Part shown: positions 1-64,000 of the stretch, piece by piece | Layout: each line of letters begins with the position of its first letter | Numbering within the stretch: position 1 is the first letter of the stretch | From: Venturia oleaginea | Taxonomy: Eukaryota > Ascomycota > Dothideomycetes > Venturiales > Venturiaceae | Direction: 5' to 3' | Assembly: GCA_013176395.1 (NCBI GenBank) | Contig: JABMLP010000004.1 | Span: 1,426,001 to 1,490,000 of the forward strand | DNA length: 64,000 bases | Notes under the pieces: model-generated | The model's database searches: none | What the model saw: the letters and a program-made list of their open reading frames with translations, nothing else | Told to the model about the DNA's origin: nothing | Made by a program: the position numbers and the translations under genes

Positions 1-1100
1 AAGGAATCACAAGCCATTGACATCCCTTTACGATCTGGGTTGCCTAGACCAAGAAGAGCACCGAAAAGAACCATGACGGTGACTGAAGCTGTCAGGGCCC
101 ATTTCCAGTGGCCAACTCTGGTTCCGTAGACCATGAGTAGCACTTCTCTAAACACAGGGCCGAGATTATGTTGGTAAGCTCATGATGCTATTTGACTCAG
201 AGTAGTGGTTCCCGTGATAACTAGAAACCGCAAGTTGAACGACGTTGATCATGTAAAACTTTGCTGTTAGCATGCCATTTTACGATATTATGCCTCCTCC
301 AGGATCTGCGAGAATCCACCATTGTTACAACAAAACCGACGACAAAGGAGGCCACAAACTCACGTACCATATCCTTGGTAAAGGCCGTAGGATCAGCGTA
401 GGCATGATTCTCAACTGTCAAAAATGCCTACTATGAGTGAGAGTACGTGGCTGTTTCGATTGCCGCAGTGCTCGTAAGAGGCCAAAACAATCAAAGTAAC
501 AAATTCCCCTTCTAGAACGCCGATTGCCAGGAAGCTTGAGGTTAGCAATGTTTGATAGAGTTGGAAAGTGAAGTGGAACTTTGAATTACTTGACGACAAA
601 ATCTCAGTATACACAATGTTGATCAAGATCAGTTTCGCTGCAAGGATGGACATGACCCCGCCAATGTGATCCGTCTCTTTGATAACGCGTTTGAAATCAA
701 GACCAAGAGGTTGCGCAGGCCGGTAGTATGAAAAGAAGCGGGCAAGTACGCTGATGCTGACGCCAATTGCTGGAGCATGAAATAGCCATCGCCAAGCTTC
801 ATCATTGGCAATGGCATATCTACCCACAATGCCATCGACTACGACCGCAAGCCATGTTTCCAATCCGGCAATGGTAATGGCAATTTGGCGTCACTTATGT
901 GGGAGAAGTTCTGGAAGAAAAGCTGCAAGCTGTGCATTTTCTAGCATCAAAGCCGATGGTTGCAAAGCCGGCAATCATGGTTGTATTGATCTTCGTCACT
1001 CCACACATGAAGTGGCAAACGAGGAGTAGGAAATTGCCTCCAATCAGGGACCAGCGACGTCCAAAGAGATCTGGAATTCTCATCAGTCAGCTACGCTTAT
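1..1100 (-). pseudogene. TRI12-type MFS transporter pseudogene, copy 1 (cut by window start)
   Basis: Reading the minus strand, degenerate frames carry pieces typical of the TRI12 (fungal trichothecene-efflux-type) MFS family: a DLFGRRWSLIGGN loop near 1080-1030, a WRWLF segment followed by a hydrophobic helix near 800-740, and a central FTKDM...GFVVTM region near 385-320. Frameshifts and stops separate them, so no full-length protein is possible. Known members export toxins, siderophores or drugs across the plasma membrane. The sequence is repeated at 32086 onward; the 3' end of the gene lies outside the window on this copy. Family assignment rests on recalled motif similarity. Confidence 0.65.
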
Positions 1101-1979
1101 AGACGTTTAACGGAATAAGTCTACAAGAATCCGCCCCACAGATCATGAACGCAATCGCAATGCAAACCGTGTACAAAGAAGTACATCAAACACCAGCCGT
1201 ATTGGGTTGCGACCATGTATATATCACAGCATCCAGAAGGGAACCTGAATATCCATGAGTTTCTGAAAGCAGGTAGTAGGATCAAGACGTAACGTACACC
1301 GTAAACTGGTATCTTACAAGAATGGGTACTACAATCCTCGTCTTGAAAGTGGCCATGTAGTCCTCATCATTGATGGGCTAGATGCTCTACCTACGCATCA
1401 GTATTAAAAACGCGGTGATTTCGCTGGTAAGGGAAGTTGTTAAGAATATAAGGGAGAATGTAAGGTGTGGCCATGCTCATCGCTGAAACCAATGAGCCGA
1501 TTGAGTTTGAAGTTGAGCGATACCTTAAGACGAGAAGGACGTTCTCCAAAGATATGGTCGCAGTTGTGTATCCATGCCAAGATTGTAAACCGTAGCGCTG
1601 TCTGGATCGTGTCAGTAACGTGAGGTTGCGACATATATTTGTAGATCAGCGCTCGATTCTGCAGTAGTCACGTAAATTGTGCGGCGTTCTGTTGTCACCC
1701 AGCGAAGGGCTAGATAGCGACGACCGTAACGAAGGCTTTGTCGGACAGCATAGAATTAAAGAAAAATTGACGAAACTGTTCACGCTTAGAGACAAAGACG
1801 GTCGTCGATATCGAAATCCGGATCCAGTAACTTTTGGGAATACCTTTTCGTTTAATACAGCTTCGTTAGACTTTAGAATCCTCTGCTATCCCGTTAAAAG
1901 CGTTTATTCATGGGGCATAGACAGATGTAGTACGGGTGCTTCTGTTGGGGAAGGCTAAGAGGAGGGGTCGATCATTTAC
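1101..1979. other. Non-coding stretch between MFS pseudogene and retrotransposon
   Basis: No ORF with recognisable content is present. The left part may hold more of the decayed MFS N-terminus. The segment is duplicated at 33186-34064. Confidence 0.5.
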
Positions 1980-2096
1980 TGCTAGTGTCTATCTGGTGGA
2001 GCAAGGGCCTCGTCCGACCAAGCGACAACAACAACATGGCGATCTCGCATATCGCACGACTTCTGAGCCCTCTGAGGCTCGTCTTGTATCTAGATT
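1980..2096 (+). repeat. Split direct repeat A1 (copy 1)
   Basis: A 117-bp sequence starting TGCTAGTGTC and ending TATCTAGATT, identical to A2 at 8504-8620. It marks the left terminus of the element. Confidence 0.9.
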
Positions 2097-2361
2097 GTTG
2101 TTGTAGGACTCGTCCTTCATCCCGATATTCTCCTTATCGTCCTACGAGTCTTTCCCGCCGCTGCGCGCGCCGCGCTTAGCCGTTCACCGCTTCTCGACAG
2201 ACTTTTCAAGTACACCGCTGGCCTCGACGACGTCTTGGGCATCGTTATATTGCACCAGCATCAGAAATCCCTTCCAAAGAGCTCCTTGGCATCTCTAGGG
2301 CTCTGTACTTATTAACAGAGCTGACCTGCTAACGATTTTAAATAGTTATACCGCTTTCTTT
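2097..2361 (+). promoter_or_regulatory. Leader of element copy 1 with a 3' splice signal
   Basis: This is the untranslated leader between A1 and the Gag ATG. TGCTAAC at 2327-2333 followed by TAG ending at 2345 looks like a fungal branch point plus acceptor, so a leader intron may be removed. The donor is not certain. A GC-rich palindromic stretch lies near 2160-2177. Confidence 0.4.
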
Positions 2362-3573
2362 ATGCCTCCGAAGAAGGATATCACCGCGTCGGTTCCTATC
2401 AACTTATCCCTACCACCGGGTCACTCTACTCGCTCCTCTCGTACCCGATCCCCCTCTATTGTCTTCGGGACCCAGAGGTCATCTTCACGGTCTCTTACAC
2501 CCATTGGCGGCGGGATGACACCTACTCAACCTCAGCCCACGTTAGCCCCGCCACGGGCACCGCCTCTAGCTCTGACCCTCGAACAGGTCGCGATCAACAA
2601 TGCCCAGGCCGCTGAGGCTCGCGCCGTAGAGGCTCACAGGCTAAGGATGGACCGCGAAAAGGAGGAGCACGACCTCCAGATGCAGGTCAAACGCGAAGAA
2701 GCGGCGGCGCGCCTTGCGAAAATTAGGGAGGGCTCTTTACTCGAACTACCGCATGGCACCAGTCGTCCGGGGGCGACTGAGCCGGATAACAGTACGGGTA
2801 AGTCCCTCGATAACCAGCTGGTTTCGACACTTCGTATGCGTTTCCCTGCCCTACCCATTCACCTTGCGGAGAGCGTCAAGAATGGCACTTTTGAGCCAAT
2901 AAACCTCGTACGTTTACGCTTGACGGACCCGGTACCATCTGCATCTCCGGGAGAAGATCGTTTCCGGTTCGACGTCTCTACTGGCACGGCGAATCTCGTC
3001 AAAATCAAAGCAACAGCATCGTACGAGGACTATCCAGCACCACGCTTCTGGCTCGAGGCATTCACCTACTACGTTAGCCTCCTCTATATTCTCTTCCCTA
3101 CTTTGAGCGCTGCAACGTACGAAGCCATCAATACCTTTCGCGCCAAGGCCGAGGCTTTGTGCCTACACTACGACTGGGCCTCCGTGCGCCTCTTGGTCTT
3201 CACATTCCACGCCGAAGTAATCCAGCGCGGTATTACGACGGCGAGCCACTGGAACCTCAGCTATGCCTTTCAGGATCGCTTCTGCAATCCACTTACGTCG
3301 AAGGCTCATCTCGAGGCTCAACAATTAATGGCAAAGCTTCAGTCGGCAGCTGCTCGTACAGCTTCGAAGAGCTCTGAGAAGCGAAAGCGCAGCGACTCGT
3401 CCCTCAAAAACGAGACCTGCCTTAGCTATAACAGAGGAGCATGTACATGGGGTGAGTCGTGCAAGCGCTCCCATGTCTGTACCACTTGCAAGCAAAACCA
3501 CCCCGCCACCGCTTGTCCGAAGAAGGCTTCAAGGCCTAAGGCGGAGACCGACCCTCTCAAGGTCGCCAAATAG
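2362..3573 (+). CDS. Gag-like protein of DIRS-type element, copy 1
   Basis: A 403-aa ORF starting at ATG 2362. It has a Ser/Thr/Pro-rich N-terminus, an Ala/Glu/Arg-rich helical segment around residues 75-120, and a C-terminal zinc region. The zinc region combines a CX7CX5CX3H finger (CLSYNRGAC...CKRSH, about residues 353-371) and a CX2CX3HX4C knuckle (CTTCKQNH). It presumably packages element RNA. It ends at TAG 3571-3573, followed in the same frame by CAG CCA and the RT domain, so it may also be made as a Gag-RT readthrough fusion. Copy 2 at 34447 encodes the same protein. Confidence 0.85.
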   Translation: MPPKKDITASVPINLSLPPGHSTRSSRTRSPSIVFGTQRSSSRSLTPIGGGMTPTQPQPTLAPPRAPPLALTLEQVAINNAQAAEARAVEAHRLRMDREKEEHDLQMQVKREEAAARLAKIREGSLLELPHGTSRPGATEPDNSTGKSLDNQLVSTLRMRFPALPIHLAESVKNGTFEPINLVRLRLTDPVPSASPGEDRFRFDVSTGTANLVKIKATASYEDYPAPRFWLEAFTYYVSLLYILFPTLSAATYEAINTFRAKAEALCLHYDWASVRLLVFTFHAEVIQRGITTASHWNLSYAFQDRFCNPLTSKAHLEAQQLMAKLQSAAARTASKSSEKRKRSDSSLKNETCLSYNRGACTWGESCKRSHVCTTCKQNHPATACPKKASRPKAETDPLKVAK

Positions 3574-5257
3574 CAGCCAAAGGACGAGTTCCGGTCGAAT
3601 ACGGAGCCCTTGTTTGCTGTATTCCAACCCGATGGCCCGCCGCTGCCTGAGAATAGGTCGCCTTTCAAGCCTCTTGGCTGGATAAGCCTCCTCTCAGGAT
3701 ATCCAGAGCGCACACTGGTGACTAACCTAGTTGGTATTCTCACGTACGGCGCCTCCATCGGTATCTGCGAGCCTCATACGATTCGCGTACGCGGCTTTTC
3801 GAACAACTACTTCTCCGACGAGGCGACCGTAGCCGAAGCTACGGGCTACGTTGCGAAGGAGCTGGCCGCCGGCCGATTGGCTATCTCTACAGACCCGGGC
3901 CTGTTTATCGCTCCTCTTGGGATGGTCCCAAAACAAGACGGAACCTTACGCCGGATCCACGACCTCTCTTGGCCGCCCCAAACTTCAGTCAACGACGCCA
4001 TTCCACGCGTGTTTGGCAAGCTACAGTACACCAGAGTCGACAGAATTGTTCAGCACGTCCTTCGTACAGGCCGGGGCTGTCTTCTAATGAAACGCGACAT
4101 TGCGCACGCTTTTCGCAACATCCCTGTGGATCTCATTTCGTCCCGGTATCTTGGGTTTTGCCTCAACGGCGTCAATTATCAAGAACTCTGCCTCCCTTTC
4201 GGTCTCAGGACTGCGCCATTTATCTTCAATCTCTTTGCGGAAGGTCTCCATTGGGCTCTCGACGAGCAGGCCGGCACGCGCAGTATCCCTACCGCGATCG
4301 AGCACTACCTTGATGATTTTATGTTTGTGTGTACGTCAGGAAATTTCGGACCGCGTTTCGGAACTCTGGATCAAGACCACCGATCGACTTGGGATTCCTC
4401 GCAAGGATGCCAAAGACGTGGTCGGCACGGCCGTCGAGATATTAGGTCTTCTGGTTGATACGGTACGCTTGGAACTGCGTCTCTCCGACGAGAAGAGAGA
4501 TTCTTTGATCCAGGCTATCCGTGATCACCTCTCCGAGACAAGGCCGCGGCTCCGGGATACGAAGTCCCTCGCCGGGCGGCTCAGTTGGGCCAGTGCCGTC
4601 ATCCGCCTTGGCCGGGTTTACACTCGATCGATCTGGGACTACCTGAGCGGAGCATACGGAGAAGTCAATCGGCACTTTCGCCGAGCCCTGACTAGCGGTG
4701 TACGAGACGACCTTCTCTGGTGGCTCCGTGCGCTCGAGCTAACCAACGGGGTCTACTTCTTCGATTATCGAAAGCGCCGTTGTTTCCACCTTTACACTGA
4801 TGCCTCCGGACAACAAAGCCTCGGCGGCTTCTTTTTCGAGTCCTCTGAGACCGATGTCTCTTGGGGGGATTACACCAATAGTATCGCAATCGAGCATGCT
4901 TTTATTGCTGAACCGTCCAATCGTTCGGCGTTTATCAACCCTAAGGAGATGGAGGCTGTTGCCGTCGCATTCCTCCGTTGGGGACCGTCTCTCTGGGCAC
5001 ATAATCGGGTTGTTATCCACTGTGACAACTCTACGGCCGTGGCCGGGTTGACGAAGGAGGCTGTTCGTGGTGAGAGCAACACCCATCTCCGCACTATTGT
5101 TACTCAGGCCGCTGCCTGCGATATTGTTATCGAAGCCCGCTGGCTTCCATCTACGGCTAACGGCCTGGCCGATGCCCTCTCTCGAGTCCAGTTTGATCGT
5201 ATCGCCTGGCTCTGCCCCCAATGGGGCTCACCGCTTTCGATCTCACAGTTCCGCTGA
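3574..5257 (+). pseudogene. RT-RNase H of DIRS-type element, copy 1, frameshifted
   Basis: The frame is continuous with Gag after its TAG. RT motifs are present: MVPKQDGTLRRIHDLS, MKRDIAHAFRNIP with the first catalytic Asp, GLRTAPF, and the YLDD box. At about 4336-4337 two bases (TC) are missing relative to copy 2. The frame then shifts, and the RNase H part (YTDASG, PKEMEAVAV, HCDNSTA, ANGLADALSR) is read in another frame through 5257. No ATG precedes the RT core in this frame, so normal expression would need readthrough of Gag. The 2-bp loss could be a base-calling error, since the repeat is otherwise almost identical to copy 2. Confidence 0.85.
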
Positions 5258-6860
5258 ACTATTGTTGAACCGTCCGATCGTTCGGCCTTTATTAACCCTA
5301 AAGAGATGGAGGCCGTTGCCGTTGCCGTTGCATTCCTCCGTTGGGGACCATCTCTATAGGCATATCCGGCCGACGCCCTCTCTCGAGTCTAGTTTTCGAT
5401 CGTATCGTCTAGCTGCCTCCGATGGGGCTCACCTTTTTCGATCTCAGTTCCGCTGAACTATTGGTGAACCGTCCGATCGTTCGGCGTTTATCAACCCTAA
5501 AGAGATGGAGGCCGTTGCCGTTGCCGTTGCATTCCTCCGTTGGGGACCATCTCTATAGGTACATCCGGCCGACGCCCTCTCTCGAGTCTAGTTTCGATCG
5601 TATCGTCTAGCTCTGCCTCCGATGAGGCTCACCGCTTTCGATCTTACAGTTCCGTTGAACTATTGGTGAATTGTCCGATCGTTCGGCGTTTATCAACCCT
5701 AAAGAGATGGAGGCCGTTGCCGTTGCCGTTGCATTCCTCCGTTGGGGACCATCTCTATAGGTACATCTGGCCGACGCCCTCGCGAGTCTAGTTTTCGATC
5801 GTATCGTCTAGCTCTGCCTCCGATGGGGCTCACCGCTTTCGATCTTATAGTTCCGTTGAACTATTGGTGAACCGTCCGATCGTTCGGCGTTTATCAACCC
5901 TAAAGAGATGGAGGCCGTTGCCGTTGCCGTTGCATTCCTCCGTTGGGGACCATCTCTATAGGTACATCCGGCCGACGCCGTCTCTCGAGTCTAGTTTCGA
6001 TCGTATCGTCTGGCTCTGCCTCCGATGGGGCTCACCGTTTTCGATCTCACAGTTCCGCTGAACTATTGGTGAACCGTCCGATCGTTCGGCGTTTATCAAC
6101 CCTAAAGAGATGGAGGCCGTTGCCGTTGCCGTTGCATTCCTCCGTTGGGGACCATCTCTATAGGTACATCTGGCCGACGCCCTCGCGAGTCTAGTTTCGA
6201 TCGTATCGTCTAGCTCTGCCTCCGATGGGGCTCACCGTTTTCGATCTCACAGTTCCGCTGAACTATTGGTGAACCGTCCGATCGTTCGGCGTTTATCAAC
6301 CCTAAAGAGATGGAGGCCGTTGCCGTTGCCGTTGCATTCCTCCGTTGGGGACCATCTCTATAGGTACATCCGGCCGACGCCCTCTCTCGAGTCTAGTTTC
6401 GATCGTATCGTCTAGCTCTGCCTCCGATGGGGCTCACCGTTTTCGATCTCACAGTTCCGCTGAACTATTGGTGAACCGTCCGATCGTTCGGCGTTTATCA
6501 ACCCTAAAGAGATGGAGGCCGTTGCCGTTGCCGTTGCATTCCTCCGTTGGGGACCATCTCTATAGGTACATCTGGCCGACGCTCTCGCGAGTCTAGTTTC
6601 GATCGTATCGTCTGGCTCTGCCTCCGATGGGGCTCACCGCTTTCGATCTTACAGTTCCGTTGAACTATTGTTGAGCCGTCCGATCGTTCGGCGTTTATCA
6701 ACCCTAAGAGATGGAGGCCGTTGCCGTTGCCGTTGCATTCCTCCGTTGGGGACCATCTCTATAGGTACATCTGGCCGACGCCCTCGCGAGTCTAGTTTCG
6801 ATCGTATCGTCTGGCTCTGCCTCCGATGGGGCTCTCCGCTATCGTCCTTACAGTTCCGTT
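5258..6860 (+). repeat. Tandem array of eight ~200-bp units derived from the RNase H 3' end
   Basis: The marker TGTCCGATCG/CGTCCGATCG recurs at 5271, 5470, 5672, 5873, 6075, 6275, 6477 and 6677, a spacing of 199-202 bp. Each unit joins a copy of about 4908-5010 (RNase H Glu-motif region) to a copy of about 5163-5266 (end of the RT ORF), with the segment between deleted. Each unit also carries an expanded GTTGCC run and a TAG, so the array is not an extension of the protein. It is conserved with eight units in copy 2. Confidence 0.9.
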
Positions 6861-7021
6861 GAATTCTTGCTATCCCGGGGATTGCAACTTTGGGCTTGGC
6901 GCGCTGTTCGTGGCAGCCGTTCTTTGCAGGCTCATCGGCTTAAGCGCCATGCTACTCTGCTATCGCCGACGTTCGGCAGATACCCTGGTCGGACTCCGGT
7001 ACTCGTACAAAGCTTGCTAAC

Positions 7022-8110
7022 GTGCTTCGTCCAGCACCTAGCCTCGAGTATACTTCCTACGATAGCGAGCTCCTCCCTACAGTTCATAGGTTCTTCCTCC
7101 GTACCCTTCGCGAGCGAAACCTTGGCCTCTCTGATGAGTATATTACCCTCTTATGGTACGGCTTGGCCCAGAACACGCGCAACACGTACGGCGCGGGTAT
7201 CAAGAGCTGGGAGAGGTTCTGTACGCTGGAGGGCTGTGTAGACTATCCCGCAGAACCCCTCAATCTCGGCGAATGGATGGCAAGGCGTGTCATTACTGGA
7301 GGAGCGGAAGGCATCATTTCCGGCGCTACAGCGGCCAGCTACCTCTCCGCAGTACGTTCAAAGCATATCGACCTGGGATACCCTATCAGCGCGTTCGCTG
7401 ATCCGATGCTCCTACGCGCAAGACAGGGGGCTCTCAACCTCAGGCCTCCGAAGCGCAAGAATAGGCTCCCTATTACTGTACGCATCCTTGAGGGACTGAC
7501 GGCTGTGGAACCGACCACCGGAGCCGACCTCAATCTCGACACTCTCTTCAAGGTGGCCTATGCTGGTTTCTTCCGCCTTGGCGAGCTGGCTTACACTAGA
7601 AGAGATAGGGAGCACCCGCTGTTCTCCTATACTCATGTCTTACGGAGCGATATCGCCTTCCATCGTCATACGCCTAGCCATCAGCCTTACGGGGTCTCTA
7701 TTTTCCTGAAGCGTAGCAAGACCGATTACGCTAATCAGGGCGTTCCCATCTCCATCGCCGCAACGGGAAAACCTACCTGTGCAGTAGCCGCCCTGGTAAG
7801 ACTTTTCAGGCACGATCCGAAGCCGCTTTCGGCGCCTCTCTTCGACATCGGCAAAGGGCATTGTTCGGCCGCTGCTGTACACATGCAACTACGCCGACGC
7901 CTCCTCGCTACTGGTATTATCTCCTCGCTGGACGACAAGTCCTACACAGGCCATTCCTTCCGCAGGGGTGCTGCTACGGACGCAGCTGCGAAGGGAGTGC
8001 CTGAGCTCGAGCTTAAGGCAGCGGGTCGATGGTCCTCCGAAGCTTTCCTCCGTTACATATCCCGTTCGTTCGAACAGCAGCTTGCAATCAGTCGCCTGTT
8101 CCTGATATAA
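7022..8110 (+). CDS. Tyrosine recombinase of DIRS-type element, copy 1
   Basis: An open frame of 362 codons from 7022 (GTG) to TAA at 8110. The catalytic set of the tyrosine recombinase family is visible: Arg in GFFRLGEL (about residue 185), Lys in LKRSKTD, HSFRR (His/Arg, about residue 311), Trp in GRWSS and the nucleophile Tyr in LRYIS (about residue 344). The enzyme would integrate the circular DNA copy. No ATG occurs before about residue 85. A branch-like TGCTAAC (7015-7021) and CCAG ending at 7034 suggest that the ORF is joined to an upstream exon by splicing; the exact start is therefore unknown. Copy 2 is identical at protein level. Confidence 0.85.
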   Translation: MLRPAPSLEYTSYDSELLPTVHRFFLRTLRERNLGLSDEYITLLWYGLAQNTRNTYGAGIKSWERFCTLEGCVDYPAEPLNLGEWMARRVITGGAEGIISGATAASYLSAVRSKHIDLGYPISAFADPMLLRARQGALNLRPPKRKNRLPITVRILEGLTAVEPTTGADLNLDTLFKVAYAGFFRLGELAYTRRDREHPLFSYTHVLRSDIAFHRHTPSHQPYGVSIFLKRSKTDYANQGVPISIAATGKPTCAVAALVRLFRHDPKPLSAPLFDIGKGHCSAAAVHMQLRRRLLATGIISSLDDKSYTGHSFRRGAATDAAAKGVPELELKAAGRWSSEAFLRYISRSFEQQLAISRLFLI

Positions 8111-8267
8111 CACCGTTGTGTTCACCCGATCGCCAAAAGCTATACTCTGCTTCGCTACACCGCTGTGTTTCTCGCCTCTACCCTGGACCGAGTATGTCGT
8201 ACAGACTCGCCTCCTATCCCACCTCGTTTCCTTCTTGTTTGTCTGGGCCGCAGGCGCTTCGCTTCTG

Positions 8268-8503
8268 GGCAGTAGGGCACCTCATTTGCCTTCAATCGAG
8301 AAGCAATTGAGCCGTGGGCATGCCATCCTGAGACCTACCCCGTGGCTGAAGCCCCGTGTGGCTGAGGAAGCCTGTATGGCTCAGGGCTCAATGGCTTGCT
8401 CGCTCACAATGAAAATTCACGTGCCCTGGCCTGCGTCCGGCCAATCAACAGATAAAACGTGCCAGATGACCGTGATCCGAAGGCGTGGCGAGATGGAGAT
8501 AGA
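8268..8503 (+). repeat. Split direct repeat B1 (copy 1)
   Basis: A 236-bp sequence from GGCAGTAGGG to GGAGATAGA, repeated as B2 at 8662-8897 (offset 394). Its right end touches A2 directly. Confidence 0.9.
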
Positions 8504-8620
8504 TGCTAGTGTCTATCTGGTGGAGCAAGGGCCTCGTCCGACCAAGCGACAACAACAACATGGCGATCTCGCATATCGCACGACTTCTGAGCCCTCTGAG
8601 GCTCGTCTTGTATCTAGATT
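8504..8620 (+). repeat. Split direct repeat A2 (copy 1)
   Basis: Second copy of the 117-bp A repeat, identical to 1980-2096 and directly abutting B1. The B1-A2 junction corresponds to the joined ends expected of the circular intermediate. Confidence 0.9.
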
Positions 8621-8661
8621 CCCACCCGCCTACACCCTGTAGTCAACGTCTTATACGTGCA

Positions 8662-8897
8662 GGCAGTAGGGCACCTCATTTGCCTTCAATCGAGAAGCAA
8701 TTGAGCCGTGGGCATGCCATCCTGAGACCTACCCCGTGGCTGAAGCCCCGTGTGGCTGAGGAAGCCTGTATGGCTCAGGGCTCAATGGCTTGCTCGCTCA
8801 CAATGAAAATTCACGTGCCCTGGCCTGCGTCCGGCCAATCAACAGATAAAACGTGCCAGATGACCGTGATCCGAAGGCGTGGCGAGATGGAGATAGA
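8662..8897 (+). repeat. Split direct repeat B2, right terminus (copy 1)
   Basis: Second copy of B, 41 bp after A2. It is the right terminus of the element and the last base shared with the second 8.9-kb duplicate. Confidence 0.9.
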
Positions 8898-9914
8898 GCG
8901 CCGCTAAACCCTTCACCCGCGTGCCTGGAAACCCCTAGGGAGTTTTGCCAGAAAGTTAGCGTGATCGATTTGATTTGTGAATTGCGTCATCGGGCCTCAA
9001 GTACCTGAAGAAAGTCAGGAAACGACGAATACCAAATCCTAACAATCGGATAGACGTCTCTCGTATATATGGAGATGAGCACACTCCATTTCGAAAGAAA
9101 GGAAGAAAGGAAGAAAGAAAGAAATAGCGAGAAAAGATTAAAAGTAGCGAGAAAAGATCAATCGGAAGACCGAAAGCTCGACTCGTTTCGCTTCTCCTTC
9201 CATCGGATCGGACTTACTAAAGACATAAGTAGATCGAACACTGTTGGTATCACTTATGGTGAGAAAGAAATGACGCGCGCGTATGGCATGAAGGAAGTAA
9301 CAGATTATGAGTTGGTGGCTTGTATTGTGTTGTTTTTAAGTATCTTACATTGATGACACGGATCAGACCCTCCGGTTATCCTATGGCTGTGCAGCCGACT
9401 TCGTACTATGGTTAGATACAGGCCCGTAGGCAGTAGTTGCGGAGTGGCTACTAGGGGCTATGATTGGTCAAAACCTAGCACAGCCACACCCCATCAACAG
9501 ATAAAAAGTCAAACATCACCCCATCGAAAAGGAAGCAACCACGAAAATCGAACGTCTGATTTATGAGAGAAATTTTATCTCACAAAAGAAAGTCCAGCTA
9601 CGCCAAGGAATCACGTCATATAAACAAACACCAATTAAACATATCCAGATGTGCTTGTTGAAGGAAGAATCATCCATTCCTCTAACTTGACATCCCACAT
9701 CATCCCATCCAATGACCCCCAATTATCCAAACCCAAAATCAGTTAAATCCAAATCATTAATCGCTAAACCGCTCCTTCAATGTCGGGTATAAGTCCAAAC
9801 CATTTTCCAACCCCTAAAACCATCGCAAATCCAAACTCCGCATGAAAACACACCACAACCACCCAATCTAGCGTCTGTCAACCATCCTCCTCTCCAGATC
9901 CCCTGCTCCAAACC
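8898..9914. other. Intergenic region with GAAA-type microsatellite
   Basis: No gene is seen. A purine-rich GAAA/GGAA microsatellite lies at about 9091-9128. The right part should hold the 3' UTR of the minus-strand RhoGAP gene. Confidence 0.6.
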
Positions 9915-12571
9915 TCATCTTCCCCTATCCCAATCCCAATCATTCCCATCCCACAGGTTCTTCCCCACACTATCGTCCCAACTCCCACTACTAGACTTGA
10001 CCGGTTTCCTCCTCAACACACTATTCTGCCTCGACTGCATCGCATTCCCATTAACCGGACTCTCAGTTCTAGCAGTATCAAAACTCCAATCACCCCTCCT
10101 CACCGGACCAAAGCCGTTACTCGGCGCCATGTACTGGCTCGGACTCTCCGTGACATTGTCTGGAGAGGCGGCTATGGTGGAATACTGTGGCGGTACACTG
10201 AGAGGCGGTGCCGGTTTCCTCTTAAGATTCAGATTATCCGTCCGCACACTCAATTCTTCAGTCTGAACTTGCCAGTTCTGAGAATCTGTGGAATTGACGG
10301 TGGCAGTCGTGGGCATGCGGATTGGGGAGGGTCGGGTAAGTAATGCTGACAAATCTCCTGTTATTGCGGGGGTGGTTGCTGGTTCCTGGCTGTGGTCGTT
10401 GAAGAGTTGACGTGGAGTTGGTCGCGTATTCATATCTGCCGAGCTTGTTGATGCCGCTGAGATGGTTCCCGATTCCTGGTTTTGGCTGGGGATGAATCGG
10501 CGTGGCGGTCGACCGTAGACTTCTGATGATCTTCTTGGTCCTCCATAAACTTCTGATGATCTTCTCGGTGCCCCTGGGATAATTCCTGGTTCTTGGTTGT
10601 TGTTCATGCTGGTTCGGCGGAGAGAAGCTGGTGGCACATAGACCCCTGCTGAGCGGGTTGCTTCTGGGATGGTTCCTGAATCTTGGTTATGGTTGACAAT
10701 AATTTGGCGAGGAGTTGGTGGCGGCATGTACCACCCGACCGAGGTCCTTGTTGCGGGAATGGTTCCTGATTCTTGATCGCGGTGAACGACGGGCTGGCGC
10801 GGAGGAAGTGGTGGCGGTGTTTCTTTCTCCAGTGAACTGTCGTTATCTTTCATGTTGATGAAACCCATCTTTTGCTCCTCTTGGAACCCAGCGGGCGAGA
10901 CTGGGGATTCATTCGAGGGATGTCGGTCGTGTTGGTGGATTTCGTGGATTTCATGTAGTAAGGGATCCTCATGATCGTCCATTCGCGATGGAGGTTGCAA
11001 GTCCAGCGCAAAAGCTCTCTCCTCCACACCGCAAGCCCCGCGCAAACCTTGCGACCACATCTCGCCGGCAGCTGTCAAAATGCGTCGAATTATGGATGAA
11101 ACCTTCGCATCCTCCATTTGATCTGGTCCACAGACTAGGGTGGGAGCGAAGCAGACTGCCAGATTTTCTGCCGTCATCTTGTTCGCATCGGATCGTGCAG
11201 ATACGGCTGCCAATACTGGAATCAAATGCCTTGTGCATATTTCTCGAGACGTCATTGGCAGTATTGACCAATCAGAATGGGTGGAGAATAGTTCTGTCAG
11301 GTTCCGCAACGAAGGTGGCTCCTCAGCATTCCCAAATATCTTCCGTAGATCTCGATAGCAATTCGAAGGGAACAATGGCTCCCGGAGTTCGGCATACCAC
11401 AATTTCATGAGCCCAGCAGCGAGATGTACACCATAAGCCTCATGCTGATCTATTTCTCCAATTATAGATGTGATGTTATGCATGTGCTCATAATTCGGCA
11501 TAGGCAATGCCACGCCCTGCTCCTTCCAAACAACGAATTTCTGTCCCCTGTCATAAGCTTCCCTCAAAATCTCCTTCAGCTTCACTTGAGGCGGTATCCT
11601 GAACAAGCCCTCGGTTGTGATGTTTCCATCTATCAAGATGAAGTTTGTGGTTTCTCGGAGGACTCGTGGTAGTCGAGATTGTCCGTCAAAATTCTTAGGT
11701 AATGGTACTCGCGAGGAGAATGCCCGTCTACCACTAACATGTTTGACGTGTATATCGGGACTGACTTCGCGATCGCGTAGGTAGGCGGAGGGTGGAATGA
11801 GGAGGTCCTGGATGTTTATGTATTTGGCCAAATCGGTCAACGTCGAAGCTATAACGTGTACTGTTAGCTACTCTTGCATGACGTAGAGTTTACCCCTAAG
11901 AAATATGCCTTTCTGTCGTCCTCATGCATGGGAAAGTATGCCATACCATGAACGATCTTCTTCCTAAACTTTGGGCTTGCAACAGTTGAGAAGACCTCAA
12001 ACATCATTCTGATCCAAGTTCTCTGATGCACAATATACAATCTCTGGATTCTCTTTCTCATGGCTCTGCTTAGCACATGATAGGCCTGCAGGAACCAGCC
12101 TATACCGGGATAACTCTTCCTCGCACTTGTGGCCCCATCCTCCGGGCCTCCCGCGAACAGAACCACCTCATACTCGGCTCCAAGCACCAGCTCTTCCTCG
12201 CCCGGCAACCGGGCTAGCACATATGGCAATAGAGTATCATAGTCGACCTCGCTGGTATCTGGTAATGCTGCAGCGTTGAGAATGTATATCGGGTGGTTCG
12301 ATTTAGAGTTGAGTGGGGAGCGATAGAGGATGGATGTTGCGGCCTTTGACATTTGCGGATTATGGTCTGCTGAGCCCGGAGGAGGGGCTACAGTGCTTAT
12401 GGAGGAGCCGCGGGCGCGCTGTTTGAAGTGCCGCATTACTTGCTTCTGGGTGTACTGTGACGCTACAATCAGTGGGTTGCACTCTGGTATGGGTTGCTGG
12501 ACGTACACAATGGAGCGATTGCTGTTAATATGGAGAAGAGAAGATTCCAAAAAGGCAACCCGGGCAGTCAA
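9915..12571 (-). CDS. Sec14-like (BCH) plus RhoGAP domain protein, ECM25-like
   Basis: Two exons on the minus strand: 12571-11947 and 11848-9915, with an intron at 11849-11946 (GTATGG...TATAG) whose removal restores VHASTLTDLA. Exon 1 holds a Sec14/BCH lipid-binding domain (YILNAAALPD, then QRLYIVHQRTW). Exon 2 holds a RhoGAP domain with the arginine finger in EGLFRIP and the conserved NKMTAENLAVCFAPTL block. The tail (to residue 853) is disordered with five imperfect NQESGTIP-type repeats. This domain order matches yeast ECM25-type GAPs, which turn off Rho GTPases in polarity and wall growth. The open frame begins at TTG 12571; the first in-frame ATG is at 12436, so the true start or an upstream exon is unresolved. 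Confidence 0.8.
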
Positions 12572-13204
12572 ATAAAGATAAAGAGAGAAGAAGATTTCAA
12601 AAGGGCAATTCAGGTAGTCAAACAGAGCGAGAAAGTGTTGTGGTGATTTTCCTAGACCCGTCGTATATCCAGATATCTAGGTAGCCAGCAGAATCTTGTT
12701 TACGGCCTCCTATTATTGCGCGGCCGCATATTTTCCATTATATTATTGGGCATTGGACTAGCCGGTTGAGGGCTTGAACTGCACCTTGTTGCCCAAAAGC
12801 ATCTTCCGGCGCACAGCACGTTGGCAAACTTCGTCATCAGGGAGCTGGGCTTGGCCCTGGCCGGCATCAGCCATCCAAGCAACAGGTCCGAAATCCTTTC
12901 ACAAACACCACCTCCACCGTACTATAATAGCATTAGCAAGGTTGCCTTAACACGCCGCTTTGAGACATGCACAATGAGCTGCGAATCCGACCGCATCTGC
13001 TTGTCCTCCCTGTTGCTATATTTGACTACAGTTCACCTCAAATGGGGTCATCCTTGAAGAACAGGTACCAACGAGTCGTCATCAGGCAAACTTTGCACCG
13101 TTACATAAACAAGCAAATATCATCACACAGAAGCAGTATTATACATGGACACCTCGAACACACAAACACCAGCTCCTCTCCTCCGCCATCGGCAATTGCG
13201 TGCA
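12572..13204. other. Intergenic region with a duplicated ~45-bp segment
   Basis: About 12533-12576 and 12584-12628 are imperfect direct copies (AAGATT.CAAAA.GGCAA core) at the 5' end of the RhoGAP frame. No gene is recognised in the remainder, which lies beyond the 3' end of the sugar transporter. Confidence 0.5.
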
Positions 13205-15792
13205 TCACGCATCGTCGTTGCTGTCAGTAGCCACCGTCCGCGCACTCTTCCAAGGCTTGACTCCATCCAAGATCATCTGGTCAATGGCCTCCAAACTCTT
13301 GTCCTTGGTCTCGTGGACCATTGTAAAGACGAACACCGCCCCAGCCAGAAGGGACGCTGCAAAGACAAACCCGAACTTGTAGCCGATCGCCTTGGTGATG
13401 AAAGGCGAGAAGAATGCGATCAAGAAATTCCAGGTCCAGTTCGATGCTGTTGAAAACGCCATACTCGTTGCCCGATACTGGGCCGGATAGATCTCAGCGC
13501 AGACTGCCCAAGGCAGCGGTCCCCACGTCGTAGCAAAACCGACTATGGCGAAACAGGTGAAGGCAACCAAGACTGCTCCACCCGTTTTCACTTCCCCTTT
13601 GGTTTGCCTCAACTGGCCGCCAACGAATTCCGTGCCGATTGCAGCATAGATCTGTTTCCGCCATTAGTGTCTTGAGGAGCTCACTTCGAACAACAGCGAC
13701 TTACAAAGAGGCAGAGCGAAATCCAAAGAGCGCCACAGAGAAGGGCCCTTCGATGGCCAACATTGACCGCAACCCACAGGCCAGCAGATGCGGCAATGAG
13801 ATTCACCGCTCCAAGAATGACTGCCGTCGTGTAGCCATCACCGACACCAGCAGCTATGAAAAGATCAGTGGCATATGAGAAGAAGTAGTTGATTCCAGTC
13901 AATTGCTGCAGCATTTGGAGAGTCATGCCAACAGCAAGACGGCGAAGCATAGTCGGAGCTTTGAAGACATCATACCAGCGCACATCTGCTGCCGCAATCT
14001 CGGCATTGAGCGCTGTTTGGATTCCGTGAATCTCCGCCGTCACCAACGAGTGGCCCGGTTGGACAGTGTACGTTTTTGCAATGGTACGTTCTGCACGCTT
14101 GATGTTGCCTTGACGACAGTCCCACCTCGGACTCTCATCTAGGAAGAGAACTCCAATTGCCATTATCGTTGGCCAAACAAGACTGATTCCCATGGTGATT
14201 CTCCAGGAGGCTGCTGTCGTCATTTTGTGGGTGCCCAGGTTCACCAAACTGGCCAGGAGAATTCCAGTGGTGATGAAGAGCTGATAGCAACTGGTACAAG
14301 TCAGTCAGCTTTCTAGTTTCGCAGTCTGCAACTTTCGTTTAACATACCTGATCATTACTCCTCGAATTTGCTTTGGCGCAATTTCGCCCATATACAATGG
14401 AGTCAGAATGCTTAACCCGCCAATACCTAAGCCCTCAATCGTCCTTCCGACTACGAGTTGGTACCATGCTTTCTGTGTGGCAATTTCTATAATCTGCCCG
14501 ATGATGAACACACCGGCCCATAGAGCGATACACCACTTCCTTCCAAATCGGTCCGTGATTGGAGCAGCAATCAAGGCGCCGATGAGAGCGCCAATCATCA
14601 AGAGTCCTACAATCGTTCCTTTTCTAACTTCACCCAGCTGGTGGACACCATCAATTCTCACTTCATCTCCGAAACGCTTGGTATAGTCTGACATGTTGAT
14701 GAAGCCACCAATCTGACCGATACCTCCATATCCAAAAATGAGTCCACCCATGGAAACGATAATGCCCATGAAAAATGTCCTAAAGGTCTTGTACTTGATT
14801 TCCTCCTCAGTTGATACGGGCGTCCAAGTCGGCTTTTCTTGCTCCGAGACCGTTACCGTGGTGGACTCGCGAGTTGGCCCGGATTCGACCTTCTTCTCAC
14901 TACCAACACGGTGTGGTGCAGGAGACGATGTAGAGACAGCCGTAGCAGCGGTAGAAGTATCGGAAATCTTCTTCCGCTGGTTCTCTCGCATCTGCCTCTC
15001 CATCTCTTCCTCATTTTTTCTATTCGTTTCTTCCATGGCTGCAGCAGCGGCACCGGCAAGCGCCTCGCCTCTATCAGGCGCCTCCCTCTGCCCCGATGTC
15101 CCATCAGAAATGATATTTGCGTAGCTTAATGCTATCGAATTATACCGGCCAGGCACGTTTCCAGATGCCTCGTCACGGTGGGCAGGGTGGAGAGACGGAT
15201 CCACAGGAAGACCCAAAAAATCAGCCGGCGCCGCTGGATCCTCACCATGTCCAAAGATGGACCTTTCACCCTTTCCTTGTGAAGACTCCAAGGACACAAT
15301 CTCACCAGGCTGCAAGGATCGTCTCTTTTCTCGAACATTGAGAGGAGGGGGTGTGAAAGCTCTCCTCTCTTCTGCGTCTATGGTATATACGCTCGCATCG
15401 TCTGCTCCATGTTGTGGAACAGGAGACGAAGTATCACGACACGAGTAGAACGACTCCTGTCGGCGCGTTGATAATGGCGTGGCAGAAGTGGTCGGTCGCG
15501 TTACTCCTGGCTCAATAGTAGAAGAGGTGGGAAGTGTCGTTACTGTCGCGTATCGTGGGTAGGAAGTGTCCTGCTCTTGCCCTTCAGTACCATATAGACC
15601 GGTATGGCTCGAGTTTCTTTTCGTCCCGCTTGGTCCTGCATGCTCATTATGTCTGACACAGTGTGGATATTCGTACGTTCGGAAATCGGTGATGCTCGAT
15701 GGCGCAGTGTGTGGCGGTATGCGCTTTGTCAGATCCTCGTCTGAAGGGACGAGCGTGAGGCGGCTAGACTTTGGTGGAATTTCTTTGGCCAT
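13205..15792 (-). CDS. MFS sugar (hexose-type) transporter with ~340-aa N-terminal extension
   Basis: Three minus-strand exons: 15792-14348, 14290-13705 and 13651-13205. The introns are 57 bp (14291-14347) and 53 bp (13652-13704), with GTATGT/GTAAGT donors. The protein has 825 aa. The C-terminal ~480 aa is a sugar/proton-type MFS porter: DRFGRK, an EGLGIGGLS helix, ESPRW, QQLTGINYFFSY, a WGPLPWAVCAEIYPAQYRA loop and ETKDKSLE. The N-terminal ~330 residues are Ser/Thr/Pro-rich and disordered, with a charged Glu/Arg helix (about residues 255-275). Ordinary family members are ~500-550 aa. The start at ATG 15792 is preferred over the upstream TTG. A sensor or regulated transporter is possible but not shown. 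Confidence 0.85.
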
Positions 15793-15840
15793 GATGGCAG
15801 ATGACCTAGTGCGTGTTCTGGGCAACTTGGTGATTATATG

Positions 15841-15924
15841 GGGAGAAAAGGATACTGAAGAGGGAGAAAAGGATACTTTGGAGGGTGAAAAGGATACTGT
15901 GGAGGGAGAAAAGGATACTTACTG
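15841..15924. repeat. Four 21-bp tandem repeats in the transporter promoter
   Basis: Four units with core GAAAAGGATACT start at 15841, 15862, 15883 and 15904. They lie 49-132 bp upstream of the sugar transporter ATG, in its 5' UTR or promoter. Confidence 0.85.
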
Positions 15925-17161
15925 TAGAGGGAGTTTCCCCGTTAAAACTAATGTGGGAATTGAACGCGCGCATAACCGGTGAACAGAATTTGTTGAACCA
16001 TGGGCGTGGGAACGTTCTCATTGAGCTTATATTGACGGGAGATTCATCCCTTCATCGGCGATACTTGAGAGAATCGATGTAGAAAAAAGTTCTTCTAGAT
16101 GGATTCACATTGCATGAAGCCTTATCTTCCAGACCTGAATTTTTTTTCAAAACAGAAGGAACGCATGGCTCAGCTCTAAAAAATGGATGAAGTTGATACA
16201 AAGTATGGCTAATAATAGTTCGAACGTTTACGCTATAATTTTGGGGGTTTCTTGAGCCAAATTTTTCTATTTTGGAAGGGTTCAAGATTTGAGAGGTGGA
16301 ATAGAGCCATATTGAATAAGGGTAACGCTAAATCTACCGTGGTTTTTAATTAATCTACCTGTTACAGATCACCTCAAGGCTGAAGAGCAGGAAAGACAGG
16401 AACCCTAAAGAATGGTTGGATGACAAGAAGTTGTTGTTAGGACTGAGGATGGAGGGCAATCCTTCGATCGTACAAGATGAGCCTAGCGCGACGGGGTCAG
16501 TCCTAAAGGAGAATAGTACGTGAATGAGTCACGTGATCTGCTCACAGTTCCCACAGGTCTGGGCAAGGCTTACAGGGGTGGGAAGTGTGGGGAAAAGCCA
16601 AGAGGTTTAGGAATACACCTTGGCACCCAGAACCAGAACGGTATATAGAGAGGACGTTGGACGGACTTTCCTTTCTCTCTTCGTGGTTATCTCATGTTAT
16701 GTTTCTCACATAAGTTAGGAGCTTCTTCAACCTACTACAGTAACGACCTTTTACTTAGATACAATCAAGCACAAGTCATATGCACACGAAGCAAGCCCAC
16801 CCCCAACCTTCATACTAATCGACAAGCGTTCAGGATTGATCTGAGGATTAAATCGGTTAGACGACAATTGAATTGGGAGATACATCGGACGGCTAGGATC
16901 TAGTGAGCCTCCAAAGAACCTGAGCAAGGGAAGGTACTTAAGGTAAGTAGTTCCAGACTGATATTGCCCTTACCCCAAACCCGCGGACCAGAATAAGAGG
17001 ACACAGGTGTCAAGAAGGTCTCGACACCAACTGTGTTGAGAAACGAGTTCCCCGTAACACTAGTATACGCAGTAATATACCTTTTCTCCGCTTTTTTATC
17101 TATTTCCTCCGCTTTTCAGCGGCCTCCTTCTATTCCTTAGAAAAGTTATTATAATTACGTA
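15925..17161. other. Intergenic region without recognised gene
   Basis: Contains the promoter side of the sugar transporter and the left flank of the Fot1 element. A CT-rich stretch with a TATA-like TATATAG near 16641 and pyrimidine-rich sequence after it could be a promoter, but no downstream coding sequence is convincing. Confidence 0.4.
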
Positions 17162-17163
17162 TA

Positions 17164-18996
17164 ACGTATTCCACCACCGAGCCGGCCAAACCACCGAGCC
17201 GGCCACTTTTCCTTGGCACAGCCCTTATCCTCTTTAACACGTAATGTCTCAACAATGCAACGCGATAGCCGTTCAAGAAGAAGGTAGAATTGATCTCGCT
17301 CTTCAGGCTTATACCTCTGGCCAATTTCAAAGCCTACGGCGCGCTGCTACAGCATTTAACGTTAAACACCAAAGGCTCTCTGATCGGCTCCGCGGAATCA
17401 CCTCTCGATCTCAAACTAGCCCAAACTCTCATAAGCTCACTACGATAGAAGAGCAAACGATTATCCGATATATCCTCGATCTCGATTCGCGAGGATTCGC
17501 ACCCCGGCTGTGTGAGGTGGCAGATATGGCGGATAAACTGCTGGGTATACGCGGTGGAGAGCCAGTAGGCAAAAACTGGGCTGAGAGATTCGTAACGCGC
17601 TCAGATGAGCTCAAAATAGCCTTCAATCGAGCAAAGGATGGGCAGAGGATACTACAGGAGGATCCAGAAGTAATTGGCGCGTGGTTCAAGCTAGCTGCAG
17701 ATACTAAAGCCAAGTACGGCATCCACGACGAGGATAAGCACAACTTTGACGAGATTGGCTTCCAGATGGGCGTTATTGGGTCAATGAAGATCGTTACAGC
17801 CTCTGAAAGACGTACAAGGCCTGAACTCATCCAGCCGGGCGATCGCGAATGGGTTACGGTAATTCAGAGCATCTGCGCCGCTGGGTGTGCGACCCCGCCA
17901 TTTATTATCTATAAAGGACGCGTTCACATCTCTGCGTGGTATGAGGAGGAAGATATACCACGGAATTGGAAGCTCTCAGTCTCTGAGAACGGCTGGACAA
18001 ACAACGCGCTTGGTCTTGGGTGGTTGAAGCATTTTGACGCGTATGCAAAGGCGCGGCAGGTGGGGGGGTATAGGCTACCCATTTTTGACGGCCATGAGAG
18101 CCATCTCAACCAGGATTTCAAGGAATACTGCCTCGAAAACAAGATCCTAACCCTCTGTATGCCACCGCACTCGTCGCATATACTCCAGCCTCTTGACGTG
18201 GTCTGCTTCTCGCCATTGAAGCGCAAGTACTCCCAACGCGCCCGGGACTTGGCACGCCGACGCGTCTACCATATCAATAAGGAAGGCTTTCTCCCTGTCT
18301 TTAAAGACGCGTTTTCGACGTGTTCACGGAAGAGAATTGTCGAAAGGCCTTTGAGGTAGTAGGGCTAGTCCCTATTAACGCGCAGGTAGTGTTGGATCGC
18401 CTTGAAGTACGGCTAGGTACCCCGCCAGAACCCCGTCTCCTAGAAACGCCGTGGCAGCCAAAGACTCCAAGCAATACTCATGAATTCGGATCCCAATCCA
18501 AGCTTGTAAGCGAGTCTTTTACTCGGTCACCAATTATTGCGCAGGCTGGCTTTTTTCACAGCTTGTTAAAGACGCTGAATTGATGCTGCACCAGAACGTC
18601 TCACTTGTTGCACGAAACCACGAGCTTGAAGAGCAATTGGCAGTAATGACGAAGCGAAAATCGCGTAAAAGAAAGCGGATCCAGCAGGGTGGTATTATGG
18701 AGTATGGGACTGCAGCAGCGCGGGTAGCTGCTGAGGCGTCTGTTGCGCCTCAGGGATCAAAGAATACTCGTAGTAGTGGTGATCAAGAAACAGCCCGACC
18801 AACTCAAAGGCGCTGTGGGAACTGCGGCGCGACTGGGCACAATGCGCGAACGTGTAAAAAGGATATTGAGATATTTTCTGAATCAGATAGCAGCACGACA
18901 GACTTAGAACCTATTGTTGATAGCGATAAAATTGAAGAGTCGTAACATGAGTTGGTCGTGCCAAGGAAAAGTGGCCGGCTCGGTGGTGGAATACGT
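17164..18996 (+). mobile_element. Fot1/pogo-type DNA transposon
   Basis: A 1833-bp element with terminal inverted repeats: 17164-17219 on the left and 18958-18996 (39 bp) on the right. They begin ACGTATTCCACCACCGAGCC. TA dinucleotides at 17162-17163 and 18997-18998 are the target duplication. The left repeat holds a 17-bp internal tandem duplication (17188-17204) missing on the right. The internal ORF encodes a pogo-class transposase with two single-base frame breaks. Confidence 0.9.
17244..18945 (+). pseudogene. Fot1/pogo transposase with two frame breaks
   Basis: The product would be a cut-and-paste transposase of the Tc1/mariner-pogo group. Starting at ATG 17244 it shows an N-terminal helix-turn-helix region (TAFNVKHQRLSDRLRG), a CENP-B/Tc5-type DNA-binding stretch (residues ~60-130), and the DDE catalytic core (NFDEIGFQMG, then PIFDGHESH, then PPHSSHILQPLD). 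The frame is lost at about 18312 (T4 run) and again at about 18552 (T6 run); protein similarity continues in the next frame each time. The tail to TAA 18945 has a Lys/Arg-rich segment and a CCHC knuckle (CGNCGATGHNARTC). Both breaks lie in T runs, so base-calling error is possible. Confidence 0.88.
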
Positions 18997-18998
18997 TA

Positions 18999-19360
18999 CT
19001 CGTAGTCTAATAGATAATATTCTATTCTATAAGCTATAAGCCGTAGGCCGTAAGTAGTAAGCCGTATAAGGAAGGTACGGCTTAAGATACTTAGATAGTT
19101 GTCGAGTAATAGTCTATTAAGGGCTAGTTAACGAGAGACTACGTCGTAACTTCCTATCAACGAGTCGTTACACGATATAACTGTTAATTATAGCTGCTAT
19201 AACGAGATAATACACTGTTAACGTGCAATTCAGAAACCACAAAGCCCCACTAAGGAACGCGGAATCCCTCCACTAAAGCCCCACAAACAACGGCATAACA
19301 ATCAACATCAACGACTCTATCCATCACCAAACCCACCATCCCATCCTCACGGCCCCCAAA
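18999..19360. other. AT-rich flank of Fot1 element
   Basis: AT-rich sequence with short repeated motifs (AAGCCGTA, TAAGC) near 19020-19085. It resembles decayed repeat DNA. No gene is seen before the ATG at 19361. Confidence 0.4.
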
Positions 19361-20413
19361 ATGTCAGAAATGGCCTCCCAACTCCCCCGATCAAAAACCC
19401 TCATCCCAACCCTCCACGCCACCCTCAAATCCTTCAATTCCTCTCCCAAAACCTTCAAAATAATCCACTCCATACCACCGTTAACCCCACACAAACCCAC
19501 CGTCAGCACCAGCACCAGCACCAGCACCAGCACCAGCACCAGCACCACCCCCGTCCCGCGAATCCTCTACATCCTAGACTCGTCGTTCAATCCTCCCTCC
19601 CGTGCGCATCTGACTCTGGCAACGGCGGCACTGGGGATGAGTCGGGAACCGGGGCCGAGAAGGTTGGTGTTGTTGTTTAGTACGCGGAATGCGGATAAAG
19701 CGGATTGTGCGGCGAGCTTTGAGAATAGGGTGGAGATGATGGGGGTTTTTGCGGGAGAGGTGGCGGGGGAGTTATTTAGAGGGGGGAGGACTTTGGTATC
19801 GCGTAGTTCGAGGGTGGAGAGAGAAAGGAAAGAGGGAGGGAGGGAGAGAGAAAGGGAAAGGGAAGAGGACGAGGATGAGGAGGGAGAGGGGGAAGAGATT
19901 GGTATAGATATAGCCCTGACAAATGCACCCTACTACATTGATAAATCCCTCGCCATCTCAAACGCAGAACCACCACCGCCATACCCCTCCTCACCAACAC
20001 AGATCCACCTCTTGGGTTACGACACTCTAACCCGTTTCCTGGCACCGAAATATTATCCCGATTCCTCCCCTGCTCTCTCCGCATTATCGCCCTTCTTCAC
20101 CGCAGGACATAAACTCCTCGTTCTCCTCCGACCGGAGAATCCATCTGATACCCCCGCGGTGGAGGAGCAACGGGAATTCATCAGGGGATTGGCAGAGGGG
20201 CAATTAGAAAACGATGGGTTTCGAAAGGAGTGGGCGGGGCAAATTGGGATTTTGGAAGGGGGTGATGTTGAGAAGGCTGCTGGGATCAGTTCGACGCTTA
20301 TTAGGCAGGCCGTGAAAGCGGGGGAATGGGGGGAGGTGGAGAATATGTGTACGCCTGGTGTTGCGGCTTGGATTAGGCAGATGGGGTTGTATCGGGAGGG
20401 TGTCTGTGGTTGA
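19361..20413 (+). CDS. POF1-like nicotinamide-nucleotide adenylyltransferase family protein
   Basis: A 350-aa intron-less ORF from ATG 19361. It has the nucleotidyltransferase signature DSSFNPPSRAHL (about residues 74-85; family form FNPPHxGH) and the second nucleotide-binding motif SSTLIR near residue 312. IHLLGYDTLTRFL matches the middle strand. Yeast POF1 belongs to this group, and relatives make NAD from nicotinamide mononucleotide. The first signature His is replaced by Ser-Arg-Ala-His, as expected for divergent POF1 members. The N-terminus includes a Ser-Thr run encoded by an AGCACC microsatellite (about 19504-19545), and the middle has a Glu/Arg-rich insertion (about residues 145-180). 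No neighbour shares its pathway. Confidence 0.85.
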   Translation: MSEMASQLPRSKTLIPTLHATLKSFNSSPKTFKIIHSIPPLTPHKPTVSTSTSTSTSTSTSTTPVPRILYILDSSFNPPSRAHLTLATAALGMSREPGPRRLVLLFSTRNADKADCAASFENRVEMMGVFAGEVAGELFRGGRTLVSRSSRVERERKEGGREREREREEDEDEEGEGEEIGIDIALTNAPYYIDKSLAISNAEPPPPYPSSPTQIHLLGYDTLTRFLAPKYYPDSSPALSALSPFFTAGHKLLVLLRPENPSDTPAVEEQREFIRGLAEGQLENDGFRKEWAGQIGILEGGDVEKAAGISSTLIRQAVKAGEWGEVENMCTPGVAAWIRQMGLYREGVCG

Positions 20414-21280
20414 GCCAACATGAGGTGGTGTAATGACGAGACGATATGATGAGTAATGGACTCGATATGATATAAAGAAGCTATCGAGTAATGGAGCTAT
20501 GAACAAGATTTATACAATAAAGGAACAGGCTCTCCTCAGATACTTGAAAAGGATTATAGCTTATATTCAATACTACGAATCCATACCTCACCTCACCTAC
20601 ACTAACTATGTCCTACCCTCACCCCATCCAAAATCAAACTCTCAACACCAAAACCATCACCGCACCTCACCTCACCATATCCTACTAGAACCCATAAAAG
20701 TAACGCAAAACATCAACAATCGCAAGATCACGATAGCAACGTTGAAGGCCGTAGTATCGATCCGAGAGAGCCAGCGAGTAAGCGACGAAGGAAGTAAGTG
20801 AGGAAAACAAATAAGCGAGGAGGAAAGTGAGCGAGAGACAGAGAGTATAATAGGAGGGCATTTCCCTCCAAACCAACAACAGAGCTTCAACGACGGGAAC
20901 AGCACCAATGCGGACTTTCATCTCTCATCAATAAACCCCAAAGTCTGCAAGCATGGTTCTTGAATACAGCGACGATGCCTAGCCAGTAAGAAGATGAAAA
21001 GAAAGAGACCCACGAAAGAAAAGTGTTGAAACATTTGCTCTAATGAGGGGGGATAATACTCGAGAAAAGAAAGAAGACAGGTTGTCAATTAGTGTCGATC
21101 GGGAAGGCAGCATAAATGGGAAGACTGGGAAGCTTCAGATCGCATGTTCTTGAATTACGTCCTACATCAGCTATCTATTCATCATACTATACATAATCAA
21201 AGAAGAACCAAAAAGGTCTCTATATATAGGTATGTCCCCGATCCGCCTGCAAACCGTGTGACTGGCCCCATAAAAACAAA
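20414..21280. other. Convergent intergenic region
   Basis: Lies between the 3' ends of the POF1-like gene (+) and the 1237-aa gene (-). It must hold both 3' UTRs. Nothing else is recognised. Confidence 0.5.
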
Positions 21281-24200
21281 CTAAGCGGATGCCTCAACAG
21301 TATGCATCGTATCGACGACAACAGGCGTGACAGCCTGTACCTCATAAGTAGTAACAGTACTCGTCTCAATATCAACATGCACCTCCTCCCCATCCGAGCT
21401 CTCCACCGATTCTGCAACAACGTCCACTGTGTAAGAAACGCTTCTAGAGGTAGCACCGGATCGCTGCCTCGTCAACATCTCCAAACATTTCATACGCTCC
21501 CTCTCTTCCGCCTCGGCAAGCGTCTTCAACAAATCCATGGAGCTGGCTCGGATGCTGGAGACACTGCCAACGCTGCTAACATTTCTATGGTTATATTTAC
21601 TATTTTTCCTCACCAGTGGGACAGTAGCGTGGGCAATGAGCGGCGCCGTGTTGACAGAGCTGGCGCGCGAGCGAGCAAGCATGCTATCGATCAGCATAGG
21701 AATTTCCGAATCAGCGTTGTACGCATCTTTGGAGGCGTCTAGTGGTTGGCGTGGACGGTCCATTGACTGTGAGGCTCGAGGAAGGTAAACACAGGATTCG
21801 TAAAGGCGAGACCAACTAAGCGCGTCAGAGGCACGAGATCCTGCCATCTCGCGGATTAGATCTGGCGAGCTGGCAGCACGTCGGTTTTGCCCAATCTCGG
21901 CGGCCGTGGTCCCAGCCTCCCCAGAGCCGTCGTAAACAGACCCAGAAGTAGTCACATTGGATGCGCCACGATCTCGACCAGGTCTTGTCAGCTCTTGCAG
22001 CTCAATATCTCTTCGACGCTGCTTAAACGGGGAAATATCGTGCTCAATCTCTTCTTCCAGAATTGGATGCGCCGCAAACACTGGAGGAATGACTTCAAGC
22101 TCGGGATGTTCAACAGATCCACCAGCACTGATACTGGATCTATGGCCTTTGCCGCTGTGCAGCCATTCAACGCTCGGAGAACGGATAAGACGCACGTAAT
22201 TCTTGATGTATTCCTTTCCAATCATCATGCTTCTGCTCTTTGGAAGTCCAGTGCGCGCCTTCTTTTTGCCTTTTCGCTTGGACTTGCCGTGAGGCGTGTC
22301 ATCCGAAGAATCTTCTTCTTCGACGATATTGAGAGGATTGATGTCGTATGCAAAGTCCCGAGTCTTGACCTTGTCGGCGGTACCAGCACTGCCAGTCCGG
22401 TGTTCTCGAGTGTGGCTTGGATAGCGAGACCATGCCCCAAGGTTATGATTTGGGTCATCGAGATCCACAGCACCCGGATCCGAGACGTAACCGGTCGTGG
22501 GCCGAGAGGCATCGAACGTGCTCGGGGTTGGAGGCAGTGACTCCATCATAGCCGGAAAATCGTTGAGTCGAAAACTTGGAGACCTTGATCGAATTCCCGC
22601 CGACCCAGGAGGATTGGGTGTGATTTCCATGGGGTCGAGAGCAATTGACAAGCGTGGTTTTGCTCGAGGCGAGGATGGCGCCCCAGGTGAAAGACTTGAT
22701 GAGAATATTGAAGTCGAGAAATCTGGCCTGAGCTTTCCGGCACTTGCTGAACGTCTCGCTGCAGGCTTGCCCATTGTAGTTGGCGCTTTATCAAAACTGG
22801 GAATGGCAAAATCTGGTTTGAGAAATGTGTCATCACTTGTCGACCGTCGATGACCATTTTCAGGTCCCGAGGGACGTACAGACAGCGGAACAGATGGAGT
22901 ACCTCCGCCGGATTCGTTGCTTCCTGTGGTTCCTGTAGATAGGCCGCGAGGTCTAATGAATGAAGCACTCCGTTGTCGAAACATCTTATCGCGAGGTGTG
23001 ACCTTGCTGGGATCGAGAAACAAGGCCGACTTTTCTTCATGGTGTTTGTTAATAGCTTTCGCCAACAATCCTGCCGCGTCTGATTTTTCGGTGAGTAGTT
23101 GCGCTCGTTGTAGCTGTTTGGGCTCTGCAGGGAAGTCATCACTCGAGCCGTCGAAGGACTCGAGATTGGTGCCGCGGCGCTTCGCTTTGGATCTGGTGAA
23201 CAGGTTGGCCAGTGAATTTCGCTTGGTGGACTTTTTTGTCATTGAGGTATCGAAATCCTCCTTGAAACGGCTTACTTTGCTGGACTTGCTGTTCTCACTG
23301 AGATTACTTGTGCTTGGATTCTCAGGCATCGCTCCGTGAGATGCTACAGGTGAGCGTCCAGAACTAGACGATTGACGTGAGATGCCTGAAAGAGGGTCAT
23401 TTTCGTCGGAGGCTTCCACAATGACAGTACTTTCTGGATGGTGCTCATGAATCGTGGCAACGGATGGACGAGGGAGGTATGTGACAGATGGTCGAGGTGT
23501 GATTCCTGGGCTTTCCAAGGCTGTGGAGTACATAGATGAAGTAGCGTCGTCTCCTTTGACCACATTTCCCCATTCTCCAGGCACGTCATCTGTCGAGAAG
23601 CCAGCTTCTGAGGTTTTTCTTCCTTGGCGGGCGAGTTTTGCTGGGAGTAAAGTGGTGCCGCTGCGGGACAGTTGAGATACCTGTGATAATGCACGTTGTA
23701 AGGGTGTGGCCTTGCGCTGAACTGGGGTCGGCCTGCTCTGCCCAGGTGCTGTTCTGGGCTCAATAGACTCGACAGGTGACGTTTGATGCAGGATCGAAAT
23801 CGCTGGTGGAGAGGACGGGAGGAATAAGACATCATTCTCTGGCGTACCTGGCCGGGAGGTCGCCGCAGAAGGCATTGTGGTGTGTAAACCAGAAGTAAAG
23901 GCAGCATGTGAAAACTGCGACGGAGAGCGGAGATGCTGTGAAATCCGCATGTTCTGAAGGTGCATCGAGACTTCTGATGCACTCCGTGTCGTCCTGCCTG
24001 GCTCACGCAGACGTCTATCGACAGGCTTGTTATCGGCAATTGATGGCTTCGCAGAATGTGAGAATGCCCAGCTATGATCGGAAGGGGACTTGAGAAATCC
24101 AGTATGAGAAATACTTGGAAGGCGTTGAAACGTATCCACCGCGAGGGTCGGTTCCTTCGCTGGAGAGTTGCCCTTCCCTGGTCCGTCCACCTCAGAGAAG

Positions 24201-24994
24201 TTCTGAATGGATGGAGATATTTGCAGGCTATGCATGACAGCGTTTTTCCAGGATATAGAGCTGGCAGCGACTTCGAAAGAGGGGAGTCGAATTTGAGGAA
24301 GATTAGGGTTCGCACCGCCAGCAAGTGAGGAGTCCGACCATGAGCGACGTAGCAGATGGCTTCCTGTACTTGTATGGGGAGCACTTAAGGAGGTTGATCG
24401 TCGTGATGGACGACTGTGGTGATTAGTTTCACCAGAGCCGAGCACGGTCTGAGCGTCCATGAACTGGTGTCTATGCCGACCACGAGCTGAGTTCACTTCA
24501 GCGCCTAGCGGTGTGATGGCAGCTTCAACGTCTCCCAATTCTGGAGCATCCTCATCGTAGCCTCCAGAGTCGGGTCCACGATTGCTGGTGAGGGTGTTCC
24601 TGAGCTCACTCTTGGCTTGCTGCAACTGGGTCTGTTCGAGGAAGTTGGCCATGGTCAGAGACTTTGATCTCGACTTTCGAGACAGCCTATTGCGGATCCT
24701 GGGGAACAGTTCGCCCACACTGGGGTGCTTGGTGGTGTAAGCATGATGGAAATCGCGAGATTTCCGACGAATAAGGCCTACACTGTTGGAAAAAACACCA
24801 TTCGCATCGTCGAACAGTTGTCGAATCTCCTGCAAGTCCTCTGTCCTGGCACTGGTATATCTCGAACCGGGCTCGTCGGTTGCGTTGGCCACAGTACCAT
24901 CTACTGCAGCCAAAGGGAGCTGAACGGCACGACTGGGCTGCTGGTCAGGTGTGTACGCTCTGGGAAGGGCAGTGCAACAGTTTCTGCTGGACAT
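21281..24994 (-). CDS. Large disordered protein of unknown function (1237 aa)
   Basis: A single uninterrupted 3714-bp ORF from ATG 24994 to the stop at 21281; not recognised. The protein is rich in Ser, Pro, Arg and acidic residues with almost no hydrophobic segments, so it is probably cytoplasmic or nuclear and largely disordered. Features seen: an N-terminal charged block with RKSRDFHHAYTTKHPSVGELFPRIRNR-like sequence (about residues 75-110), a basic cluster KGKKKAR near residue 910, and a C-terminal stretch rich in Val/Glu/Asp. The many RxxS and SP sites would suit kinase or 14-3-3 targets, but that is inference. Its length without stops argues strongly that it is a real gene. Confidence 0.8.
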   Translation of the reverse strand: MSSRNCCTALPRAYTPDQQPSRAVQLPLAAVDGTVANATDEPGSRYTSARTEDLQEIRQLFDDANGVFSNSVGLIRRKSRDFHHAYTTKHPSVGELFPRIRNRLSRKSRSKSLTMANFLEQTQLQQAKSELRNTLTSNRGPDSGGYDEDAPELGDVEAAITPLGAEVNSARGRHRHQFMDAQTVLGSGETNHHSRPSRRSTSLSAPHTSTGSHLLRRSWSDSSLAGGANPNLPQIRLPSFEVAASSISWKNAVMHSLQISPSIQNFSEVDGPGKGNSPAKEPTLAVDTFQRLPSISHTGFLKSPSDHSWAFSHSAKPSIADNKPVDRRLREPGRTTRSASEVSMHLQNMRISQHLRSPSQFSHAAFTSGLHTTMPSAATSRPGTPENDVLFLPSSPPAISILHQTSPVESIEPRTAPGQSRPTPVQRKATPLQRALSQVSQLSRSGTTLLPAKLARQGRKTSEAGFSTDDVPGEWGNVVKGDDATSSMYSTALESPGITPRPSVTYLPRPSVATIHEHHPESTVIVEASDENDPLSGISRQSSSSGRSPVASHGAMPENPSTSNLSENSKSSKVSRFKEDFDTSMTKKSTKRNSLANLFTRSKAKRRGTNLESFDGSSDDFPAEPKQLQRAQLLTEKSDAAGLLAKAINKHHEEKSALFLDPSKVTPRDKMFRQRSASFIRPRGLSTGTTGSNESGGGTPSVPLSVRPSGPENGHRRSTSDDTFLKPDFAIPSFDKAPTTMGKPAARRSASAGKLRPDFSTSIFSSSLSPGAPSSPRAKPRLSIALDPMEITPNPPGSAGIRSRSPSFRLNDFPAMMESLPPTPSTFDASRPTTGYVSDPGAVDLDDPNHNLGAWSRYPSHTREHRTGSAGTADKVKTRDFAYDINPLNIVEEEDSSDDTPHGKSKRKGKKKARTGLPKSRSMMIGKEYIKNYVRLIRSPSVEWLHSGKGHRSSISAGGSVEHPELEVIPPVFAAHPILEEEIEHDISPFKQRRRDIELQELTRPGRDRGASNVTTSGSVYDGSGEAGTTAAEIGQNRRAASSPDLIREMAGSRASDALSWSRLYESCVYLPRASQSMDRPRQPLDASKDAYNADSEIPMLIDSMLARSRASSVNTAPLIAHATVPLVRKNSKYNHRNVSSVGSVSSIRASSMDLLKTLAEAEERERMKCLEMLTRQRSGATSRSVSYTVDVVAESVESSDGEEVHVDIETSTVTTYEVQAVTPVVVDTMHTVEASA

Positions 24995-26325
24995 TGCAGA
25001 TGTCCTTTGGTGAAGGGAAAGGCGATCGGAAGCAGGGTTGAAGCATAGGCAGGTAATGAAGAAATCGAATTGTTTGACAGCTTACTGTGATGGAAGGAAA
25101 GACATGTACAGCGTGAGCAGAGAGTGAGACGGGAGAACTGGGAGAAGACTTGGAAAATGAGGTGGTGAGAGTGAGCAGGCTTGCCATGTGGAAGTGGACC
25201 AAACATCAGTGGTGGCTCTTTCCATTTCCGAGCACACTGGCGATAGCAGGAGTGAAGCATGCGGCTTTCCTCTCGAGCTCTTCTTTCCGTCAAAGTGAAC
25301 ATATTGAATTGCAACTTCTTTGGACAAACCGCTGTGCAGGCTATACTCTGAGCCATGCCTCTAATTCGATGCCGACTCAATGGCAGACGATTCCACTGAA
25401 GTCTCTCGACTCGGGTTGTTTGCCACCAAACTCTCAGCTATTTGAAGACGATGGCCAGAGGTATGTCGCTATCGATTGCCAGTTAGTATGTGGGCTTGTA
25501 CTCTTAGTCATACCTCTAATCCGATACCTACTCAATAACGGACGATTCCACTGAAGTCTCTCGAGCCGGGTTGTTTGCCAGGTCGCCATCGATTGCCAGT
25601 TGGCAGCTCCGGTGGGGTTTGAGGTGTCGTTCAGGGGCCACGATATGCTGCCGCTTGGTTGCTGTTCATGGTAGGCACTCGTATTCGCGTGGCCAAGTTC
25701 AGTATGATTCTAAATTCGCACAGGTATACCATGCGCGGTATCAAGCAAGCTTTCGGATTTTGATCATCGACCCGGCCCGGGACCCCAAAGCTTCTGTCAT
25801 CACCTACTGATCCGAAGAGCTCGTTTCGTCACCCGGGGACACTAGTTGGTGACCCAGCCATCTCTTCTCTGGTAGCGAGTCTGCCGGTCCCGTCATGGAG
25901 GTTATCGTGTACCACAAACGGGTGAGAGAGGGCGATGAAAGGCGTCGTCCACACGTACTTCGGAGTAGAAAAATGGTTGATTAGATACACCGGCGACGAC
26001 CCTATTGATGAAACTCTGGAGCAGCCGGTTCGCAATCAAACAAGGCAAATTTTCATGGGTGTCGAGAGCACAGTCCTCTGTAATATCTAACCTTGAGCGA
26101 TCGCGGAGGCGTTGGTGTTTGAATCGTACCTAGCAAATGGCGAGCTTGTGAAAAAGCACCCCACTATCTCACAAATATCCTTCACCGTCCTTTCTCCAAT
26201 CACTTTTTCCTCCTCACTTCACTCTCCTCACTAATTCCCCCCTTCTCCTCAAAATCCTTCCCAATACGTCCTCCTTCATTAGGTTTTGCAAATCACCTTT
26301 CAAAACTTCTCGACACTCCGCCAGA
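24995..26325. other. Divergent intergenic region with an 84-bp imperfect direct repeat
   Basis: Separates the minus-strand 1237-aa gene from MET6. About 25343-25427 and 25498-25581 are imperfect direct repeats (shared GACGATTCCACTGAAGTCTC core). The CT-rich stretch at 26180-26325 directly before the MET6 ATG looks like a fungal promoter/5' UTR. No gene is seen. Confidence 0.5.
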
Positions 26326-28750
26326 ATGGTCCAATCCTCCGTTCTCGGTTTCCCCCGCCAGGGAGTTCTTCGTGACCTCAAAAAGGCCAACGAGGCCTAC
26401 TGGGGCGGCAAGCTCTCTCGCGATGAGCTGAAGACGGAGGCAAAGCGTCTTCGTGCCGAGCATTGGAAGATCCAGAAAGATGCTGGTGTTGACATCATCC
26501 CATCCAACGACTTTGCCTACTACGACCATGTCTTGGACCACATCCAGTTCTTTGGAGCCACCCCAGAGCGATACAGCAAGCATGGACTCGACCCAATTGA
26601 TGAGCTGTTCGCCATGGGCCGTGGTCACCAGAAGGAGGGTGTGGATGTTCCTGCATTGGTGGGTAACCTTCACTAATTCTTCATTTCAAAGCATAGCTTT
26701 CACTCCACAGCATCGCTAACAATTGCTGCAGGAAATGGTGAAGTGGTTTGACTCCAACTACCATTACGTAAAACCTACCTTCTCCGACAACCATACCTTC
26801 AAGCTCGACGCCGACCCAAAGCCTGTCCGCCATTTCCTAGAGGCCAAGGAGGCTGGCATCATCACACGCCCTGTTCTCCTCGGTCCCGTTTCCTTCTTAC
26901 ATCTCGGAAAGGCTGACCGTGGCCAAACCGTCGTCCCAATCACACTCTTGAGCAAGCTCATTCCAGTCTACGTTGAGTTGTTGAAGCAATTGAAGGCTGC
27001 TGGTGCCGAGACTGTCCAGATCGACGAGCCAATTCTCGTTTACGATCTGCCAAAGGCTTCCAAGGACGCTTTCAAGCCCGCCTACGAGGCACTCACAGCC
27101 GCTGGCCTTCCAAGCCTAGTTTTGGCCACCTACTTCGGAGACATTGTCCACAACTTTGATGTCCTCCCAGCTCTCAGCGGCGTCTCCGGCATCCACGTTG
27201 ATTTGGTCCGAAACCCAGAGCAGCTCGACTCTGTCATTCAGAACCTCGGCCCCAAGCAGATCCTCTCTGCTGGTGTTGTCGATGGACGTAACATCTGGAA
27301 GACCAACTTTCAGAAGGCCATTGAGATTGTTGAGTCTGCTATCCAGAAGCTAGGCAAAGATCGTGTCATTGTCGCCACATCCTCCTCCCTCCTACACACC
27401 CCACACACACTCGAGAGTGAGAAGAAGCTCGATGCTGAAGTCCGTGACTGGTTCTCCTTCGCCAAGGAGAAGACCGCCGAAGTCGCCATCATTGCCAAGG
27501 CTGTCACCGACGGCCCAGCTGCCGTCCGTGAGCATCTCGAGGCTAACGCCAAGTCTATGCAATCCCGTGCTACTTCCAAGCGTACCAACAACGCTGCTGT
27601 CAAAGACCGTCAATCCAAGGTCACCCCAGAACAGCACAACCGTCAATCCGCATTCCCAGAGCGATATGCTCAGCAGAAGGAGCACCTAAAGCTTCCTCTC
27701 TTCCCAACCACCACCATCGGTTCATTCCCACAGACCAAGGAGATCCGTGTTCAGCGCAACAAGTTCACCAAGGGTGAAATCACTGCCGCAGAATACGAGA
27801 AGTTCATCGAGAAGGAGATCGAAGATGTCGTCAAGATCCAAGACGAGCTTGACCTTGATGTCTACGTCCATGGCGAGCCAGAGCGTAACGACATGGTGCA
27901 ATACTTCGGTGAACGCCTTGACGGTTATGTCTTCACCACACACGCATGGGTCCAGTCATACGGTTCCCGCTGTGTCCGTCCACCAATCATTGTTGGCGAC
28001 ATCTCCCGCCCAGCTGCCATGTCCGTCAAGGAGTCCAAGTACGCTGCCGGAATCTCATCGCGCCCAATGAAGGGTATGCTCACAGGTCCTATTACCTGCT
28101 TGAGATGGTCTTTCCCTCGTGACGATGTTCACCAGTCCGTCCAGGCTCAACAGCTCGCTCTCGCTCTCCGCGATGAGGTCGTTGACCTTGAGTCTGCTGG
28201 TATCTACGTCATCCAGGTCGATGAACCAGCTCTGCGTGAGGGTCTTCCTCTCAGATCCGGACGTGAACGTGAGAACTACCTCTCATGGGCCGTCGACTCG
28301 TTCAAGCTCTCCACCGCCGGTGTCAAGGACTCTACCCAGATCCACTCTCACTTCTGCTACTCCGAGTTCCAGGACTTCTTCCACGCCATTGCCGCTCTCG
28401 ATGCTGATGTTCTCTCCATCGAGAACAGCAAGAGTGATGCCAAGCTCCTCAAGGTCTTCGTTGACCAGGCTTATCCACGCCACATCGGTCCAGGTGTCTA
28501 CGACATCCACTCTCCTCGTATCCCCAGCGAACAGGAAATCAAGGACCGCATCGAGGAGATGCTTCAGTACGTTTATCATGCCCGTTTCACTCGTTCTGTT
28601 TGCTAATAACTATGTAGGTACCTCAAGCCAGAGCAGCTCTGGATCAACCCGGATTGTGGTCTCAAGACCCGACAGTGGACCGAGACCAAGGCTGCCCTCG
28701 TCAACATGGTCAACGCCGCCAAATTCTACCGAGCCAAGTACACCAAGTAG
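26326..28750 (+). CDS. MET6: Cobalamin-independent methionine synthase
   Basis: Transfers a methyl group from 5-methyltetrahydropteroyl-glutamate to homocysteine to make methionine in the cytosol. Three exons: 26326-26658, 26732-28566 and 28618-28750. The introns are 73 bp (26659-26731, CGCTAAC branch) and 51 bp (28567-28617, TGCTAAT branch). The spliced product is 766 aa, the usual MetE length. The N-terminal half starts [10 protein letters not shown]. The C-terminal catalytic half begins [10 protein letters not shown] and has the zinc ligands in [10 protein letters not shown] (His, Cys), the Glu in SIENSKS and the Cys in NPDCGLKTR. Codon use is strongly biased to C-ending codons, as in highly expressed fungal genes. 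No defects are seen. Confidence 0.97.
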
Positions 28751-29792
28751 ATGGCATCCCGCAGCACTAATTCAACTCGCTGCATCATGACTTTAAAAGG
28801 ATTTGTTCAACATGCATTAAAATCTGGGATTAGGTGTTGAAATCATTGCATAATTGGAGACGGCGTTTTGAACTTTTGGGAATGGCAAAAGTTCGTAGTC
28901 CTCATCAACTGGACCCAGTGCGGGAACACAAGGGAGGAGCGGTGTTGTGTGTGCATTACATATATTTTCCTACTGAGATACCCAAAAGCTTTTCAACATG
29001 CTGGGACTCAGGGAGACCTAGGTTAGCTGGCTAAAAATTTGAAGACTTGATTTCTTCCAGTATTGGTTCCTGTTTAAGAAGTTGCGAGTGATCTTCATTC
29101 TATTTTCATCGATTTGATTGCCGACCCTTTGAAATCTTTTCCTCTTCGTTGAAGGAGTGGAGACGAAGATTTCTGTTTAGATTTCTTTCTGCGGAATATT
29201 GTTGAATGGGCGTGGTGGGTTGGGATTTATAGAAATCGTGTTGGACATGGACATGTTGTTTTTGAAAGGTGGTCAGGAGGAGGGAAGGCAGAGATACTGA
29301 GATTGGTGGTCTTGCTTTCTACGGGCTCTTTGGGATATCGATATCGATGATGAGGAGGGTTGGAAGGGATAATTGATGGAGAGTTGAGTTTTGGTTTGTC
29401 TGTGCAGTTTTGGGCGGGTGGGGGGTACTACCTAGGTCGGCTTTTGGGATGATGAGGTGTTTTGTTGAGATTGTAGTGTGGTTGGTTTTGAGGGTGGGTG
29501 GTTGGGAGGTAAGGGGGTTTATGGAGGGAGATGTCAGGGGTGGGAGTGGGGATATGGGGGTTTTTTTTTTGTTAGGATGGGTGTGTGTTGAGTACCTGAA
29601 GTATAGCGTGTTGTTAGTTTTAGTAGTTTGGGGAAGGGCTCTTTAGTATGGGTAGAGTATCTATCCGCCTCAATCCTTTCTAAAAATCGGAAATACTGAG
29701 GTGCATCTGAAGGCTATTCTTCGCTATTTAATACATTCTATCTATAAAGTCCATCCTCTATCCTATCGCGATCGAGCATCAACCAGATCCAC
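28751..29792. other. Gene-free region with strong G/T strand bias
   Basis: Starts with the MET6 3' UTR. From about 29150 to 29650 the plus strand is markedly G/T-rich with long G and T runs. ORFs here are compositional and have no recognisable product. Confidence 0.5.
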
Positions 29793-31265
29793 TCAAAGAA
29801 GTATACAGCCAACCTTCCCAGTCCTTAAATACCGCTCATATATATTCTCAGAATCCTGTACCTCATCCTCATCCTCTTCTTCAGCCTCCTCCTCCTCCTC
29901 CTCCTCCTCAAGCACAACCTGCATCTCCTCATGCAACTTCACACCTCTCGGCACAACGCCCGGAGCAACTGCACTCAACATCTTCACTAAAGGGGTAGGA
30001 ATATCGCAATGCCGCCCCACCCATTCCTTGAAATCACTCGAAGCATCAACAGGCAATAAGGCAATATCTCCTTCACATACGTAACAAGCTTTTGCACCAT
30101 TTCTTCCCGGCGTAGAGGAGCCCCGCGTTCCATCTCCGGAAGCTTAGAGATAAACCCATCAAGCAAAGAGCAGAGGTGCATCCGATTTATTCTCGGAATG
30201 CAGCTTCGAGGGTTGCGAATTCGGTGTTTAGGACGTTATGCAGACGGATATGTTATTCGCCGAAGAGGCAGTTGGAGAGGGCGGTGTCTTCCGAGCAGGA
30301 GCAGACGCAGTCGCCGCCATATTGAACACCAGTTATGTCGAGAGCGTATTTTTCGCCGGTTTTGGTGGTGATTTTGTATACCCAGTGGTTTGTGCTGCGG
30401 TTGAACTCTGTGATTGCTTTGTTGGGAGAGGTGCCCGGGGTGGTGAGATTCTGGACCACGAGAACTGGGACGGAGGGTGAGATTCGGACTTCTTCAATGT
30501 TTGTGGTGACATCTAAACAACAAAGTTAGTGCATGTTTCCATGATTTCAGATTCGAAGATTTGCAATGTACCTTGAAGTAAGTGTTTTGCGAGTTTGAAG
30601 AGACAGGCAATGGCATGTTCGCTCGTACGGGCGGTAAGCACAGCATCTCGAACAATCCTAAATTTTGTCTGCAGTTCCTCCACCAAAGCTCCTTCGAATT
30701 CGTGAAAGACTTTGCCTCCAACGAATTTGTCGCTATCTCCAAGCTCACAACAAATGATGCCCTTAGTCTCTCACTCGTCAATATGTATGTGCTTGACATC
30801 GTGGTCCCTAGTGTTCTGGCGGATTGTGAGCCAGCAGTCTTGGATGGTACAAGCGATTTCGACGAGCTTATTCTTGACTTCTTCTTTCTCACATTTCTCT
30901 TGGTGATTTACGCTGTCGACGAGCTCATGGTCGAGACCGCAGTAAAACGAAAAGAGTGGGAAGCCACCAATCTTCGGCGAGTTTGGGTGCGAGGTGGAGC
31001 ATTGGTGAACGGTCATGACACCGCAATAGTCGCAGGCGTGTGCGGGAGTCTCTTCCATTCCGCGGGAGATTGAAAGAGCTTGTGGTGCTTTAACTGGAGA
31101 GTGCGTGATGCGTATTAGAGAGGGTGTTGGTGATATATTGGTTGATGAATCGGAAGTGGTGCGGGCTATTGTAGTCTTTGTGGGAGTAGCAGGTGATGGT
31201 GTAGAGTAAATCGAGGACGAGTGTGATTTCGGGCTCTTAAGGAGAGAATTCAGTTTTGACGACAT
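29793..31265 (-). pseudogene. MYND-like zinc-finger protein, degraded
   Basis: Minus strand from ATG 31265. A Ser/Thr/Pro-rich N-terminus leads into a Cys/His cluster (CDYCGVMTVHQC...FYCGLDHEL...HQEKC, residues ~95-145) that resembles a MYND-type zinc finger. Reading then continues in frame past a TGA at 30771-30773 into ETKGIICCELGDSDKF. A plausible 59-bp intron (30513-30571) joins to a segment ending YALDITGVQYG. A TAA at 30253-30255 and at least two frame changes (near 30190 and 30070) follow before a Glu-rich tail coded by a CTC run (about 29880-29910). Both stops could be C-to-T changes of CGA and CAA. Function unknown; the family assignment is tentative. Confidence 0.55.
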
Positions 31266-31880
31266 ATTGTAAGTGCCAAGAAATCCTGAACAGATTGGGA
31301 AGCCGTATATGTGCTCCCTCAGGCTGTCTTCCTGTTAGCCATAGCAATGAGAGTAGAAATGGTCATCACCTATGCGGAGGAGCAGGTCTTGATGATTGGG
31401 CCCTGCTTGCTATTTCTGCTCGTAGCAAAGCGGGTATCGACAAAGAAAACAATGATTGAGAAACATAGAGTTTAATGGCAACATTTTTGTTGGAAAATTT
31501 ATCATTCTCAAGGAAACCTTCGATTTTATCGTTCATCTGCCACCAAGGTCTGTCCTTCAGATTTGTTCATATGACACAACAAAGGGTCAGAATGATATAC
31601 CTTCCCGCCAATACCATTGGAGCAAATTCAGGCAGTGATTGCCAAAACACCGAAAGACAGCAATGAACAAACTACGACACGCAACGCATGCGCATAGCTT
31701 TGCTAGACTGCTACACCTGTTGCCACTGTAACAGACGTCGTGATGCCAGGGACTTAGAAAGAGCTGCCGATCCAAGTGGTAATGTGTTGAAAAGAGCTGG
31801 GAGAGATGAATATCGGAGTCCAACACCGGTCGCGGCAGCTGGCACAAGTTTTGCTGTCCAGCTGTATTGGACACTGGAGA
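31266..31880. other. Intergenic region without recognised gene
   Basis: Lies between the MYND-like pseudogene and the 3' end of the MFS pseudogene. Nothing supported is seen. Confidence 0.4.
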
Positions 31881-33185
31881 CTACAAGAATATTAGCTCAA
31901 TCTTGACAGGAAACTGCCAATCAAGAAATTCACGGCTGGTGCTGTAAAGGTAGATCGCAATAGCGTCGCCAGCAAACCTCGACACTCCAGCAAGACGGCC
32001 AGAGATACCAAGCTCAACTTGAGGCACTCCGCATTGACTGAAGGCGATACTCAATATCTGGGCCCAATCAAAGCCCACCTGTGACAAGGAATCACAAGCC
32101 ATTGACATCCCTTTACGATCTGGGTTGCCTAGACCAAGAAGAGCACCGAAAAGAACCATGACGGTGACTGAAGCTGTCAGGGCCCATTTCCAGTGGCCAA
32201 CTCTGGTTCCGTAGACCATGAGTAGCACTTCTCTAAACACAGGGCCGAGATTATGTTGGTAAGCTCATGATGCTATTTGACTCAGAGTAGTGGTTCCCGT
32301 GATAACTAGAAACCGCAAGTTGAACGACGTTGATCATGTAAAACTTTGCTGTTAGCATGCCATTTTACGATATTATGCCTCCTCCAGGATCTGCGAGAAT
32401 CCACCATTGTTACAACAAAACCGACGACAAAGGAGGCCACAAACTCACGTACCATATCCTTGGTAAAGGCCGTAGGATCAGCGTAGGCATGATTCTCAAC
32501 TGTCAAAAATGCCTACTATGAGTGAGAGTACGTGGCTGTTTCGATTGCCGCAGTGCTCGTAAGAGGCCAAAACAATCAAAGTAACAAATTCCCCTTCTAG
32601 AACGCCGATTGCCAGGAAGCTTGAGGTTAGCAATGTTTGATAGAGTTGGAAAGTGAAGTGGAACTTTGAATTACTTGACGACAAAATCTCAGTATACACA
32701 ATGTTGATCAAGATCAGTTTCGCTGCAAGGATGGACATGACCCCGCCAATGTGATCCGTCTCTTTGATAACGCGTTTGAAATCAAGACCAAGAGGTTGCG
32801 CAGGCCGGTAGTATGAAAAGAAGCGGGCAAGTACGCTGATGCTGACGCCAATTGCTGGAGCATGAAATAGCCATCGCCAAGCTTCATCATTGGCAATGGC
32901 ATATCTACCCACAATGCCATCGACTACGACCGCAAGCCATGTTTCCAATCCGGCAATGGTAATGGCAATTTGGCGTCACTTATGTGGGAGAAGTTCTGGA
33001 AGAAAAGCTGCAAGCTGTGCATTTTCTAGCATCAAAGCCGATGGTTGCAAAGCCGGCAATCATGGTTGTATTGATCTTCGTCACTCCACACATGAAGTGG
33101 CAAACGAGGAGTAGGAAATTGCCTCCAATCAGGGACCAGCGACGTCCAAAGAGATCTGGAATTCTCATCAGTCAGCTACGCTTAT
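31881..33185 (-). pseudogene. TRI12-type MFS transporter pseudogene, copy 2
   Basis: Same decayed gene as at 1-1100, here with its 3' part included. Minus-strand pieces: DLFGRRWSLIGGN (about 33150), WRWLF...LGLDFKRVIKETDHIGG (about 32870-32770), FTKDM...GFVVTM (about 32470-32400), then a good C-terminal part at 32240-31920 containing TRVGHWKWALTASVTVM and GVPQVELGISGRLAG, the last transmembrane region of TRI12-type exporters. Stops and frame changes separate the pieces. The left duplication limit cannot be found because copy 1 starts at the window edge. Confidence 0.7.
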
Positions 33186-34064
33186 AGACGTTTAACGGAA
33201 TAAGTCTACAAGAATCCGCCCCACAGATCATGAACGCAATCGCAATGCAAACCGTGTACAAAGAAGTACATCAAACACCAGCCGTATTGGGTTGCGACCA
33301 TGTATATATCACAGCATCCAGAAGGGAACCTGAATATCCATGAGTTTCTGAAAGCAGGTAGTAGGATCAAGACGTAACGTACACCGTAAACTGGTATCTT
33401 ACAAGAATGGGTACTACAATCCTCGTCTTGAAAGTGGCCATGTAGTCCTCATCATTGATGGGCTAGATGCTCTACCTACGCATCAGTATTAAAAACGCGG
33501 TGATTTCGCTGGTAAGGGAAGTTGTTAAGAATATAAGGGAGAATGTAAGGTGTGGCCATGCTCATCGCTGAAACCAATGAGCCGATTGAGTTTGAAGTTG
33601 AGCGATACCTTAAGACGAGAAGGACGTTCTCCAAAGATATGGTCGCAGTTGTGTATCCATGCCAAGATTGTAAACCGTAGCGCTGTCTGGATCGTGTCAG
33701 TAACGTGAGGTTGCGACATATATTTGTAGATCAGCGCTCGATTCTGCAGTAGTCACGTAAATTGTGCGGCGTTCTGTTGTCACCCAGCGAAGGGCTAGAT
33801 AGCGACGACCGTAACGAAGGCTTTGTCGGACAGCATAGAATTAAAGAAAAATTGACGAAACTGTTCACGCTTAGAGACAAAGACGGTCGTCGATATCGAA
33901 ATCCGGATCCAGTAACTTTTGGGAATACCTTTTCGTTTAATACAGCTTCGTTAGACTTTAGAATCCTCTGCTATCCCGTTAAAAGCGTTTATTCATGGGG
34001 CATAGACAGATGTAGTACGGGTGCTTCTGTTGGGGAAGGCTAAGAGGAGGGGTCGATCATTTAC
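33186..34064. other. Non-coding stretch between MFS pseudogene and element copy 2
   Basis: Duplicate of 1101-1979. No recognised gene. Confidence 0.5.
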
Positions 34065-34181
34065 TGCTAGTGTCTATCTGGTGGAGCAAGGGCCTCGTCC
34101 GACCAAGCGACAACAACAACATGGCGATCTCGCATATCGCACGACTTCTGAGCCCTCTGAGGCTCGTCTTGTATCTAGATT
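34065..34181 (+). repeat. Split direct repeat A1 (copy 2)
   Basis: The 117-bp A repeat at the left terminus, identical to A2 at 40592-40708. Confidence 0.9.
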
Positions 34182-34446
34182 GTTGTTGTAGGACTCGTCC
34201 TTCATCCCGATATTCTCCTTATCGTCCTACGAGTCTTTCCCGCCGCTGCGCGCGCCGCGCTTAGCCGTTCACCGCTTCTCGACAGACTTTTCAAGTACAC
34301 CGCTGGCCTCGACGACGTCTTGGGCATCGTTATATTGCACCAGCATCAGAAATCCCTTCCAAAGAGCTCCTTGGCATCTCTAGGGCTCTGTACTTATTAA
34401 CAGAGCTGACCTGCTAACGATTTTAAATAGTTATACCGCTTTCTTT

Positions 34447-35658
34447 ATGCCTCCGAAGAAGGATATCACCGCGTCGGTTCCTATCAACTTATCCCTACCA
34501 CCGGGTCACTCTACTCGCTCCTCTCGTACCCGATCCCCCTCTATTGTCTTCGGGACCCAGAGGTCATCTTCACGGTCTCTTACACCCATTGGCGGCGGGA
34601 TGACACCTACTCAACCTCAGCCCACGTTAGCCCCGCCACGGGCACCGCCTCTAGCTCTGACCCTCGAACAGGTCGCGATCAACAATGCCCAGGCCGCTGA
34701 GGCTCGCGCCGTAGAGGCTCACAGGCTAAGGATGGACCGCGAAAAGGAGGAGCACGACCTCCAGATGCAGGTCAAACGCGAAGAAGCGGCGGCGCGCCTT
34801 GCGAAAATTAGGGAGGGCTCTTTACTCGAACTACCGCATGGCACCAGTCGTCCGGGGGCGACTGAGCCGGATAACAGTACGGGTAAGTCCCTCGATAACC
34901 AGCTGGTTTCGACACTTCGTATGCGTTTCCCTGCCCTACCCATTCACCTTGCGGAGAGCGTCAAGAATGGCACTTTTGAGCCAATAAACCTCGTACGTTT
35001 ACGCTTGACGGACCCGGTACCATCTGCATCTCCGGGAGAAGATCGTTTCCGGTTCGACGTCTCTACTGGCACGGCGAATCTCGTCAAAATCAAAGCAACA
35101 GCATCGTACGAGGACTATCCAGCACCACGCTTCTGGCTCGAGGCATTCACCTACTACGTTAGCCTCCTCTATATTCTCTTCCCTACTTTGAGCGCTGCAA
35201 CGTACGAAGCCATCAATACCTTTCGCGCCAAGGCCGAGGCTTTGTGCCTACACTACGACTGGGCCTCCGTGCGCCTCTTGGTCTTCACATTCCACGCCGA
35301 AGTAATCCAGCGCGGTATTACGACGGCGAGCCACTGGAACCTCAGCTATGCCTTTCAGGATCGCTTCTGCAATCCACTTACGTCGAAGGCTCATCTCGAG
35401 GCTCAACAATTAATGGCAAAGCTTCAGTCGGCAGCTGCTCGTACAGCTTCGAAGAGCTCTGAGAAGCGAAAGCGCAGCGACTCGTCCCTCAAAAACGAGA
35501 CCTGCCTTAGCTATAACAGAGGAGCATGTACATGGGGTGAGTCGTGCAAGCGCTCCCATGTCTGTACCACTTGCAAGCAAAACCACCCCGCCACCGCTTG
35601 TCCGAAGAAGGCTTCAAGGCCTAAGGCGGAGACCGACCCTCTCAAGGTCGCCAAATAG
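34447..35658 (+). CDS. Gag-like protein of DIRS-type element, copy 2
   Basis: A 403-aa ORF identical to that of copy 1, with a CCCH-like finger and a CCHC knuckle at the C-terminus. It ends with TAG 35656-35658 followed by CAG CCA in the same frame as the RT ORF. This is the CAR-YYA context known from tobamovirus-type readthrough. Confidence 0.87.
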   Translation: MPPKKDITASVPINLSLPPGHSTRSSRTRSPSIVFGTQRSSSRSLTPIGGGMTPTQPQPTLAPPRAPPLALTLEQVAINNAQAAEARAVEAHRLRMDREKEEHDLQMQVKREEAAARLAKIREGSLLELPHGTSRPGATEPDNSTGKSLDNQLVSTLRMRFPALPIHLAESVKNGTFEPINLVRLRLTDPVPSASPGEDRFRFDVSTGTANLVKIKATASYEDYPAPRFWLEAFTYYVSLLYILFPTLSAATYEAINTFRAKAEALCLHYDWASVRLLVFTFHAEVIQRGITTASHWNLSYAFQDRFCNPLTSKAHLEAQQLMAKLQSAAARTASKSSEKRKRSDSSLKNETCLSYNRGACTWGESCKRSHVCTTCKQNHPATACPKKASRPKAETDPLKVAK

Positions 35659-37344
35659 CAGCCAAAGGACGAGTTCCGGTCGAATACGGAGCCCTTGTTT
35701 GCTGTATTCCAACCCGATGGCCCGCCGCTGCCTGAGAATAGGTCGCCTTTCAAGCCTCTTGGCTGGATAAGCCTCCTCTCAGGATATCCAGAGCGCACAC
35801 TGGTGACTAACCTAGTTGGTATTCTCACGTACGGCGCCTCCATCGGTATCTGCGAGCCTCATACGATTCGCGTACGCGGCTTTTCGAACAACTACTTCTC
35901 CGACGAGGCGACCGTAGCCGAAGCTACGGGCTACGTTGCGAAGGAGCTGGCCGCCGGCCGATTGGCTATCTCTACAGACCCGGGCCTGTTTATCGCTCCT
36001 CTTGGGATGGTCCCAAAACAAGACGGAACCTTACGCCGGATCCACGACCTCTCTTGGCCGCCCCAAACTTCAGTCAACGACGCCATTCCACGCGTGTTTG
36101 GCAAGCTACAGTACACCAGAGTCGACAGAATTGTTCAGCACGTCCTTCGTACAGGCCGGGGCTGTCTTCTAATGAAACGCGACATTGCGCACGCTTTTCG
36201 CAACATCCCTGTGGATCTCATTTCGTCCCGGTATCTTGGGTTTTGCCTCAACGGCGTCAATTATCAAGAACTCTGCCTCCCTTTCGGTCTCAGGACTGCG
36301 CCATTTATCTTCAATCTCTTTGCGGAAGGTCTCCATTGGGCTCTCGACGAGCAGGCCGGCACGCGCAGTATCCCTACCGCGATCGAGCACTACCTTGATG
36401 ATTTTATGTTTGTGTGTACGTCTCAGGAAATTTCGGACCGCGTTTCGGAACTCTGGATCAAGACCACCGATCGACTTGGGATTCCTCGCAAGGATGCCAA
36501 AGACGTGGTCGGCACGGCCGTCGAGATATTAGGTCTTCTGGTTGATACGGTACGCTTGGAACTGCGTCTCTCCGACGAGAAGAGAGATTCTTTGATCCAG
36601 GCTATCCGTGATCACCTCTCCGAGACAAGGCCGCGGCTCCGGGATACGAAGTCCCTCGCCGGGCGGCTCAGTTGGGCCAGTGCCGTCATCCGCCTTGGCC
36701 GGGTTTACACTCGATCGATCTGGGACTACCTGAGCGGAGCATACGGAGAAGTCAATCGGCACTTTCGCCGAGCCCTGACTAGCGGTGTACGAGACGACCT
36801 TCTCTGGTGGCTCCGTGCGCTCGAGCTAACCAACGGGGTCTACTTCTTCGATTATCGAAAGCGCCGTTGTTTCCACCTTTACACTGATGCCTCCGGACAA
36901 CAAAGCCTCGGCGGCTTCTTTTTCGAGTCCTCTGAGACCGATGTCTCTTGGGGGGATTACACCAATAGTATCGCAATCGAGCATGCTTTTATTGCTGAAC
37001 CGTCCAATCGTTCGGCGTTTATCAACCCTAAGGAGATGGAGGCTGTTGCCGTCGCATTCCTCCGTTGGGGACCGTCTCTCTGGGCACATAATCGGGTTGT
37101 TATCCACTGTGACAACTCTACGGCCGTGGCCGGGTTGACGAAGGAGGCTGTTCGTGGTGAGAGCAACACCCATCTCCGCACTATTGTTACTCAGGCCGCT
37201 GCCTGCGATATTGTTATCGAAGCCCGCTGGCTTCCATCTACGGCTAACGGCCTGGCCGATGCCCTCTCTCGAGTCCAGTTTGATCGTATCGCCTGGCTCT
37301 GCCCCCAATGGGGCTCACCGCTTTCGATCTCACAGTTCCGCTGA
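35659..37344 (+). CDS. Reverse transcriptase-RNase H of DIRS-type element, copy 2 (readthrough domain)
   Basis: An open frame of about 560 codons directly after the Gag TAG, with no usable ATG before the RT core, so it is probably made as a Gag-RT fusion. RT motifs in order: DGTLRRIHDLS, RDIAHAF (catalytic Asp), GLRTAPFIFN and YLDDFMFV (catalytic Asp pair). The RNase H Asp-Glu-Asp-Asp set is visible in YTDASG, PKEMEAVAV, HCDNSTA and ADALSR. The RT copies element RNA into DNA. Unlike copy 1, TC is present near 36421 and the frame is continuous. No DNA methyltransferase domain follows. Confidence 0.88.
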   Translation, partial: QPKDEFRSNTEPLFAVFQPDGPPLPENRSPFKPLGWISLLSGYPERTLVTNLVGILTYGASIGICEPHTIRVRGFSNNYFSDEATVAEATGYVAKELAAGRLAISTDPGLFIAPLGMVPKQDGTLRRIHDLSWPPQTSVNDAIPRVFGKLQYTRVDRIVQHVLRTGRGCLLMKRDIAHAFRNIPVDLISSRYLGFCLNGVNYQELCLPFGLRTAPFIFNLFAEGLHWALDEQAGTRSIPTAIEHYLDDFMFVCTSQEISDRVSELWIKTTDRLGIPRKDAKDVVGTAVEILGLLVDTVRLELRLSDEKRDSLIQAIRDHLSETRPRLRDTKSLAGRLSWASAVIRLGRVYTRSIWDYLSGAYGEVNRHFRRALTSGVRDDLLWWLRALELTNGVYFFDYRKRRCFHLYTDASGQQSLGGFFFESSETDVSWGDYTNSIAIEHAFIAEPSNRSAFINPKEMEAVAVAFLRWGPSLWAHNRVVIHCDNSTAVAGLTKEAVRGESNTHLRTIVTQAAACDIVIEARWLPSTANGLADALSRVQFDRIAWLCPQWGSPLSISQFR

Positions 37345-38949
37345 ACTATTGTTGAACCGTCCGATCGTTCGGCCTTTATTAACCCTAAAGAGATGGAGGC
37401 CGTTGCCGTTGCCGTTGCATTCCTCCGTTGGGGACCATCTCTATAGGCATATCCGGCCGACGCCCTCTCTCGAGTCTAGTTTTCGATCGTATCGTCTAGC
37501 TGCCTCCGATGGGGCTCACCTTTTTTTCGATCTCAGTTCCGCTGAACTATTGGTGAACCGTCCGATCGTTCGGCGTTTATCAACCCTAAAGAGATGGAGG
37601 CCGTTGCCGTTGCCGTTGCATTCCTCCGTTGGGGACCATCTCTATAGGTACATCCGGCCGACGCCCTCTCTCGAGTCTAGTTTCGATCGTATCGTCTAGC
37701 TCTGCCTCCGATGAGGCTCACCGCTTTCGATCTTACAGTTCCGTTGAACTATTGGTGAATTGTCCGATCGTTCGGCGTTTATCAACCCTAAAGAGATGGA
37801 GGCCGTTGCCGTTGCCGTTGCATTCCTCCGTTGGGGACCATCTCTATAGGTACATCTGGCCGACGCCCTCGCGAGTCTAGTTTTCGATCGTATCGTCTAG
37901 CTCTGCCTCCGATGGGGCTCACCGCTTTCGATCTTATAGTTCCGTTGAACTATTGGTGAACCGTCCGATCGTTCGGCGTTTATCAACCCTAAAGAGATGG
38001 AGGCCGTTGCCGTTGCCGTTGCATTCCTCCGTTGGGGACCATCTCTATAGGTACATCCGGCCGACGCCGTCTCTCGAGTCTAGTTTCGATCGTATCGTCT
38101 AGGCTCTGCCTCCGATGGGGCTCACCGTTTTCGATCTCACAGTTCCGCTGAACTATTGGTGAACCGTCCGATCGTTCGGCGTTTATCAACCCTAAAGAGA
38201 TGGAGGCCGTTGCCGTTGCCGTTGCATTCCTCCGTTGGGGACCATCTCTATAGGTACATCTGGCCGACGCCCTCGCGAGTCTAGTTTCGATCGTATCGTC
38301 TAGCTCTGCCTCCGATGGGGCTCACCGTTTTCGATCTCACAGTTCCGCTGAACTATTGGTGAACCGTCCGATCGTTCGGCGTTTATCAACCCTAAAGAGA
38401 TGGAGGCCGTTGCCGTTGCCGTTGCATTCCTCCGTTGGGGACCATCTCTATAGGTACATCGGCCGACGCCCTCTCTCGAGTCTAGTTTCGATCGTATCGT
38501 CTAGCTCTGCCTCCGATGGGGCTCACCGTTTTCGATCTCACAGTTCCGCTGAACTATTGGTGAACCGTCCGATCGTTCGGCGTTTATCAACCCTAAAGAG
38601 ATGGAGGCCGTTGCCGTTGCCGTTGCATTCCTCCGTTGGGGACCATCTCTATAGGTACATCTGGCCGACGCTCTCGCGAGTCTAGTTTCGATCGTATCGT
38701 CTGGCTCTGCCTCCGATGGGGCTCACCGCTTTCGATCTTACAGTTCCGTTGAACTATTGTTGAGCCGTCCGATCGTTCGGCGTTTATCAACCCTAAGAGA
38801 TGGAGGCCGTTGCCGTTGCCGTTGCATTCCTCCGTTGGGGACCATCTCTATAGGTACATCTGGCCGACGCCCTCGCGAGTCTAGTTTCGATCGTATCGTC
38901 TGGCTCTGCCTCCGATGGGGCTCTCCGCTATCGTCCTTACAGTTCCGTT
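37345..38949 (+). repeat. Tandem array of eight ~200-bp units (copy 2)
   Basis: Same array as 5258-6860 with the same unit number. It differs by a T-run length near 37525 and single-base indels near 38101 and 38460. Confidence 0.9.
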
Positions 38950-39110
38950 GAATTCTTGCTATCCCGGGGATTGCAACTTTGGGCTTGGCGCGCTGTTCGT
39001 GGCAGCCGTTCTTTGCAGGCTCATCGGCTTAAGCGCCATGCTACTCTGCTATCGCCGACGTTCGGCAGATACCCTGGTCGGACTCCGGTACTCGTACAAA
39101 GCTTGCTAAC

Positions 39111-40199
39111 GTGCTTCGTCCAGCACCTAGCCTCGAGTATACTTCCTACGATAGCGAGCTCCTCCCTACAGTTCATAGGTTCTTCCTCCGTACCCTTCGC
39201 GAGCGAAACCTTGGCCTCTCTGATGAGTATATTACCCTCTTATGGTACGGCTTGGCCCAGAACACGCGCAACACGTACGGCGCGGGTATCAAGAGCTGGG
39301 AGAGGTTCTGTACGCTGGAGGGCTGTGTAGACTATCCCGCAGAACCCCTCAATCTCGGCGAATGGATGGCAAGGCGTGTCATTACTGGAGGAGCGGAAGG
39401 CATCATTTCCGGCGCTACAGCGGCCAGCTACCTCTCCGCAGTACGTTCAAAGCATATCGACCTGGGATACCCTATCAGCGCGTTCGCTGATCCGATGCTC
39501 CTACGCGCAAGACAGGGGGCTCTCAACCTCAGGCCTCCGAAGCGCAAGAATAGGCTCCCTATTACTGTACGCATCCTTGAGGGACTGACGGCTGTGGAAC
39601 CGACCACCGGAGCCGACCTCAATCTCGACACTCTCTTCAAGGTGGCCTATGCTGGTTTCTTCCGCCTTGGCGAGCTGGCTTACACTAGAAGAGATAGGGA
39701 GCACCCGCTGTTCTCCTATACTCATGTCTTACGGAGCGATATCGCCTTCCATCGTCATACGCCTAGCCATCAGCCTTACGGGGTCTCTATTTTCCTGAAG
39801 CGTAGCAAGACCGATTACGCTAATCAGGGCGTTCCCATCTCCATCGCCGCAACGGGAAAACCTACCTGTGCAGTAGCCGCCCTGGTAAGACTTTTCAGGC
39901 ACGATCCGAAGCCGCTTTCGGCGCCTCTCTTCGACATCGGCAAAGGGCATTGTTCGGCCGCTGCTGTACACATGCAACTACGCCGACGCCTCCTCGCTAC
40001 TGGTATTATCTCCTCGCTGGACGACAAGTCCTACACAGGCCATTCCTTCCGCAGGGGTGCTGCTACGGACGCAGCTGCGAAGGGAGTGCCTGAGCTCGAG
40101 CTTAAGGCAGCGGGTCGATGGTCCTCCGAAGCTTTCCTCCGTTACATATCCCGTTCGTTCGAACAGCAGCTTGCAATCAGTCGCCTGTTCCTGATATAA
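39111..40199 (+). CDS. Tyrosine recombinase of DIRS-type element, copy 2
   Basis: A 362-codon frame identical to that of copy 1, with the RFFRLGEL-type Arg, Lys, HSFRR, Trp and LRYIS Tyr catalytic positions. It begins with GTG and has no early ATG. TGCTAAC at 39104-39110 and AG at 39122-39123 may be a 3' splice site feeding this exon. Confidence 0.85.
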   Translation: MLRPAPSLEYTSYDSELLPTVHRFFLRTLRERNLGLSDEYITLLWYGLAQNTRNTYGAGIKSWERFCTLEGCVDYPAEPLNLGEWMARRVITGGAEGIISGATAASYLSAVRSKHIDLGYPISAFADPMLLRARQGALNLRPPKRKNRLPITVRILEGLTAVEPTTGADLNLDTLFKVAYAGFFRLGELAYTRRDREHPLFSYTHVLRSDIAFHRHTPSHQPYGVSIFLKRSKTDYANQGVPISIAATGKPTCAVAALVRLFRHDPKPLSAPLFDIGKGHCSAAAVHMQLRRRLLATGIISSLDDKSYTGHSFRRGAATDAAAKGVPELELKAAGRWSSEAFLRYISRSFEQQLAISRLFLI

Positions 40200-40356
40200 C
40201 ACCGTTGTGTTCACCCGATCGCCAAAAGCTATACTCTGCTTCGCTACACCGCTGTGTTTCTCGCCTCTACCCTGGACCGAGTATGTCGTACAGACTCGCC
40301 TCCTATCCCACCTCGTTTCCTTCTTGTTTGTCTGGGCCGCAGGCGCTTCGCTTCTG

Positions 40357-40591
40357 GGCAGTAGGGCACCTCATTTGCCTTCAATCGAGAAGCAATTGAG
40401 CCGTGGGCATGCCATCCTGAGACCTACCCCGTGGCTGAAGCCCCGTGTGGCTGAGGAAGCCTGTATGGCTCAGGGCTCAATGGCTTGCTCGCTCACAATG
40501 AAAATTCACGTGCCCTGGCCTGCGCCGGCCAATCAACAGATAAAACGTGCCAGATGACCGTGATCCGAAGGCGTGGCGAGATGGAGATAGA
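40357..40591 (+). repeat. Split direct repeat B1 (copy 2)
   Basis: 235 bp, one base shorter than B2 (missing T in GCGTCCGG near 40526), directly abutting A2. Confidence 0.9.
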
Positions 40592-40708
40592 TGCTAGTGT
40601 CTATCTGGTGGAGCAAGGGCCTCGTCCGACCAAGCGACAACAACAACATGGCGATCTCGCATATCGCACGACTTCTGAGCCCTCTGAGGCTCGTCTTGTA
40701 TCTAGATT
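40592..40708 (+). repeat. Split direct repeat A2 (copy 2)
   Basis: 117 bp, identical to A1 at 34065-34181. Confidence 0.9.
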
Positions 40709-40749
40709 CCCACCCGCCTACACCCTGTAGTCAACGTCTTATACGTGCA

Positions 40750-40985
40750 GGCAGTAGGGCACCTCATTTGCCTTCAATCGAGAAGCAATTGAGCCGTGGG
40801 CATGCCATCCTGAGACCTACCCCGTGGCTGAAGCCCCGTGTGGCTGAGGAAGCCTGTATGGCTCAGGGCTCAATGGCTTGCTCGCTCACAATGAAAATTC
40901 ACGTGCCCTGGCCTGCGTCCGGCCAATCAACAGATAAAACGTGCCAGATGACCGTGATCCGAAGGCGTGGCGAGATGGAGATAGA
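40750..40985 (+). repeat. Split direct repeat B2, right terminus (copy 2)
   Basis: 236 bp, identical to B2 of copy 1. Homology between the two genomic copies ends here. Confidence 0.9.
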
Positions 40986-42530
40986 CTGTCTGTCTTTGGG
41001 CGTACAGGGCCCCTGTGCGGCTTCGATTCTTCTGCTAACAGTTCCAAGCCGAACAGAGGGCTGAAGGGGGGTAGTCTATGCGTATAGATATATGCATCAC
41101 ACGTGCTTCTATCGGGAAAAAGTGCGGGAGGAAGGTCGATGGATTGTCAGTCCTTCTGAGGGGACTGCTGGCTGGATGCGGCGTGTCGTTGACTTTCAGT
41201 TCTAGCTTGGCTATAAGACTGAAAGCAAGCACTCAATAGATAGGATAGTAAGTAACAAAGGTGTTGATGGAAGCCTTGATAGAAGTGGGAGTTCCTAGCG
41301 TATAGACACATGGAGCGTATCACTCTTGCTTCTTTCGGTAGAGAATGTGGGAGGGAGGTCGATCGTTGTCATTGCGGATATAGGGGCCTTTGAAGGGCGT
41401 ATCGCTGGCTTCTGCCTCAAGCATTTTGCTATCAGCTTCGTGCCGAATAAAGGACCCGAAGACAGATGGTTGATGGGCAGGAATAGAAGTATACGGAGAT
41501 AGGAAGGCGGTTGGCTTTAGCTTTGGTTCTTGGATCTGGGTGGGTCACTGAAAATGCGGCGAAAGGACAGCTAAGCAACTCCAACCACCACACTCCTTAC
41601 TTCAACAAAAATCTATCCCAGCAAGACTTTACATATCGACGAGTATAGGAACAAACAAGAGGTTGGATCAATCTGAAATTGGAAGGAACAATCAAGCAAC
41701 GACTACGATCGAGACTGGAAAGCGAGACGAAGCACAGGATCTGTTGCTTCCAGAACAGCCACCGAAAATCAAACCCACCACCGGTATATCACAGTACAGC
41801 TTCACCACAATTAAAGCGCAGCGGGATAAGTCAGTACGAGATCTGGCACAAGAAGGTAGGACTCACTTGAGAATATTGAACCTCTTGCCATGACCGACGA
41901 AGTACCAGAAACGAGGACAAAGAAACATACGGAACGCGCCAACGAGGACGAGCCATTGAAAACATACATACCGCTCCCTCTGCGGGGATACCACTCCAGT
42001 ACAATGAGAGCCTGGCAGGATAAATTAGCGGGCACCGGCATATGATACAAGCAAAGTGTCCAAGAAAGCACCAAATGTTTCTACTATGAGCATGATGATT
42101 GAAACCATCTCTTCTATTCGACGCTTATATTGGTTCTCAAGATGTCATACGCAAAACTCACAAGATCCAGATCAGATCCCGTCAATGTCTAGGACCACAG
42201 CCGAAACAATATCCAAGTTTTCCAGTACCAGTAACGAGGATCGATTGAACTGAACATCAAAATGGCGTCTCGATCCCTTCTCATACCATGGCAAAATTTA
42301 TCGCAGTGCCGGATTCCTGCAAGATTATCAAGAAAATATCTTCGCTTTGTTGGTCAAGATCGTCGGAATTGCCTGCAAATTTGACCTTGGAGCTGGAGAC
42401 CAAATCCGTACAAAATGAGGTTGCAGATGGTATGTCCAACCTGCCTCTGTTCCCTGAATATCTGGAACTACTTATTTGTCGAGGTTCGAGTCTCACATAT
42501 CCTTGCATCTGGGACCAGTCCGTTTGAATA
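40986..42530. other. Accessory intergenic region
   Basis: No gene is recognised. About 41070-41150 and 41298-41375 are diverged direct repeats (shared GGGAGGAAGGTCGAT / GGGAGGGAGGTCGAT block). A minus-strand open frame at 42281-42781 has no recognisable features beyond its overlap with the next gene. Confidence 0.45.
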
Positions 42531-43595
42531 TTAGACACTTTGTTGCCTGCTGGCTGGCCTTGGCGACTCATCGTCCTCAAGGTCAGATATCTTCCGCTTG
42601 GCGACAACTCCTTGCGTCTCGCTGGCAGAGTCTTCGGACTCTTTGCTGGTCGCATCTTCTTTGTCTCTGTTGACGAGATCATATCCATCCTCGTTAGCTG
42701 GCTCAGTTTGATCGATGGCATCTTCACCATCTCCGATTGGCTCTGGTTGCTCTTCTGGGCCATCATCAGGGGACGGTTCATCCGCGATAGAGTTCAATGA
42801 TGAGAGAAGCCGCAATTCAGTCAGTATCTGAGGCTGTGGTGGTCGAGGGCTTCGATCTGGACAATGTGATAGATGGCTACCACCGCGCATGCCACATCTT
42901 CCACAGTCGTTGCTCTCATGATTGGAGCAGTTGTTGGTGTGGTAATCAGTTCTTTGGCAACGAGGACAGTGTCGCATTTGGTCAACGGCAGATTTTGACC
43001 ACTTGGTCTGCTTGAGATGGCAATGCTCCACCGGATGCTGCTGAGTGCACTCTTTGCAATAGGGATTGCATCTCCAACATGGGCCCTTGGCGAGATGAGG
43101 CTAGACAGGAATGTCTAGCACAACTGGATCTTCGTGATGACCTGAGGGAAGACCTTGCTGCGTGCTCGGATCATGCTGATTGGCACGGGCTGTTGCTACG
43201 GTTGCTTCAATGACGGCCATATCATCTCTATCATACTTTCTTATTCTAGCGGAGCCACGATCCGATTTATGTCTAACTGGAACGGATGAGACATTACTGG
43301 TTGGTGCCGTGGCAGTTGGACCAGCTCCCCGACCCCCGAGACTGGTGGTGGTTGTTCCTGCTCCACGCATGAGAGAGCTCCCGGATGTTCGTGTGGTATC
43401 CGGGGGAACTGCCAAACTACCGTTTCTCTGAGCTCCTTGAATGGTACCACTGTCTCCGGTATCTACCGATGGTTTGGCACTCGTTGCTGTATGTCTAAGA
43501 GACGGAGCGACAACGCCGTATCCGTCTGCGTGCAGGTCTTCTAGGTGTTCCGGACCGTTCTCATATGGGTCGTTGCTTGGTGGCCGGCCCGCCAT
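42531..43595 (-). pseudogene. Zinc-knuckle protein interrupted by one in-frame TAG
   Basis: One minus-strand frame runs from ATG 43595 (MAGRPPSND) to a stop at 42531, broken only by TAG at 43101-43103. Upstream of the stop the protein is Ser/Thr/Gly-rich. Downstream it has three Cys/His knuckles: CWRCNPYCKEC...HPVEHC, CPRCQRTDYHTNNC and CGRCGMRGGSHLSHC, then an acidic Glu/Asp-rich tail. Such knuckles bind nucleic acid. The TAG sits in a perfect 7-bp inverted repeat with a 4-base loop (CTAGACA/TGTCTAG, 43101-43118). No intron of normal fungal size removes it while keeping the frame. It could be a decayed gene, a CAG-to-TAG change, or a readthrough case. Confidence 0.5.
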
Positions 43596-45329
43596 CTTCT
43601 GTCTCAGTGTCAGCTCGGGGAGAAAAGGCAGCGAAAGCATCGAGAGAGAGTGTGAGAGACTTACGATGTCTGGATTGCGCGACCAAGGGAAGGGAGACAC
43701 CTGTATGCGAGGGATCGACCCCAGGAAATTCTATCATAGGCGTATCAGCTTTGAGTAGCGAGGGCTTAGTGCCAGTACAGAAGTGTGTCAAGCACTCACA
43801 GTGATCGGCTGAAAAGGAGCCACAGTCTCTACGCGAGGAACCGTTCTCAGGGAACCTTTGTGGTCGCGTCAGCTTTGAGGAAAGTGGCTTTGATGCTGGC
43901 CTAAGAGGATGTCAATGACACCCGTGTCAAACGAGACAGCACGAAGTATCACGAAGTATGTGTGCGAGGGATCGGGTGCCAGGCGACTTTTGATGAGAAC
44001 TGGAGGAGCCCGCAGACTGTATGCGATGGATCGACACCCGGGAAGTCAACCCTCACCCTTTGTGTAGTGTGCGTAGTGTGCGTAGATGGAAAGGAGCCGT
44101 TGAGGCTGACAAGCTTGAAGGCTCGTGGAGAGCGAGAAGGGTGAAGAGCTTGGAGCGTGGGTAATTGACTGCCAATGTCGCGTCAAATTGTGGAAGAAAG
44201 AGAAGGTACTTGAATATGATGTATTAATTTGCTTGAGGGTTGAGAGGAGAGGCTAATCCTCTCCCATCTATACCGACTCGAGGTGTTTGCCGTATACGGC
44301 TACCGGCATACTGGTTTGCTGTTCAACTCTCCCCCTAAACCTGGAATGTGGGTTGACGTTACACCCCCCCTCCCCCTGCTTCCTACTCCTTCCTTCGGCT
44401 TTGTCCTTCGCTTCTTCGGAGGTCATGTGTTGATGTCTGAGGTGATGTGCTATATGGCTCTGCGGCGATGACGAGAACCACGACTCAGGGCTTCCGAGTC
44501 AATCCAATTGGCAGGGCTTCATTCCAATTGAGAAGATCGTGGGCTGCAAATCTACTACATCATGAATGCTGGAACTAGCAAATCAGAGCCTCTGAGATCT
44601 CCTCATGGCTTCCATTTTCGACCCTGGAATCGACAACCCAGTACCTCTGAACGTCTGAATGTCTTGACTCTTTGACCTGGATGGAATTGTCATGCCTACC
44701 AACATACTCTACCAGGGTTCATCAACTCGACATCGCGAAGCCTCTGAAGCGTTGCAGACGTTCAAACTTTCGCCCTGCATAAAAAAGACACTGCTGGTCA
44801 TTCAAATCTACGATTGCTTGTCAAAAAGATAATCCAGCGATTCTGCAACATCTCAGCCTGTCACACCATTGCCACGCATCGCTTTCACAGTACCAATGTT
44901 TGCTACAACTATCCTCATTACGTGGTCCTTTGTTCTTCCTCAATACGCATGAACTCTAGCTTTGAAGAATCGCCTCAAATACACATCAACCACCTCACTG
45001 TATTTCGACACGATACGTTGACAGTTCCTTACTGATCACGGTATTCCGCAGTATTCAGTCGAGTGAGCTTCAAACGCTCAGTCGATCACGTAAGAATGGA
45101 AAGAACTTATCGGGAAGCGAACGTCAAGAATGAAGATGTCAAGAAAACAGAATAGATAACGCAGACCTGGGGCTGTCCGAGTCTATCTAGCACTGCTTGA
45201 CCTACTGTAAAAACAATCGAGTGTGCTGCTTATCATGCGAAAGAGAAGAACAGATCGCCTGCTCAACGCCATTGTCCGAGAAAAAGAAGCTCACTCCCAC
45301 ATCACCACTTCTTGATCGTGAACGATCTT
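43596..45329. other. Intergenic region with short dispersed repeats
   Basis: The motif GCGAGGGATCG or GCGATGGATCG recurs near 43697, 43966 and 44022 inside ~30-bp imperfect repeats. No supported gene is present between 43800 and 45329. Confidence 0.45.
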
Positions 45330-47771
45330 TCACGTCTCATCATCATCTGATCCATCGAACGTATTTTCCGGAAGGACATTCGTGCTTGTTCCATCGTCGT
45401 AAACAAGACCATTGTTGGCCACTTGAGCAGGACCCAAGAAATTGTTCTGCGTTCGAACAAAGATATTGTGCGAGCCAGCTTGTTGATGGGTCGAAGTGCT
45501 CTGTTGGCTAGCTTGAGTATTGCATATACCTTCCAATGGCAATCCACTGGTATAGCTTGGAGCTTGTATACCTTGCGAATGGAAGTCGGGATGTTGAGAA
45601 GCCTGTGCCGAAGGGAAGGTTCCCTGCTGATGGTTGTTGCTGAACGCTTCCGCGATTAAAGGCACGCCATACCTCACGTTGGCAGAGTTAGAGCCAAGAC
45701 GAGCAGCAGCACTGCTCCTCAATCTGTTGAGATTGTGACTACCCGTTGCGCGTGGTGCCTGCATTGGAGTTGATGTTGGCTGTTGGTTCAAGTTCGTCTG
45801 CGTCACATCGCCTATAGCTCCTCCTAGATGGCGCGAGGGTTGCCTCTGAGTGAGCATACCCTGTTGGTAGCTGCCCATCCCTGCAATCAGCTCCAACTCC
45901 GCTGGGGTGAAACGAGAATTTCTATTAGCAGGAGGAGCGAATCCAACTTGACGAAGGGAATTGCTAACGTCGCCGAGGCCTGAATCTCCTTCATGGTACA
46001 TGTCAGCGCTGGGAGAAGTCTGCACACGGGCCGACATATTCTGCTGCTGCTGATTGAAGCCGAACCGCGTTTCGCCGAACAGATTGCCCGTCGCATCTCC
46101 TGTGTGGTTCAAGCTTGAGGGGTTCAATCTAGGAGGAGGAATAGAACCCATCGAGCTATAAGCATTGCCACTGGGTGTTCCGCTCGGTGAATTGGGTGAC
46201 ATCCAAAATGGATTGTCCGAAGTGCCAGTTCGACTGACGAATTGTGGATGCTCAGCAGGCATCAAAAAGTCAGTGTCTTGGAGCATTTGGTCTGGTGTGA
46301 CAGGCGAGCTGGTGAAATGACCGAATTCATCCATTGTGAGATTTCTTGTCATGTAAGGGCTACCCTGACCAGGGCTGGGGGCCTGTTGCTCGTGGAAATT
46401 AGCCTGTCGAGGTGACCACTCTTGGCTCAGATTACTTTGGCGGTGATGGTTCTGACGAGAGGGTGTTGGTGTGAAGCTCGTGTCTGAAGCTTGCGTCACT
46501 CCGCCGCTGCTAAGTTGATGGTTCGCGGTCCTCGGCGCGGGGATCATGTTTGAGTCTGGGAAACCTTCATCACCGTGGCTTCCTTGCCCGCCGCAAGCCT
46601 TCTTCGCTGGAATGGAGCTGTCTCGCTTTTGGTTCCGTTCCACTCGTCTCTTTGACCTCTTTTCGCTGTTGGCGAGATTGTCCATGGCCGAGGCCAACTC
46701 TTCATCAGACCATTGCTTGATGGCTTTCCATATTTTCATGCGATCTGTTTGAACAGCTTCCAAGAAAAGCTTCTCGCTGCTGTAATAGCTCTTCTCGTTC
46801 CCTGCATATGCCATCGGGAAATAGCGTAGAAGAGTCATCGGACAGCTTTGGAGAAATTCAGCGAAGGAGGGCAACGGTTTCAAAGCACGCTTCTTGCGCC
46901 GGATGTTGATCTGCTGGCGATCGAAGGCAGGAATATCCTCTGGCGGGGGCACATCGTATTCTGCATACATGTTTGCCTCGGGGTTGGAGTGAATAGGATC
47001 ATAAGGAGGTGACCATTTGAATCGTATGGGATCGATGACGCCGACAATTCCCTATCAAAGATCAATTAGCATCGGATTGAAGACATCAGCAGTGATACTC
47101 ACGTGATACAACCCGCCAATGCTCTTATATTCAAGAACATCAAGCACGTCGTGCGCCTGGTCGCACCCCTGCACACGATTGACTACACCAAAGACACCCA
47201 GTCTCTTTCTGTAGGTCTGATCGCGTTGAGAAAAACTGTTTGCGATTTTATCGGCTTCCGTTCGGGGTTTTGTAGTTTCTGAAGGCTGCAGAGCTGCTTT
47301 CAGGACTGTTCCCGAGATTGCCTTGTTCGAGATTCCGTCATTGCGCAAGCTGACGATCTTTCGATGTGGCATCCAGAGATTGTCTTTGTGTGGAGCAGGA
47401 AGTGATAAGCCCATGATGCAATACACCTTTGCTCTACCTGGCCAGATGTATGCCACATTCTCTGGCATGGCGCCTCGGGGCATGAGAACATATACCTCGT
47501 CTGGGGTTCTCTCAACAGTTACATCTTCGTTGTATTTGTTAGCCAACTGTATTTGAGTCCTCTTTGACCAAACGAGGATGTACTTACCGGGCCCTACCTC
47601 GTCCTGGTAGTACGCAAGGGCTTGTGGCGTCCACTTGTTTTGTCGCATTTTGGCTGCCTCATCCAATTCTGACTTCGTGCCATTGGTGTTGGCAGAAGTT
47701 TTGCCAAACGAAGTTGAAGCATCTTTGATCGAGTGGGCTGCCTTGCGCTTTCGTCCGGACGGAGTCGTCAT
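45330..47771 (-). CDS. Unrecognised protein, 796 aa, Gln/Asn/Ser-rich tail
   Basis: Two minus-strand exons: 47771-47103 and 47051-45330, with a 51-bp intron (47052-47102, GTGAGT...GATAG) whose removal gives GLYHGIVGVIDP. Not recognised. The N-terminal ~320 residues look folded and mixed alpha/beta (KWTPQALAYYQDEVGPGKYI, VYVLMPRGAMPEN, AKVYCIMGLSLP) and follow a basic start (GRKRKAAHS). The remainder after about residue 400 is low complexity, rich in Gln, Asn, Ser and Pro, ending in an acidic DGSDDDET. That layout suits a nuclear or regulatory protein, but this is inference. The uninterrupted frames and clean splice sites argue that it is a real gene. Confidence 0.7.
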
Positions 47772-49305
47772 TGTCTATCAAATTAGCTCGAGACATCAAG
47801 GCAGTTTTGTGGTAGGAAATCAAACAGGACTTACCAACTATGAGCGATCGTGTCGCTGGAGATAGTGACTTGGCTGTTCACGATTTTGGAACAGCTGGTA
47901 TTTGCGCCGCGCAATTTCTGATCGTGTTCGGAGAAAGTTGCCCCGAGCTCCAGCTGTTTGGAGAAGCAATGTGCTCCCTAAGTCTCCTGGAATGGCTGAG
48001 ACTTGCCCAACACACTCTCTCTGTAGGCTGGTGGGGTAGAAACCCCTGGTACACTGTAGTCACTGGAGAAGTGGTAAGTGTTATCGAAATCAGAGATGGC
48101 GGAAACGCCGATGGAGTAGCTTGAATTACCAGGGCACAAACAGCCTGGAATGGCTGTGTCCTGAACAGTCCTTGCGGCGGAGTAGCGAGTAAAAAAAGAG
48201 AAGAAAGTCTCTTCCTGCAAAGGCTGTGACTTTGGAAAGTCTCAAAAGCTCCTAGAGAGATTGTCAGCGCTATCAATGGCAGAGTGCAGGAGCACGAGAA
48301 TGGCGATGGGAGACATACCTTCTGTTGTTGTAATCTGCGAGGAACGTGCTTGAGGTCGAGCAGATTGTTGTTGTTGTTGTGAGTTGTGAGGAAGGTTTAC
48401 TCGGAAAGTCGCGAAACGTTTATACACATAAAAGTGGGGCAAATCTGCCCCCGTGTTATCGACCGACGCCATGCCAGATCTGCCCCAATCGATCTGGTGC
48501 TACTCAATGGCCAGCAGAGCTTTATAGCATTCTGGAGTGGAGACAATCTGGATGGTGCTTGCTCCGTACAACATCCATTGCCGTACTGGAGAGTCAGACA
48601 CGAGGACAATCGGCTTTCTTTCTGGCAATTGGGCAAATTTGATGATAATACGATCTCGAATCACGCAATTTTCAGTCATTGAACCAATTGGATTGTCATT
48701 CAGAGTATATGGGCAAGCTCTTTCGACAATACACAGTTTGGGAATCAATTGGTGACAATATTCACAATCAGGCAACACCATACCATGGAATTTGACAGCC
48801 AACGTATGATCGCACGGAATGGCTGGCTTGTCTCAAAAAAAATCGACTGAAGTTCATGTGAAAATGGCCCGCAGAGAGCAATGCTCCTGTCTGATTCTTT
48901 GAAAGAAGCTTCGAAAGAAAAGGCCAATTCGCTCAGTGACCTTCCGAATCACAGAGTTAATCAGGTTGTTTATCATTGCAAGAGAAGCTAGAGTGGAGAG
49001 GGCGAGCATGCAATCTGGAATTGTGCTCAGCAGCCTACTATTGCTCAGCAATTGCTGACAAAGGTCTGCAAAACGGAACTTCACAGTTCAATTTTATGAA
49101 GCTAGCTATAGAATTTGAATGCTCGACATCAATTGTGTTCAAATTTGAATACTCGCAGCTATTCACACATGAACCTCCAAACTCGAAAAAAGAGTTCCTG
49201 AAAAATCCTGCACCCAAATATACCAACACCTACGTCCAACTGCCAGGAACAGACGCAGTCGAATCCATAGTCGAAAGAAAGATTGCAATCAAGCACCAAA
49301 TTTCC
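47772..49305. other. Intergenic region without recognised gene
   Basis: Upstream of the 796-aa gene. Several small ORFs overlap on both strands without recognisable content. Confidence 0.4.
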
Positions 49306-49958
49306 CTATCCACCTTGATGGTCCTCCTCATCTGATTCACGCTTTCGAGAATGATCTTGAGTCTGCGAAAAAGGTCGCTTGCTAGTTATGGTCACCTTCT
49401 TCGCTGCTGCCTTCAGCTTTTTAGCCGCCGCATTCCTAGCTGCCGCCTTCCTGGCTGCCACCTTCTTTGCTGCCGCTTCCACATTCGCCTTCCGAGCCTC
49501 CCCCGCAGCATAAACTGGAGCCATTCCTGTCTCTGGATCAAGGTTGTAGTGGTCGATTCCATCCGGATTGCGAAGCAGGAAATCTTTGAAAGAGCCAAGA
49601 TCCCAGGAGCGCTCTACGAACAACCGGATGAAGGTCTCTCACAGCCGGCAAGGGATACGTCTATTGTGGATCTGCAAGTGTCCAATGATGACGGTCTCCC
49701 GGCTGTCGCATCTTGAAATATTCAGGTTGAACCAGTACAATGGTGTTGTGGAAAGGAAGAGTAATTACTGATCGAAGGTATGTCAAAAGAGCAGGGAGTT
49801 GAGTCGCGAAGACCGACCACCAGAATTCTTGGCGTTCGTGCAGGGACCACATCACCCAATCGGGGCATATCAGGTCTCGTGATGACGCGATCCCCAGCCA
49901 CCTCCTGGAAGCACCAAACAAGATTGCGACGCGTCGTATGCCGCTGCCTCTCCTTCAC
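49306..49958 (-). pseudogene. Possible degraded gene with Ala/Lys-rich basic tail
   Basis: Minus strand. The 3' part (49623-49306) encodes FLLRNPDGIDHYNLDPETG followed by a 40-residue Ala/Lys tract (repeated AAAKK/AARKAAAR) and a charged end. A frame upstream (49958 downward, DMPRLGDVVPARTPRILVVG) could join it through an intron near 49770-49715, but a TGA at about 49640 still interrupts the joined frame. The Ala/Lys tail resembles histone H1-like or other DNA-binding tails in composition only. Product unknown. Confidence 0.3.
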
Positions 49959-50740
49959 AATTTCCTGCTCGTCTCATGTTGTTGACGATTTTTGGTCGAC
50001 CAAGATTATTTTGCTCGCGAGTGGTTGGGAGAGATTTGGTTATTTTGGCTTTCATCGTGGTTTATATAGATGATACTGTGATTGAACAAACTGACTTTGC
50101 GTGGGAGGTAAAGCTACATATCATCTTCGAAGATGTAAGATCTTCGAAGGTCGTTGTTGAGCCATATCACATTCGTATATTCTACAGACTTGTCGTTTGA
50201 TGCTCAATTGCCAGATACAGAGACCAAGTACTCTTGTTTGAAGCATTCGGAGAGTTCAATCAACTTTCGAGGGAAAAGTTTTATTTTTTCTGAAACAGCT
50301 CAATCAAATTGCTAGGGCATGAATGACTGCCTCGAATGAAGACGGATCCAATTTTCTAGAGACAAATGGTTTCACGCTCTCGAAATGAGAGATCAGATTC
50401 TGTGCTTAAGGTAAGCGATCTGAAGTAAAATGGAGGTTACCTTGCTAATGTTCATGTCTTCATGTTTTTCATCTCGGCGAAGGGTTCGATTTAGGGGTAC
50501 TCAATAGTTCACCAACGAAGTACTAATATCACCACAGAGCTCCAAGGTACTGATCAAGAAGTTTGTGTAACAAACTGAGGAAGTGCAGCTTGCATATATG
50601 AAGAACCACCTCAACGATATCCCAGCCTCCAGGAACGACCGCTTGAAAAGAGGTTATTCGAAATATAACTAAGTTTCTGCCAAACCCAGCCACGAAAACG
50701 CCAAAGAGACCAAACTCGACCCCGCTGCTCTCAACTGCTA
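49959..50740. other. Intergenic region without recognised gene
   Basis: No supported feature is seen; moderately AT-rich. Confidence 0.4.
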
Positions 50741-52816
50741 TCAATACATATCAAAAGACCAATCGTTCTCGACCTCCTCATACTGTGTGAAGTCAGCGGT
50801 GACGTCTCCCTCTGGCGATGGTTCTCCACCGCTGAACCCACCGTTTCCATAATAGCCAAATGTGTTGTATTCATCAGCCAATGTGTGGAATAACTCCAGA
50901 TAGAAGCTTGGGAGCGGGATGTCAGGAGAGTATTCGAAATCGTCAATGCCGTTCCAATCGAAGTCAGGGAAGTCAGGGGAAACATTAGCATCTCTCGAAG
51001 CATTGAAACCATTCAAAGCATTCGCGACATGATCGATTGGGGAAAGTGGAGCATCGAAGTCGTCAAAGATAATTGGCTCCTGCATTGCGTTTTGTCCCGT
51101 CAATAGATCGTGGTCGCTAGGTGTGGAAGGCCCAACAGACAAACAATTGTTAGACGAAGTAGGGAACGCCTGGCCATCGCAATGGAAATCCGGAACGTCT
51201 GAATCGAAGCTCATCGTATCAGCACCTTGGTTCGAGAGCTCCGTGTATGACGTCAATTGCAAAGTATGACCGACAGCTGCCCATGTTGAAGCAGGCAGGA
51301 ACGCCAAGTCATAATTGTCGTAACCCGATTGACATACTGCCACGCCATAATTTCGACCTTGACTCCCAGATTGTGGGCTGCTGTCATAATAATGGTAGCT
51401 GCTCGCAGGAGCTGTAGCCTGTGTGGAGGAGTCATATGCTGCTGGGCCAGTCTTTGCCTTCTTGTTATCGTCGGCGGCATCGTCTTCGTCCTCTCCACGT
51501 CCTCGCTTCTGTGGCCGATCTTGAGCTAGTATTACCATTCCAGATTGAGTACGTGGAGCAACGCTACCGAACTGCTGGGCTGAAGTAACTAAAGCTGTAG
51601 CAATCGCCACTGGAGCAACCTCCACTGGAGCAATCGTCACTGGAACGGGAATGGCAGGTACAGTGAGAAGATGCGCCATCTGGATGGCCGACATAGGCAG
51701 TCCAGTCTGAATGTCGATGGTCCATCGATGAGCGATATCCAGATTTCGATTGAGGAATTCTTGAAACGTGGGTAGGATTCGACCGGCTTTTCTCAGTGCT
51801 GCTCGAATCGCTGGGATGACATCCTGTGGGCAAGGCAAATTGAAATGTCTGCTGGGGTCCGCCGGCAGTCCCTGGAAGTAATCAATGGGCACCGTCATGG
51901 TATACGAGTTCTGCGTCAGTACTCCTCTAACATTATAAAAGAAGTTTGAGGTTGGCAATGTGATCAGTGCTCGAACCGTCTCCTGAGGAATGCTGTCATC
52001 GCATCGGTCTCCACAACCTCTATGAGCCGCCAAGATGGCATTGCGATGTCGGTAGCGCTGGTTGCGGCCACAAAATCGGTTGTTGACTTGCATGTTCAAG
52101 TTCCGGGGAAGACCTGCGCGTGTTCCTTGGCCTGGCGCTCGCTTCTGGGGTTTGGCTGGAGCAGGTTGGGTGAGGCGGACGAATATGTTGTTGTACGTGT
52201 GTCCCATTTGCACGTACTCCGCAATTTCCGCATCTGTCACGGTATCGTATGGGATCGATCGAGGCAATGGTGTTCTCAGTATGGTAGCCTTCTCCGGTAC
52301 AATGATTAACAGACAAGCTGGTGTAGGTACTGTATTTGTGCACTTCTTGCTACCATTCCCCGAATATGGTGTCAATTGCGGATCGTAGTGGTCGTTGTTT
52401 GGATCGTAGGTGTAGTCCTCGAAATCGTCTACTTGCTCCTCCTCTTCATCGCTATCGCCGTCGCTATTGTCGAGTAGAGACTCGAGACCTATATCAACAG
52501 ATTGATTAGCAAAAGCTGGGAGATACGATGCGTCTGATGGCTTGGTATTTTCTAATGAGGCTTTCCATGCCTACAACATGGAATCCGGGCAGAGGTTGAT
52601 GTGCTGCATACCTTGTTCATCGTAGACCTCGACGTAATCCCCTGTGCCAGCTGAAGATTGCTCGCCTTCGTCCTCGCCTTGGAACGATTGCTGCTCGAAC
52701 TCATGGTAGCCATGGTCTTGTCCGCTCATCTCGCCCGTCGTGGATTGGCCGCCGTGCGCGTAGTCATTACGCTCCTCGCTGGATTCACTCATGCCGGAGT
52801 AAAAGAAGTCAGACAT
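50741..52816 (-). CDS. Unrecognised protein, 650 aa, acidic N-terminus
   Basis: Two minus-strand exons: 52816-52612 and 52488-50741, with a 123-bp intron (52489-52611; GTATGC donor, GCTAAT branch 17 bases before TAG). Not recognised. The first ~100 residues are acidic and Gln/Ser-rich. Residues ~120-330 look folded and include PRSIPYDTVTDAEIAEYV, a Cys-containing patch (RFCGRNQ...GCGDRC) and FYNVRGVLTQNSYTMTVP. The C-terminal half is disordered with a basic patch KRGRGEDEDD (about residue 405) that could be nuclear-targeting, then acidic Phe/Asp-rich sequence reminiscent of activation domains. A transcription-related role is a guess. The splice signals are strong. Confidence 0.68.
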
Positions 52817-54109
52817 TTCGTTGAGTTTCTTTGTTTGAGGAAGAATGTAGTTGGCTGGAAGAAGAGTTCAAAAGTCTTAAGAGGAAGTAGGGAAGTGATT
52901 GTAGGAGAAGAGTCTTTCGGTGCGAAGGGAAGAGGGTAGGAAAGAAGGTTGAAAGTGCGGAGTTGAGGAACGAAGCTGTCGAGACTGTAGCTTTGAGGCT
53001 GGAAAATCACCGCTCCCGAAATAATTGGACCACAAGATGGTGAAGTATCGCGCTTATGGAGCTTTGGCTCTATCACGAGTCCTCTCTTCTGGTGTTGGAA
53101 TTCCACGGGAGAAGATCAACACAGCCTAATCAGGACAGCAGCAAGCGCCACATCAAACAAGCCTGGTATGAGAAGAGAATATAACGTTCACGAGTGCCGC
53201 TTCCTCTTCGCCACGGGATGAGGAAGAAGCAATTGAAGAGCTGGAATCTTATAGACGAAAGCCTCGTAGCCTCGTCTGGGTGGAGGAGTGCTTCATGCTG
53301 TGGATGTTTGCTGGGAAGTCCATCTTCAGTTCTTAAGGTCGAAACCACTTTCTGGCTCTTGAGCGCGGAGCTATATATGTCGACTGAAAAATTTGAGAAT
53401 CTTGCTCGATGCGCAAGTGTATAGGCCTTGACATCAATCACGCAATGATTGCCAGATTGGTCTGGATCGCAAACAGCAAGGAAGGATAGCAAACGTGTTA
53501 CCAAAACAAAAACTGACTTGGGACTAGTCAGAATATTGGCTGGTTATTTGAAAGAAGGCTGATCTTCGTCTGGTATGGATTCTTCTGGTCCTGGCCAGGC
53601 TCAACTCGATTAAGCTGTTGCACCATTTATTGATAAAAAAGTGTACCATGACTTACAAAATACCCTATGATGGAGCGTTGGTCATAAAGAGCTGCCGTTC
53701 TCTCCAATTCCAGCTAGAAGTCATGAATCGATGGCGAGAAATGGCTGTCTTGATCTATTCAGGTGCAGATGAGCTTCGAAAAGATAGCCGGCAGACTTTA
53801 GTCCTTTGTGACGGATCGCAGACTATGTACATCTCAAACATGACTGTCTCCATAAGAAGAACTGGCATTCCTTATCCAGTTTCTTCTTCGATGGGGCTGT
53901 TTTCGCGCCAGGGGACTGCTGACTTGAGGTCGAAACCTGCATAATCTTGTCCCCCCACCAACAGCGCCAACAACTCGACTCAACGCATATTGTCAGCACA
54001 CGGCCTTCCCTCATCACAAGGAACTGTAAGTCAATCATCTCATCCTCATCATTGCCTCGAATAATGATCTTTTCAGTCTCTCGTCTCAAGTAGAGTGATA
54101 TTCGCAAGA
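52817..54109. other. Intergenic region without recognised gene
   Basis: Holds the promoter side of the 650-aa gene and the region before the secreted-protein pseudogene. Small ORFs here have no signals of coding. Confidence 0.4.
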
Positions 54110-54636
54110 ATGAAGATCGTCATCGTCCTCGTTGGTCTCATGGTTTCCTTCAGCTCCACAGTCCCAGTCCAGAGCACTGATGGCCGCTCTATCGTCAGCG
54201 GCAGCTCTTCATACAATAACAGTTCTTCCGTACCATCCTATCTATGCACGTTGTCCCTACCACCGACCCGTACGCCTACAACGCAAACAAAGTCTCTATC
54301 CGCGACTCTGATATCAATCCTCCACTCAAGTCCTGCATCGACATCTTCGAAAAGCCCAAGTTGGACCACAGCGGGCCAAAATTGCTCGGTGTCTGTGCCT
54401 CTAGCATTGCTTGTACATGCATTATCGACACAAACAAATCGAGGGCACAATAGATCCTGAAGACCGCTGGCTCTATTCGCATGGAAGGCAACAACACCTG
54501 TGGGGTCTATGAGAGCGACAATTGCCAGGAAGGTACACTGCGCGAGACCATATCTGAGAAGAACATGTCGTTATGGCCCCCAGTTATCCCAATTGATAGC
54601 TGGCGCGCAAGTCTCCGCTGCTACAGAAATTACTGA
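54110..54636 (+). pseudogene. Small secreted cysteine-containing protein, broken paralog
   Basis: ATG 54110 starts a signal-peptide-like N-terminus (MKIVIVLVGLMVSF). The frame changes near 54210-54245, and similarity continues with SCIDIFEK, GVCASSIACTC, then a TAG at 54451-54453, then NTCGVYESDNCQ, IPIDSWRASLRCY and a stop at 54636. The cysteine pattern and the flanking CID, DxC, IPxxWR and CY residues match the intact secreted protein at 55626-56751, so I read it as a decayed relative. Function unknown; small secreted proteins of plant-associated fungi often act outside the cell. Confidence 0.5.
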
Positions 54637-55567
54637 AGGAAGATGACACAGCAAAAAAATCTTCACGTGGGTACTGGCTGGGATGCCTTGTCTGAAGTAC
54701 ATTGACAGCCACTGGATGCTTAGAGCTAATTCCTGACTTGCTTGCCTCTGGTTTGCGTGCGGAATCCTCGGCGATGGAATTTGCCCATGTCCGTATTAAC
54801 GCCCATATCTGCTGCTAAGATTTGAATGGGCTCGACTTTCATAGTTTCATGAACCAAAACTTTGATGATTGTGACAGATACGAAAGATTGCAACTCCTGA
54901 AAACCACTCCTTTCTATTCCATCACGTATACCTGACGGTGGATAGACGGTTATTGACAGGGCTAATCTTGTAATCATCGCCGGCATCTTGAATTTAAGGC
55001 CCGTTGGCTTGCGGAGAACATGCGGGCAGGGAATGTTGTAGCCGGAAGGTTGGAGGTGTATGATCTCCGATATCGTATCAATTGCAGCAACTCGTCCATT
55101 GCAACCGCGAGCTATGGATCGCTTGTGCGATGGTTGACAATCTTGAGCTGTCAATCAGACTCATGTGGGTTCGAAGAGATCAGTTCAGGAATTAGGCTCA
55201 CTATATACTTTTCCTGCTTCACTGCTCGCAGTGAAGCTACCATGTATCGTCCAATTGAACTGTCGTCGCCAACAGTCCTGAAAAAACGCTCCATCGAGGG
55301 TCATAGCGAGAATCGTTGGCAACTGTTAAAATCATACTGCCCGAAGATTATCAATATCGATCTCGACTTCAGGCACTCGGCTAAATAGTGACCTGCGTCG
55401 TCGTCGTCAGGGTCACCGTGGTGTCAGCCCACAGACTGGTATAAACTAGTCTTCGCGCTGGGGAAATTTCCTCAACTCTATATCCTCCACGCTCACCTCC
55501 GGAAGCACCCATCTCACACCACATACACCTCTTCCATACCTCGCACGTCTCTTCCATCTCTCAAGAG
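54637..55567. other. Region between the two secreted-protein genes
   Basis: No recognised gene. Open frames at 54726-55154 (-) and 55020-55388 (+) overlap each other and show no family features. The stretch before 55567 should hold the promoter and 5' UTR of the next gene. Confidence 0.4.
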
Positions 55568-55620
55568 GTAAGCAACATCCTCAACGACAGCTCACAGTCC
55601 ACCGCTAATGCATTATCTAG
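55568..55620 (+). other. 5' UTR intron of secreted-protein gene
   Basis: GTAAGC donor at 55568, a CGCTAATG branch motif and a TATCTAG acceptor ending at 55620. The ATG at 55626 follows five bases later. Removal excludes the upstream ATG at 55608, which decides the start. Confidence 0.6.
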
Positions 55621-55625
55621 TCACG

Positions 55626-56751
55626 ATGAAGTTGACTGTCACGCAGATGACTCTCACCGTGCTTGGGCTTGCTTCTTCAAGCTTCGCCGCTCCAGCAGTC
55701 GATGGTGTCTCCAATCAGTTGAGCAGCCGTAATGAACAGGCCTGCATCGACATGTGGCAGGATGTTGACAGAAAGACTCCAATTCGCCTCAACGTAAGCA
55801 AGCTTGACTTTTGAAAGCCTCCACTGACGTCTTCCAGTATTGTTTCCAGCAAAACAAGTGCATCCCACACACCAAGTACTACGATGCTGAGGAACACCGA
55901 GTCGATATTGGTGCGCTCAATTTCAAGGGTACCTGCTGCCAGTTGTACGCTAAGGATGACTGCAATGTGCAGTAAGTCTTCTCTCCTCAAGATGTCAGTC
56001 CGACTGTGGACTGTCTGTTGACACTGCCTAACCTCGATCAGAGACGCCCGCTCTGACTACTTTGTTACGTGCGAACCTGAAGCCATTCCACTCGAATGGC
56101 GCACCAAGGTGAACAGCATCCAATGGTAAGAAACCTCTTGACTTCGGTCTCCAGAAAGGTTAACCGACTTGATACAGCTATCTCCCAGGAGACTTCAGCT
56201 GGGGCTGGCACCACAAACGTAACACAGTCGAGGCCGCTGCTGCTGTTCCGCCACTTCGGGTATGGTTCACTGTCATTGGAACCTCAACCATCAAATACGT
56301 CAAGAACAACCGCGATGTTAAGACATGGCCAGTCACTCGCACCACTGAACTCTTCGCGCCCTGGAGCAGCGTTCAGACCACGTACACTATAGCGTCCCCA
56401 TCGAACATCGCCATCTCCAATTCAGGTCGGCCTGATGTTGATCCAGTCGCCTCTTCACCTTCACACATCCCAAACGTCAAGCGCACCCACATAACCTACG
56501 TCCCGTATCCTCAGACAGAGACTGATGCGACGAAAACCTGGACATACACCATGTGGGTCGGCCATTCAGTCCGCTCATCGGAAGTCCCAGGCTTCACAAG
56601 GCCTGTCACCGTCACCGTCACCAATTCACCCTCCCCCGCTGCGGTCTTGATGCCTACCACCACCACTACGTTGTCATGGAGCTTTCCCACATCTGGCTGG
56701 CTTTCTAGTTCTGACAGCCCTATCACCTGGTCCACGTTTACCAAGCACTAG
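55626..56751 (+). CDS. Secreted cysteine-containing protein of unknown function, 319 aa
   Basis: Four coding exons: 55626-55793, 55838-55971, 56042-56125 and 56178-56751, with introns of 44, 70 and 52 bp. All three have GTAAG donors and CAG acceptors. The product starts with a signal peptide (MKLTVTQMTLTVLGLASSSFAAP). A cysteine-containing region follows (ACIDMW, YCFQQNKC, GTCCQLYAKDDC, VTCEP, IPLEWR, IQCY). After about residue 150 the chain is Thr/Ser/Pro-rich with repeated TVTVTN and TTTT stretches, fitting an O-glycosylated extracellular tail. Not recognised. After the TAG the frame stays open for 24 more codons. The broken relative at 54110 suggests a small local family. Confidence 0.72.
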
Positions 56752-58400
56752 AACATCACTGATGGTGTCAGCAGTGTCGTCACTGTTCCCACAACCACAA
56801 CAGACGCCACCACTATGAATGTTTGATGGCCACATGGGGATGATATGATATGGAGATTGTATGTTGCTCACCTTTCCGAATAATAATGGTACTATAAGAC
56901 CATAACATGAGATGATATTAGGGAAGGTGCAGAAAATATGAAATGTAGTTTCGCGATGCTGGCTTTGTTGTCTTCAACGTTTCGAATCGGAAAAGTGATG
57001 TAGTTTCCGCTGCTACAAATCAACAGCATTATTTTGAAGCTTTTCTGCTGTTTTGCGATGTTGAAGTTGCCTCTAAAGTGTTAGTATAAAAATTCCAAAG
57101 CTATTTCACAAGATACAGTGGAGTTATTTCTTCAAGATCTTTCTATAACTACTCTTGACATAGCTTGCGATCCTTGACTTCAGATCGAAGTCGCCACACT
57201 CTGGTAATCTAGTATTGAGAACCCGCCATAATAGAGATTTCGATTTCAGAGACTATTACTAAGTAGTTAGACTTATAAGTTTGAGGGTAGTAAAGGGACA
57301 TCAATCCAAGGCTTCACTAATGAGTATATTGTTGGGTGTACGATAAACGAGTGTATTTATAACTGTATAATGCCTCAATTGAGGCTGTTTGAAGCCTCCT
57401 ATATACATGTGATTGCGAACTGAATACTAGGCCAAATGATGCCCTAATAACGTATGTATGAAGGAGTGACAACGCATAATAATACGTGTATATGAGTAAA
57501 CGATAAACGACGCATACAACTTGACCTATAACACATAACTCAACAGATATCTCACACCATCTGCTTTTGCCATTAAAGCCTTGCTCGGGGATGCAATCAC
57601 AGCTGAGGACGAATTTGTTGTTGTTATTGCTACTGATTTATTGACTCATCTCCAGCTTCGAACCTCGTCCAATCCCAAGCTATGTCCTATAATACGCACC
57701 AAACTATTTCTAATCTGAATTTATCGATTTCTAGAAGTTTCGCTCCTCGTACATATATTTGAGACACCTTCTTTAAATGATTTCGAATTGATACTAGGAT
57801 ATCTAGTCCGGCTACATCTTGCTTAGCGATACCTATTTAGTTTGGGATATTGTCTCAATCTGCCTACTCTTCCAGGCTAACTAGTAGTAAAAAGGAGCTA
57901 GACTTACTGTCACGTTTAACCTTGGACTTGATTTGGAAGCATGATTTGAATTCTATAAGATGTGCGAAGTTGTAAGGATGAGGAGCTAACTAAGAGGTAG
58001 AGACGAGTCTAAGTACTTGCGACCAGTCTCGCGCTAGACCTGATCGAGCAGAACCACCACATTTAACTACATTTGACTGCATTCGAATACCAACATAGTT
58101 CGATCATGACACTTACCAAATGCCAAACACCAAACACTAGATCGCGAGCGCAAAACACGAAGGCAGCCGATGACTTTGAACGCGAAAACTTATTATAGAG
58201 ATAACCTACGAGAACTGGTCCCAACATATGGGTCTTTCCATTGTGGCCTCACTACCCCTTAGCTCGACTTTAACAGTCTCCAAACTGCTAAGTAAGTGAT
58301 CCTCTTATTTCCAAATGTACGGGTCCTCATCTACTACTAAATACAAAATTACTACTTCACCGATTACTTCTACTAACTATCGACTAACTCCAAAGCCTAC
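56752..58400. other. AT-rich gene-free flank of the LTR retrotransposon
   Basis: AT-rich sequence with many stops on both strands and no supported ORF. Repeated phrases such as GTATATGAGTAAACGATAAACGA / GTACGATAAACGAGTGTATT (57330-57520) suggest decayed repeats. Confidence 0.45.
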
Positions 58401-58405
58401 CTAAG
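58401..58405. repeat. 5-bp target-site duplication (left)
   Basis: CTAAG immediately before the 5' LTR, matched by CTAAG at 63984-63988 after the 3' LTR. Confidence 0.9.
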
Positions 58406-58581
58406 TGTTATGGGCATGGCCCATGGTTGGTATAGGCTAAGAGCCTAAGCCTGATTGAGCCTAGTATAGAGAAAGAACCTCATTGAGGTTCTCTGTTTGT
58501 AGATACCTTCACTCTTTAACTGAATCTAAACAATCTTTGGCTACGAGTATGCTGCGTCTTTCCAGCTACCGTCCCGTAATA
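58406..58581 (+). repeat. 5' LTR (176 bp)
   Basis: Begins TGTTATGGGC and ends CCCGTAATA; identical to the 3' LTR. It contains the short palindrome ATGGGCATGGCCCAT and the hairpin GAACCTCATTGAGGTTC. It ends in TA rather than the usual CA. Confidence 0.95.
58518..58528 (+). promoter_or_regulatory. Putative self-primer / start of R region
   Basis: AACTGAATCTA inside the LTR is the exact reverse complement of the 11 bases after the LTR (58582-58592). In Tf1 the first bases of the transcript are the primer, so transcription probably starts at about 58518. Confidence 0.7.
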
Positions 58582-58592
58582 TAGATTCAGTT
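58582..58592 (+). promoter_or_regulatory. Primer-binding site, self-priming type
   Basis: TAGATTCAGTT directly abuts the 5' LTR and pairs perfectly with 58518-58528. A tRNA match was not evident, but none could be searched. Confidence 0.75.
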
Positions 58593-58615
58593 CTTTACAA
58601 ACCTAGGTGTACTTG

Positions 58616-59710
58616 ATGCGTAGCAACAGTACCCTATCGACTCCTACAACCTACACCCCTACTACCGACGACGACCCAATCGCGAGCATTACGCAAGGAA
58701 TCGACAAACTCTCAATGGCTCGAGCAAATTCGCCTGACACCGTACAACAATTGGTGGCAGCTCTGACCGCAGTCAGTGTTGATGGGAACACCGGTGCAAA
58801 AGCTATTGCATGGCCTAAATGGGACGGGAAAAGAGACAACTACACGCTGTTCAGATGGCAGATCAAGACAAAAATCACTGTTGAAAATGGGAAGCTTGGA
58901 AGCAATCAAGGAATATGCGCGAACATCTTCAACGGGCTTCCGACAGAGAAACAACAACGCGTCATCCAATGGCTAAGCAATGGAGAGCAACATGACAACT
59001 ACGAACCCGAGTCCTTTATCAAGCATATGGACGACAAGTTCTTAGATCATGAAGCGGAAGCTAAAGCTCTCGACGAGCTGAACAAGATTAGCCAAGGCAG
59101 CAGACAACCGTTCGAAGACTTCCGCCAGCAGTTCGAACAACTGACATCGCAAGCTGGATCCCTAGCGCCGCAAAGAGCCTCAAAGATCACTATCATGAAC
59201 AACGCGCTCAACTACTCCCTCCAACAGACCTTGAAATCAGTGCGATTGTCCAGGGACGACTACGACACTTACGTAAAAGATGTACAGTACTTCGCGACGA
59301 AGACAGAGGCTCTATTCCACCAACGCCGCTATCCAAGTACGGATAAGGAGACGCCAACGACTCGAGGGAGGCCACAATCACCCCAAACAGTCAGTCGTGA
59401 CGCAGAAGGCGATGTCGAAATGACTGGCATCAACGCCCTTTCAGCGCAGATCGCAGCACTGATAGCTCGGGTCGATACACTCGGAAAGGATGCGAAGAAG
59501 GACCGACGACCTAGAGCGAAATGGCGATCCCAAACAGAGTTCTTGGCACTTATACAAGCGGGCAAATGCGGGCGCTGTAAGAAGCCCAAGCACCACCCGA
59601 ACGTATGCGAATTCCGACCAGCAACACGTCCAAAGACTCAGGTCACTGCGGTAATCACACAGCATACCGATGACTCCCTACAGGAAGCCTCATCAGAGTC
59701 GGAAAACTAG
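58616..59710 (+). CDS. Gag of chromovirus
   Basis: 364 aa from the first ATG (58616), only 34 bases after the LTR. The middle resembles a retrotransposon capsid region (KWDGKRDNYTLFRWQI, then FEDFRQQFEQL). A CCHC zinc knuckle CGRCKKPKHHPNVC (CX2CX4HX4C) begins at residue 318. It packages the element RNA. TAG 59708-59710 ends it. The pol frame is -1 relative to gag and overlaps it from about 59673. Confidence 0.9.
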   Translation: MRSNSTLSTPTTYTPTTDDDPIASITQGIDKLSMARANSPDTVQQLVAALTAVSVDGNTGAKAIAWPKWDGKRDNYTLFRWQIKTKITVENGKLGSNQGICANIFNGLPTEKQQRVIQWLSNGEQHDNYEPESFIKHMDDKFLDHEAEAKALDELNKISQGSRQPFEDFRQQFEQLTSQAGSLAPQRASKITIMNNALNYSLQQTLKSVRLSRDDYDTYVKDVQYFATKTEALFHQRRYPSTDKETPTTRGRPQSPQTVSRDAEGDVEMTGINALSAQIAALIARVDTLGKDAKKDRRPRAKWRSQTEFLALIQAGKCGRCKKPKHHPNVCEFRPATRPKTQVTAVITQHTDDSLQEASSESEN

Positions 59711-59718
59711 CTACCCTT

Positions 59719-62700
59719 GTGCATCGTCGCGCACGAGGGTCTGAAGTAGATGTACATGGCGAAGACATTACAAAGCTACCAGGCATAAGAGAAATCAAAG
59801 CAGCAAAGGATAGGATGGAAAGTACACCCTTCTTGATAGATACCTTGATCAACGGAACTTCTTTCACCGAATCCTTCTTTGATAACGGCTGCCTCCCTTA
59901 TGCTGCTTTCAGCGAGAAGAGTGTCCAAACACATCGTCTACCGCGCATCCCAATTGACACCAAACAATTGGCACTGGCTAAAGAGAGCCACGAGAACGGA
60001 GAAGACCTCCGTATTACGCACATGACCTACGCTACGATCGACATTGATGGTCGAGCAGAGCGAGTCTATGGGTATATAGTGAAAGGATTGAGCTTCCCTA
60101 TTATCCTAGGCAAGGCATGGGCAGAGAGAAACTGGGTGCGATATATAGCAGCTAAGAGAAAGCTGCTTATTGGTCAAGGATCCCAGCGCATCACAGTAAG
60201 AGAAAAGGGGTGGCTAGAACAGAACACCAAAGCGCGAGACCGGCTCGCTCACGTGCGGGCGGCTTGTCTAGTGTCAGGATCTGTATTTGCAGCTATTGTT
60301 GGAAGGGCCCAGCGACGGTTGAGAAGAGATGGACCGGATGGTACACAAGTGCTGGCTATCTCGATGTCGGATATCAACAAGGCCCTAAGCAAGTTAGCAG
60401 AAAGAAAACAGAGAAAGACTGAGGAAGAAATGCGACAAGAGATACCAGAAGAAATAGCAGAGCATGCTGATGCCTTTCTCGACGACGAAGACGGAGAGAT
60501 CGCGCCCCATCAAGAGGGTCGCGATCACGTTATCGAATTGATACGAGATGAACAAGGTCGCGAGGCAGAAGTTCCTTGGGGCCCATTATACGGCATGTCG
60601 AGGGAAGAGCTATTAGTCCTACGAAAAACACTTTCGGACTATATGGACAAGGGCTGGATACGCGCCAGCAACTCACCAGCGGCAGCCCCAGTCTTATTTG
60701 TAAGGAAACCAGGTGGAGGCATTCGGATGTGTGTAGACTATCGGGCACTGAATCGAATCACTCGATCGGACCGCTACCCATTGCCACTAATCCGAGAAAC
60801 CCTACGAAATCTAGCAACAGCGCGTTGGTACACCAAACTTGACGTCAGAGCGGCATTTCATCGGCTCCGCATCAAGCACGGCGATGAGTGGAAAACGGCT
60901 TTTCGCACTCGATTTGGACTATTCGAATGGCTAGTTACCCCCTTCGGACTAGCTGGCGCACCCGCGAGCTTTCAACGATACATCAACGGAGTCCTACGGG
61001 AATCCCTAGATATCTGCTGTTCAGCCTACATGGACGATGTCTTGATATGGAGCGACGGCGACTATCTGGATCACATGGTTAAGGTTAACCAAATTCTTGC
61101 CAAGCTCAAGACTGCTGGACTTCGGCTAGACTTAAGCAAGTGCGAGTTTGCTGTTCAGGAGGTCAAATATCTGGGGTTCATTATCACTGCAGGAGAAGGG
61201 ATCAAAGTCGACCCAGAGAAAGTTGCCGCGATTAAAGAATGGGAGGCTCCAGTCAATGTCACAGGCGTACGCTCCTTCCTAGGCTTTGCAAATTTCTACC
61301 GAGACTTCATCGACAACTTCTCAGAGCTCTCCGACCCCTTAATCAAGTTAACACGGAAGGCCGTCGCTTTTGTCTGGAACAAAGAACATGAGAACGCCTT
61401 TCAAGTCTTGAAGGAGCTATTCATCTCCGCCCCAATACTGGCTCACTGGAATCCAGACCTGGATACGGTACTCGAGTGCGACTGCTCTGGCTACGCGCTG
61501 GGAGGCACGTTGTCGCAGAAGGATATGAAAGGAAAACTACGACCAGTAGCATACTTCTCCCGCAAGCTCACTGCGGCTGAATGTAACTACGAGATCCACG
61601 ATAAAGAATTACTGGCAGTAATCAAGTCCATTGAACACTGGAGAGGAGAACTACGCAGTGTTGCAGCACCTTTCAAAGTCCTTACCGATCACAAGAATCT
61701 CCGCTACTTTATGACAGCGCAGCGTTTGTCAGAGAGACAAGCAAGATGGTCGCTAATTCTATCTGAGTACCAATTCCAGCTGGAATTTCGCGCCGGAAAA
61801 CTAGCGCAAAGACCAGACGCACTATCAAGAAGACATCAAGATATGCCACATGACAAGAACGACGAGAGACTACAAGGGCGAGTGGCCCAGTTGATCAAGG
61901 ACGAATGGCTTCCTCCTCTTTCCGAGAGGACGACCGAAACAATCGCAATACAAGCCCTTATCTGCCCAGTCAATACACCGAATACATCCAATAGTACATG
62001 GGACGTTATACGGGAGCCCCAGCAAAATACTGAACTGGACGGTCGACACCAGCTGACTGCCGAAAACGGTCAACACCGGTCCACTACTAGGTACGGTCAA
62101 AACCGGTCAGTTGCAAAAGGATGCGATCTTTTCGAGAAACCAGAGTTACAACTTCTCTGGGATCGCGCAATAGCAGAGGACCAATCCTACGAAGCTATTC
62201 ATACGGCTATAGTTACTGGCGAACGTTCCTTTCCTCCAGAGCTCAAGTTGTCGGTACAGCTACCCGAATGCGAAGTAGACGACCACGGCGCGGTCACGAG
62301 AAGAGGGATCCTATGGGTACCAGATTGGGAACCGCTGCGAACAACGCTGGTCCAACAAACTCACGATTCCCATGTTACTGGACACCCAGGGAGAGATAGC
62401 ACGCTTGCGATTCTATCCAGAAGTTTCTTTTGGCCCCAACAATACAAGACAGTCCGGCAGTTTGTACGTAATTGCGACGTATGTGGGAGAACAGGAATAT
62501 GGCGTGATAAGAAGCGAGGTCTTCTGAAACCACTTCCAATCCCGGCCCGCTTCCACAGCGAGCTATCAATCGATTTCATGACTGATTTGCCCGCGGAGGA
62601 AAACGGCCCAAAATACCTCATGGTTATCACAGATCGCCTCCTCAAAAGTGTTACGTTGGAGGCTATGACTACAATGAGCGCCAAAGAGTGCGCGAAAAGG

Positions 62701-63795
62701 TTCTTACAATGCCACTATCGCTACCACGGATTTCCCATGGCATTGACGTCGGACAGAGGCAGCAATTGGACAGGTCGTTTTTGGAGGAAGCTTTGCGAAC
62801 TTACAAAGATTGAGCAGAGACTCTTTACAGCCTTTCATCCACAGACCGATGGCGCGACCGAGCGTATGAACCAGGAAGTTCTACGCTATCTCCGCGCCTT
62901 CATCGCATACTCCCAACTAGACTGGCCAACGCTACTACCTACGGCTATGTTAGCACTGAACAATCGTGACTCTTCAGTCACAGGGATGAGTCCATTCTAT
63001 CTAACTCACGGCTACCATGCGGAACCAATCCAGAAAGTACAACGAATCTCACCCAGTAACTCACCAACAGCCGATGCCGAGACCTTTGTGCAACGAATAG
63101 AAGAGGCACAAGAATATGCACAGGCAGCGATGGCCTGGTCCCAGCAGAAGATGGAGAACGACGCCAACAGGTCACGTCAAGCTGCCGAAACGTTAAAAAA
63201 GGGCGACAAAGTCTGGTTGAACCTTAGGAATATCAATACTCCGCAGCTATCAAAGAAACTGTCGTGGACGCAAGCCAAATACACTGTCGAGAACCAGATC
63301 TCCCCGATGGTATACGAGCTGGCTGACCTGCCAAGTGGTATCCATAACCGTTTCCACGTTGACCTACTCCGCCGAGCCGCAACCGACACACTGCCCTCAC
63401 AAGAATCCGATGATACCCAGCCGCCACCATTAGTGCCTCAAACCGAAGAAACAGAGGCTGAGTTTGAAGTAGAACGTATACTTCGCGCAGAGAAGAAACG
63501 GGTTGGGCGAGGCTGGGTTCGTCAGTTATTAATCAAATGGAAAGGCTATGCAGATCCCGATTGGCAGCCACGTTCATTATTCACAGAAGTCGAGGACTTA
63601 GACCGCTTCGAGGCAGAGTATGGCAAGGGCGACGGTGTCGGCGAAGATATAGGAGCTCAAACAGGGGCCCGAAGAAACCGAGTAGCGGTGGCCAGCGCCT
63701 TCGAATCTGCTACAAGCTGGCAGAAGCGATGTATGGCGTTTGTCTGTTTGATTATCCCACCTACCACACCCTCTTTAGTCCTGCACACCCGGTAA
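59719..63795 (+). CDS. Pol polyprotein of chromovirus with C-terminal chromodomain
   Basis: An intact frame of 1358 codons from 59719, open back to about 59673 inside gag, so it is probably reached by -1 frameshifting. Domains in order: aspartic protease with an FFDNGCL site (DNG instead of the usual DSG/DTG, about residue 53); reverse transcriptase with YMDD at residues 437-440; RNase H starting LECDCSGYALGG; integrase with the HHCC zinc region (VTGHPGRDS...CDVCGR) and the DDE set (SIDFMTD, TSDRGSNW, ATERMNQE); and a chromodomain near residues 1255-1310 (FEVERILRA...LLIKWKGYADPDWQP). The chromodomain of this lineage directs insertion to marked chromatin. The stop at 63793-63795 overlaps the purine tract. 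Confidence 0.95.
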   Translation: MHRRARGSEVDVHGEDITKLPGIREIKAAKDRMESTPFLIDTLINGTSFTESFFDNGCLPYAAFSEKSVQTHRLPRIPIDTKQLALAKESHENGEDLRITHMTYATIDIDGRAERVYGYIVKGLSFPIILGKAWAERNWVRYIAAKRKLLIGQGSQRITVREKGWLEQNTKARDRLAHVRAACLVSGSVFAAIVGRAQRRLRRDGPDGTQVLAISMSDINKALSKLAERKQRKTEEEMRQEIPEEIAEHADAFLDDEDGEIAPHQEGRDHVIELIRDEQGREAEVPWGPLYGMSREELLVLRKTLSDYMDKGWIRASNSPAAAPVLFVRKPGGGIRMCVDYRALNRITRSDRYPLPLIRETLRNLATARWYTKLDVRAAFHRLRIKHGDEWKTAFRTRFGLFEWLVTPFGLAGAPASFQRYINGVLRESLDICCSAYMDDVLIWSDGDYLDHMVKVNQILAKLKTAGLRLDLSKCEFAVQEVKYLGFIITAGEGIKVDPEKVAAIKEWEAPVNVTGVRSFLGFANFYRDFIDNFSELSDPLIKLTRKAVAFVWNKEHENAFQVLKELFISAPILAHWNPDLDTVLECDCSGYALGGTLSQKDMKGKLRPVAYFSRKLTAAECNYEIHDKELLAVIKSIEHWRGELRSVAAPFKVLTDHKNLRYFMTAQRLSERQARWSLILSEYQFQLEFRAGKLAQRPDALSRRHQDMPHDKNDERLQGRVAQLIKDEWLPPLSERTTETIAIQALICPVNTPNTSNSTWDVIREPQQNTELDGRHQLTAENGQHRSTTRYGQNRSVAKGCDLFEKPELQLLWDRAIAEDQSYEAIHTAIVTGERSFPPELKLSVQLPECEVDDHGAVTRRGILWVPDWEPLRTTLVQQTHDSHVTGHPGRDSTLAILSRSFFWPQQYKTVRQFVRNCDVCGRTGIWRDKKRGLLKPLPIPARFHSELSIDFMTDLPAEENGPKYLMVITDRLLKSVTLEAMTTMSAKECAKRFLQCHYRYHGFPMALTSDRGSNWTGRFWRKLCELTKIEQRLFTAFHPQTDGATERMNQEVLRYLRAFIAYSQLDWPTLLPTAMLALNNRDSSVTGMSPFYLTHGYHAEPIQKVQRISPSNSPTADAETFVQRIEEAQEYAQAAMAWSQQKMENDANRSRQAAETLKKGDKVWLNLRNINTPQLSKKLSWTQAKYTVENQISPMVYELADLPSGIHNRFHVDLLRRAATDTLPSQESDDTQPPPLVPQTEETEAEFEVERILRAEKKRVGRGWVRQLLIKWKGYADPDWQPRSLFTEVEDLDRFEAEYGKGDGVGEDIGAQTGARRNRVAVASAFESATSWQKRCMAFVCLIIPPTTPSLVLHTR

Positions 63796-63804
63796 GGAGG
63801 GGGG
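63794..63804 (+). promoter_or_regulatory. Polypurine tract
   Basis: AAGGAGGGGGG, three bases before the 3' LTR, is the likely plus-strand primer site. It overlaps the pol stop codon. Confidence 0.75.
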
Positions 63805-63807
63805 TAA

Positions 63808-63983
63808 TGTTATGGGCATGGCCCATGGTTGGTATAGGCTAAGAGCCTAAGCCTGATTGAGCCTAGTATAGAGAAAGAACCTCATTGAGGTTCTCTGTTT
63901 GTAGATACCTTCACTCTTTAACTGAATCTAAACAATCTTTGGCTACGAGTATGCTGCGTCTTTCCAGCTACCGTCCCGTAATA
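63808..63983 (+). repeat. 3' LTR (176 bp)
   Basis: Identical to 58406-58581, followed by the CTAAG target duplication at 63984-63988. Confidence 0.95.
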
Positions 63984-63988
63984 CTAAG
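63984..63988. repeat. 5-bp target-site duplication (right)
   Basis: CTAAG, matching 58401-58405. Confidence 0.9.
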
Positions 63989-64000
63989 CTTCAATACAAA

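Follow-up and report, generated by a model that had tools for sequence, protein, structure and literature searches.

A tyrosine recombinase (YR) retrotransposon of Venturia oleaginea encodes Gag and reverse transcriptase (RT) in one reading frame with a single UAG between them, and readthrough of this UAG to yield a Gag-RT fusion is probably the best explanation of the arrangement. The element is present twice on the forward strand of the window, by which we mean the whole 64,000-nucleotide stretch analysed (positions 1426001–1490000 of its contig, in a 46-Mb assembly of 61 contigs). In a stop-to-stop open reading frame (ORF) map, the Gag and RT frames abut in both copies, in the same frame and separated by one TAG. 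In copy 1, the gag stop-to-stop ORF (2299–3573) abuts an RT ORF (3574–4458), with the TAG at 3571–3573 and the hexamer CAG CCA, which fits CAR-YYA, at 3574–3579; in copy 2, the gag ORF (34384–35658) abuts an RT ORF (35659–37344), and TAG CAG CCA occupies 35656–35664. Measured from its first ATG to the TAG, the copy 1 gag spans 2362–3573, and the gag ORF of copy 2 spans 34447–35658. Near the Gag C-terminus lies a CCCH-type zinc finger (3412–3477 in copy 1; the Pfam match is under the cut-off), and more Cys and His residues stand between this finger and the TAG.

An earlier note on this DNA had described TAG-CAG-CCA as splitting Gag and RT within one frame, and this is what is seen at 3571–3579 and 35656–35664. 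It had also described an open frame leading into RT in both copies. In copy 2 this frame is intact, the RT-RNase H ORF encoding 561 aa and matching RVT_1 (E=1.1e-11); in copy 1 a 2-bp length difference breaks the RT-RNase H region (3574–5257) into ORFs 3574–4458 and 4091–5257. Its further statement that no ATG precedes the RT core holds in family A, as we term this element and its close copies: the first Met of the copy 2 RT frame is residue 117, within the conserved RT motif PLGMVPK. The motif TAGCARYYA itself has four matches in the window, where 3.06 would be expected (sd 1.61; 35 of 100 shuffles reach four), and, being at chance frequency, proves nothing on its own; it is of note only for its position. 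The window has 19 ORFs that reach 250 codons; six of them stop at TAG, two of these six being the gag copies and one the gag of a long terminal repeat (LTR) element.

In its split repeats, domains and gene order, the element fits a Ngaro-like YR retrotransposon, a class assigned here on these characters. Copy 1 has split direct repeats A1 (1980–2096), B1 (8268–8503), A2 (8504–8620) and B2 (8662–8897); copy 2 has A1 at 34065–34181 and the B1-A2-B2 block at 40357–40985, all on the forward strand. This is the order A1-ORFs-B1-A2-B2 of Ngaro anatomy, which is described in passages of PMC8547959 and PMC3266345. The copy 2 RT-RNase H ORF gave a weak RT_RNaseH match (0.047, under the cut-off), and a domain search of this ORF found no match to a methyltransferase domain, the feature sought for a DIRS1-like element. 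Across 1980–8897, 12 inverted pairs (16–21 nt, 76–83%) were found, none of them placed at both ends as terminal inverted repeats would be. The label 'DIRS-type' given previously is apt if it denotes no more than membership of the order DIRS; the split repeats, the absence of inverted repeats at the termini and the succession of genes are those of a Ngaro-like element. The putative tyrosine recombinase ORF lies at 6944–8110 in copy 1, as placed by the ORF map, and at 39033–40199 in copy 2, whose 388-aa product supplied the domain matches, all of them weak (Phage_integrase, E=0.28; SAM-like, 0.066; Cre, 0.015); HxxR and a C-terminal Tyr were seen by eye. The copy 2 recombinase ORF has no Met ahead of residue 112, which itself falls inside the N-terminal domain match (72–139), and because of this the recombinase, too, may depend on splicing or recoding. 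Tandem repeats of ~200 bp, which by eye resemble the 3' end of RNase H, separate RT from recombinase (5247–6816 in copy 1; the same repeats at 37334–38905 in copy 2), and offsets in the alignments suggest that genome copies differ in how many of these repeats they have.

A search of the genome DNA with a 701-base query gave at least 40 matches, at least 24 of them near full-length and at least 16 covering the last 262 bases only. We read 20 of the 24 near-full-length matches listed, and all 20 carry TAGCAGCCA, with TAG CAG CCA fitting UAG CAR YYA in every one. Since none of these copies shows more than 17 substitutions relative to copy 2 (range 0–17, or 0–0.6%, in up to 2983 nt compared), their agreement at the TAG carries almost no weight. 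The substitutions number 61 in total, 32 of which are C>T or G>A. All but one of the 20 copies abut a flank at their 5' end (L014 is truncated there), and the TAG-bearing copies have 15 distinct 5' flanks (14 by script, L027 by eye); family A appears to have dispersed recently, TAG included. The two window copies (labelled L012 and L013) are one insertion duplicated, as positions 1–300 are identical to 32086–32385 and their 5' flanks match. The previous appeal to both copies is thus correct in that the sequence is present in each, but the two are not independent.

Several further features of these copies were observed. A segment of ~32 kb containing the element and its flanks (window 1–9500 and 32086–41600) apparently occurs in at least four like-oriented copies along the contig, with element copies at contig positions 1365205, 1397243, 1429300 and 1461385, a spacing of 32.04–32.09 kb. 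The 2-bp difference that breaks the RT frame (window ~4345) is common to 13 of the 20 family A copies (L009–L011, L013–L017, L019–L021, L024 and L026) from about nine flank groups, alongside copies with an open frame, as if the broken-RT variant had been mobilised in trans or spread via gene conversion. An internally deleted derivative without the TAG and without the RT N-terminus was read at two loci (L029 and L030); 32 places among the matches listed have the same match pattern, with an open frame of 509–510 aa. Finally, in nine of the 20 copies (L009, L010, L015, L018, L019, L023, L025, L027 and L028), the main alignment stops at the end of B1, without A2-B2, among listed hits of 400 bp or more; perhaps these arose when B1 recombined with B2.

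With RT relatives as queries, two divergent families, B and C, came to light in the same assembly. Junctions were read at seven of the 10 places listed for family B (L031, L033, L034, L035, L039, L042 and L043) and at all six listed for family C (L032, L036, L037, L038, L040 and L041), and in all 13 a TAG stands in the RT frame directly after the Gag zinc fingers. The gag genes of the three families are homologous, with identities of 27% (A–B) and 41% (B–C). In each of the 33 loci whose junction was read (20 from A, 7 from B and 6 from C), the stop is TAG and the next base is C. The hexamer that follows is not conserved. Family B has AAG or AGG and then TAG CCA TCA CGG in six of seven loci, with CTA TCA CGG after the stop in the seventh (L031), and family C has AAA TAG CTC TCT CGT in six of six. 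The check proposed earlier, an alignment of homologues for a conserved CAR-YYA at the Gag/RT boundary, thus came out negative, with CAGCCA in family A replaced by CCATCA or CTATCA in B and CTCTCT in C. What the families have in common is UAG-C plus the frame, not the CAR-YYA hexamer. Loci differ on average by 1.2% within family B and 4.2% within family C; with so few differences, and only the 61 substitutions in family A, conservation within families was set aside as evidence. In several B and C loci gag is decayed, and three of the six C loci have an extra in-frame stop in the RT stretch. The comparison between families indicates that the Gag-TAG-RT layout is real and older than family A. All three families belong to one genome, and theirs may be a shared ancestral TAG; the junction DNA contexts come from this one genome because scans of viral-contig and genome-contig DNA collections found no RT relatives.

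Turning to the codons after the TAG, we compared one sequence per family: copy 2 for A, L034 for B and L041 for C. In frame 0, pN/pS was 0.41/0.87 for A–B (57 codons), 0.41/0.71 for A–C (125 codons, a stretch extending beyond the first Met of A) and 0.24/0.71 for B–C (74 codons). Synonymous differences between families are thus saturated (pS 0.71–0.87), with pN at 0.24–0.41, and in the two other frames this contrast is lost. The stretch after the TAG therefore appears to evolve as a frame-0 protein, largely ahead of any Met. No in-frame Met occurs within 65 codons after the TAG in any of 14 sequences (copy 2 of A, seven B and six C). In family B, there is none in 100–137 codons at all seven loci; in family C, the first is at codon 66 (L037), 83 (L032, and L038, where it is beyond a stop) or 213 (L041, beyond a stop), with none in the stretch examined of L036 and L040. 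A conserved RT motif, SPxPF...W, lies upstream of the first in-frame Met. Leu-Ser-Arg follows straight after the TAG in L031 of family B and in all six C loci, with three synonymous differences; at the remaining six B loci the residues are Pro-Ser-Arg, which makes this argument depend on the single B locus. The junction thus shows the features expected in the layout of a readthrough-type Gag-Pol: a shared frame, a single stop and no AUG for Pol.

A search of protein collections for RT relatives, which returned proteins up to ~980 aa only, gave 120 proteins, whose named sources include Penicillium, Aspergillus, Fusarium and Pseudocercospora. The motif R[PS]N[TSDI] was found in the first 330 residues of 51 of the 120, and in 44 of these 51 it is within 110 residues of the start. 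A zinc-finger pattern was found in just one (P0071), the model of which lacks the RT N-terminus, and similar zinc-finger remnants were seen by eye in P0082 and P0092. This scarcity of zinc fingers would fit a stop or a shift between Gag and RT in these relatives as well. Residues 1–480 of the read-through Gag-RT gave no protein match among the 7994 candidates with the most shared words, to which scoring was confined. Two gag relatives terminate at the residue just before the TAG position. One is 96% identical to the family B gag across 69% of that gag, the other 70% identical across 39%; the 96%-identical protein may stem from a very close relative. The UAG shared by the three families also suggests that gene prediction programs may place spurious introns at Gag/RT junctions of this kind.

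Signals in the RNA around the stop were sought as well. A common structure 3' of the stop was not found in 12 tests with a model that excludes pseudoknots; the best z values were -2.86 (A), -2.19 (B) and -1.01 (C). An Rfam search of 3300–4300 gave no match up to E=1. UAG-CUC-UCU, the family C context, is not known as an efficient readthrough motif. The window also contains a Gypsy-type LTR retrotransposon (58406–63983) with identical 176-bp repeats, in which gag (58607–59710) and pol (59674–63795) overlap and pol is in the -1 frame; a simple search for an X XXY YYZ motif at 59600–59712 found none.

We propose the following reading of the junction. Gag and RT-RNase H would lie on one mRNA in one frame. 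Most ribosomes would terminate at the UAG that follows the zinc-finger region, yielding Gag, and a minority would insert an amino acid at this UAG, the next base being C, and continue into a Gag-RT fusion. That readthrough occurs, at what rate, and that UAG-C rather than CAR-YYA is the shared signal, we infer from the DNA. The earlier proposal of Gag-RT by programmed readthrough is thus retained in substance, supported by the one frame, the single UAG, the lack of an AUG ahead of the conserved RT N-terminus in family A, the recurrence of this layout in families B and C and the coding-type evolution beyond the stop, but without the tobamovirus hexamer as a conserved signal.

The main rival to readthrough is splicing, in which an intron, constant or alternative, would delete the TAG and bring the RT frame into continuity with Gag or with a leader located upstream. 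We consider it unlikely overall, although for family C it is a live rival. Introns were scanned for in A, then in A with four B and two C loci, and then more widely in A with seven B and six C loci; some weight was moved from readthrough to splicing because the widest scan showed a candidate acceptor in family C. There, CTAAC stands 10 nt ahead of the TAG end in five of six loci, making the TAG itself a good candidate acceptor, with in-frame donors GTAATC (a 174-nt intron) or GTAATA; alternatively, a GCAAGT donor could pair with a CAG 31 nt past the TAG (117 nt). However, use of the TAG as acceptor would cost the product its zinc fingers, and use of the CAG further on would place the Leu-Ser-Arg codons within the intron. 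Family A has an in-frame GTGAGT donor at 3452 and an ACTAAC-CTAG acceptor at 3730, but this intron would remove the conserved RT N-terminus, and no CTRAY branch site accompanies the candidates in copy 2 that keep it (donor GTGCGC, GTAATC or GTCTGT, acceptor TAG or CAG). The same is true of the candidates in the seven family B loci (GTGAGA to the TAG or a later CAG; GTATCA in L033), and the further weak B donors from a narrower scan likewise lack such a site. No intron common to the three families emerged from the scans. Penicillium and Fusarium gene models (P0015, P0071, P0082 and P0092) look to skip the zinc-finger and stop region, but any such model is forced to get round a stop codon and does not amount to evidence from RNA. 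A TAG-removing intron, named in the earlier note as a refutation of readthrough, thus has no good candidate in A or B but does have a candidate acceptor in five of six C loci.

Two other explanations are less probable still. Separate production of RT, through a non-AUG start, reinitiation after the Gag stop or a transcript from an internal promoter, seems improbable: precedents exist in the minor promoter within the Tca2 gag-pol junction (in the available part of PMC2194720) and in the reinitiation after Gag in victoriviruses (likewise from part of PMC3542737), but none of the 14 sequences offers an early in-frame Met, the codons right after the stop look coding in the comparison of L031 with family C, and separate translation would make the shared Gag/RT frame unnecessary. 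The least credible reading, and one already disfavoured, is that the TAG arose through decay, such as a C-to-T change of CAG by repeat-induced point mutation, and was then spread by duplication and amplification. CAG to TAG is a single step, C>T and G>A make up 32 of the 61 differences of the A copies from copy 2, and the window copies are near-identical duplicates; against this, two divergent families have a TAG at the corresponding position, two gag relatives end there, and the TAG-bearing A copies combine many different 5' flanks with few mutations.

If readthrough does take place, it would be a recoding strategy undescribed for tyrosine-recombinase retrotransposons in the open-licence PMC papers searched, and the families would supply natural sequence contexts for UAG readthrough from filamentous fungi, including two that misfit the textbook motif. 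A broader proposal, for and against which we see the case as evenly balanced, is that a fungal Ngaro-like clade has long made RT solely via readthrough of a UAG-C located directly behind the zinc fingers of Gag, with selection maintaining both stop and frame but no particular hexamer 3' of the stop, and with no protease of the element's own to cleave the fusion. To our knowledge, control of the Gag to RT ratio in YR retrotransposons has been little studied, and the UAG common to three divergent families offers a clear and cheap test case for it.

The junction can be compared with several known systems. In the available passages on Ngaro-like retrotransposons of fungi (PMC3783388) and Cafeteria (PMC8547959), the elements have the A1-ORFs-B1-A2-B2 repeats found here, together with Gag, an RT-RNase H without a methyltransferase match and a separate YR ORF; however, those passages describe neither an in-frame Gag/RT stop nor readthrough, whereas an in-frame UAG is present here. 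A search of open-licence PMC papers found no report of readthrough at a Ngaro or DIRS Gag-RT junction. Parts of PMC3542737, PMC4132726 and PMC10085805 deal with type I readthrough at UAG-CAR-YYA, with CARNBA as the form in yeast, and with the influence of a C directly after the stop. The tobamovirus type I signal (passages of PMC3542737 and PMC4132726) is fitted by the UAG CAG CCA of family A but not by B or C. Gammaretroviruses, as outlined in a portion of PMC3542737, likewise have a UAG upstream of the RT-bearing part, but theirs is UAG-G with a pseudoknot, whereas here the next base is C and no shared post-stop structure was found with a model that excludes pseudoknots. A further likeness is to fungal LTR elements, in which excerpts report an in-frame UGA at the gag-pol junction: Tj1/Tosmo/Tcry1 of fission yeast (PMC10085805), VdLTRE5 of Verticillium (PMC3441728) and Tca2 of Candida (PMC2194720). 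Like the element described here, these have a single in-frame Gag/Pol stop; the fission yeast elements have C after it, as here, and VdLTRE5 and Tca2 are said, in the excerpts, to be without CARYYA, as are families B and C. The Tca2 gag-pol junction alone directed no readthrough in S. cerevisiae according to the available part of PMC2194720. These LTR elements differ in using UGA, whereas the stop here is UAG and the host element is of the YR type. The novelty lies in the type of element, readthrough as a mechanism being already known in LTR elements.
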